A stretch of DNA of 64,000 nt from Streptomyces hygroscopicus (lineage in GTDB: Bacteria; Actinomycetota; Actinomycetes; Streptomycetales; Streptomycetaceae): positions 124,001-188,000 of the forward strand of contig CP018627.1 of assembly GCA_002021875.1 (NCBI GenBank), read 5' to 3'. Of the stretch, positions 1-64,000 are shown piece after piece (position 1 is the stretch's first letter; every line of letters starts with the position of its first letter). A program made the translations under genes and the position numbers. Under the pieces are notes generated by a model that made no database searches, was not told where the DNA came from, and was given only the letters and a program-made list of their open reading frames with translations.

Positions 1-119
1 TTGCCGAACCCGTCTACCCGGTCTCCCCGGAAGCGCGGATGCGGATGTCAGGGGGCTTCATAGCCTTCGCAGGAGTCGTCCTGTGCGCCGCCGGCTTCGC
101 GTTGCTGCACTTGGGATAG
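1..119 (+). CDS. C-terminal end of a membrane protein (5' end outside window)
   Basis: The reading frame is open from position 3 to a TAG at 117-119 and gives 38 residues. The last 22 or so (starting GGFIAFAGVVLC) form one hydrophobic helix ending almost at the C-terminus, preceded by a short charged stretch (PEARMRM). This looks like the last transmembrane helix of an integral membrane protein. The family cannot be told from this tail. No further coding is seen between its stop and the decayed transposase at 178. Confidence 0.45.
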   Translation, partial: AEPVYPVSPEARMRMSGGFIAFAGVVLCAAGFALLHLG

Positions 120-177
120 CGTCTCGGCTGGTGCTGTGACCGCGAAGGTTCGCCGGGTTGGCGGTTAGGGCGGTTAG

Positions 178-1321
178 ATGGGCATGACGTCCATTCCGAT
201 CGCTGGAGGTGTGGTGGCCGAGCCTGTGCGGGTGCGCAGACCGACCGATCAAGAAGGGCAGAAGCAGCAGATCGTGCGCCGGGGCAGCACCAGCTCGGTG
301 CGCTACCGTCGGGCGATGATGCTGCTGGCGTCCGCCGGCGGGAACCGGGTCCCGGTGATCGCCCATCTGGTCCAGGCCGACGAGGACACGGTGCGGGAGG
401 TGATCCACCGGTTCAACGAGATCGGCCTGGCCTGCCTGGACCCTCAGCGGGCGGGAGGCCGTCCCCGCCTGCTCGCCCCTGACGACGAGGACTTCGTCGT
501 CCAGACGGCCACCACCCACCCCACCAAACTCGGCCAGCCTTCACCCGCTGGTCGATCCGCAAACTCGCCGCCTACCTGCGCCGCGTCCACGGACGCGTCA
601 TCCGCATCGGCCGCGAAGCCTTACGGCGCCTGCTCCTGCGCCGCGGCATCACCTTCCAGCGCACCAAGACCTGGAAGGAGTCCCCCGGCCCCGAACGCGA
701 CGCCAAGCTCGACCGGATCGAGCAGGTTCTGGACCGCTTCCCGGACCGGGTCTTCGCCTTCGACGAGTTCGGGCCGTCGGGGATCCGGCCCACCGCGGGC
801 TCCTGCTGGGCGAAGCAGGGCAAGCCAAACCGGCTGCCGGCGGCCTACCGCCGCACCCACGGCGTCACCTACTTCCACGGCTGCTACTCCGTGGGCGACG
901 ACCGCCTGTGGGGCATCAACCGGTGCCGCAAAGGCACCGCCAACACCATGGCCGCGCTGAAGTCGATCCGCGCCGCCCGACCCGACGGCGGCCCGGTCTA
1001 CATCATCCTGGACAACCTCTCCGCCCACACCGGCGCCGACATCCGCCGCTGGGCGAAGAAGAACAAGGTCGAGCTGTGCTTCACCCCGGCCTACGCATCC
1101 TGGGCCAACCCGATGGAGGCCCACTTCGACCCGCTGCGGCAGTTCACCCTGGCCAACTCCCACCACCGCAGCCACCCCACGCACTGCACCGCTACCTGCG
1201 CTGGCGCAACGCCAACGCCCGCCACGCCGACGTACTTGCCGCCCAACGCAAGGAACGCGCCCGCATCCGCGGCGAGAAGGGCATCCGCTGGGGCGGACGC
1301 CCCCTCAACCCCGCAGCCTGA
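178..1321 (+). pseudogene. IS630-family transposase, two frameshifts
   Basis: This is a decayed DDE transposase. Frame 1 (178 to about 538) encodes the N-terminal helix-turn-helix part (RYRRAMMLLASAGG, then a winged-helix segment). The protein continues in frame 3 from about 540 (FTRWSIRKLAAYLRRVHG) through the catalytic core, with the family signatures FAFDEFG, ILDNLSAH and ANPMEAHF. From about 1180 it continues in frame 2 (ALHRYLRWRNANARHADV) to the stop at 1321. Two single-base-scale frame changes in one gene make it non-functional as read. All three DDE blocks remain, so decay is fairly recent. Terminal repeats were not identified. Confidence 0.85.
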
Positions 1322-1393
1322 CCGACCGCGAACCGCAGCCCCGGAGTGCCGAAAGGGACAAGTTCACGAGAAGGACAGCGACAGAAGGACGAC

Positions 1394-1771
1394 TCAGGAG
1401 GCGGACGGCTCGATCTCCCCCGCGAAGACGATGACCTGGTCGATGAGGCTCCGCCGCAGATGGACGACGTCCGTTCCCGCCAGGCGGGGGCCTCCATCCG
1501 GCGTGGTGAAGACCCACTGGTACCGGGCCCACTCGTCAGGCATGTCCACCGCTGAGCAGCGCACCATCGTGCCGGTCCCCGCCGGGTGGCGCCGGATGTC
1601 CAGCACGAACCGCTCGACCGCCGCGATTCCTTCGCTGCGACCCAACGGCCCCCAGAAGACCACGTCTGAGGTCAGGGCCTGGGAGAGCAGGGCAGTCACA
1701 TAGCTGTCGTCCGAGGCGTTAAACGCGGAGATGAACGTGTCGATCGCGGAGCGTGCCGTCTCTTCCTGCAT
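1394..1771 (-). CDS. SnoaL/NTF2-like fold protein
   Basis: A 125-residue protein with the size and pattern of the NTF2-like superfamily: an N-terminal helix (TARSAIDTFISAFNASDD), a hydrophobic strand around VVFWGPLGR, and a strand-rich C-terminal half (ARYQWVFTTPDG, DVVHLRRSLIDQVIVF). Family members act as small enzymes, for example polyketide cyclases and isomerases, or as ligand-binding proteins. Nothing here fixes the substrate. The start is the ATG at 1771. It stands alone between the decayed IS630 and a long non-coding stretch, with no operon partner. It is one of three unrelated NTF2-like genes in the window. Confidence 0.65.
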   Translation of the reverse strand: MQEETARSAIDTFISAFNASDDSYVTALLSQALTSDVVFWGPLGRSEGIAAVERFVLDIRRHPAGTGTMVRCSAVDMPDEWARYQWVFTTPDGGPRLAGTDVVHLRRSLIDQVIVFAGEIEPSAS

Positions 1772-2096
1772 GCCCCAGTAATACCAGCCGTTGCGCGTGC
1801 GCTCGTCCCGCGAGCCTAGTCAGCCGCCAGGCGGCGCGCCTGCCACGTCGTACGCGGGGCGAGCACCCAGCGCACGAGCGGGAAACGAATCCGCCCGGCA
1901 CCGGCGGACACCTCTGCCGGGCAGGCCTGATCGTCGAGGGACGGGCCAGGACTGCTCGGCCCTGATGCTGTATCGGCCACGTCGCGAGTCTTGCGACGCC
2001 GGGCTCCTCGGCGGAGGCGATCAGACCAGTGACCGCCGGAACGGGCGAACGCGGCTTCGCTGCCGTTGACGGGCAGTGCCTCGGGCGCCGACGGAT

Positions 2097-2132
2097 GTGG
2101 CCCTCACCGACGGGGGATGCGGTGAGGGCCAC
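2097..2132. terminator. Perfect 13-bp hairpin
   Basis: GTGGCCCTCACCG at 2097-2109 pairs perfectly with 2120-2132 around a 10-nt loop. No convergent gene ends nearby, so it may be an orphan terminator or an attenuator in the leader of the gene starting near 2219. The 300 bases to its left (1772-2096) contain nothing I recognise. Confidence 0.45.
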
Positions 2133-2218
2133 GTGCAGTGTGGCACGGTCCACCGCCGCCGAGGCGGCGGCCGGAAAAGCCGCACGGCAGGAGAGCGTGC
2201 TGCCCTATCTTTCCGAGC

Positions 2219-3175
2219 GTGGAGTCGCCCATCACCTTCGAGCGCCTGTCGTCAGGCGCTCGGCACTTCGCCCACCTGGCGCTGAACGCCCACGCCCAGA
2301 AGGAGACCGAGGTCTTCCTTCTGGAAGCCGGCGTCAGCATCGAGCGTCTCCCCAAGGCCGTCCTGGTGCACGCCAATCCGGCGTTGCTCATAGAACTGTC
2401 GAGCCATCAGGAGGGGGCCTTACTGCACCTGGCTGGAGTGGCCGAGATGCCGGAGAAGCTCCGCACGATCGGTGCGCAGGCCGCGATCGGACGGCTTCGG
2501 AAGATGAAAGTGCTGCCCGCCTCGAGCAAGCTGGACACCCTCATCCAACTCCGAAACGGTGTCGCGCACCTCGGAACCAGCGACCCCGAGGACTACCTCG
2601 CCCCGTTCGTCGAGACGATCTGCATGCTCCTCGATCACGCCGAGCAGGACCGCGACGCCTTCTGGGGCCCGTGGTCCAACGCGGTCCAGGTGGCCCTGGA
2701 CGACCGGGCAGACCACCTTCAGAAGGCCGTCCACCTGCGCATCGAGCAGGCTTCCCTGCGGGCGAAGACACGCTTCGCCGACCTGCCGGAGGGCACTGCG
2801 GAGAACCTGGCGAAACTCGTCGCGCAGAAGGGACTGATCGTCGTAGAGGTCGGCCCCACCGGCGCGCTGTTCCAGGCGCTCACACGCTGTCCCGCGTGCC
2901 ACACCGAGGCCGCGGCCCTGTTCCTGAAGGCGCCCGACACGGCCCTGCTGTTCGACCTGGAACTCGCGGCCGAGGGTCTGTGGTGCGACATCTGTCACCT
3001 GCACCTGGGAAGCGGCGAGGAAGTTGGGATAGCCGGCCTCCCGGCGACCTCGCGGTACTCGGCTGAAGACCTGATCAAGGTGAGCGACCACAGCCCCACG
3101 CCGCAGCGCACCGACCCCGCAGCCGCCGAGCTTCTCGCGCACGCTATGGGGAGGATCCCCGGCGACAGCGTGTGA
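2219..3175 (+). CDS. HEPN-like protein with C-terminal zinc-ribbon (uncharacterised)
   Basis: A 318-residue protein read from a GTG at 2219, where recognisable protein character begins (ESPITFERLSSGARHF). The frame is open further upstream, but that part is arginine/proline-rich and crosses a hairpin, so I excluded it. The middle is helical and contains LRNGVAHL, with Arg112 and His117 in the R-N-x3-H spacing typical of HEPN nucleases and HEPN-derived proteins. The C-terminal third has two CxxC pairs (Cys224/Cys227 in CPACH, Cys256/Cys259 in WCDICH), fitting a zinc ribbon. I do not recognise a named family. RNA cleavage or nucleic-acid binding is possible, but only by analogy. It has no obvious toxin-antitoxin partner next to it. 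Confidence 0.6.
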   Translation: MESPITFERLSSGARHFAHLALNAHAQKETEVFLLEAGVSIERLPKAVLVHANPALLIELSSHQEGALLHLAGVAEMPEKLRTIGAQAAIGRLRKMKVLPASSKLDTLIQLRNGVAHLGTSDPEDYLAPFVETICMLLDHAEQDRDAFWGPWSNAVQVALDDRADHLQKAVHLRIEQASLRAKTRFADLPEGTAENLAKLVAQKGLIVVEVGPTGALFQALTRCPACHTEAAALFLKAPDTALLFDLELAAEGLWCDICHLHLGSGEEVGIAGLPATSRYSAEDLIKVSDHSPTPQRTDPAAAELLAHAMGRIPGDSV

Positions 3176-3451
3176 AACCTGCTGCCCTTCCACTCTGCGC
3201 CGCGAGTCCGGCGGTGTGACTCAGAGGTAGTTCCGAAGCGCCCGCTGGCCGCCGTGTGGTCCGCCAGCGCGACCGTCTGCTCGGCCTGCCTGCGGCTTGC
3301 CGACTTGCAAGCCGAGACCGAGGTACGACTCCGGCTGGGTCAGGGAGCGGTGTCGGGGTCGACGCCCTGAGCCCGCGCGAGGGCGAACAGGACGCGCTCC
3401 ATCGTGTCCAGACGCTCGGTTATCGACCGGTCTCCCGGCGCGCCGACGGCG

Positions 3452-4594
3452 TTACACCACGGCCCGGCCGTGGGCCTGGAGCCGCCAGCGCGGCCCCGTT
3501 GCCGGATCCCGGCACCATACGTACTGGTGCTCCGGTCCCACGGTCATGCCGAAGTCGTACAGGGTCGGCTGTCCTTCTGCCAGCCACCAGTCCCAGGCAG
3601 GCTCCAGCTCATCGGCCAGGCGCCGCGGCCCGCCCTGACACGCGTGGGCCTCCCCGTCGGGGAGTGTGGTGAGTGTGGCCCAGGAGGCTGCGCCGTCGTG
3701 GAGCCATACGTTCACGCCGTCGTCGTCCACGCCCGTGCTGATCCGCACGTCGGGGAGGTGGATGCGCAGGGCGAACAGCAGATGCGCATCGTCCTTCAGC
3801 GGGCGCAGGTCCCGAGCGAAGGGCCGTTCGTCGTCGGCGGGGCCGGTGCCGCGCACGTGCGGCCATCTGCTCGCCGGCGGTGTGCCGCGGGCGGGCATGA
3901 ACATCGCCAGCCCCTGCATCCACCCCACAGCCGAGCGGTGGTCGTCGGCGATGGTCAGCGCGACGTGCCCCAGCCGCCCCCACGGGGTGACGATCCGGCC
4001 GCCCGGCCGTGTCTGCTCCACCCACGCCCAGGGCACCTGGTCGACGGCGTAGGTGGAGACCACCCGGTCGTACGGCGCGCCGGGCGGCCAGCCTCCGGCG
4101 CCGTCGGCGGCCACGACCGCCACGTCGGTGTCGGCCGCGTCGAGGCGTTCCTCGGCCTGCCGGGCCAGTTCGTCGTCCACCTCGACGCTGACCACGCGTC
4201 CGGGCCCCGCGCGCCACGTGAGGAGAGCGGCGTTCCAGCCCGTCCCGGCCCCCAGCTCGAGGACGCGGTGACCCGGTTCGAGCATCAGGGAGTCGAGCAT
4301 GTCCACCACGATCGACCGACACGACAGGCTGGAGGAGGGCGCGCCGTCGGTGATCTGGGTGACGGCCGCGTCGTAGGGCCGGCCGTATACCTCGGCGGCC
4401 CATCGGTCGGGGTCGGTGCCGCGGTCGAGCGGCTGGTAGGTGTGGCCGTCCCAGCGCCACAGCCGGTCCGGCGCGAAGGCGTGCCGCGGTGTGTCGGCGA
4501 CAGCCTGCCGCGTCCAGGGCGAGCGGGCGGGCCACAGCCCCAGTTGGTCCATGGCCTCGTCCAGATGCTTCCGCAAGGCGTCGTGGTCGGACAC
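3452..4594 (-). CDS. PIMT-family (protein-isoaspartate-like) O-methyltransferase, RiPP-associated type
   Basis: A 380-residue SAM-dependent methyltransferase. The N-terminal region (AVADTPRHAFAP) and the SAM motif LELGAGTGWNA (GAGTG at 115-119) match the protein-L-isoaspartate O-methyltransferase superfamily. It is much longer than housekeeping PIMT (about 210 residues). It ends with WWLAEGQPTLYDFGMTV (residues 336-352), resembling the C-terminal motif of PIMT homologues that modify RiPP precursors to give aspartimides. The GTG start lies four bases after the stop of a 37-residue ORF, and its likely ribosome site (GGAAG) is inside that ORF, so translation is probably coupled. Methylation of that peptide is an inference. 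A stand-alone repair role is less likely given length and context. Confidence 0.8.
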   Translation of the reverse strand: MSDHDALRKHLDEAMDQLGLWPARSPWTRQAVADTPRHAFAPDRLWRWDGHTYQPLDRGTDPDRWAAEVYGRPYDAAVTQITDGAPSSSLSCRSIVVDMLDSLMLEPGHRVLELGAGTGWNAALLTWRAGPGRVVSVEVDDELARQAEERLDAADTDVAVVAADGAGGWPPGAPYDRVVSTYAVDQVPWAWVEQTRPGGRIVTPWGRLGHVALTIADDHRSAVGWMQGLAMFMPARGTPPASRWPHVRGTGPADDERPFARDLRPLKDDAHLLFALRIHLPDVRISTGVDDDGVNVWLHDGAASWATLTTLPDGEAHACQGGPRRLADELEPAWDWWLAEGQPTLYDFGMTVGPEHQYVWCRDPATGPRWRLQAHGRAVV

Positions 4595-4598
4595 GCGG

Positions 4599-4712
4599 CT
4601 ACTTCCGGTGTGTCCCGGACGGCGGCGGAGGTGGCGGCAGTTGGCCGTCCGAGTTGTTCGGCGGCGGAGTTCCCTGCCCCGGGTCAGGATCCGGTTTGCG
4701 ATGCTTACTCAC
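4599..4712 (-). CDS. 37-residue proline-rich peptide, candidate RiPP (imiditide-like) precursor
   Basis: A short ORF with a good ribosome site: GGAG at 4719-4722, six bases before the GTG at 4712. It encodes a strongly basic start (SKHRKPDPDPGQG), a PPPNNSDGQL segment, a run of six prolines and a basic tail ending HRK. There is no signal peptide and no cysteine. The stop (TAG) is four bases from the methyltransferase start on the same strand. The Asp22-Gly23 step is the dipeptide most prone to aspartimide formation after methyl-ester formation, which is the chemistry of PIMT-modified imiditides. That it is the substrate is inferred from context. It could instead be a leader ORF. Confidence 0.55.
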   Translation of the reverse strand: MSKHRKPDPDPGQGTPPPNNSDGQLPPPPPPSGTHRK

Positions 4713-4914
4713 GAGCTACTCCGTATTCCTCACTTCTGTGACCGCGCCATGATGACGCGATATCAGGGGCAGCGGTAGAGCGTGCGGGAGCACCCGTCGG
4801 GCCGAGGGCACGGCAGGAAAGCACCCTGGGGCGCGGCCCGGGGCGATGCTCCCGGTGGGCTCGGGATCAGTGCCGGCCCGGCGGCCGTCCCCTGCTGACC
4901 GCCGGGCTTCGGGT

Positions 4915-5421
4915 TCAGCGGGCGGGTGTGTAGGTGATGCGGGCGTCGCGGCAGCCGTCGGCGAGACCGGTTGGCGCGGCTGCTTCAGCGGGGTCCGCCG
5001 ACAGGCCCCAGCGGGACTTCACCACGGTCCGCTCCTCGACGTACCGGCAGAGCGCCCCCGGATCCGAGGGCAGCCACTGTCGGGGGTCCTGGTCGGCCTT
5101 GCTTCGGTTCTCCCGGGCGCTCACCGCGGCCAAGGACCGGGCATCCCCGAGGTCATTGGCGTAGTGCTGCCGGTCCTGGGCGGACCATCTGGAGGCCCCG
5201 CTGTCCCACTCCTCGGCGAGGGGTACGAGGTGGTCGATGTCCAAGCCGCGGGCGTTCGTGGTGTCGGTGGCGTCGTAGTACGAGTGCCATACGCCGCCGG
5301 TGATCGTGCACCGGTCGCTGACCGTCGGCGGTTCGACTGCTTCGGCGAGCAGTACCTCCTGGCGGGTGGTGCAACCATCTGCGTCTCCATCCACCCAGTG
5401 CTTGAACTTCGCCCTCTGGTA
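4915..5421 (-). pseudogene. HNH endonuclease (GmrSD/DUF1524-like), C-terminal half, split by Tn3 element
   Basis: The frame carries HNH-family features: FKHWVDGDADGCTTRQEVL, then GLDIDHLVPLAEEWDSGA with the catalytic-type D-x-DH, WSAQDRQHYANDL, ENRSKAD and the final WGLSADP block. The gene begins abruptly at the transposon edge. Joining it across the single TGGTA target site to the segment at 12067-12269 restores the frame (EDRTGYQ then RAKFKHW) and gives about 234 codons with no stop. The gene was therefore intact before the insertion. Such proteins are usually secreted or lipoprotein nucleases, but no signal peptide is visible in the other half. Confidence 0.85.
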
Positions 5422-5459
5422 GGCCCTGTTCTCGTATAGCTACGGCGAACGGACATGTA
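5422..5459 (+). repeat. Tn3 left terminal inverted repeat (38 bp)
   Basis: It begins GGCCCTGTTCTCGTATAGCT and matches the reverse complement of 12029-12066 at 36 of 38 positions. It is flanked on the outside by TGGTA (5417-5421). The end is GGCC rather than the GGGG common in Tn3-type elements. Confidence 0.92.
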
Positions 5460-5552
5460 GCGCTGTGTGATTGCCCTGGTGCTCGTTTCTCCTGGCCCGG
5501 CGCCTCGTTGAGCTGAACGAGTGGTCTCGGTCGTGGAGCGGAGGGGGGCGGG

Positions 5553-8500
5553 GTGCGGCAGGACTGGGAGCCGGAGGACCTGATCGAGGTCTGGACGCTG
5601 TTGGAAGACGACATGAAGCGGGTGCGGAATAAGTCCGGGGCGACCCGGCTCGGGTTCGCGCTGTTGCTGAAGTTCTTCGAGGTGGAGGCCCGGTTCCCGG
5701 AGTCGGCCAAGGAGGTGCCGACCGCCGCGGTGGAGTACGTCGCCCAGCAGGTGAAGATCCCGGCCGGGGCGTGGGCGAAGTACGACTGGCAGAGCAAGGC
5801 GATCCAGCGGCATCGGGGAGAGATCCGGGCGGCGTACGGGTTCCGTGCGAACACCGAGGAGGACCAGGAGCGGTTGGCCGCGTGGCTGGCGACCGAGCTG
5901 TGTCCGGTGGAGTTGTCGCGTGACCGGCTGGCGGCGGCGGTGGTGGCCCGGTGCCGCAACGAGCACGTCGAACCGCCGACTCCGGGGCAGGTGCGGCGGC
6001 TGGTCGGCAAGGCGGTCAAGGACTTCGAGAAGCGATTCTGCCGCAGCACGCTGGACCGGCTCAGCCACGCGACCCGCTCGCGGCTGGAGGACCTGATCGC
6101 GGTCGACGGAACCGAGCAGGGCATCGACGGCGACGGCGCGGCGGCCGGAGGCGGGCGGTCGCACTTCACCGAGCTGAAGACCGACCCCGGCGCCCCGGGC
6201 CTGGAGAGCCTGCTGGCTGAGGTGAACAAGCTGGAGCGGGTGCGGCGCCTGGAACTGCCCGCGGACCTGTTCGCGGATGTGTCGGAGAAGCTGGTGGATG
6301 CCTGGCGGGCGCGGGCGTCGAAGGAGTACCTGGCGAATCTGGAGCGGATGAAGTCGACGCGCCAGCTGACGCTGCTGGCGACGCTGTGCCACGTGCGGCA
6401 GACGGAGATCACCGACTCGTTGGTGGACCTGTCCATCCAGCTCGTACTGAAGATCAACACGCGGGCGGAGCGGAAGGTCGAGAAGGAGCTGGGGGCGGAG
6501 CTGAAGAAGGTCCGCGGCAAGGAAGCGATGTTGCTGCGGGTCGCGGAGGCGGCGCTGTCGGAGCCGTCCGGCACGGTGCGGCGGGTGATCTTCCCGGTGG
6601 TCGGCGGGGAGAAGACGCTCAAGGCCCTGGCGGCGGAGGCCGCGGCGAACGAGGCTCGCTATAAGGCCCGGGTCCGCACGGTTCTGCGGTCGTCGTACTC
6701 GGCGCACTGGCGGCGGATGCTGTCGCCGCTGCTGCGGGCGCTGGAGCTGAAGTGCAACAACACAGCCTACCGGCCGGTGATGGACGCGATCGACCTGCTC
6801 AAGCGGTACCTGGAGCAGCCGTTGAAGGAGGGCGCGTTCTTCGACTCAGCGGAGACGGTGCCGCTGGAGGGCGTGGTGCCCGAGCAGTGGCGGGCAGCGG
6901 TGGTGGACGACAAGGGCCGGGTGGAGCGCATTCCGTACGAGCTGTGCGTGCTGGTCAGCTTGCGGGATGCGCTGCGCCGGCGGGAGATCTGGGTGGTGGG
7001 CGCGAACCGGTGGCGCAACCCGGAGGACGATCTGCCCGCCGACTTCGAGGACAACCGGGACGTCCATTACGCGGCCCTGGGCCAGCCGCAGGACGCCGGC
7101 GAGTTCATCACCGCCCTGAAGAGCAAGCTCCGCACCTCTTTGGACCGCTTCGAGCAGGCCCTGGCGGAGGGCACCACGGGTGGGGTCGCGATCGTCAAGA
7201 AGCATGGCGAGCCGTGGATCCGGGTCTCACCGCGCGGCAAGCAGGACGAGCCGGATTCCCTGGTCGCCATCAAGGCCGAGATCGAACGGCGCTGGGGCAC
7301 CATCGACCTGCTGGACATCCTGAAGTACGCCGAGTTCGACACGGACTTCATCGCCGAGTTCACCTCGGTGGCCACCAGAGAGAACCTGTCCAAGGACGTG
7401 CTGCGGCGCCGCCTGCTGCTGGTCCTGTTCGGCCTCGGCACCAACATGGGCATCAAGCGGGTCGCGGTCACCGGCAAGCACGGCGAGTCCGAGGCGACGC
7501 TGCGCCGGGTGCGGCACCTGTTCGTCAACCGGGCCAACATGCGCGCCGCCTTGCGCAAGCTGGTGAACGCCACCTTCGCCGCCCGCGACGAGATGTGGTG
7601 GGGCACCGGCACCGCGTGCGCCTCCGACAGCCGCAAGTTCGGCGCCTGGTCCTCGAACCTGATGACCGAATGGCACCAGCGCTACCGAGGCCCCGGCGTG
7701 ATGATCTACTGGCACGTCGAGCGGAAGTCGGTGTGCATTTACTCCCAGCTCAAGTCCTGTTCTGCCTCCGAGGTCGCCTCGATGATCGAGGGCGTGCTGC
7801 GGCACTGCACCGACATGGAGGTCGACCGGCAGTACACCGACACCCACGGCGCCTCCATCGTCGGCTTCGCCTTCGCCCACATGCTCGACTTCAAGCTCAT
7901 GCCGAGGCTGAAGAACATCGGCTCCGCCCGGCTGTACCGTCCGGCGGCCGGGGAGGACGACAACTGGCCGAACCTCGCGCCGGTGCTGTCGACCAAGACC
8001 ATCAACTGGGACCTGATTGCCCAGCAGTACGACCAGATCGTGAAGTACACCACCGCCCTGCGGCTGGGCACCGCCGAGGCCGAGCAGGTCCTGCGACGCT
8101 TCACCCGCGGCGGGCCCAAGCACCCCACCTACCAGGCGATCAAGGAACTCGGGCGGGCGGTGCGCACGGCATTCGTCTGCGACTACCTCGCCGACATCGA
8201 GCTGCGCCAGGAGATCCACGAGGGCTTGCAGGTGGTGGAGAACTGGAACAGCGCGAACAAGGACCTCTTCTACGGCAAGGACGGCGACCTGGCCGGGGCG
8301 GACAAGGAGTCCCAGGAGGTGTCCATGCTCGCCCTGCACCTGCTCCAGTCCGCACTCGTGCACGTCAACACGCTGCTGATGCAGCAGGTCCTCGCCGACG
8401 AGAAGTGGGCCGACATGCTCACTGACGCCGACCGGCGGGCCCTGTCACCACTGTTCTGGACGCACGTGAACCCCTACGGCCGGTTCGAGCTGGACATGAA

Positions 8501-8591
8501 CAGCCGCCTGGAGCTGGGCTTGGCCTCCACGGCCAGGGCGGTGCCCGGCCCGCGCAGCCCGCAGGGCGATGCGGCATCGGCCAGAAGGTGA
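5553..8591 (+). CDS. tnpA: Tn3-family transposase
   Basis: A 1,012-residue cut-in replicative transposase, the usual length for TnpA. It starts at GTG 5553, preceded by a purine-rich GGAGGGG stretch. The N-terminal DUF4158-like region ([33 protein letters not shown]) binds the inverted repeats. The C-terminal DDE domain shows [10 protein letters not shown] (Asp692), [17 protein letters not shown] (Asp763) and [15 protein letters not shown] (Glu896), the likely metal-binding triad. No frameshift or stop is seen and the termini are intact, so the protein should be active on this element. It lies directly inside the left repeat. Confidence 0.96.
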
Positions 8592-8700
8592 CGCCGCGGT
8601 TCTCGGTGTAGGCAGTCGGAGCGTTTCGCACCAGGCGCGCGCCGTCGGTGTGCGGCGGTGGAGGGGCGCAGGGCGTGGGGCCCTGTCGAGGCCCGTGTCG

Positions 8701-9117
8701 TCAGGCGGCGGAGCCGGCCGTGAGCTGGTCCATGATGTCGGCCAGGTTGTAGTGGGCCCGCTTCTCGATGATCTTCCCGTCCTTGAACGTGAACAGGTTG
8801 AACATGGAAAAACGTACGTGCGCTCCGCGTGGGGGGATGCCGTAGTAGTCGCCGCCCTGGTCTCCTTCGACTACGACGTAGGTGCCGACCTTGTCGGCTT
8901 CGGCGACGGTGTCAAGGACCGTCAGGCGGACGTCGGAAAAGGCGTCGACGTGCTTCTTCTCCGCGTCGATGAACCCTGCGGCACCGGGCCGGGGACTGTC
9001 GATCTGAGGGTAGAAGACGAAGTCCGGGTGGAACATGCCGGTGAGCGTATCGTAGTCGCCCTGCTGAAGGGCCTGGTAGAAGCGGTGCACGAGGCCGGCG
9101 TTGGTTCCGGTGGACAT
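8701..9117 (-). CDS. SnoaL-like NTF2-fold protein (transposon cargo)
   Basis: A 138-residue single-domain protein. The N-terminal helix (AGLVHRFYQALQQGDYDTL), the FHPDFVFYPQID segment and the late strands (GAHVRFSMFNLFTFKDGKI) are typical of SnoaL-like/ester-cyclase NTF2 proteins that act on or bind small hydrophobic compounds. Start ATG 9117 with AAGGA upstream. It lies downstream of the MBL-fold hydrolase gene on the same strand with a 134-bp gap, so the two probably form one cargo operon. Substrate unknown. It is inside the Tn3 element and so is mobile. Confidence 0.75.
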   Translation of the reverse strand: MSTGTNAGLVHRFYQALQQGDYDTLTGMFHPDFVFYPQIDSPRPGAAGFIDAEKKHVDAFSDVRLTVLDTVAEADKVGTYVVVEGDQGGDYYGIPPRGAHVRFSMFNLFTFKDGKIIEKRAHYNLADIMDQLTAGSAA

Positions 9118-9251
9118 GTGATCGGGTCCTTCTCTGTCGTTCTGGCACGGCCCAGGGGGCGCCGCGAGGGGTTGCTCCCAGGGTCGGGGCTCGGCGTGTG
9201 GGGAGCCCCGACCCTGGCACGAGGTCTCGGTTCCTAAGCTGCGGTCCGGGC

Positions 9252-10043
9252 TCAGGCGCGCTGCGCCCAGTCCTGGTCCAGGCGGTCGGTCAGGCCCGCG
9301 GCGGCGAAGGCTGCCTCCAGCTCGTCGCGGCCCTCGGTGAAGTGGGCCCAGCTGTCGTGGTGGACCGGGACGACGCGGCGGGCGTCAAGAATCCGGGTGG
9401 CCTCGGCGGCCTGGGCGCTGTCCAGGACGATCAGGTTGCCGTCGAAGAGCATGGGGAAACGGGGGGCGCCGGCGAACAGAAGGGCGGTGTCGATCGGGGC
9501 GAAGCGGTCGGCGATCTCCCTGACCGCTTCGAGCGAGGCGTTGTCGCCGCTGACGTAGACCGTCGGCAGGCCCTCGCCCGTCAGGACGAAGCCGACGACC
9601 TGGCCGGCGAAGGGCTCGATCTCCTCACGCGCTCCGGGGCCGTGGATGGCCGGGACCCCGGTCACAGTGATGGTGCCGCCGCCCGGGCGCTCCAGCTCGG
9701 TCGACTCCCAGTCGGCCAGGCCCTTGGCCTTCGCCCCGAGGCGCTTGCCGCCGCCGGGGGTGGTGAGGGTGAGGGGGACGTCGGCGAGCAGGGCGCGGCC
9801 GGAGGTGTCGAGATTGTCGGCGTGCTCGTCGTGGGAGAGCAGGACCACGTCGATGGGGCCGAGCTCGGCAGGGGTAGTGGTGGAGGAGGCGGTCTTGGTC
9901 AGGGTCGGGCCACCGGGCGAGGCGTAGTCGCCGGGGCCGTCGAAGGTCGGGTCGGTCAGGAAGCGCAGGCCGCCGTACTCGAACAGGGCGGTCGGACCAC
10001 CGAACGTGCGGACCGGGAACTGGTTGGCGTTGAGCTGGGACAT
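9252..10043 (-). CDS. MBL-fold metal-dependent hydrolase (UlaG-like), transposon cargo
   Basis: A 263-residue protein of the stand-alone metallo-beta-lactamase fold group. It begins with FGGPTALFEYGGLRFLTDPTFD, the usual entry strand of the UlaG-like group. SHDEHADNLD stands in place of the classical HxHxDH motif, followed by VPAIHGPG, YVSGDNAS and a late His (VPVHHDSWAHF), which together supply the metal ligands. I chose ATG 10043, which has GGAG six bases upstream, over a GTG 18 bp earlier. It is the first gene of the cargo pair and is divergent from the CGNR regulator. The substrate is not predictable. A detoxifying role is only a guess. Confidence 0.8.
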   Translation of the reverse strand: MSQLNANQFPVRTFGGPTALFEYGGLRFLTDPTFDGPGDYASPGGPTLTKTASSTTTPAELGPIDVVLLSHDEHADNLDTSGRALLADVPLTLTTPGGGKRLGAKAKGLADWESTELERPGGGTITVTGVPAIHGPGAREEIEPFAGQVVGFVLTGEGLPTVYVSGDNASLEAVREIADRFAPIDTALLFAGAPRFPMLFDGNLIVLDSAQAAEATRILDARRVVPVHHDSWAHFTEGRDELEAAFAAAGLTDRLDQDWAQRA

Positions 10044-10127
10044 CACGTCTCCGTTTCTCACGAAAAAAACCTGCGGTTAACGTGATTCCAGGCTAGGCAG
10101 GCATCACGGAAAAATGCAAGCGCTACC

Positions 10128-10745
10128 ATGAGATGCATGGACGACACCCTGGCCACCGACGTGGCACCGACCGCTCTGCCCCCGGCACCGGGTGCCGACC
10201 GGTACCGCTCCCTGGACTTCGCCGACACCGCCGCCACCCTGCCCGCCGGCCAGAGCTACGACCTGCTCGCCACCCCGGAATCCGCCATGCGCTGGCTCGC
10301 CGCCCACGACCTGACCACCCCGGACGTGCAGCTGTACGAGGTGTGCGCACAGCGGATGCGCACGCTGCGCGCACACATCCGCGCCCTGTTCGCCGCCCGC
10401 GTCGACACCACCACCCCGCCCGAGGAATCCCTGCGCGCGGTGAACGAGGCCCTCACGGCCGCGCCCACCGCCCCCCTCCTCGCCTGGGACGGGGCCCGGG
10501 GGCTGCGCCGCATCCAGGCGCACCCCACCGACCAGGCCGTCAACCACGCACTGGCGACCCTCGCCGCCGACGCCGCCGACCTGCTCACCGGTCCCGACGC
10601 CGACATCCTCGCTTCCTGCGGATCAGCCCCCTGTGACCGATTCCTCCTGCGCACCCACGGCCGGCGCCACTGGTGCTCCACACGCTGCGGCGACCGTGCC
10701 CGCGCCGCCCGCGCCTACGCCCGGCGCAGCGGCGCCTCGGGCTGA
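10128..10745 (+). CDS. CGNR zinc-finger transcriptional regulator (ABATE-type), transposon cargo
   Basis: A 205-residue protein with the usual layout of stress-linked CGNR regulators: a helical N-terminal ligand-binding region (LDFADTAATLPAGQSYDLL to about residue 150), then a C-terminal zinc finger. The finger shows CGSAPCDRFLL, HGRRHWCSTRCGDRARAAR, where the CGNR signature appears as CGDR. An alternative start at ATG 10137 (MDDTLATD) is equally possible because no ribosome site separates them. It is divergent from the MBL-fold/SnoaL operon, sharing an 84-bp promoter region, so it most likely regulates that operon. Confidence 0.85.
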   Translation: MRCMDDTLATDVAPTALPPAPGADRYRSLDFADTAATLPAGQSYDLLATPESAMRWLAAHDLTTPDVQLYEVCAQRMRTLRAHIRALFAARVDTTTPPEESLRAVNEALTAAPTAPLLAWDGARGLRRIQAHPTDQAVNHALATLAADAADLLTGPDADILASCGSAPCDRFLLRTHGRRHWCSTRCGDRARAARAYARRSGASG

Positions 10746-10944
10746 CGCACCACCCCCAGGGGCCTCCTGCGGACCGCCCGGCGGCCACGCGAAACACCTC
10801 CAGCAGGCTGCTTCCGGTTGCCAACCGACAGCCGGGCGCTCGATCACTGAAGATCACAACTTTGCCCCGGCCCCTCTCACAAACGTTCCTTTGCGCGAGC
10901 AAGATCAATCCCGGACTGCCGGGCCCCCGCCAATCCCGGATTCG

Positions 10945-10993
10945 CTCTCAGAACCCGTTCTCACTCAAGAGCGAGAGTCACCCCGTTCTGAGA
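10945..10993. promoter_or_regulatory. Candidate resolution (res) site upstream of resolvase
   Basis: TCTCAGAAC at 10946-10954 is the exact inverted repeat of GTTCTGAGA at 10985-10993. Further dyads lie between and around them (GAACCCGTTC at 10951-10960). The 274-bp gap 10746-11019 has no gene and lies directly before the resolvase, where Tn3-type elements place res. The three-subsite structure was not resolved by eye. Confidence 0.4.
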
Positions 10994-11009
10994 CTTGCAT
11001 TGTGCGAAA

Positions 11010-12026
11010 ATGCGGGCCCATGACGGACCCTCAGCACCCTTCCCCGACCGACCGGTCGGACGCGGACGACGTCGAACAGCACGCTTGTCCGAAGTGCGGC
11101 GCACAACCCGGCTCGCCCTGCCGCTCGCGCGGCGGCGCGGTCGCCTCCGCATACCACACCCGCCGCTTCACCATGGTGCCCCGGCTGAAGAAGGCGCTGC
11201 GGGTCTCCCCCCGGCCGACCGTGGCCCGGGCCGGCCGTGGCGGCCGGGCACCCCGCCGCCGGCGTCGATCGACCCGGACCTGCCGAGCGCGGACATCCGC
11301 ATCGGCTACGCCCGCTGCTCGACCCTCGGGCAGGAACTCGACTCCCAGCTCGACGCGCTCAGCAAGCACGGCATCCCCAGGGACAAGATCTTCAGCGAGA
11401 AGATCAGCACCCGCGTACGGGTCTGCCCCCGGTTCGAAGAGGCGCTGCGGGCCGCACGGGAGGTCAAGGCGCACGCCCCGCACTGCCGGGTCATCTTCAC
11501 CGTGTACGAGATGAAGCGGCTCGGCCGCGACGCCGCCGAACTCACCGCCCTGACGGACCACCTCACCGCCCACGGCCTGGTCCTGGAGATGCTCGCCGGA
11601 CCCCTGCCCGGCGTCTACGACCCCACCGGGCCCGGCAAGCTGCTGTTCGCGTTCTTCGCGGCGATGGCGGAGACCGAGCGGGAGAACATCCGCGAGTCGA
11701 CGCTCGAAGGGCTCGACACCGCGGCACGCAAGGGCAAGCACGGCGGCCGACCGCCGGTCATCACCGACGACATGCTGCACATTGTGCTGCGGCGCCGCGC
11801 GGGCGGCGAGTCCGTCGAGCAGATCCAGCCCGATCTGATCATCCCCACCGGCAAGCGCAAGGGCCAGAACCCCTCGGTGGCCAGCATCTACCGGGCGCTC
11901 GCCGAGCACGCCAAGCGCGAGGCGTACCCCGAAGCCGTCGAGGCCGCGCACGCCGCCTTCTCCGCCATGAACAACGGAGCGGTCCCCGGGCCCCGTACTC
12001 AAGCGGAGGCCCTGAAGTCACGCTGA
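11010..12026 (+). CDS. tnpR: Serine resolvase of the Tn3 element, N-terminal zinc-finger out of frame
   Basis: The catalytic domain is clear: RIGYARCSTLGQELDSQLDAL with the nucleophile Ser in RCST, YEMKRLGRDAAELTALTDHL, FFAAMAETERENIRESTLEGL, then a C-terminal DNA-binding region. Upstream, a second frame from ATG 11020 encodes the zinc-finger N-terminus usual in Streptomyces Tn3 resolvases (ACPKCGAQPGSPCRSRGG, AYHTRRFTMVP). The two frames should join, but a base is lost or gained in the run of six C near 11208. The frame given here is open from 11010, so the catalytic core could still be made with a nonsense N-terminus. It ends two bases before the right repeat. Confidence 0.8.
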   Translation: MRAHDGPSAPFPDRPVGRGRRRTARLSEVRRTTRLALPLARRRGRLRIPHPPLHHGAPAEEGAAGLPPADRGPGRPWRPGTPPPASIDPDLPSADIRIGYARCSTLGQELDSQLDALSKHGIPRDKIFSEKISTRVRVCPRFEEALRAAREVKAHAPHCRVIFTVYEMKRLGRDAAELTALTDHLTAHGLVLEMLAGPLPGVYDPTGPGKLLFAFFAAMAETERENIRESTLEGLDTAARKGKHGGRPPVITDDMLHIVLRRRAGGESVEQIQPDLIIPTGKRKGQNPSVASIYRALAEHAKREAYPEAVEAAHAAFSAMNNGAVPGPRTQAEALKSR

Positions 12027-12028
12027 GT

Positions 12029-12066
12029 TACTTGTCCCTTCGCCGTAGCTATACGAGAACAGGGCC
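12029..12066 (-). repeat. Tn3 right terminal inverted repeat (38 bp)
   Basis: Inverted partner of 5422-5459, followed outside by TGGTA at 12067-12071. The two mismatches fall in the inner ten bases. Confidence 0.92.
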
Positions 12067-12269
12067 TGGTAGCCCGTGCGGTCCTCGGCTGCCACGGGGA
12101 GCGCACGGATGGCCGCCTGCAGGGTGGTGGCGACCGTCTCGGCGGGAGCCGCTCGGCCCCTTCCAGTTGTCGCGGACGATGCCTCATTCAGCACCAGAGG
12201 ACCGCTGGAGTCCTCCACCCTCATAGCGCCCACAAGCGGACGATCGTGCAGGAGACAACCGGAAAACAT
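12067..12269 (-). pseudogene. HNH endonuclease, N-terminal part (other half at 4915-5421)
   Basis: The frame reads into the transposon edge with AETVATTLQAAIRALPVA then AEDRTGYQ, the region that precedes the FKHW block in HNH-family proteins. It joins in frame to the 4915-5421 segment across one copy of the TGGTA site. The upstream start is uncertain: ATG 12269 has no good ribosome site and the first 35 residues do not look like a signal peptide. The next 300 bases (12270-12578) hold no gene I can support. Confidence 0.75.
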
Positions 12270-12578
12270 CTACTCAGTGCTACTTATGCGTCACTACACG
12301 TTCGAATTCGGGTCAGGCCCACCTCGCCCGACCAGGGCCACGACATCACCCGCACCCGCTGACCCTCAGCGCACCTCGCGCGCCGAACGGGGTGAGGGCT
12401 CGTCGCTCAGGGTGCGGTACGGATCAGGATGTCCGTCATGTCAGAGGCGGCTGGCCACGGGCGGCATGCGGCCGTGGACCTTGGCATCCCCACCACGCGT
12501 GGTGATCGATGAACCCACGGAGGTGGACTGTCCCGTGGCCCTCAACCAAGATCGAGAACAAGTTCAAAGAAGCGCGCA

Positions 12579-13475
12579 TCAAACACCCTTCAGAACACGA
12601 TCAAGTGCCGCCCGGCCTACAGGTCCCCAGTTCGGCTTGCCGCCAGGAAGGCCCCGATCTCCGTTCTGCCCCATGAGCATCAGAAAGAGGCTCTTCATCG
12701 CGGCCAACCCGCGGGCGCGCCGGATCGCCGCCTCATCTGCATGCGCGTACATGTCGAAGAACCGTGAGGCCGTGCCCGCGGGTAGCAGCACCCACGCGGC
12801 GGCGAGGTCCCACGCCGGATCCCCGGCGAACATGTCACCGAAATCGACGATGCCCGAGAGCGTTCCGTCCGAGACGACGACGTTCGCGGGATGCAGGTCG
12901 CCGTGCACCCACACCGGCGGGCCCTCCCACGCGTCGGCCGCAACGGCGTCCTCCCAGACGGCCCGGACGCCGGCAGCGATGTCGTCGGGGGCAACGGCCT
13001 GGAAGAAGTTCTCAAAGCCGTCCGTGCAGTTCCTGGGATGGGCACCGCGGTCCGTAGCGATCGGCGCCTCGGCGAGCGCCTCCACATGGAGCGCCCGGAG
13101 GAAACCCGCCAGCGTGTCGGCCGCGTGGACGCCGCGGCTGATCGAGCCGTGGTCCAGCGGCTCGCCGGGAACCCACGTCATCGCGGTCCAGTGCTTGGGA
13201 AAGCGCTCGGACGGTTCGCCGAACCGCACCGGAGTCGGTACCGGGAGCGGCAGGCGCGGAGCCAGCACGGGGAGCCACCGCCGCTCCTTGAGCTGGGGCT
13301 CCGGGGTAAGGTCCATGCGCTGCATGCGCACGGCCAACTCATCCCCGAGGCGCCACATTTGGTTGCCCCAGCCGCCCGCCACCTCGCGGATGACCAGCCC
13401 TGCAAGGTCGGGATGTTGCTCCTGCAGCAGGTCGCGGACCAGGTCTGCGGTGATCTCGATCTCGGTGTCGGTCAT
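12579..13475 (-). CDS. Aminoglycoside phosphotransferase (APH)-family kinase
   Basis: A 298-residue kinase-like protein with the APH signatures: catalytic loop VWVHGDLHPANVVV (the HGDxHxxN motif) and metal-binding GIVDFGDMFAGDPAWDLAA. The N-terminal lobe contains AGGWGNQMWRLGDELAVRM, in which a conserved Arg/Lys-type position would contact ATP. Family members phosphorylate aminoglycosides, macrolides, homoserine, choline or other hydroxyl substrates. No feature here picks one, so antibiotic resistance should not be assumed. ATG start at 13475. It is a single gene, with its 5' end facing the integrase remnant. Confidence 0.85.
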   Translation of the reverse strand: MTDTEIEITADLVRDLLQEQHPDLAGLVIREVAGGWGNQMWRLGDELAVRMQRMDLTPEPQLKERRWLPVLAPRLPLPVPTPVRFGEPSERFPKHWTAMTWVPGEPLDHGSISRGVHAADTLAGFLRALHVEALAEAPIATDRGAHPRNCTDGFENFFQAVAPDDIAAGVRAVWEDAVAADAWEGPPVWVHGDLHPANVVVSDGTLSGIVDFGDMFAGDPAWDLAAAWVLLPAGTASRFFDMYAHADEAAIRRARGLAAMKSLFLMLMGQNGDRGLPGGKPNWGPVGRAALDRVLKGV

Positions 13476-13556
13476 GCGAAGCCACAGTACTGAGGCGGCA
13501 GGCGGAGCGGCTCTCGCTCCGGGACGTCTCGCTGTGATTCCTCTGGCATCACCGAT

Positions 13557-13850
13557 TCGGTTTCACAGAGCTGCAGATCAGAGGCTTTGGGACGGACCCG
13601 GCCCCCAAGTTCAGAGAGGCCTGCGTGCGCTGCTCACTGCTTCGACCGGATCCGGCACAACGCGGCCGCCTGGTGGAGATCCACGACAACCTACTCGACC
13701 GCATCGCCGAGGCAGAGCGGGAAGGCTGGCTCGGCGACATCGAAGGACTCCAGGTCAGCCTGGCCGGAGCCCAGTCCAAGATCAGCCAGGTCGACAGGGC
13801 CCCGGACAGGGCCGGTGATGCTCGGCATGCCAGCCCGGGAACCTGTGTGA
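13557..13850 (+). pseudogene. Integrase/recombinase C-terminal fragment
   Basis: The frame encodes TELQIRGFGTDPAPKFREAC, then VRCSLLRPDPAQRGRLVEI and AEREGWLGDIEGLQVSLAGA. This cysteine-containing tail with a coiled coil is seen at the C-terminus of large Streptomyces transposition-type tyrosine recombinases. The catalytic domain is absent, so this is a 3' remnant. The following 300 bases to 14166 show no further gene. Confidence 0.5.
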
Positions 13851-14166
13851 GCGCTGTATCCGCTGAACGCTCGCTCCTGCCGTCTCTCGGTCTCCCGCGC
13901 CGGCCCCGTCCACCTCCGGCCGGCAGGGCCGACCTGGTGGGAGGCATGAACCGGCGCTCGTGTCGATCCCCCCAGGGTGGGACAACGCTTCGCGCCAAAG
14001 TACTGCCTCCCGAGGCGCTCCTGCCTCCGCCCCACAAGGAGATAGGAGTTGAAACACTCCCTTACTGGCTTATTTGAGATCAGGACAGGCGTTCTCCTGG
14101 CTTATCAGCTCATCTCATTGCGAAGGATGACGGCTACTACCGGATTCGAGAAAGGGTGTGCTCGGC

Positions 14167-14877
14167 ATGGCGGACTGGGTGAAGGTCGCGGGCGGTCTCA
14201 GTGCCATCTCGGTGGGGTCCAGGACGACGGTGTGGGGTGTGAACGCGGCGAGCGCCATCTACCGGTACACCAACTACGACGCCAACCCGTGGATCAACAT
14301 TCCCGGGGGATTGAGCGACATCGGTGCCGCGGCAGACGGCACCGTGTGGGGGGTCAACAGCGGCAACCAGATCTACCGGTACACCGGAGACCAGGGGACC
14401 ACCAATTGGGTGGGCATCAACGGGAGCCTGGTCCGCATCGACGCGGGCTCCCGGACGAACGTGTGGGGGGTGGACTCCGCCGGCGCCATCTACCGCTACA
14501 CCAACAACGACGCCAACCCGTGGATCAAGATCTCTGGCGTTGCCACCGACATCGGCGCGGGCGCCGACGGCACCGTGTGGTGCGTCAACAGCGGCAACCA
14601 GATCTACCGATACATCGGGGACCAGGACAGCTCGACCACGTGGAAGAGCGTCCCCGGCAGCCTCAAGCGCATCGCGGTAGGCTCCCGGACGAACGTGTGG
14701 GGCATCGACCCCGCCGGCAGCATCTACCGGTACACCAACAACGACGCCAGCGGCACCAACCCGTGGATCAAGATCCCCGGCGCCGCCACCGACATCGGCG
14801 CGGGCGCCGACGGCACCGTGTGGCACGTCAACAGCGCCGGCGACATCTACCGGTACACCGGCGACCAGCCGAGCTGA
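14167..14877 (+). CDS. Tectonin-type beta-propeller repeat protein
   Basis: A 236-residue protein made almost only of short repeats. Units of about 36-38 residues carry a WGVN/WGVD strand, an IYRYT strand and an NPWIKI strand. At least five are visible. This is the tectonin (TECPR) pattern, which folds as a six-bladed propeller and in lectins binds glycans or lipopolysaccharide. There is no signal peptide, so it is probably cytoplasmic or released by other means. The start is ATG 14167 after a GAGAAAGGG stretch; a GTG nine bases earlier is in frame. No neighbour suggests its role. The next 320 bases to 15201 contain no supported gene. Confidence 0.75.
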   Translation: MADWVKVAGGLSAISVGSRTTVWGVNAASAIYRYTNYDANPWINIPGGLSDIGAAADGTVWGVNSGNQIYRYTGDQGTTNWVGINGSLVRIDAGSRTNVWGVDSAGAIYRYTNNDANPWIKISGVATDIGAGADGTVWCVNSGNQIYRYIGDQDSSTTWKSVPGSLKRIAVGSRTNVWGIDPAGSIYRYTNNDASGTNPWIKIPGAATDIGAGADGTVWHVNSAGDIYRYTGDQPS

Positions 14878-15201
14878 TTCCGGCTCTGTGCGAGCCCCTT
14901 GCCGGGACGGGCCGGGGACCCGCACGGATGGCTTGGCCAGTACGCCCTGTACTTCAACTACTCAACCCGGGCGCCGACGTCGAAACCTCAGCAGTTCAGA
15001 GAAGTCACGAGCCCGAAGCTGACCGCTCCGGACCACACAGGGCGTGGCATGGGGCACCTCCTCCGCCCTCCTGGGGTTTCCCAGCCTAGACACGCATGCG
15101 GAAAAATGCCCTGGTCAGAGCACTGCGGCCTGATGCACGCGGTGGACAATGCCCTTCGCCGGGCCCACCGGGCAGCCCGGCTGTTGTACTTGCTGTCACT
15201 T

Positions 15202-15633
15202 TCAGGACCGCGGGAGATGGCGGGCTTCGCAGGCGGTACATGCCTCGCTGCCCGGCCGGGCGAGCGCTTTCCCGGAGTCGTACGGGGTGTCGGCGGCGAT
15301 GCGGTCGATCGGCAGCAAGGTGCCGTCGAGGATGACGAACGCCTTCGCCCGGATCGTCGTCATCGCCTCGTCCAGGGACGGGGCGAGGGCGGCCAGGGCC
15401 TCGACGGCTTCACGTATGTAGCGGTACACGGTCGCGATCCCGATGCCGAACCCGGCGGCGAGCTGGGCGTAAGTGTCACCGCACCGCAGGTGGGCCAGGG
15501 CGAGCAGGGCCTGACGTCCGGCAGGAAGGCGCCGCCACCGCGTTCCGATCTCCTGCCGCCGGGCTGTCAGTTGCCCGGTCAGGAACCGCAAGGTGCGGCT
15601 GGACAGATCAATCGAGGACGGGTAGACAATCAC
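15202..15633 (-). pseudogene. IS5-family-like transposase, N-terminal fragment
   Basis: It reads SSRTLRFLTGQLTARRQEIG, then LLALAHLRCGDTYAQLAAGF, GIATVYRYIREAVEAL and KAFVILDGTLLPIDRIAADTPY, the helix-turn-helix and first catalytic Asp (LDGTLLPID) of a large Streptomyces IS5-like family. Homology stops after YDSGK, where unrelated sequence begins. The second Asp and Glu are missing, so this is a dead 5' fragment. It is followed upstream by an end hairpin at 15635-15692. Confidence 0.8.
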
Positions 15634-15634
15634 G

Positions 15635-15692
15635 CGAAGCTCCTGGCGGACACGGGTGATCTTGCTCGAGAACCCATCTACCAGGAGCTTCG
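15635..15692. repeat. Inverted repeat upstream of IS5-like fragment
   Basis: CGAAGCTCCTGG at 15635-15646 is the perfect inverted repeat of 15681-15692, 34 bases apart, just before the start of the truncated transposase. It is probably part of the insertion sequence end. Confidence 0.5.
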
Positions 15693-15825
15693 TCGTTGCG
15701 CAGGACAGTCCAACTCGCGGTCAGCACCGCCAGCTTGAAAAGGGTTCAGTGATGTCGCGGTGTGCCCGACGGCCGCCTGCCGTGCGGGCGGCGTCGCGCT
15801 CCGTCCGCACTCGGTTTCTGCGGGA

Positions 15826-16331
15826 TCAGCGGGCGGCGACGTTCTCCACGACCTCGGTCTCCGGGGCTGCCTCGGCGTCGGGTTGGAGGGGTACGGTGTT
15901 CTTCGGACCACGCAGGGCGACGTAGACAAGCAGTGCGGCCATGACGGCGGCGCCGATCCACATGGCCTGCTGCCAGCCGTCGACGAAGGACTGCTGCGCG
16001 GCGTGGACCAGGTCCTGGGCGTGGCTGCCGGTCTTGGGCGCGACCTCAATGGCGTTGGCGATGCCTTCGCGGGCGGTGTCCGCAGCACCGGCAGGGATGC
16101 CGTCGAGCTTGTCGTCGATGGCGCTGCGGTAGCCGTTGGCCAGGAGCGCGCCGAGCATCGCAACACCCAGGGTGGTGCCAAACTCGCGGGTGACGTCGTT
16201 GAGAGCGGAGGCGACGCCCTGCTTGGCGCGGGGCAGGGAGCTGGTGATGGCCTCGGTGGAGGGAGTCATCGACAGACCCATACCGATACCCATGGCGAGC
16301 ATGCCGGCCAGGATGGACAGGTAGCCGCGGC
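15826..16331 (-). pseudogene. MFS (DHA2/14-TM type) transporter, C-terminal fragment
   Basis: The frame starts at the IS30 edge with RGYLSILAGMLAMGIGMGLS, then MTPSTEAITSSLPRAKQGVA and ALNDVTREFGTTLGVAMLGA. This pattern belongs to transmembrane helices 11-14 of EmrB/QacA-type drug efflux pumps, and the protein ends with WIGAAVMAALLVYVALRG and a charged tail. The N-terminal three quarters are missing. The sequence beyond the IS30 element is not its 5' half, so a deletion accompanied the insertion. Confidence 0.8.
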
Positions 16332-16335
16332 GAGC

Positions 16336-17520
16336 TCAAGCGGTCAGCGCATCACTGCTGTTCAGGAGGTCAGCGTAGACCTCTGCCGGAGTGCGGTAGC
16401 CGTGGGTCTTGCGCGGACGGTGGTTGAGTTCGTGAGCGATGGCGTCCAGGTCGGCCTGGCTGAACGTGCGGAGGTCGGCGCCCTTGGGGAGGTACTGCCG
16501 AAGCAGCCGGTTGGTGTTCTCGTTGCTGCCGCGCTGCCACGGGCTCCGCGGCTTGCAGAGGTAGATCGGCATCCTGGTCTCGGTGGTGATGGCCTGGTGC
16601 TCGGCGATCTCCCGGCCGCGGTCCCAGGTGAGCGTCCGCCGCAGGTGGGGCGGGATGCCGAGGAGGATCCTGGTGAGGTGCGGGGTGACCTGCTCGGCCT
16701 TGATGCCGCCGGGCAGCGCGACGATGGTCGTGTAGCGGCTGGTGCGCTCGACGAGCGTGGCAACTGCCGAGGGCCTGGTGCCCATCACGAGGTCGCCCTC
16801 CCAATGACCGGGGACCTTCCGGTCCTCGACCTCGGCGGGGCGGGCGGTGATGGACACCATGCCGCGGATGATGCCCCGCCCGGTGGGCCGACGGGCGATC
16901 TTCGGGCGGCGCATGGGCCGGGCTGACCGTAGGCGCTGAGTGAGGCTGCGGTCGATTGCCTGGCGGCGACGGGGGTTGTAGAGCGAGAGGTAGATCGCTT
17001 CGTGGGAGATCTGCATGGCGGTGTCACCAGGGAACTGGCGTCGAAGCCACCCTGCAATCTGATCGGGAGACCAGCACAGAGCCGGCTTCGCCTCCACCAA
17101 GGCGCGCAAAGCCGGTCGTTGGGCGAGCTTGGCCTGCTTGGGCCGGCGCCCGCGCGCGTAGGCGGCCTCATCGGCGGATGCGGCACGGTAGCGATCCCGG
17201 CCTCCGTTGCGGGCGATCTCCCGGGAGACGGTCGAAGGCGATCGGCCCAGCCGCCTGGCCAACTGCCGACCAGATTCCCCGGCGGCGATGCCGCGGGATA
17301 TCTCTTCGCGCTCGCTGCCGCTCAGATGCCGCTCTGATCGCTGCTGCGGAGTGAGACGGACGCCGCCGCTCTGGTGCAGGAACCGACGAGCGTTCTGCAT
17401 CGGTGCCCCGAGCGCCCGCCCGATCAAGCTGAACGACTGCCCCTCGCGCCAGCGTCTCCAGATCTCATCCTGCTGGGCTGGCGAAAACCCATAGTCACGC
17501 ACCTGTGCCTCCACGATCAC
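16336..17520 (-). CDS. IS30-family transposase
   Basis: A 394-residue transposase, full length for IS30. The N-terminal part has two helix-turn-helix regions (FSPAQQDEIWRRWREGQS; SGSEREEISRGIAAGESGR then SPSTVSREIARNGG). The DDE core shows GHWEGDLVMG (first Asp), LTWDRGREIAEHQ (second Asp) and the C-terminal PWQRGSNENTNRLLRQYLPK block with the Glu. The stop is only a few bases from the fragmentary MFS gene. GTG 17520 is chosen because family similarity begins there. It appears intact. Confidence 0.93.
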   Translation of the reverse strand: MIVEAQVRDYGFSPAQQDEIWRRWREGQSFSLIGRALGAPMQNARRFLHQSGGVRLTPQQRSERHLSGSEREEISRGIAAGESGRQLARRLGRSPSTVSREIARNGGRDRYRAASADEAAYARGRRPKQAKLAQRPALRALVEAKPALCWSPDQIAGWLRRQFPGDTAMQISHEAIYLSLYNPRRRQAIDRSLTQRLRSARPMRRPKIARRPTGRGIIRGMVSITARPAEVEDRKVPGHWEGDLVMGTRPSAVATLVERTSRYTTIVALPGGIKAEQVTPHLTRILLGIPPHLRRTLTWDRGREIAEHQAITTETRMPIYLCKPRSPWQRGSNENTNRLLRQYLPKGADLRTFSQADLDAIAHELNHRPRKTHGYRTPAEVYADLLNSSDALTA

Positions 17521-17580
17521 ATGATCATCCGTGGGTGGTGCGTTGATCACTTGAGGGTGCCATCGGTTGACGACACATAG

Positions 17581-17804
17581 CTGAGCGTCGGCGTGCTCGC
17601 GGTGGGCGCGGACGGGTACCGGGCGCTGGTCTCCTACGGCGAGATCCCCCCGGGCTCCGGCAACCGGGGCGCGATCCTGGCCGTCGAGCAGTACGGGCAC
17701 CGCCGGCCCGACCCCGGCTGGTCGTGACCGGCGAGGTCACCGGTGGGCGCGACGTCAACGACGTCGTCGAACTGGACGTCGTGCGCGTCGAGCCCACCGG
17801 CTAA
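17581..17804 (+). pseudogene. Molybdopterin-dependent oxidoreductase C-terminal fragment, frameshifted
   Basis: It reads GADGYRALVSYGEIPPGSGN and RGAILAVEQYGHRR in one frame, then LVVTGEVTGGRDVNDVVELD in another to the TAA at 17802-17804. This matches the end of molybdopterin-binding (sulfite-oxidase-like) domain proteins. The upstream part is missing at the IS30 side and a frameshift lies near 17705. Its stop overlaps the stop of the convergent aldo/keto reductase. Confidence 0.5.
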
Positions 17805-18793
17805 CCCCGAGCGACCTCAGCGGTGTGCGCGGGGGTGTAGCGCTCGCCCATCACCCGGTCGCTCAGCGGGTCCAGCGCGGCCAGCGCCTCGGCGTCCAGG
17901 GTGAGCTCCAGCGCAGCCGCGTTCTGCTCCAGCCGTGCAGGGCTGCGGGTGCCCGGAATAGTCGCCACCGCCACCCCGAGCCGCTCGGCCTGGGCGTACA
18001 CCCAGGCCAGCGCCACCTGGGCCGGGGTGGCACCCAGCCGGTCGGCCACCTCGCGCACGGTCTGCGCGATCTTCTCGTTGGCCTCGCCCGCCTCGCCGGC
18101 GAAGCGAGGGTTGGTGCGCCGGAAGTCCTTCTCGCCCAGTGTGGAGCGGTCCAGGGTGCCGGTCAGGAACCCCCGCCCCAGCGGCGAGTACGGCACCAGC
18201 CCGACCCCCAGCTCGGCCATCGCCGGAGTGACCGCCTCGACGTCGCGGGTCCACAGCGAGTACTCGCTCTGCACCGCGGTGATCGGGTGCACCGCGTGCG
18301 CCCGGCGCAGCAACTCGCCGTCGACCTCGGACAGGCCCAGATGGCGGACCTTGCCCGCCTCGACCAGCTCGGCCATCGCCCCGACGGTCTCCTCGATCTC
18401 CACGTCCTGGGGCGGGCGGTGGGCGTAGTACAGGTCGATCACCTCGACGCCCAGCCGCAGCAGCGAGGCGTCGCAGGAGCGCAGCACGTAGTCCCGGGCA
18501 CCGCGGATGCGGCGTGCCCGGTCGCCGGCACTGCGGTCGATGCCGAACTTGGTGGCCAGCTGCACCTGGCCCCGGCGGCCGTGGATGGCCCGGCCCACCA
18601 GCACCTCGTTGTGCCCGGTGCCGTAGGAATCGGAGGTGTCCAGGAACGTGACGCCCAGCTTCAGGGCCCGATCGATGGTGGCCAGGCCGCCGTCCCAGTC
18701 GGCGGCGCCATAGCTCTCGCTCATCCCCATACACCCCAGGCCCATCGCGCTGACGGTGAGACCGGACGAGCCGAGCGTGGTTCGGGTGATCAT
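17801..18793 (-). CDS. Aldo/keto reductase
   Basis: A 330-residue NADPH-dependent oxidoreductase of the AKR fold. The catalytic tetrad is visible: Asp and Tyr in FLDTSDSYGTG, Lys in LATKFGID, His in IDLYYAHRPP. The cofactor loop [15 protein letters not shown] and the late TIPGTRSPARLEQN are typical of the YakC/AKR13 group. ATG 18793 is chosen because AGGAGGAG lies upstream; the frame is open further but without a ribosome site. It has a MerR-type promoter at 18856-18886, though no merR gene lies next to it. Likely role is reduction of reactive aldehydes or ketones; the substrate is unknown. Confidence 0.9.
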   Translation of the reverse strand: MITRTTLGSSGLTVSAMGLGCMGMSESYGAADWDGGLATIDRALKLGVTFLDTSDSYGTGHNEVLVGRAIHGRRGQVQLATKFGIDRSAGDRARRIRGARDYVLRSCDASLLRLGVEVIDLYYAHRPPQDVEIEETVGAMAELVEAGKVRHLGLSEVDGELLRRAHAVHPITAVQSEYSLWTRDVEAVTPAMAELGVGLVPYSPLGRGFLTGTLDRSTLGEKDFRRTNPRFAGEAGEANEKIAQTVREVADRLGATPAQVALAWVYAQAERLGVAVATIPGTRSPARLEQNAAALELTLDAEALAALDPLSDRVMGERYTPAHTAEVARG

Positions 18794-18855
18794 GCGCGGA
18801 TACTCCTCCTGCCCGGCGGACCGGGCGGTACCTTGAGCACTGACGAACGCCTCCG

Positions 18856-18886
18856 ACGCTAGGACTTGGAGCGCGCTCGAAGTCAA
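18856..18886 (-). promoter_or_regulatory. MerR-type promoter/operator for the aldo/keto reductase
   Basis: On the minus strand, TTGACT (18881-18886) and TAGCGT (18856-18861) are separated by 19 bp instead of the usual 17. The spacer is filled by a near-perfect palindrome (18863-18884, GACTT-GAGCGCGCTC-AAGTC with one mismatched pair). Long spacer plus central dyad is the hallmark of MerR-family-activated promoters. Confidence 0.65.
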
Positions 18887-18913
18887 GCCGGAGGACCGGC
18901 CCCCGCCGACGGG

Positions 18914-19050
18914 TCAGGCGCGGCGGGAGCGGGTGAGGGTGAAGCGGTCCACCGGCAGCAGGTCGCCACAGGGCCCGGACACCGCGTATTTCCCGGCCGT
19001 CTTCACCAGCGGGTGCAGCGGCCCAGCGGCCGGACCTTCGTGCGCGCCAT
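18914..19050 (-). pseudogene. Possible small ORF, broken (low confidence)
   Basis: From ATG 19050 (AGAGGA upstream) the frame gives MARTKVRPLG and stops soon after. A second frame continues with HPLVKTAGKYAVSGPCGDLL and PVDRFTLTRSRRA to a stop at 18914. Together they look like one protein of about 45 residues split by a frameshift. I do not recognise it. Confidence 0.25.
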
Positions 19051-19136
19051 GGTGTCCTCTTCTTACCGGTCCCGGGTATCTGCGCGGGACCTCCGCTTCG
19101 ACAACGAACGGCCCGACAGGTCGGGTGCGTCGCCCA

Positions 19137-20060
19137 TCACTCCTCGCCTTCGCCGTCCTCGACGGCGTCCGGGTCCCGCAGCGGGCGCAGGCCCTGGCCG
19201 GGGCCGCTGGCCTTGATGTTGAACAGGTAGCGGCCCAGGAAGTTGATGTGCCGGTCCTTGAGCGGAGAGAGGCGGGCGACGTCCTCGTCCTTGATGTCGT
19301 GGCCCTCGGCGCGGAGCTGGGCGACGGCAGCGTCCAGGTAGCGGGTGTTCCACAGGACGACGGCGTTGAGGACCAGGCCGAGGGCGGCGAGCTGGTCCTC
19401 CTGGCCCTCGCGGTACGCCTGGCGGATCTGCCCGCGGCCGCCGTGGCAGATCGCGCGGGCGAGCCGGTGGCGGGACTCCTGCACGGTGAGCTGCCGGTTC
19501 ATCAGCCGGCGGTAGGTGTCGTCGACCGGGTCGACCAGCGCGAGCAGGTGCATGGTCTTGTCGATCCGCCCGTACCCGGCGAACGTGGCGCCGAGCGGGG
19601 TCGGGTGGCCTTCGCGGCCGAACATCCGCAGCAGGTCGTAGGCCCGGACCTGGTTGGTGATGAGCGATCCGGCGACGCGGACCATGTCCGGCCAGTGCGT
19701 GGCGATCCGCTGAGGTTCACCTTGTTGCAGGCGACGGCCTCCAGCGGCCCGTACCCGGCGGCCGGCGCCTCACCGCCGGGCAGGTCGGCCCGCCAGAACC
19801 TCTGGTCGGCGAGGTCGCGGAAGCGCGGGGCGAAGCGGAAGCCGAGCAACTTGTACAGGCCGAAGGCCATGTCGGAGTACGAGGCGTTGTCGGTCGCGAC
19901 CATCTCCGGCTTCACCCCGCCGCCCCACATCTGGGCCAGCTCGATGCGGGACTGGGCGTGATGAGCGCGGCGTTCGCCGCGGCGATGGTGTCGGCGCGCA
20001 GGTAGTTCTGGTCGACGTGGGACAGCCGCGAGCGGGTCAGCGCCTTGTTCTCCGGGTCGA
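19137..20060 (-). pseudogene. Tn3-family transposase remnant (C-terminal third, multiple lesions)
   Basis: Three frames are needed. SRLSHVDQNYLRADTIAAAN (about 20040-19970) is followed by MWGGGVKPEMVATDNASYSD through ACNKVNL, then by MVRVAGSLITNQVRAYDLLR to the stop at 19137. Between WGGG and VKPE the segment that normally carries the first catalytic Asp is missing, so there is an internal deletion as well as two frameshifts. The sequence differs from the intact transposase at 5553-8591, so it is a separate, older element. Its 5' end joins a SARP fragment. Confidence 0.85.
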
Positions 20061-20076
20061 TGACCGGAGCACCGCA

Positions 20077-20613
20077 ACCCATGAGGAGGCACTGTCCGAG
20101 GTGATCGTCCGCCAGGACGGCCCCTACACCCTCGATCCTGAGCGCGTCAGCGTCGACCTCTGGAAGGCGTACAAATCTCTCGATGCCGCTCGTTCTGGTC
20201 ACAGCAACGAGCACCGCCTCGCCGCCTTGCAGTGCATCGGCGAGCTCTACCGAGGGGACCTGGCCGAAGACGTGACCGCTGAATGGATCGAGGCCCCTCG
20301 TGAAGCGCTGCGCCGCGACGTGCTCGACGCCTTCAGCGCCCTGGCCCACACCATCGACGACACCGACCCGGAGCGAGCCCTCATCCTTCTGGAACGTGCC
20401 CGCACACTCGACCGCTACAACCAGGCCCTCTACGAGGGCATCGCCCGCCTCCAGGCCCGCCTTGGCCAGCAAGACGCCATTACGCGAACGCTGGCCCTGC
20501 TCACCAAGACCCTGGCAGAAATCGGGGAACATCCCAGTCAAGAGACGGTGGCCTTCTGCGCATTCCTCCAACGCCGCCGACCAACCAACCGCAGCCGAGA
20601 CCAGGCCAGTTAA
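20077..20613 (+). pseudogene. SARP/AfsR-type regulator, BTAD domain fragment (5' truncated)
   Basis: The frame shows the bacterial transcriptional activator domain: YTLDPERVSVDLWKAYKSLD, YRGDLAEDVTAEWIEAPREA, then TPR-like helices (DTDPERALILLERARTLDRY) and a tail ending QAS. The N-terminal winged-helix DNA-binding part is missing and the segment begins at the Tn3 remnant. It is therefore unlikely to be a working regulator. Intact relatives often control antibiotic clusters; no such cluster is evident here. Confidence 0.7.
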
Positions 20614-20739
20614 GCTCCTATCCTCTGCGGCCAGCGGGGCCGGGCCTGGACAGTGCAATGGCGGTGTGGATGAAGCTGTAGCCGATCACGGGACTGCCGC
20701 CGTTGCGTGAGCTGCGGTGCAGAGGCGGGGAGCATAGCC

Positions 20740-20783
20740 ACTGCCCGGGGCCGCCGAGCTGGTAGTCGGCGGCCCCGGGCAGT
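20740..20783. terminator. Perfect 18-bp hairpin (bidirectional terminator candidate)
   Basis: ACTGCCCGGGGCCGCCGA at 20740-20757 pairs with 20766-20783 across an 8-nt loop, without mismatch. It sits between the SARP fragment and the convergent NTF2-like gene. Confidence 0.65.
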
Positions 20784-20846
20784 AGGTGAGGCCCCTTCGA
20801 GGTCATGGCGCCGTCAAGCTCTCTCAGGCTCGCCTGAATGTCAGCG

Positions 20847-20886
20847 CCCCTCATCGCCACGGACTGTGCGCCGTGGCGATGAGGGG
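20847..20886 (-). terminator. Perfect 16-bp hairpin after NTF2-like gene
   Basis: CCCCTCATCGCCACGG at 20847-20862 pairs with 20871-20886 over an 8-nt loop, 16 bases beyond the stop of the minus-strand gene 20903-21280. Confidence 0.7.
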
Positions 20887-20902
20887 GTTTGCACTGCCGC
20901 CG

Positions 20903-21280
20903 TCAGCTGTCCTGGCCGCCGACGGGGATGAAGTTGGCGTACTCCTCAATGCGCTTGATCTGTCCGGCATCGTCGAAGCCGAAGTAGACGGCGGCGTGGA
21001 CCTCGCCGCGCATGCCGCTTGTGGTGGCGACGTGGACCACGTGCTGTTGGAGGACTTCGCCCGGCTGGGTGAGTTGACGCAGGATGTCGTAGCGCATCGA
21101 TTCGATGGATTCGATCTGCCCTTCCATCCCGGCGATGTTCTCCTCGATGGACTGCTCGCCCTTGCCATCGTTGTGCCAGACGGTGGTCGTCTCGGCGCAC
21201 AGGGACCGGGCGGCTTTCCAGTCGCGGTTTTCCAGCGCGCGGAGGTAGGTGACGGCCTTGTCCTTCAGGTCCTTGCTCAT
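20903..21280 (-). CDS. SnoaL/NTF2-like protein
   Basis: A 125-residue NTF2-fold protein: an N-terminal helix pair (KDKAVTYLRALENRDWKAAR, SLCAETTTVWHNDG), the IEENIAGMEGQIESIESMRY helix and a final sheet (GEVHAAVYFGFDDAGQIKRI). ATG 21280 has AAGGAAG nine bases upstream. It is the third and last gene of a minus-strand group with the DUF1684 protein (55-bp gap) and the His-rich methyltransferase, and is followed by a strong hairpin. The group suggests a small-molecule tailoring or detoxification job, but no substrate is indicated. Confidence 0.75.
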   Translation of the reverse strand: MSKDLKDKAVTYLRALENRDWKAARSLCAETTTVWHNDGKGEQSIEENIAGMEGQIESIESMRYDILRQLTQPGEVLQQHVVHVATTSGMRGEVHAAVYFGFDDAGQIKRIEEYANFIPVGGQDS

Positions 21281-21335
21281 GGAGATCTTCCTTCTTGCGT
21301 TACATATTGATGGGTTCCGGCAGGGGTGGGGTGTA

Positions 21336-22139
21336 TCAGCTCTGGGCGGTGGCGTCGATCAGTGCGCGCTCGCCGACCTCGATGCGCATCGGCAGGTGGT
21401 TGCCGGGCGGCCTGAGCGGACAGACGAATACATCCGGGTTCAGGTGGTGGTGCGAGAGCGTGGCCTTGTTGAAGTCGACTGTCACGGTGCTGCCGGGCTC
21501 CAGCAGCGGCAGCACCAGCCAGCGGCCGATCGTCGGCGTCGATTCGCCGTTGGTCTCGTCGGTGAAGATCACCAGGCGATGGCCGGGGAAGTCCTGGAGG
21601 ACGGCCAGGACGAATTCGGCGCCGTCGATGGTCACGGCCAGGTCGACGGGGGCCAGGATGGCTTCGGTGCTGCGTGGGCTGGTCAGCCGCGGCACCTCGA
21701 TGCGGCGCCCTTCGGGAGCTGCTCGGTACTGGCCTTCGAAGACCCAGGCGGGGTTGTAGGGGAAGGTGTCGATGCCTGTGAGTCCGGTGCGCTCGACGCG
21801 GCCTTGGTCCATGACGACCAGGCCGTAGGAGCCGTCCGCGCCGCCGGCGAAGCCGATCCGGTTGTCAGGGAATTCCAGGGAGGTGCCGGAGGGGACGGGG
21901 CTCGTTCCATCGACCAGTCTGCCGGCCACCTGCACGCCGTCGATGGCCTTGGCCGTCACGGTCAGGTCTCCCGCTTCGGTGGTGCGCCATTCACCGGGGA
22001 TGCCGGGAAGCGTATGAGGGCCCGGGTCGGTGATCTTGGCGTTGGCGACGACCTTGGCCTTGCCGTTCGCGCCGGCGATCTCTTCCCATCGGTCCTGGCA
22101 CCAGGCTTCGTAGTCGGCGGGGATCTGTGGTGCGGTCAT
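21336..22139 (-). CDS. DUF1684 domain protein
   Basis: A 267-residue protein of the DUF1684 family, recognised by the order of blocks: an N-terminal helix (YEAWCQDRWEEIAGANGKAK), an FPYNPAWVFEGQYR strand, FVLAVLQDFPGHRLVIFTDE with ETNGESTPTIGRWLVLPLLE, and a C-terminal FNKATLSHHHLNPDVFVCPL then GNHLPMRIEVGER. The last blocks (NPxFxCPxPPxxNxLP-like) are the family signature. The function is not established; the fold is beta-rich. ATG 22139 has GGGAG upstream; the frame upstream of it is open but lacks protein character. It is probably co-transcribed with its neighbours. Confidence 0.75.
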   Translation of the reverse strand: MTAPQIPADYEAWCQDRWEEIAGANGKAKVVANAKITDPGPHTLPGIPGEWRTTEAGDLTVTAKAIDGVQVAGRLVDGTSPVPSGTSLEFPDNRIGFAGGADGSYGLVVMDQGRVERTGLTGIDTFPYNPAWVFEGQYRAAPEGRRIEVPRLTSPRSTEAILAPVDLAVTIDGAEFVLAVLQDFPGHRLVIFTDETNGESTPTIGRWLVLPLLEPGSTVTVDFNKATLSHHHLNPDVFVCPLRPPGNHLPMRIEVGERALIDATAQS

Positions 22140-22311
22140 GAATGCTCCCTTTCCTCTCCGCCCGCGCTGTGGGGTCGCGGCGATAGCGCTGCGCGGGCGT
22201 GGTTGCTCAGCCCAACGAAGCGCTTGGCGCTGCGCAGGCGGTGGTTGCGTATGAGGCAAGCAATTCGGTGCTGAGGCGGCCCGGGCAGGCAACCCTGTGT
22301 TGCGCCTGGTG

Positions 22312-23205
22312 TCAGGCGCGGCGGGCGGCCCAGACGGTGCGCTCGGTGCGTACGGCGAGATCCTCGCGGCGCAGGAGGCTGTTCGGGCTGTCGGTATCCA
22401 GGAGGTCGTCGAGAGCGGTGAGGTCCTCGGGGCTGAGAGCGGGGGCGGCGACGCCGCGGATGCGCTGCAGGCTGCCGTAGGCGTAGCGGCCGATCGCCTC
22501 GCTGCGCTCACCTTCGATGTTGACGGTGATGGTGCGCTCGTCCTCGACGGTGAAGCCGGCGGCTGTCAGCATCGGACCCCAGTCCGCGCCGCGGTGCGGA
22601 ACGTGCTCGGCGTGGAAGCTGTCGGTCGCGGCATGGGCGCGCTCTTCGAGGCCCGGCCGGTTCTCCGGGGCGCCGGCAGGCAGGAAGCGGGGGAAGTCCG
22701 CGAGCTCGACGACGGCGAACAGGCCCCCGGGGGCAAGCAGTTCGTGGACGCTCCGGAGGGCGCGGTCGGGGTCGGCCATGTGGTGCATCGAGGCCGAGGC
22801 CCACACCAGATCCGGCCTGCCGAGATCGGGCCAGCGGTTGCTGTCGAGGTCGGCCTGCACGGTCCGTACGCACTCCTCGACACCGCGGGCGCATGCCTTC
22901 TCGCGCAGGAACTGGAGGTGCCCGGCCGAGGCGTCGACGGCGGTGACGTGCGCGTCGGGGAAGCGTTCGAGGAGTGCGAAGGTGCCCGCGCCGGTGCCGC
23001 AGCCCAGGTCCACGATCTGGCGCGGCTCACTCTTCAGCGGCAGCCAGGCGGTGATGGACGCTATGTGCTCGGCGAGCACCTCGGCATCCAGATCGAGGAT
23101 CTCCACCTGCCCGCCATCGCTGTGCTCTTGGTGGCCGCTATGGCTGTGGTCGGGGTGGTGACCGCCTTCGCCATGGTGGTGGTGGGGCTGGTGCGTTTGG
23201 GTCAT
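22312..23205 (-). CDS. Class I SAM-dependent methyltransferase with histidine-rich N-terminus
   Basis: A 297-residue methyltransferase. The SAM-binding motif is QIVDLGCGTGAGTFALLERF, followed by HVTAVDASAGHLQFLREKA and LVWASASMHHMADPDRALRS, the pattern of type-11 methyltransferases that act on small molecules. The first 33 residues are exceptional, with about a dozen His and several Asp/Glu in TQTHQPHHHHGEGGHHPDHS, which would bind Ni, Zn or Cu. Relatives usually start near the EILDLDAEVLAEH helix, so this is an added tail. It starts a minus-strand group with DUF1684 and NTF2-like genes. Confidence 0.85.
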   Translation of the reverse strand: MTQTHQPHHHHGEGGHHPDHSHSGHQEHSDGGQVEILDLDAEVLAEHIASITAWLPLKSEPRQIVDLGCGTGAGTFALLERFPDAHVTAVDASAGHLQFLREKACARGVEECVRTVQADLDSNRWPDLGRPDLVWASASMHHMADPDRALRSVHELLAPGGLFAVVELADFPRFLPAGAPENRPGLEERAHAATDSFHAEHVPHRGADWGPMLTAAGFTVEDERTITVNIEGERSEAIGRYAYGSLQRIRGVAAPALSPEDLTALDDLLDTDSPNSLLRREDLAVRTERTVWAARRA

Positions 23206-23327
23206 GGCAACACCGTAAGCCCGTCATGCGCCTGCCGCACGACTGCTTGCGAGATGCGCAAGAAGGTGGCTTGGTGTGCTGCCCGGCACGCAAGATTGCC
23301 CGCCGCGTCGGGGTCCGGTCGACCTTA

Positions 23328-24192
23328 GACCGTGTCCTATGTGGTGAGGCGGACGAGCCTCTTGTAGCAGCACAGGGTGGCGGCCAGTCCGAGAAAGGCC
23401 AGGTAGTTGCGGGGATTGCGTTCGTAGCGGGGGCTGAGCCGGCGGTATTCGGACAGCCACGACATGGTGCGCTCGATGACCCAGCGGCGTCGCCCTAATC
23501 GTTCGCTGGACTCGATGCCTTTGCGGGCGATACGCACTCCGATGCGCTTCCAGCGAAGCCATCTGCGCAGATCAGCCCGGTCGTAGGCTTTGTCTGCACG
23601 CAAACGTTGGGGCTTGAAGTGACGGCCGCGGTGAGGGTCGTGTCTCGTTTGGTGACCCTCGACCATGGGCTTCAGCCCTTCGCTGTCGTGGGTGTTGCCG
23701 GCTGAGACGCCGACGAGGAGAGGCAGTCCGTTCGCGTCCGACAAGACGTGCATCTTGGAACCCGGCTTGCCGCGGTCCACGGGGCTCGGACCTGTGTGTT
23801 CGCCCCCTTTTTCGCCCGCACGTGAGCGGTGTCCAGGACGACACGGGTGACATCGATGAGGCCGGCGTCGTCGAGCCGGTGCAACACGGCTTCGTGCAGG
23901 CGACCCCAGACACCGGCTCTCGACCAGATGAGGAACCGGCGGTGGGCGGTCGACTTCGATATGCCGAAGCAGGGCGGCAGAGCCCGCCAGGCGCAGCCAC
24001 TGACCAGCACATAGATGATGGCCGCGAACAACGTCTCATCAGGCGTGTCCTGCGTTCCACCGCCCTGCGGCCGAACCCTCGACGGCGGGATCAGCGGCTT
24101 CGCGATCTCCCACAGGCCGTCGGGAACAATCCAACTCCACGTACCCCGCCCCATACCGAGGTCAACGACGCCTCACCACATAGGACACGGTC
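23328..24192 (-). mobile_element. IS5-family (IS427-group) insertion sequence, complete
   Basis: An 865-bp element with perfect terminal inverted repeats of about 24 bp (starting GACCGTGTCCTATGTGGTGA) and a TTA direct repeat at 23325-23327 and 24193-24195. Size, repeat and 3-bp A/T-rich target duplication fit the IS427 group. Its right TTA overlaps the TA used by the adjoining IS630-type element, so the two insertions abut. Confidence 0.92.
23337..24154 (-). CDS. IS5-family transposase, two overlapping frames (frameshift expression)
   Basis: OrfA (24154 to 23672) encodes the N-terminal domain: WIVPDGLWEIAKPLIPPSRV, SGCAWRALPPCFGISKSTAH and IDVTRVVLDTAHVRAKKG (first Asp). OrfB (about 23800 to 23337) continues with DRGKPGSKMHVLSDANGLPL (second Asp), YDRADLRRWLRWKRIGVRI and the ERTMSWLSEYRRLSPRYERN block (Glu). 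The frames overlap around AAAAAGGGGG (23803-23812), a plausible slippery site, which is how IS427-group elements make the fused transposase. No other lesion is seen, so the element is likely active. Confidence 0.9.
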
Positions 24193-24195
24193 TTA

Positions 24196-24227
24196 GTGGT
24201 CGGCTCCGGAAGTCCTTCGGGGGTTGA
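24196..24227 (+). repeat. Left 32-bp terminal repeat of the IS630-type transposon
   Basis: Identical, inverted, to 27609-27640. Preceded by TA. Confidence 0.9.
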
Positions 24228-25391
24228 TCAAGCTGCCGGCGCGACGGAGGATTCTTCTGGGTGATCGGCGGTGTGCCGGTCGAGTCTGGCCAGCAGATCG
24301 CCCAGGTCGGAGTGGTGAACTTCCACTGGAACGGCTGTGCCGTGGCGTTGTAGCGGTCTTCGAAAGCTCGGAGCCGGTTCCCGACTTGGGCAAGGTCGGT
24401 GAAGTCATTGGGCGCCACGACCTTGCGCTGCACGACGGAGAAGAAGATCTCCACCTGGTTCAGCCAGGAGGCGTGCACCGGGGTGTGGACCAGCACCGTG
24501 TTCGGGAACGCCGCGGTCAGCCGGTCTGCGGCCTTCTTGCCGCGGTGGGAGGAGCCATTGTCGACGACCCAGAACACGCGTTTTGCGCTCGTGTACGGTT
24601 CCTGGCTCATGACCTGAGCGACGAGAGCCATGAACGGGTCAATGCCGGTGCGTGCTTCGGTGCGGCCGAACACGCGGGCGTGGTGGACGTCGTAGGCGGC
24701 CAAGTAGGTCAGCGCTCCGCCGCGGCCGTAGGTGTGGTTCACTCGCATCGCCCTCGCCTGCCCTGCTGCGAGGGTGGGGTGACAGCGGCAGCGGGCCTGG
24801 ATGGAGGTCTTCTCATCCGCGCTTATGACGTACTCGTCCGCACCGAGCGGCCTGCCGTTGAAGGTGCGGGCGTAGAGGTCCAGCACGCGCTCGGCCTTGG
24901 GGCGGAAGTCAGGGTCGGTGATGAAGATCCAGGATCGGTGCTGCCAGGGCTTGAGGGTGTCCTGGGCGAGCCAGCGACGCACGGTGGAGGCCGACACGAA
25001 CGTGGCGATCTCTCGCGCCATGGCCTCGCGGGCCAGCTCCGAGCACGACCAACGCGACAGTGGCGCGCCGGCGTCGAAGGGAAGCCGACAGGCCAGGGCC
25101 TTGACCTGGGCGACCTGCAAGGCGGTGAAGCGGGGCGGACGGCCGGAGCGCTTGCGATCGGCTAGCCCAGTGAGTCCCAGCGCAGCGAATCGGTTCCGCC
25201 AGGTCCGCACGGTGTCCAGGTGTAATCCGGTCTCACGGGCGATGCGCGCGTTGGAGCGCCCACGCGCCGCGTGCAGGACCACCTGAGCCCGCATACGCAG
25301 CCGGTGCTCGGTCTTGACCGTAGGCCATCCTCTTCAGCCGCTCGCGCTCGGCGGGGGTCGGGGCTATCGCACGGGCCTGGGCAACAGACAA
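24228..25391 (-). pseudogene. IS630-family transposase with frameshifts near both ends
   Basis: The central frame is long and well conserved: ARGRSNARIARETGLHLDTV (helix-turn-helix), YVISADEKTSIQARCRC (first Asp), RVFWVVDNGSSHRGKKAADR (second Asp) and HASWLNQVEIFFSVVQRK (Glu). The expected N-terminus (PTPAERERLKRMAYG) is in another frame, with the break near 25320 in GGTCAAGACC. Near the 3' end one base is missing after KFTT, and the natural ending (LARLDRHTADHPEESSVA) lies in a third frame. The core is intact but the protein as read is not. Confidence 0.85.
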
Positions 25392-25639
25392 GACAGGCAG
25401 GCCAATCTGTAGAAGTGGTTTTTCGCCGCCCGCATTCTGGGAAGCCCTGCCTGTCGCACCCCCGGCACCCCGCCGGATCGTCCGTCAGCGGTTGACCTCG
25501 AGGTTGATCAGGAGGAGCAGGGCGCGCCGTGGCTGGTGCGCACGTGGGCACAGACCCCGGTCACAGCCCCGCCCGGGAGGACATGCCGCCGCTGCTCGCC
25601 GCCGCATGCCCGGGACCGCCGAACTTGGTGTACGGGCTG

Positions 25640-26752
<1,113 letters not shown>

Positions 26753-26754
26753 TC

Positions 26755-27384
26755 ATGCCTCGCTCCACCAACCCTGGCCAGACCTCGGACGCCGCCATCG
26801 CGGGCGAGTCCGCCGACTCCACGCGCCAGCGGATCGTCGCCGCAGCCAAGGAGGAGTTCGCCCGGCACGGGATCGCCGGCGCCCGCGTGGACCGCATCGC
26901 CAAGCAGGCCAGGACGAGCAAGGAACGTGTCTACGCCTACTTCCGCAGCAAGGAAGCCCTTTACGCGCACGTCGCCGAACGCGAGACGACCGCACTCGTC
27001 GAGGCCACTCAGCTGGACCCGGCCGATCTGCCCGGTTATGCCGGCATCCTCTTCGACCACTTCACGGCACGTCCGGACCACTACCGCCTGATCATGTGGG
27101 GCCGCCTGGAGCTGGCCGAGCCCGCAGACAACCCCACCAGCCCCCTCCAGGCCACGATCGCCGGCAAGCTCGACCAACTCCGCGACGCACAGCGCATCGG
27201 GCTGCTCGACCCGGCCTGGGACCCGGTCGACGTCCTCGCCCTGATCAACCAGATCGCCATGACCTGGGCAGGCCAGCCCGAAATCGCCGCCGCTGCCGCA
27301 GACCAGGCCGTGGACCCCTCCATCGCCGCCCGCCGCGCCGCACTGGTGGCTGCCGTCGAGCGCATGTTCCCTCGCTCGGACTGA
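26755..27384 (+). CDS. TetR/AcrR-family repressor (transposon cargo)
   Basis: A 209-residue regulator. The N-terminal TetR helix-turn-helix is textbook: STRQRIVAAAKEEFARHGIA, ARVDRIAKQARTSKERVYAY and FRSKEALYAHV. The C-terminal half is a helical ligand-binding domain resembling the TetR_C group with DPVDVLALINQIAMTWAGQ. It is divergent from the aldo/keto reductase with two shared palindromic operators, so autorepression and control of the reductase are expected. It is carried inside the IS630-ended transposon. The region 27385-27608 after it has no supported gene. Confidence 0.93.
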   Translation: MPRSTNPGQTSDAAIAGESADSTRQRIVAAAKEEFARHGIAGARVDRIAKQARTSKERVYAYFRSKEALYAHVAERETTALVEATQLDPADLPGYAGILFDHFTARPDHYRLIMWGRLELAEPADNPTSPLQATIAGKLDQLRDAQRIGLLDPAWDPVDVLALINQIAMTWAGQPEIAAAAADQAVDPSIAARRAALVAAVERMFPRSD

Positions 27385-27608
27385 GAACAACGCCCAAACC
27401 GTTTGGTTTGACGCACACCTCCGGGTGTGTCCGTTGAAGATGACCTGGTGGACGAACGCGCGGTCCGCTGGCACGGGAGTGGTTCGAGCCCGCGGCCGGC
27501 CAGGCGGTCGGTGATGGCCGTGGCCATCCGGATTGGCGGTAGCAGCCCTCGTCAACGGCTGTGCCAGCCAGGAGCTCGGCGACACCCGACAGACGCCCCG
27601 TCCCGGGG

Positions 27609-27640
27609 TCAACCCCCGAAGGACTTCCGGAGCCGACCAC
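27609..27640 (-). repeat. Right 32-bp terminal repeat of the IS630-type transposon
   Basis: Perfect inverted partner of 24196-24227, followed by TA at 27641-27642. The first base of the repeat supplies the G of the TAG stop codon of the neighbouring gene. Confidence 0.9.
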
Positions 27641-29265
27641 TAAGTGTCGGTGAGGCCGCTAGGGTCCACGGCCGGTGCCGGGGAGGGCTCCGTGCTGGGG
27701 GCGGGCAGGACAGGCGCAGGTTCAGGTGTGGGCGGATTAGGCAGGGGCGGGCCGGCCTCGCCGCTGGTGTGGACGCCGGACATCGCCCACTCGCGGGCTT
27801 CGGCGTCGGAGAGGTTCAGCACCTGCGTCTCCTGGGCGCGGCCACCGAGGACGACCTGGACGCGGCCGGGGTGCCGGGTGGGGGCGGGTGCCGGGCTGAC
27901 CTCGGGGACCAGCATCCGCCAGGTGTTGAGGGTGTAGCGGACCAGGATGCGGGTGGCGAAGTTCTCGCGCATCTCCGGCCCGCCGATCGCGCGGGCGGTC
28001 GCGGACTGGGCGACCAGCAGCACGTGGAGACGGACCGCGCGGCCCATGAACAGGATCTCGGCGAGTGCGTCGACGGCCGGGGAGACCTTCGGGTCGCCGC
28101 TCTCGCGGATCCGCTCCCAGTAGCGCTTGAGCTGCGCCATGGTGGCGTTGACTTCTTCGAGCAGGATCACCAGCCGCGGGCCGACGCGCCAGGGCTCCTT
28201 CTCCAGGACGTCGTCGCCCAGCTGCTCCGCGAGCCGGATACGGCGCCGGCCTTCCTGAACGAGCTGGATCAGGGCGTCATGGATCTCGGCGATGTCCCGG
28301 CAGTACGTCACGCCGGGGACGCCGCGGGCCCAGGTGTGTGAGATCCGCTTGTAGTCCAGGACGTAGGCCAGGGCGCCGTGGTGGATGAACTGGCAGCAGA
28401 TGCAGCGCAGGATGGTCGACTTGCCGCCGCCGGTACCTGCGGAGATCAGGACGTGCGGGGAGTCGTGGTCCAGGTCGACGGAGACCTTCTTTTTGTTCGC
28501 CCCCAGGCCGATCAGCGGCGCAGACTCGGGCATCTTCGCGAGGATCTCGCGCATGCCGGGGTCGGACAGACGCAGCACCTTGGGCGGGATGTGCCGTTTC
28601 TTGACGATGACGTGCGTGTCCTTCCCGGCCCGGCGCCAGGTGAAGGAGACGTTCTCCAGGGCGAGTTTCTTGACGATAAGGTCGGCCACCAGGTCCTCGT
28701 TGAACCGCAGATGGGCGGGCACGTCGATGCGTATCGCCGCGTCGTCGTCGTTGAAGTTGACGGGGACGTGGAGGTAGCGGCGCGGGTCGGTCTGCTCCGC
28801 GATGCCCAGCGGTACGGCGAGTGCCTGGTGCAGCGGCACCACCCACTCGCGCATCAGCTCGCGGCGCTTGCGGGTGAGGATCCCGTACGCCAGGCCGCCG
28901 ACGGCCGCGACGGAGGCCGCGCCGATCCCGCCGGTCTCCAGGGTGGCCAGGGCGGCGTCCCGGTTCTCCCAGAGGTCCTGGACGATCTGCGCGGTGGTTT
29001 CGGGATCCCGGCTGAGCAGGTAGCCGCCCTCGGTGGCCCCGGCCCCCAGCACCAGGCGGAAGGACAGGCGCTGCCACCCGGCCCGGTAGGAGCGGCGGGC
29101 TACGCGGCCCTCCACCTTCGGCAGGACGCGGGTGCCCGAGCGCCAGAACGTGGCGTCGGTGCGCTTGATGCCGTCCAGGTCCCAGCCGGCCAGGATGCGG
29201 CCGATGCCGAACACCATGGATTCGGCGGTCTCCTCCACCTGCTTGTCGAACTTCGTCTGCGCCAT
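27640..29265 (-). CDS. FtsK/SpoIIIE-type DNA translocase (TraB-like) of a conjugative element
   Basis: A 541-residue ATPase. A likely transmembrane segment sits near residues 110-130 (ETGGIGAASVAAVGGLAYGI). Walker A is ISAGTGGGKSTILRC (GTGGGKST at 277-284) and Walker B is RLVILLEEVNAT (about 364-375), followed by a FtsK-type VHVLLVAQSATARAIGG-like block and a proline-rich tail. Such proteins drive double-stranded plasmid or AICE transfer in Streptomyces. ATG 29265 starts the conserved part. The stop is TAG created by the adjacent transposon end; removing that element gives TAA at the same codon, so the protein is unchanged. Replication, integrase and spread genes are not seen nearby. Confidence 0.8.
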   Translation of the reverse strand: MAQTKFDKQVEETAESMVFGIGRILAGWDLDGIKRTDATFWRSGTRVLPKVEGRVARRSYRAGWQRLSFRLVLGAGATEGGYLLSRDPETTAQIVQDLWENRDAALATLETGGIGAASVAAVGGLAYGILTRKRRELMREWVVPLHQALAVPLGIAEQTDPRRYLHVPVNFNDDDAAIRIDVPAHLRFNEDLVADLIVKKLALENVSFTWRRAGKDTHVIVKKRHIPPKVLRLSDPGMREILAKMPESAPLIGLGANKKKVSVDLDHDSPHVLISAGTGGGKSTILRCICCQFIHHGALAYVLDYKRISHTWARGVPGVTYCRDIAEIHDALIQLVQEGRRRIRLAEQLGDDVLEKEPWRVGPRLVILLEEVNATMAQLKRYWERIRESGDPKVSPAVDALAEILFMGRAVRLHVLLVAQSATARAIGGPEMRENFATRILVRYTLNTWRMLVPEVSPAPAPTRHPGRVQVVLGGRAQETQVLNLSDAEAREWAMSGVHTSGEAGPPLPNPPTPEPAPVLPAPSTEPSPAPAVDPSGLTDT

Positions 29266-29439
29266 GCCGTTGAACGCCCTTCGTGCCGGGTATGTGTGGG
29301 GGGCACGGTGTCGTCGGGACCGGACACCCGCCCCGGGCAGGACGCTAAGACGATCTCCCTGTGGATAGATTTCGCTGGGAACGGGCCTGATCTGGCCCGA
29401 TCGCCTGATGGCTGTGGCGGGGTTCTCTAGGCTCCGACC

Positions 29440-30027
29440 ATGAACTGGACCAACGCGCTGGCGGTCTTCGGCGCCGTCACCGGGGCCAGCAGCTTGGGCT
29501 GGCAGATGTGGAGTCACCGCCTCACGGGCGGCCGGGTGGAGGTCTGGCCCACCCGGCTCAAGCAGGAGGGCCGGTGGTGGGTGCGTACCAGCGTGTCGAA
29601 CGTGGGCCGCCTGGACGTGACGATCGTCGGCTACTCGATCTGGCGGGACATCCCTGGACATCGTCTGAAACAGGCGCTGTGGCGACTGCGGGCAATCGGG
29701 CGACTGGGTTGGAGAAAGGCGCGGCGTACCCAGATGCTGTTCCACCCTTCAGTGCACTTCGGGGCACCGGTGCAGATCGGGAGCGACGCTGAGTGCATCG
29801 AGCTGCCATTCGTTCTCAAGGCTGGTTCCATGGTGTCGCTGCCGTCCATGGGGTTAGAAGTGCCTGACCGGATAGCCCGGCAGCTTCGTGTCTCGGTGCA
29901 CCTGGGGGCCGGCGGCATCATCCGGGCTGATGTCCTCGACGACGATGTCTTGGAGCCGCTGCGGATCGACCTGGACGACTACACCGGGGCCTGGTCCTTG
30001 CACATCGGCCCGCCCACGACCGACTAA
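29440..30027 (+). CDS. Membrane-anchored protein of unknown function
   Basis: A 195-residue protein divergent from the FtsK-like gene. An N-terminal hydrophobic segment (NALAVFGAVTGASSLGWQMW) is followed by a beta-rich soluble part (GRWWVRTSVSNVGRLDVTIV, VLKAGSMVSLPSMGLEVPDR, QLRVSVHLGAGGIIRADVLD), which suggests an Ig-like or similar sandwich facing one side of the membrane. I do not recognise the family. Similar small membrane proteins accompany the transfer genes of Streptomyces integrative elements, so a link to that remnant is possible. Confidence 0.6.
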   Translation: MNWTNALAVFGAVTGASSLGWQMWSHRLTGGRVEVWPTRLKQEGRWWVRTSVSNVGRLDVTIVGYSIWRDIPGHRLKQALWRLRAIGRLGWRKARRTQMLFHPSVHFGAPVQIGSDAECIELPFVLKAGSMVSLPSMGLEVPDRIARQLRVSVHLGAGGIIRADVLDDDVLEPLRIDLDDYTGAWSLHIGPPTTD

Positions 30028-30133
30028 CCGCGGCGGGCAGCACGGAGTTGGGCTGTCGAAAGGTTCCGGCCCGGATTCCTCCAGGCGCCCTCGTGCCGGA
30101 TGATGCTCGCCACGCACAAGGGAGGGCATCAGG

Positions 30134-30529
30134 ATGAACAGCAGCTTCAGGCCGGATCTGACGGGGATTCTGTCTGCGGCCACCGAGAACATCCGACGAA
30201 CCGTCGCAGAAGCGGTCATGCCGCCGGTGGAGATCCGCATACCCGCGATGGATCACCTAGCCGAGGCCATCGCCCCGCTCCAGCCAGCGCTGGACCGTCT
30301 GGACGCGATGATGCCCGCCAACTGGCGGGGCAGCCGCCTCGCCTACTCGGAGATGATCGTGCTGATGCAGGAGGGCGTTCCGCCCACACACACCCCCATG
30401 CCGCTTGACCTCAAACGTCATGGGGTGTCTGACCAGGAACGACGAGTTTCTGAACGGCACAGGTCTGGCATCTGCCCGCCGGCTCCGACCCCTCCATCGG
30501 TCTCGTCTCCCTGGCCGGTGAGGGAGTGA
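30134..30529 (+). CDS. Small hypothetical protein, C-terminus probably replaced
   Basis: ATG 30134 follows a GGGAGGG stretch. The first 95 residues look genuine and helical (NSSFRPDLTGILSAATENIR, RIPAMDHLAEAIAPLQPALD, GSRLAYSEMIVLMQEGVPPT). After about 30415 the frame enters sequence that belongs to another gene fragment (see 30466-30564), so the natural end is lost. The family is unrecognised. It is probably the last gene of the decayed conjugative element. Confidence 0.5.
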   Translation: MNSSFRPDLTGILSAATENIRRTVAEAVMPPVEIRIPAMDHLAEAIAPLQPALDRLDAMMPANWRGSRLAYSEMIVLMQEGVPPTHTPMPLDLKRHGVSDQERRVSERHRSGICPPAPTPPSVSSPWPVRE

Positions 30530-30564
30530 CCGCACGCTTCGACTACGTGCGCTTCTACTCCTGA
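30466..30564 (+). pseudogene. Possible GH43-type glycosidase C-terminal remnant
   Basis: One frame reads HLPAGSDPSIGLVSLAGEGV then TARFDYVRFYS to TGA at 30562-30564. This resembles the last strands of the beta-sandwich domain that ends GH43 beta-xylosidases. Only about 30 residues remain, so the assignment is weak. If right, it marks a deletion joining the conjugative remnant to a former xylan gene. Confidence 0.35.
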
Positions 30565-30599
30565 CGCCGCTCCGCTCCACTCGCCTGGATGGGCTCCTG

Positions 30600-32576
30600 T
30601 CAGGGACGCCGGAGCGGATGTGAGGAGCTTCGAAGAGTTTCCGACAGGGTGTGCAGGCGCACCGCCACCGAGATGCGGAAGAACGACTCCGCGTCCCGCC
30701 ATGTGCTGCCGAGCAGTTGGGTGATCCTGTCGAGCCGCTGTAGCACGGTGTTGCTGTGCACGCCCATCAGCCGCGCGGTGCGGGCGGGGCTGGCGTTGCA
30801 GTCCACGAAGTGGTGGAGGGTGGCGAGCAGATCGGTCCCCCGTTCGGCGTCCCAGCGCCGGACGGGGGCGATGGTGCGATCGATGAACTGCCGCACGCTG
30901 GTGGGGTCGTGGGCGAACAGCGTCGTGTACGGCAGGTAGGCGTCGGCCGCGACCGCGGCCGCCTCGATGCCGAGGGCGGTCAGCACCCGGCCGCAATCCC
31001 GGGCCGTCGTAAAACGCGCGCTCAGTTCGTCGAGGCTCTCCGCGGGGGGCGCGGCCACGGTCAGCACCGCGCCGACCCCCGTCGCGGCACACAGGCGGTC
31101 GCGGACGGCGGTCGCCGCGCGCTGCGGATCACTCTCCGGCACGACGAGTGTGACGACGCCGTCCACTTCGCCCGCCAGGCCGGACGGCGCGGCCGCCGTC
31201 TGGGTGGCCCGCAGCGCGGCACGGCGCTGTTCGGGCGCCACCACGGTGATGACGACGGTCCGCAGGTCCTCCGGGCGCAGTCTGCGGGCGCGCAGCCGGG
31301 CGGGCAGGCTCGCGCGCCGCCGGGCGTCGGGACTGACGAGGTCGCCGAGAAGTTCACCGCGCACATGGTCTTCGGCGTGGAGGACCGCGTCCTGTTTCAG
31401 GGTGAGGAGCGCGGTGATCTGTGCGGCGCGCTCGATGGTCCGCTGTTCCACCGCGCGGAGTTCGACCGTGCCGTCACCGATGAGGAGGCCGCCGAGCATC
31501 ATTTCTCCGGCGAGTACGGCGACCGCGGTGTGGAACTCGCCGGTCGGCGGGTCCAGTGGAGTGCAGCGTCCGGAGCGCAGGCTGTCGGTGATCGCCGACC
31601 GGACGGCGGGCGGGTCGATCACCGAGGCGGTGCTCCGGTCGTCGGACGCGGCGAGCACGGCATAGGTCTCGTCGAGGATGACCACGGGCCGCTCCAGTGC
31701 CGCTCCCAGAGTCCGCGCGACATCCGCGGCGCCGCCTCCGCGCAGAACTGCGGCGGTCAGCTCCTCGTGCACCCGGCCGGCGCGTTCCATCGCCTCGACG
31801 TGGTCGGCCAGCGCGTCATAGGCGCGCTGTGTCTCGGCGGCAGCGTCGCGGGCCTGGGTGAGCAGACGGGCCGATTGCAGTACGACGGCGACGTTGTCGG
31901 CGAAAGCCGACAACAGCGAGACCTCTTCCGGGGAGAAGGCGTGCTCGGTGCGATTGGCGGCGAACAGCACTCCCAGGACCCGGCCGCCGGCGATCAGCGG
32001 GACGCCCACGATGGAGACGAGGCCCTCGGCGCGGACGGCGTTGTCGATGCTGTCGTCATGGGGCACATCGCGCAGCTGTTCATAGCGTGAGGTCCACTGC
32101 GGAGCGCGGGACTCGACGATCTTGCTGGCCAGACCGATATGGGGCGGCACCCTCAGCTTCTGGAAGGACGGGGCGACCGCCCCGGCGGTGGAGCGGACCC
32201 TCAGCTCACGGGTGGTCTCGTCGAACTCGGACAGATAGGTGACATCGGTTCCGGCCAGGTCGTGGGCGCGCCGTACCAGCCGGGTGATCAGCAGATCCAC
32301 GTCGTGCAGTTCGGCGAGTTCCCGTGCGCTGGAGAACAGAGCGGCCAGTTCCTGTCCGCGCCGGTGCGACCGGGCCATCGCGCCCTGGAGCTCGCGAACC
32401 CGGCGGCCCACCTGGGTGGCCGTGGCGGTGTCGAGATGCTCGGTGAGCAGCAGGTCGGTCACGGCGTCGGGCTCGTCCGGGGGGCCTTTCGCGGCGAGAT
32501 CGAGCAGGGCCAGGACAGCGGTCACCGGGACGTCGGCCTGCCGTGCCGCCCGTTCGGTGTCCCGGGGCGCTCCCAT
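30600..32576 (-). CDS. GAF-domain PucR/CdaR-type transcriptional regulator
   Basis: About 658 residues. The N-terminal GAF domain (RELAELHDVDLLITRLVRRA, GIGLASKIVES-like region, VSIVGVPLIAGGRVLGVLFA) would sense a small molecule. A middle GGDEF-like/CdaR region follows (VTLVVPESDPQRAATAVRDR). The C-terminal PucR helix-turn-helix is clear: LLATLHHFVDCNASPARTAR, LMGVHSNTVLQRLDRITQLL. ATG 32576 was preferred; ATG 32621 is in frame but without a ribosome site. It is divergent from the HMG-CoA/hydantoinase-like operon and is the obvious candidate for its substrate-responsive activator. Confidence 0.85.
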   Translation of the reverse strand: MGAPRDTERAARQADVPVTAVLALLDLAAKGPPDEPDAVTDLLLTEHLDTATATQVGRRVRELQGAMARSHRRGQELAALFSSARELAELHDVDLLITRLVRRAHDLAGTDVTYLSEFDETTRELRVRSTAGAVAPSFQKLRVPPHIGLASKIVESRAPQWTSRYEQLRDVPHDDSIDNAVRAEGLVSIVGVPLIAGGRVLGVLFAANRTEHAFSPEEVSLLSAFADNVAVVLQSARLLTQARDAAAETQRAYDALADHVEAMERAGRVHEELTAAVLRGGGAADVARTLGAALERPVVILDETYAVLAASDDRSTASVIDPPAVRSAITDSLRSGRCTPLDPPTGEFHTAVAVLAGEMMLGGLLIGDGTVELRAVEQRTIERAAQITALLTLKQDAVLHAEDHVRGELLGDLVSPDARRRASLPARLRARRLRPEDLRTVVITVVAPEQRRAALRATQTAAAPSGLAGEVDGVVTLVVPESDPQRAATAVRDRLCAATGVGAVLTVAAPPAESLDELSARFTTARDCGRVLTALGIEAAAVAADAYLPYTTLFAHDPTSVRQFIDRTIAPVRRWDAERGTDLLATLHHFVDCNASPARTARLMGVHSNTVLQRLDRITQLLGSTWRDAESFFRISVAVRLHTLSETLRSSSHPLRRP

Positions 32577-32779
32577 GTCCACCACCCTGTCCGCCCTGCC
32601 CACCCTGTGTGAATCACCCATTGAAAACTTTGCACCGTGTACTCATAGTACATGGTCGCTGTTACCCGGCGTATCTAAAGTCTGAGGTGTGACAGCGGCG
32701 TCATCCCATGAACATCTGCTGTTCACAGGCCGTACCGCAGGGCCCGGTGCCCACCTCGACCACAGTGTGACTCTCCGGC

Positions 32780-33319
32780 GTGACGACGGACTCTTCACCG
32801 CAGGACATGATCATGATCGATGAACAGCTACTCCAACCCACCTACCGCCGCCGGTGCGGCGGGGCCGCGCCCCGGCAGCGGTCCGCCATGTGCTCCATGG
32901 GCGTGGAGCCCCGGGCGGTTCCCGCTCTGCGGGCCTTCACCCGCGACGTGGCGACACGGTGGGGGGCACCCGAGGAGACCATCGACGCACTGCGCGTGAT
33001 CGCCACGGAGTTGGTCACCAATAGCGTGCTGCACAGCGGAAGCTCCGAGGTGAGCCTGCTGCTGACGGTCGACGGCTCCACGGCCTCCGTCGAGGTCAGA
33101 GACGCCGGCACCTGGCGGGAACGGTGCCCTGGCACCGGGGTGCCCGACCAGATGGTGGATGGGCGGGGGCTGGGCCTGGTCCACGCCTACGCCACAACAT
33201 GCCGGGTTCAGCGGGACTCGCAGGGCACGGCCGTCCGCGCCGAGCTGCTGATTCCGCTTCCCGCTCAGCGAGGACATCCGCGGGACCTGCCCGGTCGCCG
33301 GTCGCCGGCCGGGTGGTGA
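32780..33319 (+). CDS. HATPase-fold (RsbW-like anti-sigma type) protein
   Basis: About 179 residues. The core matches the small Streptomyces ATP-binding proteins of the GHKL fold: RAFTRDVATRWGAPEETIDA, VIATELVTNSVLHSGSSEVS (N-box with ELVTNSVLH), VEVRDAGTW (G1-type DxG) and GRGLGLVHAYATTC (G2). These act as serine kinase/anti-sigma factors. No partner anti-anti-sigma or sigma gene is next to it. The start is uncertain (GTG 32780 or ATG near 32807). It lies between the PucR regulator and mvaA with a 122-bp gap to the latter. Confidence 0.75.
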   Translation: MTTDSSPQDMIMIDEQLLQPTYRRRCGGAAPRQRSAMCSMGVEPRAVPALRAFTRDVATRWGAPEETIDALRVIATELVTNSVLHSGSSEVSLLLTVDGSTASVEVRDAGTWRERCPGTGVPDQMVDGRGLGLVHAYATTCRVQRDSQGTAVRAELLIPLPAQRGHPRDLPGRRSPAGW

Positions 33320-33441
33320 AACGGGCGGTCGCGGCGCCCGACGCCGCCCTGACCGTCACGCCCCCGGGAGCCATGCCGCTGCTCCCCCCGCTCCGCCGGG
33401 CCTGTCTCCCCTTGAGCTCGTCACCGAAAGCAGGAGGATCC

Positions 33442-34716
33442 ATGGCAGTCAACAGCAGGCTTTCCGGTGTGAAGGACCTGTCGATCAGTGAGCGCCGCGC
33501 CCGTATCGCGCGCGGTGCCGCAGTCGAGCCGGAGAGTCTGGAGGTGCTCGATCCCGAGTACGGCCTCACCCTTGAGCAGGCCGACCACATGGTCGAGAAC
33601 GCCATAGGTGTCCTCGGCGTCCCGCTGGGCGTGGCCACCAATTTCACCGTCAACGGCCGCGACTATCTGATCCCCATGGCCACCGAGGAGCCATCGGTGA
33701 TCGCCGCGGCCAGCAACGCCGCCCGTATCGCCCGCGTCACCGGCGGATTCACCACCTCGACCACGGAAGCGCTCATGCGGGCGCAGATCCAGGTCCTCGA
33801 TGTCGCCGATCCGCACACCGCCCGGCTACGCCTGCTCGAGGCGCGTGAGGAGCTCATCGCGCTGGCCGACGCACAGGACCCTCAGCTCCTCCGGTTCGGC
33901 GGCGGCGTCCGGGATGTGGATGTGCATCTGGTCGACGCTCCCGGATGCACCTATGTGGTGCTGCACCTGATCGTGGACGTACGCGACGCGATGGGCGCCA
34001 ACGCCGTCAACACCATGGCCGAGGCGATCGCCGGGCGGGTCGGGCAGATCGCCCGGGGGCGCACGCTGCTGCGGATCCTCAGCAACAAGGCAGACCTGCG
34101 GCTGTGCCGGGCGCGTGCGGTGTTCGACGCCGACGCGCTCGGAGGGCCTGAGGTGGTCGACGACATCGTGCACGCCGCCGCTCTGGCCGAGGCGGACCCG
34201 TACCGCGCCGCCACCCACAACAAGGGGATCATGAACGGCGTCATCGCGGTCGTGCTGGCCACCGGCAATGACACCCGCGCCGTCGAAGCCGGCGCCCACT
34301 CGCACGCGATCGGCCGGTACCGTGGGTACACGTCCCTGTCGCACTTCGAGAAGGACTCCGACGGCAACCTGGTCGGCGCGCTGGAGCTGCCGATGGCGGT
34401 CGGCCTGGTCGGCGGGGCCACCAAGGTGCACCCGGTCGCGCAGGCCGCTGTGGCCCTGCTCGGCGTCACCACGGCCCGCGAGCTGGGCGAAGTCATCACC
34501 GCCGTCGGCCTGGCACAGAATCTCGCCGCGGTCCGGGCTCTGGCGACCGAGGGCATCCAGCGCGGCCATATGTCGCTGCACGCCCGCAATGTCGCCGTCA
34601 CCGCCGGCGCCACCCCCGAGGAACTGCCGCTCGTGGTCGCCCGGCTGATCACCGACCGGGCCGTGCGTGCCGACCATGCCGAGAAAGTCCTCGCCGAGCT
34701 GCGCGGCGAGGGCTGA
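33442..34716 (+). CDS. mvaA: Hydroxymethylglutaryl-CoA reductase, class II (degradative)
   Basis: A 424-residue enzyme, the length of the Pseudomonas mevalonii class II enzyme. Key blocks: VENAIGVLGVPLGVATNFTV, MATEEPSVIAAAS (Glu83), VDVRDAMGANAVNTM, ATHNKGIMNGV (Lys261), ATGNDTRA (Asp277) and QRGHMSLHARN (His376), covering the catalytic Glu, Lys, Asp and His. Class II enzymes usually oxidise mevalonate with CoA and NAD to HMG-CoA. ATG 33442 follows a perfect AGGAGG. It is first in a run of six same-strand genes that includes HMG-CoA lyase, so a catabolic direction is favoured over isoprenoid synthesis. Confidence 0.93.
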   Translation: MAVNSRLSGVKDLSISERRARIARGAAVEPESLEVLDPEYGLTLEQADHMVENAIGVLGVPLGVATNFTVNGRDYLIPMATEEPSVIAAASNAARIARVTGGFTTSTTEALMRAQIQVLDVADPHTARLRLLEAREELIALADAQDPQLLRFGGGVRDVDVHLVDAPGCTYVVLHLIVDVRDAMGANAVNTMAEAIAGRVGQIARGRTLLRILSNKADLRLCRARAVFDADALGGPEVVDDIVHAAALAEADPYRAATHNKGIMNGVIAVVLATGNDTRAVEAGAHSHAIGRYRGYTSLSHFEKDSDGNLVGALELPMAVGLVGGATKVHPVAQAAVALLGVTTARELGEVITAVGLAQNLAAVRALATEGIQRGHMSLHARNVAVTAGATPEELPLVVARLITDRAVRADHAEKVLAELRGEG

Positions 34717-34766
34717 TGCCTCGCCTCACCGCCTGCACGAATCTGAGCCAAGGGAGACGCTGAGAC

Positions 34767-36827
34767 ATGGCACTACAGGTTGGTATCGACGTCGGTGGCA
34801 CATTCACCGACGCGGTCGCGGTCCTCGACGGCCGCGCGGTCCGCGGGAAGGCGTTCTCGACGAAGGACGTCACCACCGGCATCCTGGGCGCGCTGGCCGT
34901 GCTCCAGGAGCGCGCGGGCATGTCCGAGAGGGAGTTCTACCCGGCCGTCGACCGGTTCGTGCTCGGCAACACGATCGTCACCAACGCGGTCGACGAGCAG
35001 AAGTACGCCACGGTGGCGCTCCTCACGACGCAGGGGTTCCGCGACACGATGCGGATCGCCCGGTCGGCGCGGACCGATGAGCGCGACCCGCACAAGATGC
35101 TGCCACCGCCCACCATCGTCGAGCGCGGCCGCGTCATCGAGGTCGCCGAACGTGTCGACGCCCACGGCGAGGTCCTGGTGCCGTTGCGGCCGGAGGCCAT
35201 CGCCGCAGCGGTGGACACCGCGCTCGCCACGGGCGCGGAAGCCATCGCCGTATGTCTGCTGTGGTCGTTCCGCAACCCCGCCCATGAGCAGGCCATCGGC
35301 CGGTATCTGCGGGAGAACCACCCGGACGTCCCGTTCACCCTCTCCAGCAGCCTGACGCCGGTCTACCGTGAGTACGAGCGCATGGTCACCACGGCGCTCG
35401 ACGCCGCGGTCAAACCGCTCGTCGCCTCGCACTTCGACCACCTCGCCGAGGAGCTGCGCGCCCGCGGCCTGCGTGCTCGTGTGCAGATCATGCAGGTCCA
35501 CGGCGGGTTCCTGTCGGTCGAGGAGACCAGCAAGGCGCCGATCTCCATGTTCAACTCCGGGCCGGTCGGCGGCGTCACCGGCGCCCGTCTGCTCGGGCAG
35601 CAATTGGGCAGGCGCCGGGTGCTGACCGCCGACATGGGTGGCACCAGCCTGGATGCCGCCGCGATCATGGATGATGAGTTCCGGCTGCTCCCGCGGGCCG
35701 AGATCGGCGGTCTGCCGACGAGTCTGACCGTCGTCGACATCGAGACGATCGGCGCCGGCGGCGGCAGCGCCGCCTGGGTGGACGGCCGTGGTCTGCTCCG
35801 GGTCGGTCCGCACAGCACGGGCTCCACTCCCGGTCCCGCCTGCTACGGCAAGGGCGGAACCCGCCCGGCGGTCACCGACGCCGCACTCGTACTCGGCCTG
35901 ATCAACCCCGGCTACTACCTCGGCGGGACCGTCGAGCTGTACGAGGACCTGGCGCGCGAGGCACTGCGCGCGCATGTCGCGGAGCCCCTCGGACTGACCG
36001 AGGACGCCGCGGCCGAGGGCGTGTACCGCCTCGCCACCTCCCAGATGGCGAACGCGCTGCGCAAGATCACCGTCAACCGCGGCCATGACCCGCGGGAGTT
36101 CACCCTCGTCGGTTTCGGCGGCGCCTGCGGCCTGTTTGCCGCGAGCATCGCCGCCGAGATCGGGGTGAGCGAACTCGTCATCCCCCGCAACGCCGCGGTG
36201 TTCTCGGCCTACGGACTCATGCACGCCGATTCCGTCTTCTCCGCCGTGCGGACCAGCCCCTGGACGATGCGGCAGCCGGCCGCCGACCTGGACCGCGAGT
36301 TCCAGGCCCTGGAGCGGCGCGCCCGGGCGTGGTTCGACGCCGAGGGCATCCCCGAGGACCGGCGGGAGCTGTTCCGCGAGGCCGACATGAAGTTCGTCGG
36401 CCAGATCTTCGAGGTCACCACTCGGCTGAAGGGCGGGACCTTCACCGAGGCGGACAAGGACGAACTGCGCGCGCGGTTCATCGCCGACTACGAGACCGAG
36501 TTCGGGGCCGGCACGGCCTGGACCGAGACCGACATCCTGCTGGTCAACTCCCGGGTGCGCGCGGTCGGCCGCAGTGACGTCCAGCAGGTCCGGCAGATCG
36601 TGGAAGCCGACAGGGAGACCCATACGCTGCTGCGCCGCACCATCCTCGAACCGGCGACCGGAGCACGGACCGAGGTGGAGGTGCACCGCGGCTTCGCCGC
36701 GCTGGCGCGGGCGAAGGGCCCGTGTCTGCTGGAGGAGCCCGACACCACCGTCTATGTGCCCACCGGAGCCACGGTGGAGCTGACCGACGCCGGCCACTTC
36801 CTCATCCGGCTCCAGCCGTCCGTCTGA
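34767..36827 (+). CDS. hyuA: Hydantoinase/oxoprolinase/ketone-carboxylase family, subunit A (ATP-binding)
   Basis: A 686-residue protein of the HyuA/AcxA superfamily with an acetate-kinase-like ATPase fold: QVGIDVGGTFTDAVAVLDGR at the start, LGNTIVTNAV, MQVHGGFLSVEETSKAPISM, LTADMGGTSLDAAAIMDDE and VDIETIGAGGGSAAWVDGRG. Members split amides such as N-methylhydantoin or 5-oxoproline, or phosphorylate and carboxylate ketones (acetone and acetophenone carboxylases). The family alone does not decide. The partner hyuB carries a carboxylase-type tail and the downstream genes handle CoA esters of branched acids, which favours carboxylation. Start ATG 34767, 50 bp after mvaA. Confidence 0.88.
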   Translation: MALQVGIDVGGTFTDAVAVLDGRAVRGKAFSTKDVTTGILGALAVLQERAGMSEREFYPAVDRFVLGNTIVTNAVDEQKYATVALLTTQGFRDTMRIARSARTDERDPHKMLPPPTIVERGRVIEVAERVDAHGEVLVPLRPEAIAAAVDTALATGAEAIAVCLLWSFRNPAHEQAIGRYLRENHPDVPFTLSSSLTPVYREYERMVTTALDAAVKPLVASHFDHLAEELRARGLRARVQIMQVHGGFLSVEETSKAPISMFNSGPVGGVTGARLLGQQLGRRRVLTADMGGTSLDAAAIMDDEFRLLPRAEIGGLPTSLTVVDIETIGAGGGSAAWVDGRGLLRVGPHSTGSTPGPACYGKGGTRPAVTDAALVLGLINPGYYLGGTVELYEDLAREALRAHVAEPLGLTEDAAAEGVYRLATSQMANALRKITVNRGHDPREFTLVGFGGACGLFAASIAAEIGVSELVIPRNAAVFSAYGLMHADSVFSAVRTSPWTMRQPAADLDREFQALERRARAWFDAEGIPEDRRELFREADMKFVGQIFEVTTRLKGGTFTEADKDELRARFIADYETEFGAGTAWTETDILLVNSRVRAVGRSDVQQVRQIVEADRETHTLLRRTILEPATGARTEVEVHRGFAALARAKGPCLLEEPDTTVYVPTGATVELTDAGHFLIRLQPSV

Positions 36828-36855
36828 ACGCCACGGCCCGATCCAGGAGACCCAC

Positions 36856-39012
36856 ATGACCGAATCCGCCACCGGCCGGCTTCCCGCCGGGTTCGACCCC
36901 GTCACGCTCGAGGTCATCCGTATGCGTCTGGACTCCATCGTCGAGGAGATGGGCATCGCGATGATCCGCTCGTCCGGCTCGCCGGTGATCACCGAGGCCG
37001 GCGACTTCAACACCGCGCTGTTCGACCCGACCGGCCGCATCTACGCCTACTCCGACTACGTCCAGTTCCACATCGGCTCCGGCAGCGTCGCCGTGCAGAA
37101 TCTGGTCCGGGAGATCGCCGGTGAGCCACTCGCCCCCGGTGACGCCTTCATCTGCAACGATCCGCACACCGCCGGTGCGAGCCACCCGCCGGACACGAAT
37201 GTGATCTCACCGATCTTCCACGGTGACGAGCTGATCGGCTGGGCGCAGTCCCAGGCCCATCTCGTCGACGTCGGCGGTATGACGCCGGGCGGCTTCGCCC
37301 CCGGGGCCTATGACTGCTACAGCGAGGCGCTCCGGCTCCCGCCGGGCGTGAAGATCTTCGAAAAGGGCGAGCCCGTCGAATGGGTGCGGCGCATCCTGCT
37401 CAACAACGTCCGGGTGCCCGCGCTGTTCTGGAACGATGTGCGCTCCCTGGTGGCCAGCAACAACACCGGTATCCAGCGGCTTCTCGCCACGATCGGGGAA
37501 TTCGGGCTCGACGACTTCCGCGAGTACACCCGGCTCAGCTTCGAGCTGGCGGAGCAGGTGGTCCGTGACCGTGTCGCGAAGATCCCCGACGGAACGTACA
37601 CGGCCGAGGAGTGGACCGAGCACAACGGCCATGCCGACGAGCTGTACCGCGTCGCCTGCGCCATGACCAAGCGGGGCGAGCAGATCACATTCGACTTCAC
37701 CGGATCCAGCGAGCAGACCGACGGCTTCGTCAACTGTAGTTACGGAGCCCTCGTCGGAAGCGTCGCCACGGCGGTCGTGCCCATCCTCGCCTGGGACGTG
37801 CCATTCAACGAGGGCGTCATGACCGCCTTCGAGGTCATCGCCGAGCCGGGCTCCATCGTCAACCCCACTCCCCCGGCCCCGATCAGCAACGGGCATCTGA
37901 CGACCGGCGCCCGCGTCAGCCGGCTGGTCACCAAGCTGATGAACGACGCCTGCCGGGGCAGCGCGGACGAGACCGTCCGCGGCCGCACCCAGGGTGTGTG
38001 GGCCGACTCGTGGACCGGCGGCATCTCGGCCGGCACCTCGGACGACGGCGAGTACTTCGTGCTGTTCAACATGGACGGCGGCGGCATGGGGGCGGGAGCC
38101 CAGCCGGACACCGACGGTCTGGACTGCGCCGGGATGATGACGCAGGTCAACAACATGCTCCCGGACGTCGAGATGAACGAGATGCTCTATCCCGTCCTCT
38201 ACTTGTGGAAACGGCTCAACATCGCCAGCGCCGGGCACGGGGCCCACCGCGGCGGTCTGGGACTGGAGTTCGCCTGGACCCTGCACGGTGCGCCCTCCGC
38301 CACGCAGACCGTGTTCGCCCCCAGCGCCCAAGTGGTCGCCGACGGATACGGCGGCGGGCTTCCCGGCGGGGGCAGCGGGCACGAGATCCTGCGCCGGTCC
38401 AACATCGCCGGTCTGCTCGCCGCGGGCACCGTGCCCACCGACGACAGCCTCGCCTGCGATGTGCGGGACTTGCTGGCCATCAACCAGTCCTCGGTAAGGA
38501 TCTCGGCCGCCGATGTCTTCGTCCAGTGGATCGCCGGTGGCGGCGGGTACGGAGACCCCCTCCTGCGTGACCCGCGGCGCGTCGCCGAGGACGTCCGGGA
38601 CGCGTACATCACCGACCACACGGCATCCGCCGTCTACGGGGTGGTGCTCGCCGACGGTGCCGTGGACGCCGCCGCGACGACGCGCGCACGCGAGGCGATG
38701 CGCGCCGCCCGGATCGGCGGGGACCCGACCGCGCCGGTCGCCGCCGACGCCGCCGCCGGGGCATCCGCGCCCCGCCATGCCGCGGACGGCTGGTACTGCC
38801 CGGCCAGCGGTGCCCTGATCAGCACCAAGGACGACTGGCGGCAGGACGCCATCGTCACCACGCGGGTGGCCGCCGACCGGCTGGGCGAGTACGGCGTCCG
38901 CGTACGCCCCCGGGGCGACGGGCAGCGGGTGCTCCTCGATGAGTTCTACAGCCCGCGCTGCGGCACCCTGCTCGACGCACGCATCCGGGTCGAAGCCGCC
39001 ACCACCCGCTGA
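36856..39012 (+). CDS. hyuB: Hydantoinase/oxoprolinase/ketone-carboxylase family, subunit B with C-terminal Cys extension
   Basis: A 718-residue protein. Residues 1 to about 600 match HyuB/AcxB: DPVTLEVIRMRLDSIVEEMG, AGDFNTALFDPTGRIYAYSD, GDAFICNDPHTAGASHPPDT, WAQSQAHLVDVGGMTPGGFA and GGGGYGDPLLRDPRRVAEDV. Usual HyuB proteins end shortly after this. Here about 95 more residues follow, with GWYCPASGALISTKDDW and LLDEFYSPRCGTLLDARIRV. The final block resembles the small gamma subunit of acetone carboxylase (CPxCGTLLD-type ending). The protein may thus be a fused B plus gamma carboxylase subunit. AGGAG lies six bases before ATG 36856, and hyuA ends 28 bp upstream. Confidence 0.87.
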   Translation: MTESATGRLPAGFDPVTLEVIRMRLDSIVEEMGIAMIRSSGSPVITEAGDFNTALFDPTGRIYAYSDYVQFHIGSGSVAVQNLVREIAGEPLAPGDAFICNDPHTAGASHPPDTNVISPIFHGDELIGWAQSQAHLVDVGGMTPGGFAPGAYDCYSEALRLPPGVKIFEKGEPVEWVRRILLNNVRVPALFWNDVRSLVASNNTGIQRLLATIGEFGLDDFREYTRLSFELAEQVVRDRVAKIPDGTYTAEEWTEHNGHADELYRVACAMTKRGEQITFDFTGSSEQTDGFVNCSYGALVGSVATAVVPILAWDVPFNEGVMTAFEVIAEPGSIVNPTPPAPISNGHLTTGARVSRLVTKLMNDACRGSADETVRGRTQGVWADSWTGGISAGTSDDGEYFVLFNMDGGGMGAGAQPDTDGLDCAGMMTQVNNMLPDVEMNEMLYPVLYLWKRLNIASAGHGAHRGGLGLEFAWTLHGAPSATQTVFAPSAQVVADGYGGGLPGGGSGHEILRRSNIAGLLAAGTVPTDDSLACDVRDLLAINQSSVRISAADVFVQWIAGGGGYGDPLLRDPRRVAEDVRDAYITDHTASAVYGVVLADGAVDAAATTRAREAMRAARIGGDPTAPVAADAAAGASAPRHAADGWYCPASGALISTKDDWRQDAIVTTRVAADRLGEYGVRVRPRGDGQRVLLDEFYSPRCGTLLDARIRVEAATTR

Positions 39013-39048
39013 TTCCACAGCGGTATTCGAAAAAGGAGGTGTGGTCGC

Positions 39049-40311
39049 GTGACGGAGTTCAACACCGGGTTCGACCTCGCTGCCGCCCTGCCGGGCGGTC
39101 CCGCACACGGGGCGCTGCGCGGGGTCGTGGTCCTCGACATCACACGGGTGGTCGCCGGCCCGTTCTGCTCGATGATGCTCGCGGATCTCGGAGCGACGGT
39201 CATCAAGATCGAGAATCCGAAGGACCCGGACTATGCGCGCGAGTTCCCCCCGCTGCTGACCTCGCCCGAGGGCGAGGCGTTCAGCGCGTTCTTCGCCCAG
39301 TACAACCGGAACAAGCTCGGCATGACCCTGGACCTGTCCCGGCCCGAGGGCAAGGAACTGCTGCGCACGCTCGTCAGCCGCGCGGACGTCCTGGTCGAGA
39401 ACTTCCGTGGCGGGACCATGGACAAGCTGGGCGTCGGCTACCGCGAGCTGCGGAAGGTCAATCCGCGGCTGGTCTACACCGCGATCTCCGGCTACGGCCA
39501 GACCGGCCCGTACCGGCGCAAGCCCGCGTACGACAACAGCGCGCAGGCCACGGGCGGTCTGTGGTCGATGAACGGCTTCCCCGACCGCCCTCCGGTCCGG
39601 GTCGGCACCATCATCGGCGACCTGTCTGCCACGCTCTACGCCGTGATCGGCACGCTCGCCGCGCTGCGGCACGCCGAGCGCACCGGTGAAGGGCAGTTGG
39701 TGGACATCTCCCAGCAGGACTCGGTGCTCAGCCTGACCGAGAACGCGGTCGTCTCCCACACCGTCGAGGGCAAGGTGCCGGCTCCGCTCGGCAATGAGCA
39801 TCCGTTCGTCAAACCCTATGAGCTCTATCCGTGCAGGGACGGCTTCGTCTTCTTCGGTGGCTACACCGACAAGTTCTGGCGGTTGACGTGCGAGATGTTC
39901 GGCGAACCCGCACTGGCGGCCGACCCGGAGATCGACACGATGGCCAAGCGGTTCACCCCGGAGGTCTACCAGCGCCGGGTGCGGCCGCTGCTGCACAGGT
40001 GGTTCGCCGATCGCGCCAAGCTCGAACTGGAGGAACTCGCCGGCGACCTCGTGCCGCTGAGCGCCATCAAGGACATCGGGGAGGTCATCGCGGATCCCCA
40101 GATCCAGGCCCGGGACATGATCGTCGACGTCGAGTACCCGGACTTCGGACCACTGCGTATGGTCGGCACACCGGTCAAACTCGACGTCACCCCGGCCCGG
40201 CCCCGGGGACTGGCTCCCCAGGTCGGCGAACACACCGACCAGATGCTGCGCGCCTTCGCGGACCTCTCCGAGGAACACATCCGCGCCCTGCGCGAGTCGG
40301 GGGTGGTCTGA
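39049..40311 (+). CDS. CaiB/BaiF-family CoA-transferase
   Basis: A 420-residue class III CoA-transferase. RGVVVLDITRVVAGPFCSMM, LADLGATVIKIENP and YNRNKLGMTLDLSRPEGKEL open the fold, and AYDNSAQATGG supplies the catalytic Asp162, followed by GDLSATLYAVIGTLAALRHA and GEGQLVDISQQDSVLSLTEN. It moves CoA from a donor thioester to a carboxylic acid. In this operon it would activate the acid made or used by the Hyu enzymes so that the hydratase can act. GTG 39049 is preceded by AAGGAGGT eight bases upstream, a strong site. The next gene starts one base after its stop. Confidence 0.92.
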   Translation: MTEFNTGFDLAAALPGGPAHGALRGVVVLDITRVVAGPFCSMMLADLGATVIKIENPKDPDYAREFPPLLTSPEGEAFSAFFAQYNRNKLGMTLDLSRPEGKELLRTLVSRADVLVENFRGGTMDKLGVGYRELRKVNPRLVYTAISGYGQTGPYRRKPAYDNSAQATGGLWSMNGFPDRPPVRVGTIIGDLSATLYAVIGTLAALRHAERTGEGQLVDISQQDSVLSLTENAVVSHTVEGKVPAPLGNEHPFVKPYELYPCRDGFVFFGGYTDKFWRLTCEMFGEPALAADPEIDTMAKRFTPEVYQRRVRPLLHRWFADRAKLELEELAGDLVPLSAIKDIGEVIADPQIQARDMIVDVEYPDFGPLRMVGTPVKLDVTPARPRGLAPQVGEHTDQMLRAFADLSEEHIRALRESGVV

Positions 40312-40312
40312 G

Positions 40313-41110
40313 ATGAGCGGCATCACCCTCGACCGTGACGGACCGGTCGCGCTCATCCGGTTCGACCGGCCGGAGAAACTGAACTCACTGACCCTGGCGA
40401 TGTACGAGGAGCTGGGAGCGGCCTTCGACGAGGTCCGCGACGACGAGTCGATCGGCGTCGCGGTCCTCACGGGCGCGGGGCACCGTGCCTTCTGCGTCGG
40501 CGCCGATCTCACCGAATCGATCCCCGCGCTCGCCGAGGGCCGGTTCGACATCTCCCGATGGGACGGTGCCCACCAGAAACACACCACCTTGTTCAAGCCG
40601 GTCATCGCGGCGGTCAACGGGCTCTGCCTCGGCGGCGGGTTCGAGATCATGCTCTCCACGGACCTGCGGATCGCCGCCGAAACGGCCGAGTTCGGGCTCC
40701 CCGAGAGCGGTGTCGGGGTCGTCCCGGCCGGCGGCACCCTGACGCGGCTGACCCGGCAGATCCCCTACGTCTGGGCCATGGAGCTGATGCTGCTCGGCGA
40801 CCGGATCACCGCGGCCACCGCCCTGCGGTACGGCCTGCTCAACGCCGTGGTACCGGCCGAACGGTTGCTCGAGGCGGCGATGGACCGGGCACACCGGCTC
40901 ACCGCCCGCAGCGGCACCGCCCTGGAGACGATCAAGGAGTCGGTGCTGCGTCTCGGGGGCCTCCCGCAGGACCAGGCATTCCACAGCGAGGCGCTGTACG
41001 GGCAGCGGGCGTTCACCTCCCCGGACGCCCATGAGGGACTGGCCGCGTTCGCCGAACGCCGTCCGCCCGACTTCCCCTCCCGCCGGAACGTGAACAAGCC
41101 CCCCGCATAA
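40313..41110 (+). CDS. Enoyl-CoA hydratase/isomerase (candidate 3-methylglutaconyl-CoA hydratase)
   Basis: A 265-residue crotonase-fold enzyme. The oxyanion-hole segments are HRAFCVGADLTE and AVNGLCLGGGFEIMLSTDL. Both catalytic Glu of true hydratases are present with the canonical 20-residue spacing: Glu111 in GGGFEIML and Glu131 in GLPESGVGVVPAG. It therefore probably hydrates an enoyl-CoA rather than being a mere isomerase. Position between CoA-transferase and HMG-CoA lyase suggests 3-methylglutaconyl-CoA to HMG-CoA, but the substrate is not provable from sequence. It is tightly coupled to the CoA-transferase gene and separated from the lyase gene by 114 bp. Confidence 0.9.
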   Translation: MSGITLDRDGPVALIRFDRPEKLNSLTLAMYEELGAAFDEVRDDESIGVAVLTGAGHRAFCVGADLTESIPALAEGRFDISRWDGAHQKHTTLFKPVIAAVNGLCLGGGFEIMLSTDLRIAAETAEFGLPESGVGVVPAGGTLTRLTRQIPYVWAMELMLLGDRITAATALRYGLLNAVVPAERLLEAAMDRAHRLTARSGTALETIKESVLRLGGLPQDQAFHSEALYGQRAFTSPDAHEGLAAFAERRPPDFPSRRNVNKPPA

Positions 41111-41224
41111 CGGCTCCACGCAGGAACGTCGCCCGCCGTCCGCCGTCGCCGGACGTCCGTCGCCGCCCGCGGCGTTCCGCGTGGCCCGCCCCCTTCGCCC
41201 TTCCCACCGCCTGACGGGGACGCC

Positions 41225-42208
41225 ATGACATCCGAAACCACCTCGTCCACCGACACACTGCCCCGCATCGCTCCTCAGCAGGGCATGCCCGAACAGGTCC
41301 GCATCTACGAGGTCGGCCCGCGCGACGGCCTCCAGGCCGAAGCCGTCCGCGTCCCCACCGCCGTCAAGGCCGAGTTCGTTCGGCGGCTCGTCGACGCGGG
41401 GCTGACCACCATCGAGGTCACCAGCTTCGTCTCCCCCCGGTGGATACCCCAACTCGACGACGCACACGAGGTGCTCACCGCCGTGGGCCCCCTCGATGGC
41501 ATCCGCCTCCCGGTGCTCGTTCCCAACGACCAGGGTCTGGAGCGGGCACTGGCCGCCGGTGCCCGGGAGATCGCCGTCTTCGCCAGCGCGACGGAATCCT
41601 TCGCGAAGAACAACCTGGCCCGGGACGTGGAGGGAGTGCTGGCGATGTTCGAACCCGTCACGCGCCGGGCCCGTGCCGCGGGTCTGCCGGTACGCGGCTA
41701 TGTATCGATGTGCTTCGGCGACCCCTGGGAGGGCGATGTGGAGCCCCGCAAGGTCGCCTCGGTCGCCCGCAGGCTCCTCGACATGGGCTGCACGTCCCTG
41801 TCCCTGGGAGACACCATCGGTACCGGCACCCCCGGCCATGTCCTGGAACTCCTCGACACCGTACGGGGACTGGGCATCCCCCTGGAGCGGACCGCCCTTC
41901 ACTTCCACGACACCTACGGCCAGGCCCTCGCCAATGTGCACGCCGCGCTGACAGCGGGCGTCACCGAGTTCGACAGCTCTGCCGGCGGTATCGGAGGCTG
42001 CCCCTACGCCCGCAGCGCCACCGGCAACCTCGCCACGGAGGACCTGGTGTGGATGTTGCGGGGACTCGGCATCCACACCGGGGTCGATCTGAACGCGCTG
42101 GCGGCCACGAGCCGGTGGATGGCCCATCACCTCGGCCGCCCGAGCCCCTCCCGCGTCGTCACCGCCCTCGCCCGACACTATAGGTACCAGAATCCTCGTC
42201 CGCGCTGA
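41225..42208 (+). CDS. mvaB: Hydroxymethylglutaryl-CoA lyase
   Basis: A 327-residue TIM-barrel lyase of the HMGL-like family. QVRIYEVGPRDGLQAEAVRV holds the metal-binding Asp and catalytic Arg, TIEVTSFVSPRWIPQL the substrate strand, TALHFHDTYGQALANVHAAL the metal-binding His pair, and SSAGGIGGCPYARSATGNLA the catalytic Cys loop. The enzyme cleaves HMG-CoA to acetyl-CoA and acetoacetate. ATG 41225 gives an N-terminal extension of about 22 residues before the core. It is the last gene of the block. The final residues (HYRYQNPRPR) may have been altered by the Tn3 remnant that starts just beyond. Confidence 0.93.
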   Translation: MTSETTSSTDTLPRIAPQQGMPEQVRIYEVGPRDGLQAEAVRVPTAVKAEFVRRLVDAGLTTIEVTSFVSPRWIPQLDDAHEVLTAVGPLDGIRLPVLVPNDQGLERALAAGAREIAVFASATESFAKNNLARDVEGVLAMFEPVTRRARAAGLPVRGYVSMCFGDPWEGDVEPRKVASVARRLLDMGCTSLSLGDTIGTGTPGHVLELLDTVRGLGIPLERTALHFHDTYGQALANVHAALTAGVTEFDSSAGGIGGCPYARSATGNLATEDLVWMLRGLGIHTGVDLNALAATSRWMAHHLGRPSPSRVVTALARHYRYQNPRPR

Positions 42209-42255
42209 TCAGAGCGCACACCGGCCCGGACAAAGAGTACGCCGAGACCTCGATA

Positions 42256-42504
42256 CCCGCCCTGCACCAGCACCAGTCCGCGCTCATGCACGTCAACACG
42301 CTCCTGCTTCACCAGGTCCCCGCCGAACCGACCTGGGCCAAGGAGGACCGACGCGGCCTGACCACACTGTCCTGGTCGAACATCAACCCGTACGGCACTC
42401 CCCGCCTCGACATAGACAAGCAACTCGACCTGCTGCCAGCCACCATGCCCAGCCCCCGCCACGCGGTCGACAGCACCTCAGACATGGCGGGATCGGCATC
42501 ATGA
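42256..42504 (+). pseudogene. Tn3-family transposase C-terminal remnant
   Basis: The frame shows ALHQHQSALMHVNTLLLHQV then WSNINPYGTPRLDIDKQLDL, matching the last 70 residues of Tn3 transposases (compare [13 protein letters not shown] and [13 protein letters not shown] in the intact copy here). It differs from both other Tn3 copies in the window. It abuts the HMG-CoA lyase gene and marks an old insertion or recombination point. Confidence 0.8.
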
Positions 42505-42565
42505 GCCGCTGGAACGCGTGGCTCGCAGGTCCGGGGCTTCAGGCGGGTCGACCCCAGGCGGCGGA

Positions 42566-42609
42566 CCGGTAGCGGGGCGGGAAGAGCGGCGATCCCGCCC
42601 CGCTACCGG
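42566..42609 (-). terminator. Perfect 16-bp hairpin after nitroreductase
   Basis: CCGGTAGCGGGGCGGG at 42566-42581 pairs perfectly with 42594-42609 around a 12-nt loop, 19 bases beyond the stop of the minus-strand nitroreductase gene. Confidence 0.75.
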
Positions 42610-42628
42610 AGCTGACGGCAGGAACGCC

Positions 42629-43294
42629 CTAACCCTCGACGAAAGTGACCGTCTCGGCGAGCGGGGCCCGGTCGATGCGGTCGTGACACGCGACCGGGGC
42701 CTCGAACCCGATGGACACGCCGCAGAAAAGGATCAGTCCCGATGGGGGCAACACGGTCTCCGCGACGGTCCGGCAGTACACCGACCACGCCATCTGAGGG
42801 CAGCTGTGCAGCCCCTCGGCACGCAGCAGCAGCATCACGGTCTGCAGGTACATGCCGAGGTCAGCCCATTGGGCCGGTCCCATGTCGCGGTCGATGTAGC
42901 AGAACAAGGCCGCGGGCGCACCGAAGCAGTCCCAGTTCGCGGCAACGGCCGCCTCACGCGACCGCCGGTCCTCGCGTGCGATTCCGAGCACAGCGTAGCG
43001 CTGCTCCGCGGCGGCGGATCGGCGCTCCCGGTAGGGAGACTTCAGTTCGGGCGGGTACATCCGGTACTCCCGCTCGTCCCCGGGGTCGCCTGCGGCCACC
43101 CGCTCGGCGGTGCGTTTCTTCAGCTCCGCCAGCGGCGCGCCAGTCAGCACGTAGACGTGCCAGGGCTGGAGGTTCGCCCCGGACGGTGATCGGGCTGCGG
43201 CGGACAACACACGTTCCAACGTTTCCCGGGGGATGGGCTCCCCGCTGAACCGGCGCACCGCCCGTCGGCTCGCAACCGCTTCGTAGACGTCCAA
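42629..43294 (-). CDS. Nitroreductase-family FMN oxidoreductase
   Basis: A 221-residue flavoprotein. MDVYEAVASRRAVRRFSGEP is the classic N-terminal FMN/phosphate-binding start, with AARSPSGANLQPWHVYVLTG completing the site. WADLGMYLQTVMLLLRAEGL and the final LILFCGVSIGFEAPV strand are also typical. Such enzymes reduce nitro groups, quinones or enones with NAD(P)H. ATG 43294. It is divergent from a sigma-factor gene, which could control it, and is followed by a strong terminator. Confidence 0.9.
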   Translation of the reverse strand: MDVYEAVASRRAVRRFSGEPIPRETLERVLSAAARSPSGANLQPWHVYVLTGAPLAELKKRTAERVAAGDPGDEREYRMYPPELKSPYRERRSAAAEQRYAVLGIAREDRRSREAAVAANWDCFGAPAALFCYIDRDMGPAQWADLGMYLQTVMLLLRAEGLHSCPQMAWSVYCRTVAETVLPPSGLILFCGVSIGFEAPVACHDRIDRAPLAETVTFVEG

Positions 43295-43388
43295 GACAAG
43301 CTCCCTGCATATCGACTCTGGCCCCGCCAGCCACCTGATGTCGGGACCCTCTACGGTGGTGACGGTCGGCGACGGGAAGAGGTGACCG

Positions 43389-44291
43389 GTGAGCGAGCAC
43401 GACGGCCTGGCAGAGGGCTTCGAGACGCACCGCAGCCGACTGCGCGCGGTCGCTCAGCGCATGCTTGGCTCGCACAGCGAAGCGGAGGACGCCGTCCAGG
43501 AAGCCTGGCTGCGACTGGCCCGGACCGAAGCTGACGCCGTGCACAACCTGGGCGGCTGGCTCACGACGACGGTCTCCCGCATCTGCCTCGACATGCTGCG
43601 GGCCCGCGCATCGCGGCGGGAGGACCCAGCAGGCCACCCGGTGCCCGATGAGGGCCCAGATCCCGCTGCCGGTGGCCGCCCGGAACAGGAGGCGGTGCTG
43701 GCCGACTCGGTGGGCCGCGCCCTTCTGGTCGTGCTGGACAAGCTGGGCCCCGCCGAGCGTGTCGCGTTCGTGCTGCACGACATGTTTGCCGTGCCGTTCT
43801 ACGAGATCGCCCCCGTCGTGGACCGCTCCCTCGCCGCTGCGAAGCAGCTCGCGAGCCGGGCCCGGCGCAAGGTACGGGGCGCCCCCGCCGTCCCCGGCGC
43901 GGAGCTCGCCCGGCAGCGGCTCGTGATCGAGGCGTTCCTGGCAGCGGCGCGAGCGGGCGACATCGACGCGGTCCTCGCGGTACTGGCGCCCGACGTCGTA
44001 CGGCGTGCGGACCGCGCGGCCCTTCCAGAGGGCAGGCCGGTCGAGGTGCGTGGTGCCCAGGCCGTGGCGGAGGAGATCGTCGTCTTCGGACGGAACTCGC
44101 ACGTCGCGGAGGTGGTACTTATCGACGGCGCCGTGGGGATCGCGGTCGCGCCGTACGGACGACTGCGGCTCGCCCTTACCGTCACGACCGCCCGCGAGAG
44201 GATCACCGGGTACGAACTCATCGCCGACCCGAGCCGACTTCAGCAACTTGATCTGGCCGTCCTCGACGAAGTCATAACTCTCGGCGGCTAA
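43389..44291 (+). CDS. ECF41-type RNA polymerase sigma factor (SigJ-like) with SnoaL-like tail
   Basis: A 300-residue protein. Region 2 is HRSRLRAVAQRMLGSHSEAE then DAVQEAWLRLART, and region 4 is LDKLGPAERVAFVLHDMFAV then FYEIAPVVDRSLAAAKQLAS. The extra C-terminal domain of about 110 residues (FLAAARAGDIDAVLAVLAPD, GIAVAPYGRLRLALTVTT) has the NTF2/SnoaL-like fold that regulates ECF41 sigma factors in place of an anti-sigma factor. These usually sit beside a small oxidoreductase, and here the divergent nitroreductase fits. GTG start 43389. A terminator overlaps its stop codon. Confidence 0.92.
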   Translation: MSEHDGLAEGFETHRSRLRAVAQRMLGSHSEAEDAVQEAWLRLARTEADAVHNLGGWLTTTVSRICLDMLRARASRREDPAGHPVPDEGPDPAAGGRPEQEAVLADSVGRALLVVLDKLGPAERVAFVLHDMFAVPFYEIAPVVDRSLAAAKQLASRARRKVRGAPAVPGAELARQRLVIEAFLAAARAGDIDAVLAVLAPDVVRRADRAALPEGRPVEVRGAQAVAEEIVVFGRNSHVAEVVLIDGAVGIAVAPYGRLRLALTVTTARERITGYELIADPSRLQQLDLAVLDEVITLGG

Positions 44292-44303
44292 TCAGCCGCC
44301 GAG
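44280..44303 (+). terminator. Hairpin overlapping the sigma-factor stop codon
   Basis: CTCGGCGGCT (44280-44289) pairs perfectly with 44294-44303 around AATC. The TAA stop at 44289-44291 lies in the loop, so translation termination and the hairpin overlap. Confidence 0.6.
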
Positions 44304-44362
44304 TTGCCGCTCGAAAAATCATCGCCGCAGGGAGAACGGGATGCGGTCAGTCCGCTGGGATC

Positions 44363-44700
44363 ATGTCCTCCGTGATCGTGTCCTTGCTGTACAAGGTGAC
44401 CCGGAAGCTGCTGACTGTTCCATCGGTGCTCCTGCGTCGCGGGACGGCGAAGGAGGCGGAGCTGCTGGTGCTGCTACACGAGAACGCGCTCCTGCGCCGC
44501 CAGTTGGCCGGACCGGTCCGCTATGAGCCCACCGACCGGTTCTGGTTCGCAGCGCTGTCCGGGCTGATACCCCGGCGCCACTGGCGCGAGATCTTCCCTG
44601 TCACCCCGGCACCTTGCTTGCCTGGCACCGCAAGTTCGTCGCCGCGAAGTGGGACTACACCGCGCGCCGACGCGCGGGACGACCACCCTGTGGGGCTCGG
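44363..44700 (+). pseudogene. Truncated copy of the adjacent integrase-core transposase
   Basis: SVIVSLLYKVTRKLLTVPSV and ELLVLLHENALLRRQLAGPV then FWFAALSGLIPRRHWREIFP closely match the first 90 residues of the complete gene at 44757. A frameshift follows near 44605, after which the other frame gives LLAWHRKFVAAKWDYTARRR. The rest is missing. It is a divergent tandem copy, not an exact duplication. Confidence 0.75.
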
Positions 44701-44756
44701 AAAGTCGTCGCTGCAGGTGGCGTCAGGCATTCGGTCTCGGCTGGCAGCATGTCCAC

Positions 44757-45842
44757 GTGAGTGTCTCGCTGGTGTACAAGGTCGTTCGCAAACTGCTGTC
44801 CATACCCCGGGTACTCCTTCGCCGGGAAGCGACGAAGGACGCGGAGTTGCTCGTGCTGCGGCACGAGAACGCGGTGCTACGTCGCCAGATCAGCGGCCGG
44901 GTCCGGCATGAGCCCTTTGATCGGTTCTGGCTGGCTGCGCTGTCGGGGCTGATACCCCGCCACCGGTGGCGTGAAGTCTTCCCGGTCACGCCCGGCACTC
45001 TGCTGGCCTGGCATCGCAGGTTCATCGCGGCGAAATGGGACTACAGCGTGCGACGCGCTCGGACCGGGCGATCACCGACCAGGGCGGCGCTCAGGGAGCT
45101 GATTCTGCGGCTCGCCCGGGAAAACGCAGGGTGGGGCCACAGACGGATCCAGGGCGAGTTAATCGGCCTCGGGCATCCGGTCGCCGCATCCACCGTATGG
45201 GAGATCCTGAACGCTGCGGGTATCGATCCGGCCCCACGCCGCACCGGCCCAACCTGGCGCGAGTTCCTCACGAACCAAGCCGAGGGCATCATCGCTGCAG
45301 ATTTCTTTCATCTTGACACCGTGGTCGGACGCAGACTCTACGCGCTGGCCTTCCTCGAACACGGCACCCGGCGCCTCCACATCTCAGGCGTCACGGCACA
45401 TCCCTCCCGGAACTGGGCCGTGCAGCAGGCCCGGAACGTAGCCGCCGACTTGGACACACGTATGGAATCCCTGCGGTCCCTGCTCCGTGACCGCGATGGC
45501 AAGTACGGACAGTCCTTCGACGCCGTCTTCGAGGCCGACGGCATAGACGTGATCAAGAGCGCGCCACGAGCGCCGGGGATGAACGCCCACTGTGAACGGG
45601 TTTTCGGCAGCATCCGGCGCGAGGCCCTCGACCACATCCTGATCACGAACGAGTCACACGCCCGACATGTCCTTGCCGCCTACCAACGGCACTACAACAC
45701 ACACCGTCCTCATCGAAGCCGAGGCCAGCTACCTCCTGACGCCCACCAACAGCCCACCACCCCGCACGACCGCGACGCACGCAGACTCCTGCGTACACGC
45801 GTCCTCGGCGGCGTCATCAACGAGTACCGCTATGCCGCCTGA
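44757..45842 (+). CDS. Integrase-core (rve) transposase
   Basis: A 361-residue transposase. The N-terminal region (VVRKLLSIPRVLLRREATKD) is followed by a helix-turn-helix segment (ELILRLARENAGWGHRRIQG) and the rve DDE core: GIIAADFFHLDTVVGRRLYA (first Asp), RSLLRDRDGKYGQSFDAVFE (second Asp) and PGMNAHCERVFGSIRREALD (Glu). GTG 44757 is in register with the start of the partial copy upstream. The frame is intact to the TGA at 45842, so it may be active, although terminal repeats were not recognised. Confidence 0.85.
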   Translation: MSVSLVYKVVRKLLSIPRVLLRREATKDAELLVLRHENAVLRRQISGRVRHEPFDRFWLAALSGLIPRHRWREVFPVTPGTLLAWHRRFIAAKWDYSVRRARTGRSPTRAALRELILRLARENAGWGHRRIQGELIGLGHPVAASTVWEILNAAGIDPAPRRTGPTWREFLTNQAEGIIAADFFHLDTVVGRRLYALAFLEHGTRRLHISGVTAHPSRNWAVQQARNVAADLDTRMESLRSLLRDRDGKYGQSFDAVFEADGIDVIKSAPRAPGMNAHCERVFGSIRREALDHILITNESHARHVLAAYQRHYNTHRPHRSRGQLPPDAHQQPTTPHDRDARRLLRTRVLGGVINEYRYAA

Positions 45843-45873
45843 TCAGCAGCGATGACTTTTCGAGCCCGACACG

Positions 45874-46086
45874 GTGGAGTTCCTGGACCTGGTCACTGCC
45901 TGCCACTCGTTCGTCGCAGCGGTCGGCCGCACCGTCCCCGGCCTGCGTGACCGCACGCTGAACGACGACGAACGCACGATCGTGCACGAGAACGTCGCCC
46001 GGGTCCGGTGTGTGTTGACTGAACTAAGACCGGAGTTTCCACAGGTCAGTGACCTATTGAGGGAGTTCGCGTTAGCTGACGCGTGA
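45874..46086 (+). CDS. Hypothetical protein fragment, probably 5' truncated
   Basis: The frame reads FEPDTVEFLDLVTACHSFVA, then VGRTVPGLRDRTLNDDERTI and VHENVARVRCVLTEL to the TGA. It is helical and looks genuine, but in-frame sequence extends upstream (FEPDT) right up to the transposase end, so its true start is probably lost. GTG 45874 is the only available start. The family is not recognised. Its stop overlaps the start of the next ORF (ATGA-type overlap region). Confidence 0.45.
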   Translation: MEFLDLVTACHSFVAAVGRTVPGLRDRTLNDDERTIVHENVARVRCVLTELRPEFPQVSDLLREFALADA

Positions 46087-46624
46087 GTGATGCCGACGGA
46101 CTGATCCGTAACCCGGTTTCCTTGGTCGTGCCGCAGATCGGTCGGCTGCTGGAGACCGGAGAGGTCGCCGAGCCGTACCGGCTGCTCGATCCTGAAGGGT
46201 GCCAGAGCATCACGGCCCAGGTCATGGGCCGCATCCACCGCCCCGGCCCCGGGGGCGGCTGGTGGTACAAACTCCGTGTGCCCATCTGGTCCGAGGTACA
46301 GCTGCCCGACCGCATCACCGTCGAACCCGACGAGCTCATCCTCCGCGCCCCCGCTCGCCTGGTCACTGACATCGAGGGTGTCGACTACTCCTCCGTGCCG
46401 ACCCGGCGGGTACACCCACCGGCCCGGCCGCCCCGCTCCTCCCCCGCCGCCCCGACAGGCACTTGCCCGCGCCCGTCGGCGGCGCCGGGCGCCGCCACTA
46501 CGAGTCGTGCTGGGTACCGACCGGCGACGCGGACCTCCCGCTCGACCAGGCGCTGCGCGAGCTCGCCCATCCGGGCAGCGAGGCATGCACCGCCTGCGAA
46601 GCGAGCGACCTGACACCCAACTGA
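46083..46624 (+). pseudogene. Hypothetical protein with frameshift
   Basis: The first frame (GLIRNPVSLVVPQIGRLLET, WWYKLRVPIWSEVQLPDRIT, RLVTDIEGVDYSSVPTRRVH) loses protein character near 46430. The continuation RHYESCWVPTGDADLPLDQA then LRELAHPGSEACTACEASDL is found in another frame, ending at TGA 46622-46624. The tail has a CxxC pair and is common in small Streptomyces proteins of unknown function. One frameshift therefore lies at about 46430-46460. Confidence 0.55.
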
Positions 46625-46725
46625 CCCGCGCGCGGCGCCGCGAGTGGGCGGAAGATGGCGGACTGCGTGATCCGCGGGGAGGTTGAGCTTCAGGCGGGGG
46701 CCGTGACAGGGCTGAAGGTGTAGCT

Positions 46726-47121
46726 GTGAGAATCAGATGCATGGTGCGAGAGAGTGGTGCAGTCTTCCCGCCGGCCTCTGGTGATCAGGAGCCGCTGGCC
46801 GTCGTGGCTGCCGTGATCGTGCAGGAGGAACGCCTCCTGATGGTGAGCAAGCAGGCGGCACCGGATGTCTTTTATCTGCCTGGTGGCAAGCCGGATCCCG
46901 GTGAGGGAGCAACGGAGACGTTGCATCGCGAGCTGGGCGAAGAGCTCGGAGTACGGCCCGTAGGATCTCGTTTCCTCGCTGATGTCGCTGCTCAGGCAGT
47001 TCTTGAAGGTGTGCCGATGATGATGACGGTCTTCGAGGTGGGCATCAGCCAGGTTCCCCATCCCGCAGCTGAGCTAGCGGATACGCGGTGGGTATCTAGT
47101 TGTACTGATCGGGGACGTTGA
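46726..47121 (+). pseudogene. NUDIX hydrolase, 3' end cut off by IS481 element
   Basis: GTG 46726 is preceded by GAAGG at seven bases. The fold begins with AVVAAVIVQEERLLMVSKQA and the NUDIX box is complete: GGKPDPGEGATETLHRELGE then ELGV, with the REL-GEEL catalytic Glu residues. The reading frame ends artificially with VSSCTDRGR because the IS481 element begins near 47099, within the last strands (ADTRW). About 10-20 C-terminal residues are missing. Activity is uncertain. Confidence 0.8.
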
Positions 47122-48082
47122 TTAACCGTGAGTACGGCGGCTGGTTGCCGCAAGCGGCGTGTGGGCGGTGCTGGTTGTAGTGGTGTAGCCACGGCAGCAG
47201 AGCGTCTCGGCGTTGTTGCTCGCTGGTGTAACAGCGAGCGTAGGCCCAGCCGTCGGCCATGGTGCGGTGGAAGCGCTCTACTTTGCCGTTGGTCTGGGGA
47301 CGGTAAGGGCGCGTGAACTTCGGGGTGATCGAGAGGGCGCCGCACGTGTCGCGCCACAGGTAGGACCGGTAGGCACCTCCATTGTCCGAGAGCACTCGTT
47401 CGATGGTGACTCCGCGCTCGGCGAACCACTTGACCGCGCGGTGTAGCACGCCGACTGCGGTCACGGCTTTTTCGTCATCGTGAATCTCGGTGTAGGCGAC
47501 GCGAGAGTGGTCGTCGATGATGGTGTGCACGAATGCGTATCCGAGCTTCGGGCCGCCGTAGGCGTTGCGTGACTTGCCCGGTGTCGCGACGCGATGCTTC
47601 TCGCCTTGACGGCGACCGACGTAGCGCCAGCCGCCGCCATCGGGGATGTTCCCGAGCTTCTTCACGTCCACGTGCACAAGTGATCCTGGGTGGTCGTGCT
47701 CGTACCGCCGGACGGGTTCACCGGTCGCGCGATCGAGGTAGGCGAGGCGGTTCAGTCGCGCTGATCGCAGGATTCGGTGCACTGTCGACGGGGCGATGTC
47801 GAGTCTCGCGGCGAGTTGGACCGGCCCTTCTCGCAGGCGCAGTCGCAGGCTGATGCACCTTTTCGTGACGGTCTCGGGTGTCTTGGTCGGAGACCTCCGT
47901 GGACGTGAGGATCGATCCTGCATGGACTCGCCTGCAAGGTAGCGGTCGACCCACCTCTTCACGGTCGGCCAGGACACCTGAAATCGGGCCGCTACTTCGC
48001 TGATTGGCCAGCCGTCGTCAACGACGAGTCGAGCGACTTTCATGCGGTGGCGCGGGGTGAGGACAGCGTTCGGATGTGACAT
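47096..48082 (-). CDS. IS481-family transposase
   Basis: A 328-residue transposase, full length for IS481. The helix-turn-helix part is VVDDGWPISEVAARFQVSWP then TVKRWVDRYLAG. The rve core shows GSLVHVDVKKLGNIPDGGGW (first Asp), GVTIERVLSDNGGAYRSYLW (second Asp) and RPQTNGKVERFHRTMADGWA (Glu), ending with HYNQHRPHAACGNQPPYSRL. No lesion is seen. It is inserted into the 3' end of the NUDIX gene. Its left end (TGTACTGATCGGGGACG) is clear, but I could not find the matching right repeat. Confidence 0.95.
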   Translation of the reverse strand: MSHPNAVLTPRHRMKVARLVVDDGWPISEVAARFQVSWPTVKRWVDRYLAGESMQDRSSRPRRSPTKTPETVTKRCISLRLRLREGPVQLAARLDIAPSTVHRILRSARLNRLAYLDRATGEPVRRYEHDHPGSLVHVDVKKLGNIPDGGGWRYVGRRQGEKHRVATPGKSRNAYGGPKLGYAFVHTIIDDHSRVAYTEIHDDEKAVTAVGVLHRAVKWFAERGVTIERVLSDNGGAYRSYLWRDTCGALSITPKFTRPYRPQTNGKVERFHRTMADGWAYARCYTSEQQRRDALLPWLHHYNQHRPHAACGNQPPYSRLINVPDQYN

Positions 48083-48102
48083 TTCTGCGCTCCTGGATAG
48101 GG

Positions 48103-48139
48103 CGAAGGGCCGACCATCGTGTGTGTGGTCGGCCCTTCG
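48103..48139 (-). terminator. Perfect 14-bp hairpin after VOC-family gene
   Basis: CGAAGGGCCGACCA (48103-48116) pairs with 48126-48139 around a 9-nt loop, 33 bases beyond the stop of the minus-strand gene at 48172. Confidence 0.75.
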
Positions 48140-48171
48140 AGAACGAACTTGGCGGGTGTGGGGCGTGCAGG

Positions 48172-48537
48172 TCAGTCCACCGGGGATACCCGAATGAGGT
48201 TGCCGTCGGGGTCCGTGATCACGAACGTGCGACCGAAGACAGCGTCGTGCGGCCTCTCCACGACGTGGACTCCCTTTGAGACCCAGTTCGTGAAGATTTC
48301 GTCAACTGCCGACGGTGGTCCCGGCACCATCAATCCGACCTCGGTTGTGCGAGGGGTGTTCGGGACCGCGTGCTCGCTGTAGCCGGTCCACAGCGCGAAC
48401 AGGACGCCGGGGGCAACCTCGAAAGCTACGTAGTGGGGACTGGTGAAGGTCGGTTCGATCTCGAACAGGTCGCTGTAGAAGGTGGTAGCGGACTTGGCGT
48501 CGCGGACGCCGATCAGGAATAGGTTCGGTGCGGGCAT
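48172..48537 (-). CDS. VOC-family protein (glyoxalase/bleomycin-resistance fold)
   Basis: A 121-residue protein of one paired beta-alpha-beta-beta-beta unit: NLFLIGVRDAKSATTFYSDL, HYVAFEVAPGVLFALWTGYS, TTEVGLMVPGPPSAVDEIFT and TFVITDPDGNLIRVSPVD. The closing DPDGNLIRV strand is the family signature. Members include glyoxalases, dioxygenases and drug-sequestering proteins. No metal-ligand set is complete enough to choose. Divergent from a WYL-domain regulator across an 96-bp gap, so it is probably that regulator's target. ATG 48537. Confidence 0.9.
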   Translation of the reverse strand: MPAPNLFLIGVRDAKSATTFYSDLFEIEPTFTSPHYVAFEVAPGVLFALWTGYSEHAVPNTPRTTEVGLMVPGPPSAVDEIFTNWVSKGVHVVERPHDAVFGRTFVITDPDGNLIRVSPVD

Positions 48538-48633
48538 AGAGCGCTCCTCAACTCAGTGATTTCTCGGTACCGCTTCAATTGATCGCCGAATCGCGACAGA
48601 ACCTGTCATCTTTTTCTGCGAACATTGGTCAGC

Positions 48634-49599
48634 GTGAAGGCTTCAAGGTTGTTGCACCTCTTGTTGCTCCTGCAGGCCCGCCAGCGCATCACCACCGCCG
48701 AGCTGGCCAAGCGTCTGGAGGTGTCTCGGCGGACTGTGCTGCGCGACGTTGAGGCGCTCTCGACTGCAGGGGTGCCTGTTTATGCCGAACGCGGGCGCAA
48801 CGGTGGGATCGTCCTGCTCCCCGGTGCACGGCTCAACGCATCCCATCTGGAACCACCAGAGCTGGAAGCACTCTCCGTAGCGGGTTTGGACAGCACGCAA
48901 CGTGAGCGCATGGGCCTGTCTGCGATGTGGGAGTCGGCCGCACGCAAGATCGCCGCCCGTCAGGCCGCACCACCTGAGTACCCAAGCCCGCTGCGACTGG
49001 CGGATCTAGTGCTGGTGGACAGCACCGCATGGTTTGCCGACTCAGAGGCAGCGGTCGACGTAGCCGATCTGGCATCGGCCCTGCGGCACCGACGCCGACT
49101 GCGAATCCAATACCGGCGCAGCGCCGAGAATCAGGCCTCAACGCGGGTGGTCGACCCGTACGGGATCGTGGCGAAGTCCGGCCGCTGGTATCTCGTTGCC
49201 GATCACAGGGGCGATGGCCGGCTGTTCGCTCTGGAACGACTCTCGGCCTACGAACAACTCGACGCGCCAGTTGCTCTTCGACCAGACGAAACCCTCCGCA
49301 CCAGATGGGCCGCGTTGAAGGAACGCACCGAGGGGCAAGGTCGCGTGAGCGTGACCTTTCGCCTGCCAGAACATGGCCTCGACTTGGCGCGGCGCATCCT
49401 CGGCACACGCATCCATGATGTCTCCGATGCGGAAAACGGATCATGCACCGTCGTCGTCCGCTACCCCGACATCGAGTCAGTGCGTCAACTCCTCCAATTC
49501 GGCGACCACATCGAGATACTCACCCCGCAGACAGCCCGCAAACGCATCAGCCAGCTCGCCAGAGACCTGGCTGAAAGACACTCGACCCCAGCCACGTGA
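48634..49599 (+). CDS. YafY-type HTH/WYL-domain transcriptional regulator
   Basis: About 321 residues. A DeoR-type helix-turn-helix opens the protein (KASRLLHLLLLLQARQRITT, LAKRLEVSRRTVLRDVEALS, AGVPVYAERGRNGGIVL). The WYL domain follows (LRHRRRLRIQYRRSAENQAS, RVVDPYGIVAKSGRWYLVAD, LFALERLSAYEQLDA), and a WCX-type C-terminal extension with RISQLARDLAERH. WYL proteins sense ligands or nucleic acid. GTG 48634 was chosen; TTG 48625 is in frame. It is divergent from the VOC gene, which it probably controls. Confidence 0.9.
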   Translation: MKASRLLHLLLLLQARQRITTAELAKRLEVSRRTVLRDVEALSTAGVPVYAERGRNGGIVLLPGARLNASHLEPPELEALSVAGLDSTQRERMGLSAMWESAARKIAARQAAPPEYPSPLRLADLVLVDSTAWFADSEAAVDVADLASALRHRRRLRIQYRRSAENQASTRVVDPYGIVAKSGRWYLVADHRGDGRLFALERLSAYEQLDAPVALRPDETLRTRWAALKERTEGQGRVSVTFRLPEHGLDLARRILGTRIHDVSDAENGSCTVVVRYPDIESVRQLLQFGDHIEILTPQTARKRISQLARDLAERHSTPAT

Positions 49600-49831
49600 C
49601 CGATCAGAACGGCCTGCTCTCAATCAACGTCTCCGGTCAGTACATCTAGTGGAGAGCGTGATGTGAAGCTTGCTCCTGCCGTGAGGGAGCACGTCCTGCC
49701 CCTGCTGAGGCAACGTGGTCTGCTCGCTGCTTACGACCCAGTCCGCGATTGAAGTCGCAGTGGGATTGGGTAGTTCGGGCGGAGATGCCCATATGCCTGT
49801 TCGGGGCAGGCGGACTGAGATACTCCGGACC

Positions 49832-50371
49832 ATGGATGCTGGAGTGATGGGGAGCGGTACCCGATCGGACATGGCAGTGTCTGCGCGGACCACGTCGGCG
49901 CACGCTGCGGGCTGGGTGCTGCGTTCTGCGGTGGCAGCGGACATCGAGGTGATCGCGGAGTTGCGGGCCACGGTCATGCGTGCGGACTTGGAACGCCTTG
50001 GGCGCTACGACGAGCACCGGGTACGGCAGCGGCTACGGGACTCCTTCTCCCCGCAGCACACGTCGATCATCATGACCGACGGTGAACTGGCAGGTTGCGT
50101 CACGGTCCGGCCCGCCGCAGGCAGGCAGTGGCTGGAGCACTTCTACCTTGCTCCGCACTGTCAGGGCCGGGGGCTCGGATCCACTGTCTTGCGCACGGTA
50201 CTGGAGCGAACGGACGCGCAGGGCATGACCGTGGGCTTGAACGTCTTGCAGGGCAGTGCTGCCCGTCGACTCTACGAGCGCCACGGATTCGTCGTGGAAG
50301 CCCAGGACCCGATCGATGTCTTCATGATGCGCCCGCCGGAGGCGATGGCGAGCACTCCTGCGAGGGCCTGA
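49832..50371 (+). CDS. GNAT-family N-acetyltransferase
   Basis: A 179-residue protein. WVLRSAVAADIEVIAELRAT opens the GNAT fold, WLEHFYLAPHCQGRGLGSTV is motif A with the Q/R-x-x-G-x-G/A acetyl-CoA loop (QGRGLG), and GLNVLQGSAARRLYERHGFV is motif B with the usual RLYERxGF ending. ATG 49832 is preferred; the open frame upstream lacks protein character. The acceptor substrate is unknown. It stands alone between the WYL regulator and a decayed transposase. Confidence 0.88.
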   Translation: MDAGVMGSGTRSDMAVSARTTSAHAAGWVLRSAVAADIEVIAELRATVMRADLERLGRYDEHRVRQRLRDSFSPQHTSIIMTDGELAGCVTVRPAAGRQWLEHFYLAPHCQGRGLGSTVLRTVLERTDAQGMTVGLNVLQGSAARRLYERHGFVVEAQDPIDVFMMRPPEAMASTPARA

Positions 50372-50437
50372 CCCGCAACGGTGCGAGGGCCCCGCCTCGG
50401 TCCGCGAGGTTGTCTTCTACGGCCGTGACGTGGCAGC

Positions 50438-50485
50438 GGCCGCACGGGTTCTTCGAGTGTGACCAAGAAGTGGGCCCGTGCGGCC
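50438..50485. repeat. 11-bp inverted repeat between GNAT gene and IS5-like remnant
   Basis: GGCCGCACGGG (50438-50448) is the perfect inverse of 50475-50485, with 26 bases between. It may be a terminator for the acetyltransferase gene or part of the insertion sequence end. Confidence 0.4.
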
Positions 50486-50557
50486 TTGTCCCATCCTGCC
50501 TTCTGTGGCGTCTCCCGTGCACAATCTCGGCGATTTGATCGAGGAGTTGGCAGATCC

Positions 50558-51287
50558 ATGGCTGGCGGGTGCGAGTCGGCACTGCGTGAGCGGCCACGTG
50601 CTGCGCGGCGGCGGGCGGCCGGTGCTGGCCCGAAGTACGACCTAGTCTTCGCCGACCGGGTGCTGGTCACCCTGGTCCACCTGTGTACGGGGCTCCCGCA
50701 CGCCGCGCTCGCCGAGCTGTGTGAGAATCGACGGAGCCGAGACCCAGGTCCGCCGACCCAAGGCCAACCATCCCGGACGACGAGCCTTCGTCTCGGGCAA
50801 GAAGAAACAGAAAACCATCAAGACCACTACCGTCAGCGACGGCCAGGGCCGCCTGCTGTGGTCCGGTGCGGACCGGCCGGGCCGCATGCACGACCAGACT
50901 GCGATGCGCACCGAGGGCGTCGCCGAGCAGTTCCAGCTCCGCCCGGAAGTGGGAGCCGAGGGCGACGAGGGCTACCCGGGTCTGGCCAACGAATTCCCTG
51001 ACCAGGTCAGCGCCGCGCCGAAGAAGCCGAAGGACGACGCACCGCTCAGCGACCAGTACGCATGGCGGGACATGCGCCGACTGCAGTCCTCGGATCGGAT
51101 CTGCGTCGAGCACGCCCATGCCGAACTGTGGCAGTGGCGGCCACTCCAGCGTTACACCGGCCGACGTGAGGACTATGCCAAGACCCATCGCACGATCGCC
51201 TCGCTGACCTCGGACCGCTCCGCCCGTCGGCCAACCCGCCGCAAGCCGAGCACCGAACTGGTTCTCGCCCGACAGACGGCCTGCTGA
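50558..51287 (+). pseudogene. IS5-family transposase, internally deleted
   Basis: From ATG 50558 the frame gives YDLVFADRVLVTLVHLCTGL then PHAALAELCENR, the usual N-terminal domain. Homology then jumps to RIDGAETQVRRPKANHPGRR and FVSGKKKQKTIKTTTVSDGQ in another frame, followed by MHDQTAMRTEGVAEQFQLRP and the HAHAELWQWRPLQRYTGRRE tail. The segment carrying the first catalytic Asp is lost at the junction near 50730. It is non-functional. Confidence 0.8.
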
Positions 51288-51358
51288 TCAACCACCAGCC
51301 GAACCGCCAGGCCAGCACGCCCCGACCTCAATCGCGGACCGGGTCGTTAGAACGAGTA

Positions 51359-51383
51359 GCCCGCCGCACTTGAGGCGGCGGGC
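51359..51383. repeat. 9-bp GC hairpin
   Basis: GCCCGCCGC (51359-51367) pairs with 51375-51383 over a 7-nt loop. It lies 70 bp after the IS5-like remnant. The stretch 51384-51619 has no gene I can identify, although a minus-strand frame (LEFQLKRAVLNTREPGLLGR) has some protein character. Confidence 0.4.
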
Positions 51384-51619
51384 CCTCGATGAGCATCCCG
51401 ATGCTGCCCTGGCAAGAGACCCGGTGCCTCCCAAACCCATCGACAAGTGACGTCACTACTGCTGCCGATAAAGCCACCGGCGGCCGCCGCGGCGCGCCTT
51501 GTCTGGCGATCCTGGTGACAACCATCGTGCCTCGGCCCAGCAGGCCGGGCTCGCGGGTGTTCAGGACGGCCCTCTTCAGCTGGAACTCCAGGTGGACGCG
51601 GCATTCGCCGAACTCACAC

Positions 51620-51905
51620 CGAGAGCTCGACGAACACGCCGACGCTGTACGGGACTTCCTCACCGCGCGCGGCATGAGCTCGGGAGGCACAGTCGCGGTG
51701 ACCGGCGCCCGGAGCGAACACGCCTACCCGGCGATACTGGGCACACTCAAGGCAGGCTGCGCCTACGTTCCCGTCAAGGCCGCGGACCCCGCATCCCGGA
51801 TCGAGTTCATCCTCGGCGACTCCGAAGCCGACGCGATGCTCGCCCTGGAGGCGGAAACAGAGCGGTTCGACCAGCCTTTTCACACGCTCACCGTGCGCGG
51901 CGTCC
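51620..51905 (+). pseudogene. NRPS adenylation-domain fragment
   Basis: The frame reads RELDEHADAVRDFLTARGMS, then YPAILGTLKAGCAYVPVKAA and DPASRIEFILGDSEADAMLA. This is the A2 core region of AMP-binding domains of non-ribosomal peptide synthetases (LKAGxAYVPxxxxxPxxRIxFxLxD). Upstream and downstream parts of the domain, and any condensation or carrier domain, are absent. It is a short relic of a large gene. The open frame continues to 52051 but without recognisable homology. Confidence 0.7.
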
Positions 51906-52133
51906 TGGACACTCACGGGGCTCCACGGGACGGGTGGGAGAACTGCCATGAGAGCCCGCCCGCGGACCGGGATGCGGTCGCGGGGCTGGCGTCCGCTACT
52001 TCGACGTCCAGTTCGCCCCGTCCAGAGGCGGTGTGCCGCTTGCCTTCCTGAGATCCCTGCGCGTCAATAAGGCAGCTACGTTCCGGCATGACGCCCCGTC
52101 AGGCCAAGCGACCTCCACCGGACAGGACGACCC

Positions 52134-52625
52134 ATGAGACGTACGAGGGCGAAATTACGCGCCGCCACGACCGCCGCCTCGGCGGCGCTGCTCGCCGGTG
52201 CCGCGGCCCCGGCACCGGCGGCAACCGCCGTGTCACCAACTACCGCCACGGCCGCCCACAGTTGCGGTACCTGGGGCAGCACAACCCTGACCCTCACCGC
52301 AGCCCAGAACGGGACGACGGCGACGATCACGCTGGGCGCGCCGGACATGATCACATCTGTCGCAATCCCTGCGAATACCATGGACGTCACACTGCGGCTG
52401 GAGAAGAACGGCGGACCGGAAACGACTGTCTTCAGGGGAGGATCCAACCCGTCCATTCCGGCGGGTTCCCCAGTCAGGTTCGGCGCGCTCACCGGCATCG
52501 TGGCCCCGGGCGACAGCCTGGACTCCTACATGGGAGGGGATTCGCTGAGCTTTACCTTCTCCGTGTTCAACGTGCGGTGCACCGCGATCACCAAGCAGTC
52601 GCCGGGCCCGTTCGTCTTCGACTGA
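52134..52625 (+). CDS. Small secreted protein of unknown function
   Basis: A 163-residue protein with a Sec signal peptide: a basic start (MRRTRAKLRAA), a hydrophobic alanine-rich core and a likely cleavage in the APAPAATA region around residue 30. The mature part is beta-rich with only two cysteines (HSCGTWGS and NVRCTAI), which could form one disulfide joining its ends. Segments such as AQNGTTATITLGAPDMITSV and GDSLDSYMGGDSLSFTFSVF suggest a beta sandwich. I do not recognise a family. There is no operon partner. The stretch 52626-53012 is without a supported gene. Confidence 0.65.
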   Translation: MRRTRAKLRAATTAASAALLAGAAAPAPAATAVSPTTATAAHSCGTWGSTTLTLTAAQNGTTATITLGAPDMITSVAIPANTMDVTLRLEKNGGPETTVFRGGSNPSIPAGSPVRFGALTGIVAPGDSLDSYMGGDSLSFTFSVFNVRCTAITKQSPGPFVFD

Positions 52626-53012
52626 CGGGCAGGGAGACACCGGGACTTAACCGGGCCGCGCCGGCGAAAAATCGTCCTCGAGCAGGCCGTCCTTTTTCAC
52701 GAGTCGTGGTTCTGGCTCAACTGAAAGTGATCCAGAACCACGATTTTCAGTCGCCGCCGTCAAGTTTGGGCGATCACAAGGGCGTGGGCGTCACACGCCG
52801 TTGACGCAGCGCCTCTTTCGGATCAGCTCAAGTTGGAGTCAGTCGTCGAGTCGACCGGGCCACGAGATGGCGGCTGCGCCTGGCCTGGTCACCACGATCG
52901 TCCTCGTCGGTGCATCCAGGCGTGGCCCGCCGGCACAGCCGTCGAGCGCCCTATCCGGTCAGCCGCCTCAGCCGAACAGGGCCGGTGGGATGGGATCCTG
53001 CCTGACTGCTAA

Positions 53013-53153
53013 CTGCTGATCGAATGGCCTACCGACGCCGAGGCACCGACCGATTACTGGATGTCCAACCTGCCGGCCGACACTCCGCTCATTGATCGGG
53101 GCCCTTTGGCCAAGGTCCGCTGGCGAATCAAGCACGACTACCGGGATCGCTGA
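53013..53153 (+). pseudogene. IS701-family transposase C-terminal remnant
   Basis: It reads LLIEWPTDAEAPTDYWMSNL, then PADTPLIDRGPLAKVRWRIK and HDYRDR to TGA at 53151-53153, matching the conserved WLLxEWPxxExxPTxYxLSxLP to RWRIExDY block of IS701 transposases. Only about 46 residues remain. The following 400 bases (53154-53558) hold no gene I can support. Confidence 0.7.
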
Positions 53154-53558
53154 GCTCACGCGCTCGTTTACATCGTCGGCATGCAGAGCGCGCTGACACG
53201 GGCCAGAGGCAGAGCGGGCCTGAACGGCGCCGTCGGCTCACGCCACTGTCCGGCTTTTAACAACCCGAGTCTCGCTGTCTTCGGGCCTGACCGCGGCGTT
53301 GAAGAGCTGGTTCTGATGGTGGCGTCGGGGTCAGGACTGCAAAGGGGTGTGGGTGCGGTCGAGCGTGCGGGCCGTGTATCTGGCAGACCTCTCCCTCTTC
53401 CGCCAGCGGATCCTGCTCTGCTAGACGACCACGCAGCATCGCCACCGCTTTCGTGCCAAAGCCGAGTCGCTGACAGGCCCTGGCCAGGCTGGCACCCACC
53501 ATCCGCGGGCGCGATAGCGCGGCCCGGTGGTGTACCGGGCCGCGTCGAGGCGGGGAGT

Positions 53559-54953
53559 TCAGGCAGTGGGTCGCCGCTCGGGCTCGGCGGTCGTGATGGG
53601 TTCCTTGGCGGCCTGTCGGCGGGTGATAAGGGCGCTACCGGCGAAAACGGCAGCCAGCGCGCAGACGATCAGTCCGATGACGGCCACGTGGCTGATATGG
53701 ACGGCGCTGCCGAGGAGGAGGCCGGCGACTCCGAAGTCGGCATCGGAAAAGGTGGAGTTCTGCAGCCCGACGTCACCGAGGAAGGGCAGGACCAGAAGCG
53801 GAAGGAATGTAATCATGAGTCCGTTGACCATGGCGCCGAGCACCGCGCCACGTCGTCCGCCCGTCGCGTTGCCGAGGACACCGGACGCGGCGCCGGTCAT
53901 GAAGTGGGCCACGATGCCGGGGATGATGATCGTCCCCCCAACTGCGACGAGGATTCCCATGCCGATGAGTCCACCGACGAAGCTGGACAGGAAGCCGATC
54001 AGCACGGCGTTCGGGGCGAAGGTGAAGACGATCGGGACGTCGAGCGCGGGCCGGGCGTTGGGAACCAGCTTCTCAGAGATGCCCTTGAAGGCGGGAATGA
54101 TCTCGGCCAGGACCACGCGGACACCGGCCAGGATGATGAACACGCCGGCGGCGAACTTACCGGCCTGCATCACGGCCCACAGCAGATACCACTGGCCATT
54201 GCTCAGCTTGTCCTCGACATAGCCGGACCCGGCCACCAGGGTGACGAGCAGATAGATCACGCCCATGGAACTGGCGATGACAACGGTGGTGTCCCGCAGG
54301 AAGCCAAGCCCTTTGGGAATCTTCAGGTCTTCCGTGGACTTCTCGGGGTTGCCAAAGAGCTTGCCGACCAGACCACTGGTGGCGATGCCGAAGTTGCCGG
54401 TGTGGCCGAGCGCGACATTGTCATTCTTGGTGGCCTTGCGCATCCAGGGCTGGACGAGCGCGGGCGAGAGAGTGGTGATCAACCCCTGGGCGAGGGCGCC
54501 CCAGAGGACGGCCTGCCACGAGCTGAAGCCGTTGGCGATGAGAATCACGGCGATCATGGCCGCCAGGTACAGGGCCACATGCCCGGACATGTAGATGAAC
54601 TTGAACCTGGTGAACCGCGCCAGGAGCACGTTCACCACCATGCCGAAGAAGAAGATCAGCGCGGCCTGGGAGCCGTAGTTGGTGAGCACCTTGCCGACGA
54701 TGGCCTCGTTGTTGGGCACGACGCCCTGGACACCGAAGGCGTGCTGGAACATCTCGCCGAAGGGAGTGAGGGCATCTGAAACCACTCCGGCGCCCGCCGC
54801 GAGGACGAGGAAGCCGACGAACGCCTTGGTCGTCCCCTTGACGGTGTCGGAGAGGGACTTGCGTTGCAGCAGGAGGCCCAGGAGAGCGATCAAGCCGACG
54901 ATGACGGATGGTTCACGGAAGACATCGAGAAGGTTCTGCAGAACGCTGTTCAC
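53559..54953 (-). CDS. ulaA: Ascorbate-type PTS transporter EIIC component
   Basis: A 464-residue membrane permease of the UlaA/SgaT type with about eleven hydrophobic segments, for example VIVGLIALLGLLLQRKS, AFVGFLVLAAGAGVVSDALT, FIYMSGHVALYLAAMIAVIL and SSFVGGLIGMGILVAVGGTI. NNEAIVGKVLTNYG and GHTGNFGIATSGLVGKLFGN are family blocks. It imports and phosphorylates a sugar with EIIA and EIIB. GTG 54953 with AGAGGCG upstream was chosen over the longer open frame. The gene follows ulaB with a 242-bp gap. The substrate is not fixed: UlaA-type systems take ascorbate but also other pentose-like sugars. Confidence 0.9.
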   Translation of the reverse strand: MNSVLQNLLDVFREPSVIVGLIALLGLLLQRKSLSDTVKGTTKAFVGFLVLAAGAGVVSDALTPFGEMFQHAFGVQGVVPNNEAIVGKVLTNYGSQAALIFFFGMVVNVLLARFTRFKFIYMSGHVALYLAAMIAVILIANGFSSWQAVLWGALAQGLITTLSPALVQPWMRKATKNDNVALGHTGNFGIATSGLVGKLFGNPEKSTEDLKIPKGLGFLRDTTVVIASSMGVIYLLVTLVAGSGYVEDKLSNGQWYLLWAVMQAGKFAAGVFIILAGVRVVLAEIIPAFKGISEKLVPNARPALDVPIVFTFAPNAVLIGFLSSFVGGLIGMGILVAVGGTIIIPGIVAHFMTGAASGVLGNATGGRRGAVLGAMVNGLMITFLPLLVLPFLGDVGLQNSTFSDADFGVAGLLLGSAVHISHVAVIGLIVCALAAVFAGSALITRRQAAKEPITTAEPERRPTA

Positions 54954-55195
54954 TGACAACGCCTCTCTTCGGGCACGACGAGGCCGTGGCTGCGGAGATG
55001 GTGGGTGCCGGGCTGGGCGGCGGGAGGACGCACGGCCGGACTGACTGGTGGCGTACCCGGATCGACAGTGGGGTGGGGGGCGTCGAGGGCGGCGGGCCAA
55101 GGGCGCACGGGGCGGCGGCTGCCCGACGGGTGGTGTGGCGGGCGCTGCCGCCGCGTCGGGCCGCGCCGCCCCGGGACGAACGGGTGGGGCCCGGG

Positions 55196-55477
55196 TCAGA
55201 GGAGCCCGTGCCGGGCGGCGGCGGCCTTCACCGCTTCGCGCAGTTCGTCCATGTCGATGATGCTGTTCAGGACGACCACGTCGCCCAGTCCCTGAGCGGC
55301 GTCCTCCAGGTCCTTCGCCACGAAGAACACGTCGGCGCTGTCCGGTCCGGCGGAGCTGATGTCGGAGTGCTCGACCGTGACGGCCGAGAGCCCCAGCTCA
55401 CCGACGATGGTCTCGATGTTCATGCGCACCATGAAACTGCTGCCGAGGCCGGTGCTGCACATGGCCAGGAACTTCAT
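55196..55477 (-). CDS. ulaB: Ascorbate-type PTS EIIB component
   Basis: A 93-residue phosphotransfer protein. KFLAMCSTGLGSSFMVRMNI holds the phosphorylated Cys7 in the CxxGLGxS loop of lactose/ascorbate-type EIIB. DVFFVAKDLEDAAQG and VVVLNSIIDMDELREAV complete the Rossmann-like fold. It takes phosphate from EIIA and passes it to the sugar bound by EIIC. Its ATG overlaps the EIIA stop (ATGA), so translation is coupled. Confidence 0.92.
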   Translation of the reverse strand: MKFLAMCSTGLGSSFMVRMNIETIVGELGLSAVTVEHSDISSAGPDSADVFFVAKDLEDAAQGLGDVVVLNSIIDMDELREAVKAAAARHGLL

Positions 55478-55935
55478 CGGGACTCCTCGAACTGAGTGAT
55501 CAACGTGATGACATCGGGGGCTGAGGCCGCGTCGCGCAGCGCTTGACGGGTCTGGGCGTCCGACAGGATGCGGGCGAGGGAGGCCATGGCACTCATGTGA
55601 GCGTCGGCGTCGACGGCCGCGAAGCAGAAGTAGAGATCGACCGCGTGCTCCGCCTGGTCGAGCAGCGGGGCGGGCTCCGCCAGCCGCAGCATCGAGATGG
55701 CGGTGCGCACGGCCCCGTTCTCGGGCCGGGCGTGGGCCAGGGCGATGCCGTGGCCCAGATCGATGTACGTTCCGCCGGACGCGATCGACTCCAGCATGGC
55801 CTGGACGTAGCCGGGGGTGATGTCACCCGCGTCGAGGAGTGGCCGGGCGACCTGGGTCACGGCTTCCCGCCAGCTCAGCTTGTCTGTGGAGAAACGTATC
55901 TTCTCATGGGTCAAAAGATCACTCAGCATGTGCAC
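55474..55935 (-). CDS. ulaC: Mannitol/ascorbate-type PTS EIIA component
   Basis: A 153-residue EIIA of the fructose/mannitol class. The active-site segment is YIDLGHGIALAHARPENGAV, where His68 in LAHARP is the likely phosphorylated residue. WREAVTQVARPLLDAGDITP and YVQAMLESIASGG form the preceding helices. It receives phosphate from HPr; a dedicated HPr gene lies at 59149. First gene of the minus-strand ulaC-ulaB-ulaA set, preceded by the GntR gene with only 33 bp between, so all four may be one transcript. Confidence 0.9.
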   Translation of the reverse strand: MHMLSDLLTHEKIRFSTDKLSWREAVTQVARPLLDAGDITPGYVQAMLESIASGGTYIDLGHGIALAHARPENGAVRTAISMLRLAEPAPLLDQAEHAVDLYFCFAAVDADAHMSAMASLARILSDAQTRQALRDAASAPDVITLITQFEESR

Positions 55936-55968
55936 CTACAGGGTTGTTCTCAAGGCCGCCCGGAATCG

Positions 55969-56697
55969 CTACTCGACGTCGGCGACGATGTCGAAGGAGA
56001 GTTCCGCGGTCTCGGGGAGGAATTTCGATGTGCCGTGGATGACCGGTTTCCCGCCCGGTTCGAAGACAGATGAGGTGGCCAGCAGCAGCGGAGACCCATC
56101 GGCCACGCCCAGCAGGGCCGCCTCGCGCTCGTCGCACATGTGCAGGCCGACGACGATCTCGTTGCGCGCGAGCAGCACATCGTGGTGCGCGCGGAGATAG
56201 ACGTAGAGCGACGTGGAGGTGAAGTCGGTGGTCAGGACATCCGGGAACCGCTCCTCCTCCACATATGACTCGGCCAGATGGTGCACCACTCCGTTGACCC
56301 GTCGCACTCGCTCCAGCCGGATGACCGATGCGGCCCGGCTGATGTCGAGCGCGTCCGCCAACCGCGCCCCGGCCCGCATGCGCTCCTGGGCGACCACCTC
56401 GGAGGTGACGGTGTGACCCTGGCGGGCCAGCTGGGTGTGGAAGCCGGTCACCTCGTTCACGAACCGCTCGCGGTGCTTCAGGTTGTAGCGCGGGTGGGTC
56501 ACGAAGGTGCCACGGCCGTGCTCGCGCACGAGATATCCGTCCTGGACCAGCTCGTCCACGGCACGACGCAGCGTGATGCGGCTCACTTCGTACTCCGCGC
56601 ACAGCACGCTCTCGGCGGGCAGCTGTCCGCCCACGGGGAGGTCGCGGATGCGGCGCAGGAGGTGGTCGCGCACTTGCGCGTACTTGTGCCCCGCCAT
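55969..56697 (-). CDS. GntR/HutC-family transcriptional regulator of the PTS module
   Basis: A 242-residue regulator. The winged helix-turn-helix is HKYAQVRDHLLRRIRDLPVG, LPAESVLCAEYEVSRITLRR and AVDELVQDGYLVREHGRGTF. The C-terminal UTRA ligand-binding domain follows (RLERVRRVNGVVHHLAESYV, FTSTSLYVYLRAHHDVLLAR, LLLATSSVFEPGGKPVIHGT). UTRA domains commonly bind sugar phosphates. ATG 56697 follows AGGAG. It heads the ula genes and is divergent from transketolase. A repeated GTCATCATGAC-type site lies on both sides of the divergent region. Confidence 0.92.
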   Translation of the reverse strand: MAGHKYAQVRDHLLRRIRDLPVGGQLPAESVLCAEYEVSRITLRRAVDELVQDGYLVREHGRGTFVTHPRYNLKHRERFVNEVTGFHTQLARQGHTVTSEVVAQERMRAGARLADALDISRAASVIRLERVRRVNGVVHHLAESYVEEERFPDVLTTDFTSTSLYVYLRAHHDVLLARNEIVVGLHMCDEREAALLGVADGSPLLLATSSVFEPGGKPVIHGTSKFLPETAELSFDIVADVE

Positions 56698-56734
56698 CTG
56701 TGATCTCCTCATCGAGTTCATGCGTCGTCGAGAC

Positions 56735-56745
56735 GTCATGATGAC
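56735..56745. promoter_or_regulatory. GntR operator candidate, left copy
   Basis: GTCATGATGAC, a palindromic HutC-type site (GTCAT-n-ATGAC) 38 bp upstream of the GntR start. It is repeated in inverted orientation at 56909. Confidence 0.6.
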
Positions 56746-56908
56746 TACAGGCTGCTGAACGCGTCAATAGCCGCAACCGAAGCGAAATACGTGGACTGGT
56801 CGGCAGCCATGGGGCGGATCCCCTCCCCGTGCCCTTTGGCTGAGCTGTGAGGTTCCGCCCCCAAAGCATCCCTGGTGCTTACACGGAGAGATCGGCTACG
56901 TTTCCGAA

Positions 56909-56928
56909 GTCATCATGACGTCATGATC
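56909..56928. promoter_or_regulatory. GntR operator candidate, right copy
   Basis: GTCATCATGACGTCATGATC contains one full palindromic site plus a second half site, 17 bp before the transketolase start. The shared GACGTCATGAT core occurs at both copies. Confidence 0.6.
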
Positions 56929-56944
56929 TATCCAAGGAGTCTCT

Positions 56945-59041
56945 GTGACCTTCGCAACAGAGCAGACGGCCACGCCCTCCCCCAGCCGGGCCAGGAAGGT
57001 GCTCGACGAGGCGGACGAGCGGGCCATCGCCGTGGCGCGAGCCCTGGCCGTGGACGCGGTCGAGGCGGCCGGCTCCGGCCATCCGGGCACGGCGCTGGCG
57101 CTGGCTCCCGTGGCTCACCTGCTGTTCCAGCGCCACATACGGCACGATCCCGCGGACGCCTCATGGGAGGGACGCGACCGGTTCGTGCTCTCGTGCGGGC
57201 ACGCGAGCATCCTGCAGTACACGCAGCTCCACCTCACCGGCTACGGGGTCGAACTGGAGGACCTGCGGCGCTTCCGGCAGTTCGGATCCCTGACCCCGGG
57301 ACACCCCGAGTACGGGCACACCACCGGTGTGGAAACCACGACCGGACCGCTGGGCCAGGGCGTCGCCACCGCGGTCGGCATGGCCATGGCCCTGAAACGG
57401 GACCAGGGGCGGCTGACCGGGGCAGATGCGGCCGCAGACGGGGTTCCCGCCCGCACCGTATGGGTGCTGTGCTCCGACGGCGACCTCCAGGAGGGAATCT
57501 CCTACGAAGCCGGGGCCCTTGCCGGGCGCCACCGTCTGGACAACCTGGTGGTGATCTGGGACGACAACAGCATCCAGATCGAGGGTTCAACCGACCTGAC
57601 GACCCGTGAGGACACGGTCGGCCGCTTCGCCGCCCAAGGCTGGTTCGTGCAGACCGTGGGCCTGGCCGCCGACGGTGACATCGACACCGACGCGCTCGAC
57701 ACGGCCCTGAGCAGCGCCCGCGCACACACCGGTCAGCCCAGCCTCATCGCACTGAAGTCGCAGATAGCCTTCCCCGCCCCGAACGCGGTCAACACCGCCG
57801 CCGCGCACGGCGCTCCACTGGGACCGGTTGAAGCCGCCGCGGTCAAGGCCCAATTGGGCGTCACCGACGAGCCATTCACCGTGCCGGCGGGGGTTGTGCG
57901 GCACACCAGGCGTGCCGTCGACCGGGGAGCTGAACTGCACCGCGCCTGGGACACGGCACTCGCGAAATGGACGGCGGCCCACCCTGAGCGTGCGCAGGCC
58001 CGCGCACATGCCATACGGCCCGTCGACACCGCCGCCGTCGCCGATGCGCTCCCGACGTTCGAGCCGGGTACCCCGGTCGCACCGCGGGACGCCTCAGGGA
58101 AGGTCATCCAGTCGCTGGCCGAGACGCTGCCGCGGCTGTGGGGTGGCTCGGCCGACCTCGGCGACAGCAACCGCACGACCATCGTGTCCGGTGGTTCGTT
58201 CCTTCCGGCCGACGAGGACGGCGGACGGGGCCTGAGCGGCCGCAACGTCCACTGGGGCGTGCGCGAACACGCGATGGCCGCCGCCATGAACGGCATCTCC
58301 CTCGTCGGCTACGACACCCCGTTCGCCGGCACCTTCCTGGTCTTCAGCGACTACCAGCGGCCCTCCCTGCGACTGGCCGCCCTCATGAACCTCCAGGTGC
58401 TCCATGTCTGGACGCATGACTCCGTGGCCCTCGGCGCGGATGGCCCCACCCATCAGCCGGTGGAACACCTCGCCGCACTGCGGGCCATGCCGGGGCTGTC
58501 GGTGGTCCGCCCGGCCGATGCCACGGAAACCGCGGCCGCCTGGCTGAGCGCACTTGGCCGCCCGGGGCCCGTCGGGCTGGCGCTGGCTCGTCAGGCGCTG
58601 CCCGTGCTGCAGACGCCGGTTGACCAAGTGCGAGAGGGTGTGGCCCGCGGTGCCTATGTGGTGGCTGACACCGACGGCGCCGCAGACGTGGTACTCATGG
58701 CCAGCGGCAGTGAGGTACCACTCGCCCTGAAGGCCGCGGAAGCGCTCGCGCAGCGGGACGTGGCGGCGAGGGTCGTCTCCGTTCCGTGCAAGGAATGGTT
58801 CAGCGAACAGAACACTGCCTACCGTGACGCAGTGCTTCCGCCATCCATCCGTGCTCGCGTCGTCGTCGAGGCCGGGTGTGCGTTCGGCTGGCACGACCTG
58901 CTGGGCGAGCACGGCCGCACCGTGACCGTCGACGGCTTCGGCACCTCCGCGCCCCCGGCGCAGGCGATGGCATCGGTCGGCATGACGGAACGCGGCGTCG
59001 TGGCCGCTGCCTTGGCTTCTCTCGCGGCCGCACGGTCCTGA
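56945..59041 (+). CDS. tkt: Transketolase
   Basis: A 698-residue, single-chain transketolase. The thiamine-diphosphate site is VLCSDGDLQEGISYEAGALA then WDDNSIQIEG (GDG...N motif). HPGTALALAPVAHLLFQRHI is the N-terminal signature, GHPEYGHTTGVETTTGPLGQ the phosphate loop, and VHWGVREHAMAAAMNGISLV the pyrimidine-domain block with the catalytic-type Glu. GTG 56945 has AAGGAG five bases upstream. Being under a GntR-type operator and opposite a PTS set, it is probably a catabolic isozyme for a pentose or related sugar, separate from the housekeeping enzyme. Confidence 0.95.
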   Translation: MTFATEQTATPSPSRARKVLDEADERAIAVARALAVDAVEAAGSGHPGTALALAPVAHLLFQRHIRHDPADASWEGRDRFVLSCGHASILQYTQLHLTGYGVELEDLRRFRQFGSLTPGHPEYGHTTGVETTTGPLGQGVATAVGMAMALKRDQGRLTGADAAADGVPARTVWVLCSDGDLQEGISYEAGALAGRHRLDNLVVIWDDNSIQIEGSTDLTTREDTVGRFAAQGWFVQTVGLAADGDIDTDALDTALSSARAHTGQPSLIALKSQIAFPAPNAVNTAAAHGAPLGPVEAAAVKAQLGVTDEPFTVPAGVVRHTRRAVDRGAELHRAWDTALAKWTAAHPERAQARAHAIRPVDTAAVADALPTFEPGTPVAPRDASGKVIQSLAETLPRLWGGSADLGDSNRTTIVSGGSFLPADEDGGRGLSGRNVHWGVREHAMAAAMNGISLVGYDTPFAGTFLVFSDYQRPSLRLAALMNLQVLHVWTHDSVALGADGPTHQPVEHLAALRAMPGLSVVRPADATETAAAWLSALGRPGPVGLALARQALPVLQTPVDQVREGVARGAYVVADTDGAADVVLMASGSEVPLALKAAEALAQRDVAARVVSVPCKEWFSEQNTAYRDAVLPPSIRARVVVEAGCAFGWHDLLGEHGRTVTVDGFGTSAPPAQAMASVGMTERGVVAAALASLAAARS

Positions 59042-59148
59042 ACACCGCCGGCCCTCCAGACCCGAACGGCAGGGGCGGCCCGCGCGGCGCCCGCGGCCAC
59101 GCCCCACAGTCCGACTCCCTCCAGCTCTCAGACAAAGGAGCACCCACG

Positions 59149-59427
59149 ATGCCCCAGCGTGTCGTCACCATCGGTTCCCGCAGCGGGCTGCACGCCCGGC
59201 CCGCGACCGTGTTCGCCCAAACCGCCGCCAGGCAGCCGGTCCAGGTGACCATCGCCCGCGACGGCCGGAACCCCGTCGACGCGCGCAGTCTCCTGTCCGT
59301 ACTGGCGCTGGGAGCCGGCCACGGCGACTCGGTGATACTGGCTGCCGAGGGAGACGGCGCGGAGGCGGCCCTGGAGGAGCTGGCGGTCCTGCTCACCCTC
59401 GACCACGACGCCCGGGAAGAGGGATGA
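59149..59427 (+). CDS. HPr-family phosphocarrier protein
   Basis: A 92-residue HPr. SRSGLHARPATVFAQTAARQ contains the phosphorylated His15, and DARSLLSVLALGAGHGDSVI matches the regulatory-serine helix region (Ser47). AAAGGAG precedes ATG 59149 by eight bases. It is 107 bp after transketolase and is followed by two tandem hairpins. It most likely delivers phosphate to the ula EIIA encoded across the divergent promoter, so the module brings its own carrier. EI is not encoded here. Confidence 0.92.
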   Translation: MPQRVVTIGSRSGLHARPATVFAQTAARQPVQVTIARDGRNPVDARSLLSVLALGAGHGDSVILAAEGDGAEAALEELAVLLTLDHDAREEG

Positions 59428-59476
59428 CACCCGGAACCGACACCGGCGACGGCCGCCCGGGCTCATGCCCAGTACC

Positions 59477-59526
59477 CGCTCTGCCGCTGCCAGCGGCAGA
59501 GCGGGGCGCCGCCATCGCGGCGCCCC
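59477..59526 (+). terminator. Two tandem perfect hairpins after HPr gene
   Basis: CGCTCTGCCGCTG (59477-59489) pairs with 59491-59503 around one base, and GGGGCGCCGC (59503-59512) pairs with 59517-59526 around CATC. They lie before the HAD gene fragment, so they may end or attenuate the transcript. Confidence 0.65.
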
Positions 59527-59553
59527 GGCATCCCTCTGCGAAGTGAGGTCATC

Positions 59554-59690
59554 GTGAACACGCGCCCGCGCCGTGCCCTGCGCGACACCCGACTCGTCAT
59601 CTTTGATTGCGACGGAGTACTGGTGGACACCGAACGCATAGGTCCCGCGGTCGTGGCGGAGATGGCCGCAGAAGTCGGCTGGCCCCTTAG
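59554..59690 (+). pseudogene. HAD-family phosphatase, N-terminal fragment
   Basis: GTG 59554 follows AAGTGAGG. RDTRLVIFDCDGVLVDTERI is HAD motif I with both catalytic Asp (DCDGVLVD), and GPAVVAEMAAEVGWPL begins the cap domain as in beta-phosphoglucomutase-like sugar phosphatases. Homology stops at about 59690 where different sequence starts. The rest of the gene is missing. It was probably the last enzyme of the PTS module, acting on a sugar phosphate. Confidence 0.8.
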
Positions 59691-59801
59691 AAGCTGTTGT
59701 CTTTCCGGGCTTGAGGATGACGTTTTCGCTGGTCGGGCATAGGGGCGGTGGTCCTGTGGGAGTGGTGGTCTGTCGTGTCGCCGTTGCTGTGGAGGCCATG
59801 G

Positions 59802-60353
59802 ATGCCGTCGGTCGTGGGGCTGCTGGAACAGCGCGAGCTCGTCGCTCGCCGTCGCGTGGACGAACTGCGGGAGGAGGCCGACCGCGTCCAGGCTGAACTG
59901 GCCTTGGCCGAGCGGGACTGGAAGGAATGGGCCATCGCTCGCTCGCGGGTGGGCGAGGTGCTTGCCCCGGCAGACGAGACCGAGCATGGCCACGACCAGG
60001 CCGACCGGACAGCACCGACCGCCGACGGGCAGGCCGAGGAGGCATCGTCAACGCCGGAAGCGGCGAAGGTGAAGGCGCAGGTGCCGGTGTGGCGTGAAGG
60101 GCTTGCGTGGTCGGCGTTGTCGGTGAACTACCAGCGCATCCTCAAGACGCTCGCGGACCGGGCCCGGCTCGGGCAGGGGCCGATGACCTGCCAGGAGATG
60201 GCCGCTCTGTTCGGCATGGACGTGGAGCCGGGGCGGGTGGAGGCGCCGCGGTCGAAGGCGAAACGCCTGGTCGCGCGCGGCTGGCTGGCCGAGCCGGCAC
60301 CGGGCCGGTTCACGCTCGCCCGCGGCGTGAGCGGGCCAGGCGGCGGGTCATGA
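59802..60353 (+). CDS. Coiled-coil/winged-helix protein, probably insertion-sequence accessory gene
   Basis: About 183 residues from ATG 59802, which has GGAGG six bases upstream. The N-terminal part is a coiled coil (LVARRRVDELREEADRVQAE then LALAERDWKEWAIARSRVGE). The C-terminal part looks like a winged helix: LSVNYQRILKTLADRARLGQ, MTCQEMAALFGMDVEPGRVE, KAKRLVARGWLAEPAPGRFT. Proteins of this layout are frequent in Streptomyces beside transposases. The abrupt end of the HAD gene just upstream and the terminator just downstream suggest a small inserted element, but no transposase or terminal repeat is seen here. Confidence 0.55.
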   Translation: MPSVVGLLEQRELVARRRVDELREEADRVQAELALAERDWKEWAIARSRVGEVLAPADETEHGHDQADRTAPTADGQAEEASSTPEAAKVKAQVPVWREGLAWSALSVNYQRILKTLADRARLGQGPMTCQEMAALFGMDVEPGRVEAPRSKAKRLVARGWLAEPAPGRFTLARGVSGPGGGS

Positions 60354-60370
60354 GCAGGCCACCCTCCCGA

Positions 60371-60393
60371 CCCCGGCCCTTGCAGGGCCGGGG
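60371..60393 (+). terminator. 9-bp GC hairpin after the accessory gene
   Basis: CCCCGGCCC (60371-60379) pairs with 60385-60393 across TTGCA, 18 bases beyond the TGA of the preceding gene. Confidence 0.7.
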
Positions 60394-60498
60394 TGCCACT
60401 TGACCTCGACCAGCACAGAAGAACAACCGACTCCCGGCAACCGTGCCTCTGAGCACCGGTAGACCGCACCAGATCGCGATCATCGTGGATCAGGCAGG

Positions 60499-62076
<1,578 letters not shown>

Positions 62077-62094
62077 TCATGACAGCCCCGATGC

Positions 62095-62123
62095 GGGGCC
62101 CGGCGAAACGACCGCCGGGCCCC
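62095..62123 (-). terminator. 11-bp perfect hairpin after xylanase gene
   Basis: GGGGCCCGGCG (62095-62105) pairs with 62113-62123 over AAACGAC, nine bases beyond the xylanase stop. It separates the two glycosidase genes, so they are probably not one simple transcript. Confidence 0.75.
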
Positions 62124-62131
62124 GGCCGAAT

Positions 62132-63223
<1,092 letters not shown>

Positions 63224-64000
63224 TCAGGAGAGGGCGGATTCCCAGCGGGTACCGGCGCCGGTGGCATCGGCCGGGAGACGGTCGCGGGCAGCCGTGTCGT
63301 GGTACAGCCGCCACCGGAACCAGTCCACGAGGGTGTTCTGGGTCCGGTCGAAGGTGGGGAACCCCGGGTTCAGATATGCGGCGTGGTCCGCGCCGAGGTG
63401 GGTGAGAAATGCCTTGAGTGCGGGCAGTTCCTCATACGCTCGCCGGGCCAGGGCGTAGTCGCAGGTCGGGTCCTTGTCGCCGTGGATGAAAAGCACGCCC
63501 GCACGGACCGAGGCGGCGGGGGCGCCCAGTCCACGCAGGCGACCGGGACCGCGGCGGTGATGCGGTCGTCGGGCCAGGCGGTCACCAGGCCGTGGGTGGT
63601 CATGCCGCCCATCGAGTGCCCGGAGACGCCGACGCCGGCTGCGGTGTCGATGTGCCCGGCGAAGGGGCCGCCCGTGCTCCCGTTGAGCGCCAGGGTCCGG
63701 GTGATGACCTCGGAGACGTCCCTCGACCATTCGCCTCCGTACACGGAGCCGAGATTGGTGTTGTCGGAGAACGAGGGGGCGGGGCAGATAAAGCCGGCGG
63801 AGGCTATCGCGTGGGTCTGCGAGGCGTACGAGTCGGAGTTGCCGTACATGCCGTGGCTCCACTCGGCGACGGGGAAGACACCGTCGGCGAGAGGGGCGTT
63901 CGGTATGGGGGCGCCGCCGGGGGCTCCGGGGGTGGGGTAGAAGACCTTGGTGAACAGCGAGCGGGCGCCGCGGCTCCAGTTGAACTGGCGTACACCGACG
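63224..64000 (-). pseudogene. Secreted-type alpha/beta hydrolase (dienelactone-hydrolase/PETase-like), frameshifted, 5' end outside window
   Basis: The upstream frame (64000 to about 63530) gives RQFNWSRGARSLFTKVFYPT, GVFPVAEWSHGMYGNSDSYA and GVGVSGHSMGGMTTHGLVTA, with the nucleophile Ser in GHSMGG. The end of the protein is in another frame: ASVRAGVLFIHGDKDPTCDY with the acid Asp, LKAFLTHLGADHAAYLNPGF with the catalytic His, ending SALS at 63224. One indel near 63530 in a C-rich run separates them. The triad is thus complete but split. It may be a sequencing error or a true lesion. Likely role: esterase acting on plant-cell-wall esters. Confidence 0.7.

Follow-up and report, generated by a model that had tools for sequence, protein, structure and literature searches.

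In Pseudomonas mevalonii, mevalonate is degraded through the mvaAB operon, which encodes a degradative HMG-CoA reductase and an HMG-CoA lyase, and in the carnitine system the class III CoA-transferase CaiB and the enoyl-CoA hydratase CaiD act on crotonobetaine and carnitine via a CoA hand-over. A six-gene locus of Streptomyces hygroscopicus has the reductase-lyase pair of the former, to which HyuA, HyuB, a CaiB-like protein, a hydratase and a PucR-type regulator are added, and the transferase-hydratase pairing of the latter, which our proposed scheme resembles. The intermediates we propose (mevalonate, mevalonyl-CoA and anhydromevalonyl-CoA) are also those of fungal siderophore chemistry by SidI/SidH/SidF, as described in PMC3709128, although the fungal pathway is biosynthetic and uses a CoA ligase, whereas the proposed bacterial steps would run in reverse with a CoA-transferase and a hydratase only distantly alike (116 bits).

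The window, a 64-kb stretch whose ends lie 124 and 188 kb in from a terminus of a 12.0 Mb contig, carries at 33442-42208 (+) six intact, closely spaced genes on one strand, with successive gaps of 50, 28, 36, 1 and 114 bp, the last separating the hydratase (ECH) gene from that of HMG-CoA lyase (HMGL) on the same strand. Position and strand are as given in a first-pass annotation of this DNA, and its family assignments for the six genes agree with domain or model matches and with motifs. A promoter and terminator scan gave counts near those of shuffled sequences (1 versus 0.5; 2 versus 2.3); an inverted-repeat scan, run without a control, returned 14 pairs and was left unused.

Table. Genes and subfeatures of the locus (window coordinates).
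Feature	Coordinates	Strand	Length and matches
PucR/GAF-type regulator gene, divergent from operon	30600..32621	-	PF13556 + GAF domains
mvaA, degradative class II HMG-CoA reductase	33442..34716	+	424 aa; TIGR00532
hyuA	34767..36827	+	686 aa; PF01968, PF05378, ATP motifs
hyuB, metal-site subunit with C-terminal gamma-like stretch	36856..39012	+	718 aa; PF02538
acetone-carboxylase-gamma-like C-terminal stretch of HyuB	38653..39012	+	PF08882
caiB-like class III CoA-transferase	39049..40311	+	420 aa, GTG start; PF02515
crotonase-type enoyl-CoA hydratase (ECH)	40313..41110	+	265 aa; PF00378; both Glu present
HMG-CoA lyase (HMGL)	41225..42208	+	327 aa; NF004283

MvaA scored 414.5 bits against the degradative model TIGR00532 (cut-off 259.95; scored on the longer open reading frame 33124-34716) and 421.7 bits against the 1qax chain, which we take to be the P. 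mevalonii HMG-CoA reductase. HMGL scored 373.3 bits against NF004283 (cut-off 246) and 308.7 bits against the human HMGL chain 2cw6, and contains the presumably catalytic motifs VGPRDGLQ, HFHDTYGQAL and GGCPYA. Both enzymes thus pass curated cut-offs, which bears out the likeness to mvaAB drawn in the first-pass annotation; the predicted conversion of mevalonate to HMG-CoA by MvaA and cleavage of HMG-CoA by HMGL are well supported by family. We conclude that this rare six-gene operon probably converts mevalonate to acetyl-CoA and acetoacetate, and the earlier view of it as a mevalonate-degrading operon with a second entry point is right or likely. Relatives of the Tct/TRAP importer queries were not found in the 64-kb window, a further difference from the mvaAB operon.

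Conservation elsewhere was assessed in clusters scored CaiB+ when they held a CaiB relative at 50% identity or more (33 besides the window), with HMGL counted at 40% identity or more within the fetched stretch. MvaA was present in 33/33 CaiB+ clusters; 15 of these had been reached via MvaA searches, and more weight is carried by the 18 CaiB-first clusters, MvaA being present in 18/18. Linked HMGL occurred in 24 and was missing in 9 (L011 and L113 were scored positive on 42% and 47% matches), and HyuAB was seen in 10 and not in 23. In an even sample of 394 genomes of the class, 16 were MvaA+, nine of them CaiB+ and seven CaiB-. The CaiB search of this sample returned 8/394 genomes, all MvaA+, and the ninth (G584) was recognized by its CaiB at 62% on reading of its locus (L128); for genomes without MvaA the search itself set the CaiB status, and further CaiB misses are possible. 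In an even one-genus sample 6/59 genomes were CaiB+, all MvaA+, in an even one-order sample 5/249, each with CaiB adjoining MvaA, and the two genes also adjoin in Hyphomicrobiales. Conservation of the set beyond this genome, which had been posed as a check, was therefore observed: several genera carry the complete set or the greater part of it, indicating that the clustering is not by chance. The cluster counts leave out the window itself, short copies of other loci (L001-L005), fragments and flanks (L099-L101, L122, L123) and a haloarchaeal HyuAB (L103); they include a MAG contig with broken CaiB and MvaA genes and a possible loss of HyuAB (L019), a genome with MvaA split across two contigs (G548) and one joined with MvaA 11.6 kb away from CaiB (G1021), and G1059, whose contig ends just past HMGL, was scored CaiB-.

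The distribution of importers suggests what CaiB and the hydratase produce. In the class sample a Tct gene lay by MvaA in 7/7 MvaA+ CaiB- genomes versus 0/9 CaiB+ genomes (Fisher 9e-5), and over all fetched clusters Tct/TRAP genes occurred in 31/86 CaiB- versus 0/33 CaiB+ clusters, counts that are non-independent through shared descent, many of the 86 loci being short contigs or from distant groups. The presence of MvaA with a Tct importer or with CaiB, never both in the class sample, points to mevalonate rather than HMG-CoA as the product, and CaiB plus hydratase looks, on sequence grounds, like a second source of mevalonate. A role in mevalonate degradation only was rejected in view of the retention of CaiB and hydratase with MvaA and the exclusion of the Tct importer.

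We consider it about an even chance that the operon is catabolic for mevalonate plus a masked form of it, anhydromevalonate (5-hydroxy-3-methylpent-2-enoate); comparison with relatives suggests that two of its genes may turn this dehydrated relative of mevalonate back into it. CaiB would put CoA onto anhydromevalonate, the hydratase would add water to anhydromevalonyl-CoA to give mevalonyl-CoA, and CaiB would then move the CoA to the next anhydromevalonate and free mevalonate, in the manner of the crotonobetaine/carnitine exchange. MvaA would oxidize the mevalonate to HMG-CoA, which HMGL would split into acetyl-CoA and acetoacetate, and HyuAB with ATP would be optional, freeing or making the acid from some precursor. 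The CaiB and hydratase steps would run opposite to those of fungal SidI/SidH. Among the open-licence PMC titles and abstract beginnings surveyed, none dealt with such a set of genes or with the use of anhydromevalonate by bacteria, in agreement with the first-pass statement that no described pathway with this exact gene set was known.

Two unrelated hydratase types partner CaiB in the 33 clusters (crotonase in 24, MaoC-type in 12, both in 3), and hydratase function is therefore a conserved feature. The two Glu attributed to the window enzyme were found in motifs GGGFEI-107 and LPESGVG-129 and are presumably catalytic. The anhydromevalonate route is weakened because this hydratase is no nearer to SidH (116 bits) than to others, such as 5jbw/5jbx (132 bits), which we take to be 3-methylglutaconyl-CoA hydratase; hydratase similarity was accordingly indecisive as a means of choosing between anhydromevalonate and 3-methylglutaconate. 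It is also weakened because the top-scoring named families for CaiB act on dicarboxylates (mesaconate, glutarate), the best NCBIfam model being succinyl-CoA:mesaconate CoA-transferase (319.8 bits, under the cut-off of 700). Scores against the carnitine CaiB/CaiD models fell below the orthology cut-offs (NF002914, 137.7 versus 413; NF002936, 154.2 versus 500).

HyuA carries the motifs DVGGTFTD-8, DMGGT-289 and GSTPGP-352, and D50/H110/D113/H135 of HyuB are invariant across 28 aligned sequences (site assignments from PMC8453981). ATP and metal motifs are thus shared with the ATP-dependent hydantoinases and caprolactamase, and HyuA is close in length to CapA (696 aa). Among solved structures HyuA scored best against N-methylhydantoinase (402 bits) and caprolactamase (318), above the acetone/acetophenone carboxylases (289 and 229), and the top scores of HyuB likewise fell to the hydantoinases and caprolactamase. 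NCBIfam cut-offs were missed both for caprolactamase (CapA, 459.4 versus 1000; CapB, 233.5 versus 1000) and for the Apc proteins (ApcC, 288.1 versus 1500; ApcA, 172.5 versus 1250; ApcD, 146.8 versus 1500). In a 14-row beta-subunit tree with very long reference branches, the HyuB family formed its own branch outside both the Hyd and carboxylase pairs, and the tree was indecisive between them. Hydantoinases are said in PMC5214803 to have two subunits and no gamma. The operon likewise holds hyuA and hyuB without a separate gamma gene, but the window HyuB ends in a gamma-like stretch: scanned alone, this tail matched PF08882 at 23.4 bits, just over the gathering threshold of 21, and the family was unlisted for full-length HyuB at E 0.001. 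Of six HyuB tails, two exceeded the threshold (window and L011), three fell below it and one had no match. The acetone/acetophenone carboxylases have this gamma-type match in common with HyuB; they differ in the lower scores, in the fusion of the gamma-like part and in the zinc cysteines, of which the window protein keeps 2/4 (versus 4/4 in L011 and in the 28-sequence consensus), and the extra alpha' gene of these carboxylases is absent from the operon. The kinship with ketone carboxylases proposed earlier is hence opposed by the bit scores, which favor N-methylhydantoinase, and placed on neither side by the tree, and the weak gamma-like match keeps a carboxylase role possible. A class-wide HyuB search found the window alone (1/394), and HyuAB could therefore not be profiled without bias; we infer an optional ATP-dependent supply step.

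Gene content near some relatives hints at where anhydromevalonate might come from. The 12 MaoC-type clusters include an alpha/beta hydrolase in 8 (best model macrolide esterase, 143 bits, under the cut-off of 420), two kinds of Amidohydro_3 gene in 6 and 7, M20 in 5 and ornithine cyclodeaminase in 3 (528.5 bits, cut-off 350), the last confined to three genomes of one genus. At 40% identity, the esterase, amidohydrolase, M20 and cyclodeaminase genes occurred in 0/86 CaiB- clusters, and the esterase, both amidohydrolase kinds and the cyclodeaminase in none of 21 crotonase-only clusters; in 3 of its 5 clusters (L091, L092, L115), M20 adjoins the crotonase gene rather than that of the MaoC type. 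A scan of the 64-kb window found no siderophore-type genes. The esterase, amidohydrolase and ornithine cyclodeaminase genes of these relatives are as expected for fungal hydroxamate siderophores, and we tentatively raise the possibility, doubtful as a whole, of a dedicated bacterial pathway that eats their acyl arm. Anhydromevalonate from fusarinines or coprogens would pass via CoA esters to mevalonate and on through reverse HMG-CoA reductase and lyase; MaoC-type clusters (esterase, amidohydrolases, cyclodeaminase, peptide importer) would dismantle the whole molecule, and those with a crotonase, which in Streptomyces include HyuAB, would handle the opposite double-bond isomer or else a ring-closed fragment such as a diketopiperazine or lactone. 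If right, the anhydromevalonate reading would name a missing catabolic route for the C6 acid built into fungal iron carriers, explain degradative HMG-CoA reductases beside CoA-transferases in soil bacteria, give testable substrates to an uncharacterized HyuA/HyuB subfamily labelled hydantoinase/oxoprolinase in databases and bear on the contest between bacteria and fungi for iron.

The route favored by the first-pass annotation, in which 3-methylglutaconate arises through HyuAB carboxylation of 3-methylcrotonate (or a related C5 acid) and, once activated by CaiB, is hydrated to HMG-CoA for cleavage by HMGL, with MvaA on a separate mevalonate branch, draws on the ketone-carboxylase-like HyuB tail, the dicarboxylate resemblance of CaiB and the place of HMGL in the operon; the ferrichrome A acyl group, which is 3-methylglutaconate, would also account for the ornithine cyclodeaminase. 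We consider it unlikely: linked HMGL is missing in 9/33 CaiB+ clusters and MvaA in none, independent branches leave the mutual exclusion of CaiB and Tct beside MvaA unexplained, and 3-methylcrotonate is no ketone, and the leucine pathway could deal with it. This part of the earlier interpretation is therefore less well supported, in contrast to the mevalonate operon, the second entry and the conserved set. Domains of the biotin-dependent 3-methylcrotonyl-CoA carboxylase of the leucine/isovalerate (liu) route are absent from the six genes. HyuA-HyuB-CaiB-ECH forms a separate divergent unit in L006, L021, L087, L089 and L102, as two branches sharing regulation only would predict (MvaA/HMGL for mevalonate, HyuAB-CaiB-hydratase for a compound whose product bypasses mevalonate and HMG-CoA), but no CaiB+ cluster lacks MvaA, even among those without HyuAB, and CaiB lies by MvaA in Hyphomicrobiales too, which makes such an arrangement quite improbable. 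Very improbable is a HyuAB acting as vinylogous carboxylase on a C5 enal such as 3-methyl-2-butenal to give anhydromevaldate, which CaiB and hydratase would turn into mevaldate for oxidation to HMG-CoA by MvaA; it would suit the gamma-like stretch and, by using MvaA, the CaiB-MvaA link, but HyuAB is not seen in 23/33 CaiB+ clusters, the closest HyuA relative of solved structure is a hydantoinase, and we know of no precedent for such a carboxylation nor of anhydromevaldate as a nutrient. A biosynthetic operon that makes a secondary-metabolite precursor (mevalonate or anhydromevalonyl-CoA) fits the position on a chromosome arm, where Streptomyces secondary-metabolite clusters are common, but is scarcely credible given the degradative-type MvaA, the HMG-CoA lyase, the importers and hydrolases of relatives and the absence of HMG-CoA synthase from the six genes. 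Finally, activation of free HMG acid by CaiB, acetone-type carboxylation to acetoacetate and an acetoacetate CoA-transferase role for CaiB were each rejected as leaving the hydratase without a role.

The divergent PucR/GAF regulator gene upstream of mvaA was absent from the first-pass account. A PucR-type gene occurs in 27/33 CaiB+ clusters versus 14/86 MvaA+ CaiB- clusters, and its product in the window is the probable controller of the operon.

The six-gene operon of the window (bases 124001-188000 of one 12.0 Mb contig) is real, rare and conserved. The same-strand set described in the first-pass annotation was confirmed by Pfam and, for two genes, NCBIfam, with intergenic gaps of 50, 28, 36, 1 and 114 bp. 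The degradative HMG-CoA reductase MvaA matched TIGR00532 at 414.5 bits (cut-off 259.95) and the HMG-CoA lyase HMGL matched NF004283 at 373.3 bits (cut-off 246); HyuA, HyuB, the CaiB-like protein and the crotonase-type hydratase were assigned to families by Pfam, no listed NCBIfam model reaching its cut-off (for the hydratase, among the best 25 of 73 models). Among named proteins, HyuB comes closest to those of Streptomyces antimycoticus and malaysiensis, and HyuA to that of hygroscopicus. Among the titles and abstract openings listed in searches of the open-licence PMC literature, none describes the gene set. Within the genus, 5 of 392 genomes have MvaA; in an even class sample 16 of 394 do, and CaiB is rarer still (9 of these 394, eight by search plus G584 from reading locus L128). 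With the best 80 loci of a capped list retained from an MvaA scan of named genomes, and partner genes around these and other loci mapped by tblastn, the complete order was also found in Sciscionella (L007) and, at 94-97% identity, in a close relative (L086), and five of the six genes, the lyase missing, at L088. Differently arranged, the HyuA-HyuB-CaiB-hydratase block lies close to MvaA in Streptomyces (L006, L021), same-genus loci L087 and L089, Brevibacterium (L010) and Conexibacter (L011), and, by annotation, near MvaA on a Rhodococcus pseudokoreensis plasmid (L102).

All 33 clusters with a CaiB relative at at least 50% identity (CaiB+; one per genome or record, window excluded) contain MvaA, and 24 contain HMGL (at least 40% identity, within the fetched stretch). 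Fifteen were reached via MvaA searches, which biases them towards a CaiB-MvaA link; the 18 CaiB-first clusters are free of this bias and all hold MvaA. Sample by sample, MvaA was present in all eight CaiB+ genomes found by search in the class sample, in all six among 59 genomes searched of one genus (11.6 kb from CaiB in G1021) and in both plasmid records with CaiB, and it adjoins CaiB in all five CaiB+ genomes among 249 of the order of the L012 genome. Four of the nine genomes with HMGL-unlinked clusters were queried (L012, L017, L020, L088), and all have an HMGL match elsewhere, at 53-65% identity in three and just 40% in the L020 genome. A hydratase occurs in all 33 clusters, of the crotonase type in 24, the MaoC type in 12 (PF13452 by Pfam in two scanned, the remainder by tblastn) and both in three.

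Among the 16 MvaA+ genomes of the class sample, a tripartite-tricarboxylate (Tct) importer gene lies near MvaA in all seven CaiB- genomes and none of the nine CaiB+ genomes (Fisher 9e-5). Over all fetched clusters, Tct or TRAP genes occur in 31/86 MvaA+ CaiB- and 0/33 CaiB+ clusters; named examples of MvaA with such genes were also found, and no relative of the importer queries turned up over all 64 kb of the window. The plain reading is that cells either import mevalonate, presumably through Tct, or make it internally from the substrate of CaiB and the hydratase. Because Tct and CaiB replace each other beside MvaA, CaiB and the hydratase would be a second mevalonate source. The earlier proposal of a second entry into MvaA/HMGL breakdown is likely to hold, but HMG-CoA as the direct product of these two enzymes fits less well, as it would give them no evident cause to track MvaA rather than HMGL or to replace a mevalonate importer. 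Judged from gene content, the most likely core pathway, to which we give an even chance, is that CaiB and the hydratase would convert anhydromevalonate (dehydrated mevalonate) to mevalonate, which MvaA and HMGL would convert to acetyl-CoA and acetoacetate.

HyuAB is absent from 23 of the 33 CaiB+ clusters, which points to a supply step outside this core; none of the ten clusters with HyuAB has the MaoC type. HyuAB had been read as a carboxylase, and closeness to N-methylhydantoinases was checked as a possible refutation. Both subunits score highest there (HyuA 401.8 bits, HyuB 216), followed by caprolactamase (318, 185), acetophenone carboxylase (289, 147) and acetone carboxylase (229, 122). 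A tree of 14 beta subunits sides with neither: the HyuB family falls outside the two hydrolases and the two carboxylases alike, on reference branches too long to trust. HyuAB keeps the ATP motifs and Asp-His-Asp-His metal site described for caprolactamase in excerpts of PMC8453981. In the carboxylase's favour, a separate scan of the C-terminal 119 residues of HyuB gave a match to PF08882, the gamma family of acetone carboxylase (23.4 bits versus a gathering threshold of 21), which the full-length scan did not report. The tails of five relatives gave 28.1 bits (L011), 18, 13.9 and 11.7 (L010, L007 and L088, below gathering) and no match (L006), and PF08882 is in the precomputed Pfam of 3 of 120 HyuB homologues, among matches listed. 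All four gamma-type cysteines persist in the consensus of 28 aligned sequences, but two in the window. Excerpts of PMC5214803 state that gamma is missing from any hydantoinase complex and that it probably has no direct part in carboxylation. HyuAB could thus perform either ATP-driven ring opening or carboxylation. Its relatives may serve other pathways, as at haloarchaeal locus L103 (Table).

As a source of anhydromevalonate we propose, for the whole family, fungal hydroxamate siderophores. According to excerpts of PMC3709128 and PMC12278577, fungal SidI and SidH convert mevalonate to anhydromevalonyl-CoA, which is then attached to N5-hydroxyornithine; triacetylfusarinine C is three such units, acetylated and ester-joined, and coprogen has such units too. 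The neighbours in the 12 MaoC-type clusters fit such a molecule: an alpha/beta hydrolase in eight (best model macrolide esterase, below cut-off), two kinds of Amidohydro_3 gene in six and seven, M20 in five, FMN-binding PF04299 genes in four, peptide-type ABC permeases in seven and ornithine cyclodeaminase in three (528.5 bits, cut-off 350). At 40% identity, the 86 CaiB- clusters contain no esterase, amidohydrolase of either kind, M20, FMN-binding or cyclodeaminase gene, and peptide-type permeases in three. Because these siderophore-type genes are missing from the window, and the esterase, both amidohydrolase kinds and cyclodeaminase from the 21 crotonase-only clusters, the proposal reaches the window by extension only. 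Crotonase-only L006 and L021 have an Amidohydro_3 relative and an MFS gene, L010 and L090 weaker Amidohydro_3 relatives, and six (L012, L015, L104, L111, L112, L114) a Liv-type binding protein, also found in 4/86 CaiB- clusters. M20 adjoins the crotonase copy in all three genomes with both hydratase types (L091, L092, L115).

The window region is a chromosome arm rich in mobile elements. Elsewhere in it, one locus suggests sugar uptake and pentose use, and a GH62-GH10 pair presumably serves plant cell-wall degradation.

Table. Coordinates of features in the window and in related loci
Sequence	Position	Strand	Feature
Window	5553-12026		Tn3-family transposase (1012 aa); resolvase 2.4 kb further on
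Window	12579-13475	-	APH-type phosphotransferase family gene (PF01636), close to resolvase
Window	16336-17700; 24173-25294; 44649-45842		Transposase- or integrase-like genes
Window	30600-32621	opposite to operon	PucR/GAF regulator
Window	32780-33319		Small HATPase-type gene between regulator and mvaA
Window	33442-42208	+	Six-gene operon
Window	53559-59041		PTS EIIC and EIIA, UTRA/GntR regulator, divergent transketolase
Window	60499-63157	-	GH62 enzyme with ricin-type lectin domain, adjoining GH10 enzyme
L095; L116	8080-8985; 3386-4159		Second, distant CaiB-like gene (33-37%) ending MaoC-type clusters
L096; L116	7707-17036; 4209-13305	one direction	MvaA, HMGL, CaiB, MaoC, FMN-binding, ornithine cyclodeaminase, two amidohydrolases; also divergent esterase-like gene; candidate cluster for catabolism of whole siderophores
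L103	6863-11199		HyuA/HyuB (39-40%) between CaiB-type CoA-transferase and AMP-binding proteins; stretch without MvaA
L105; L124 (haloarchaeal plasmids)	9001-11964; 8001-10621		Degradative MvaA, then directly AtuA-family gene (L105: PF07287 and AtuA_ferredoxin PF23544)
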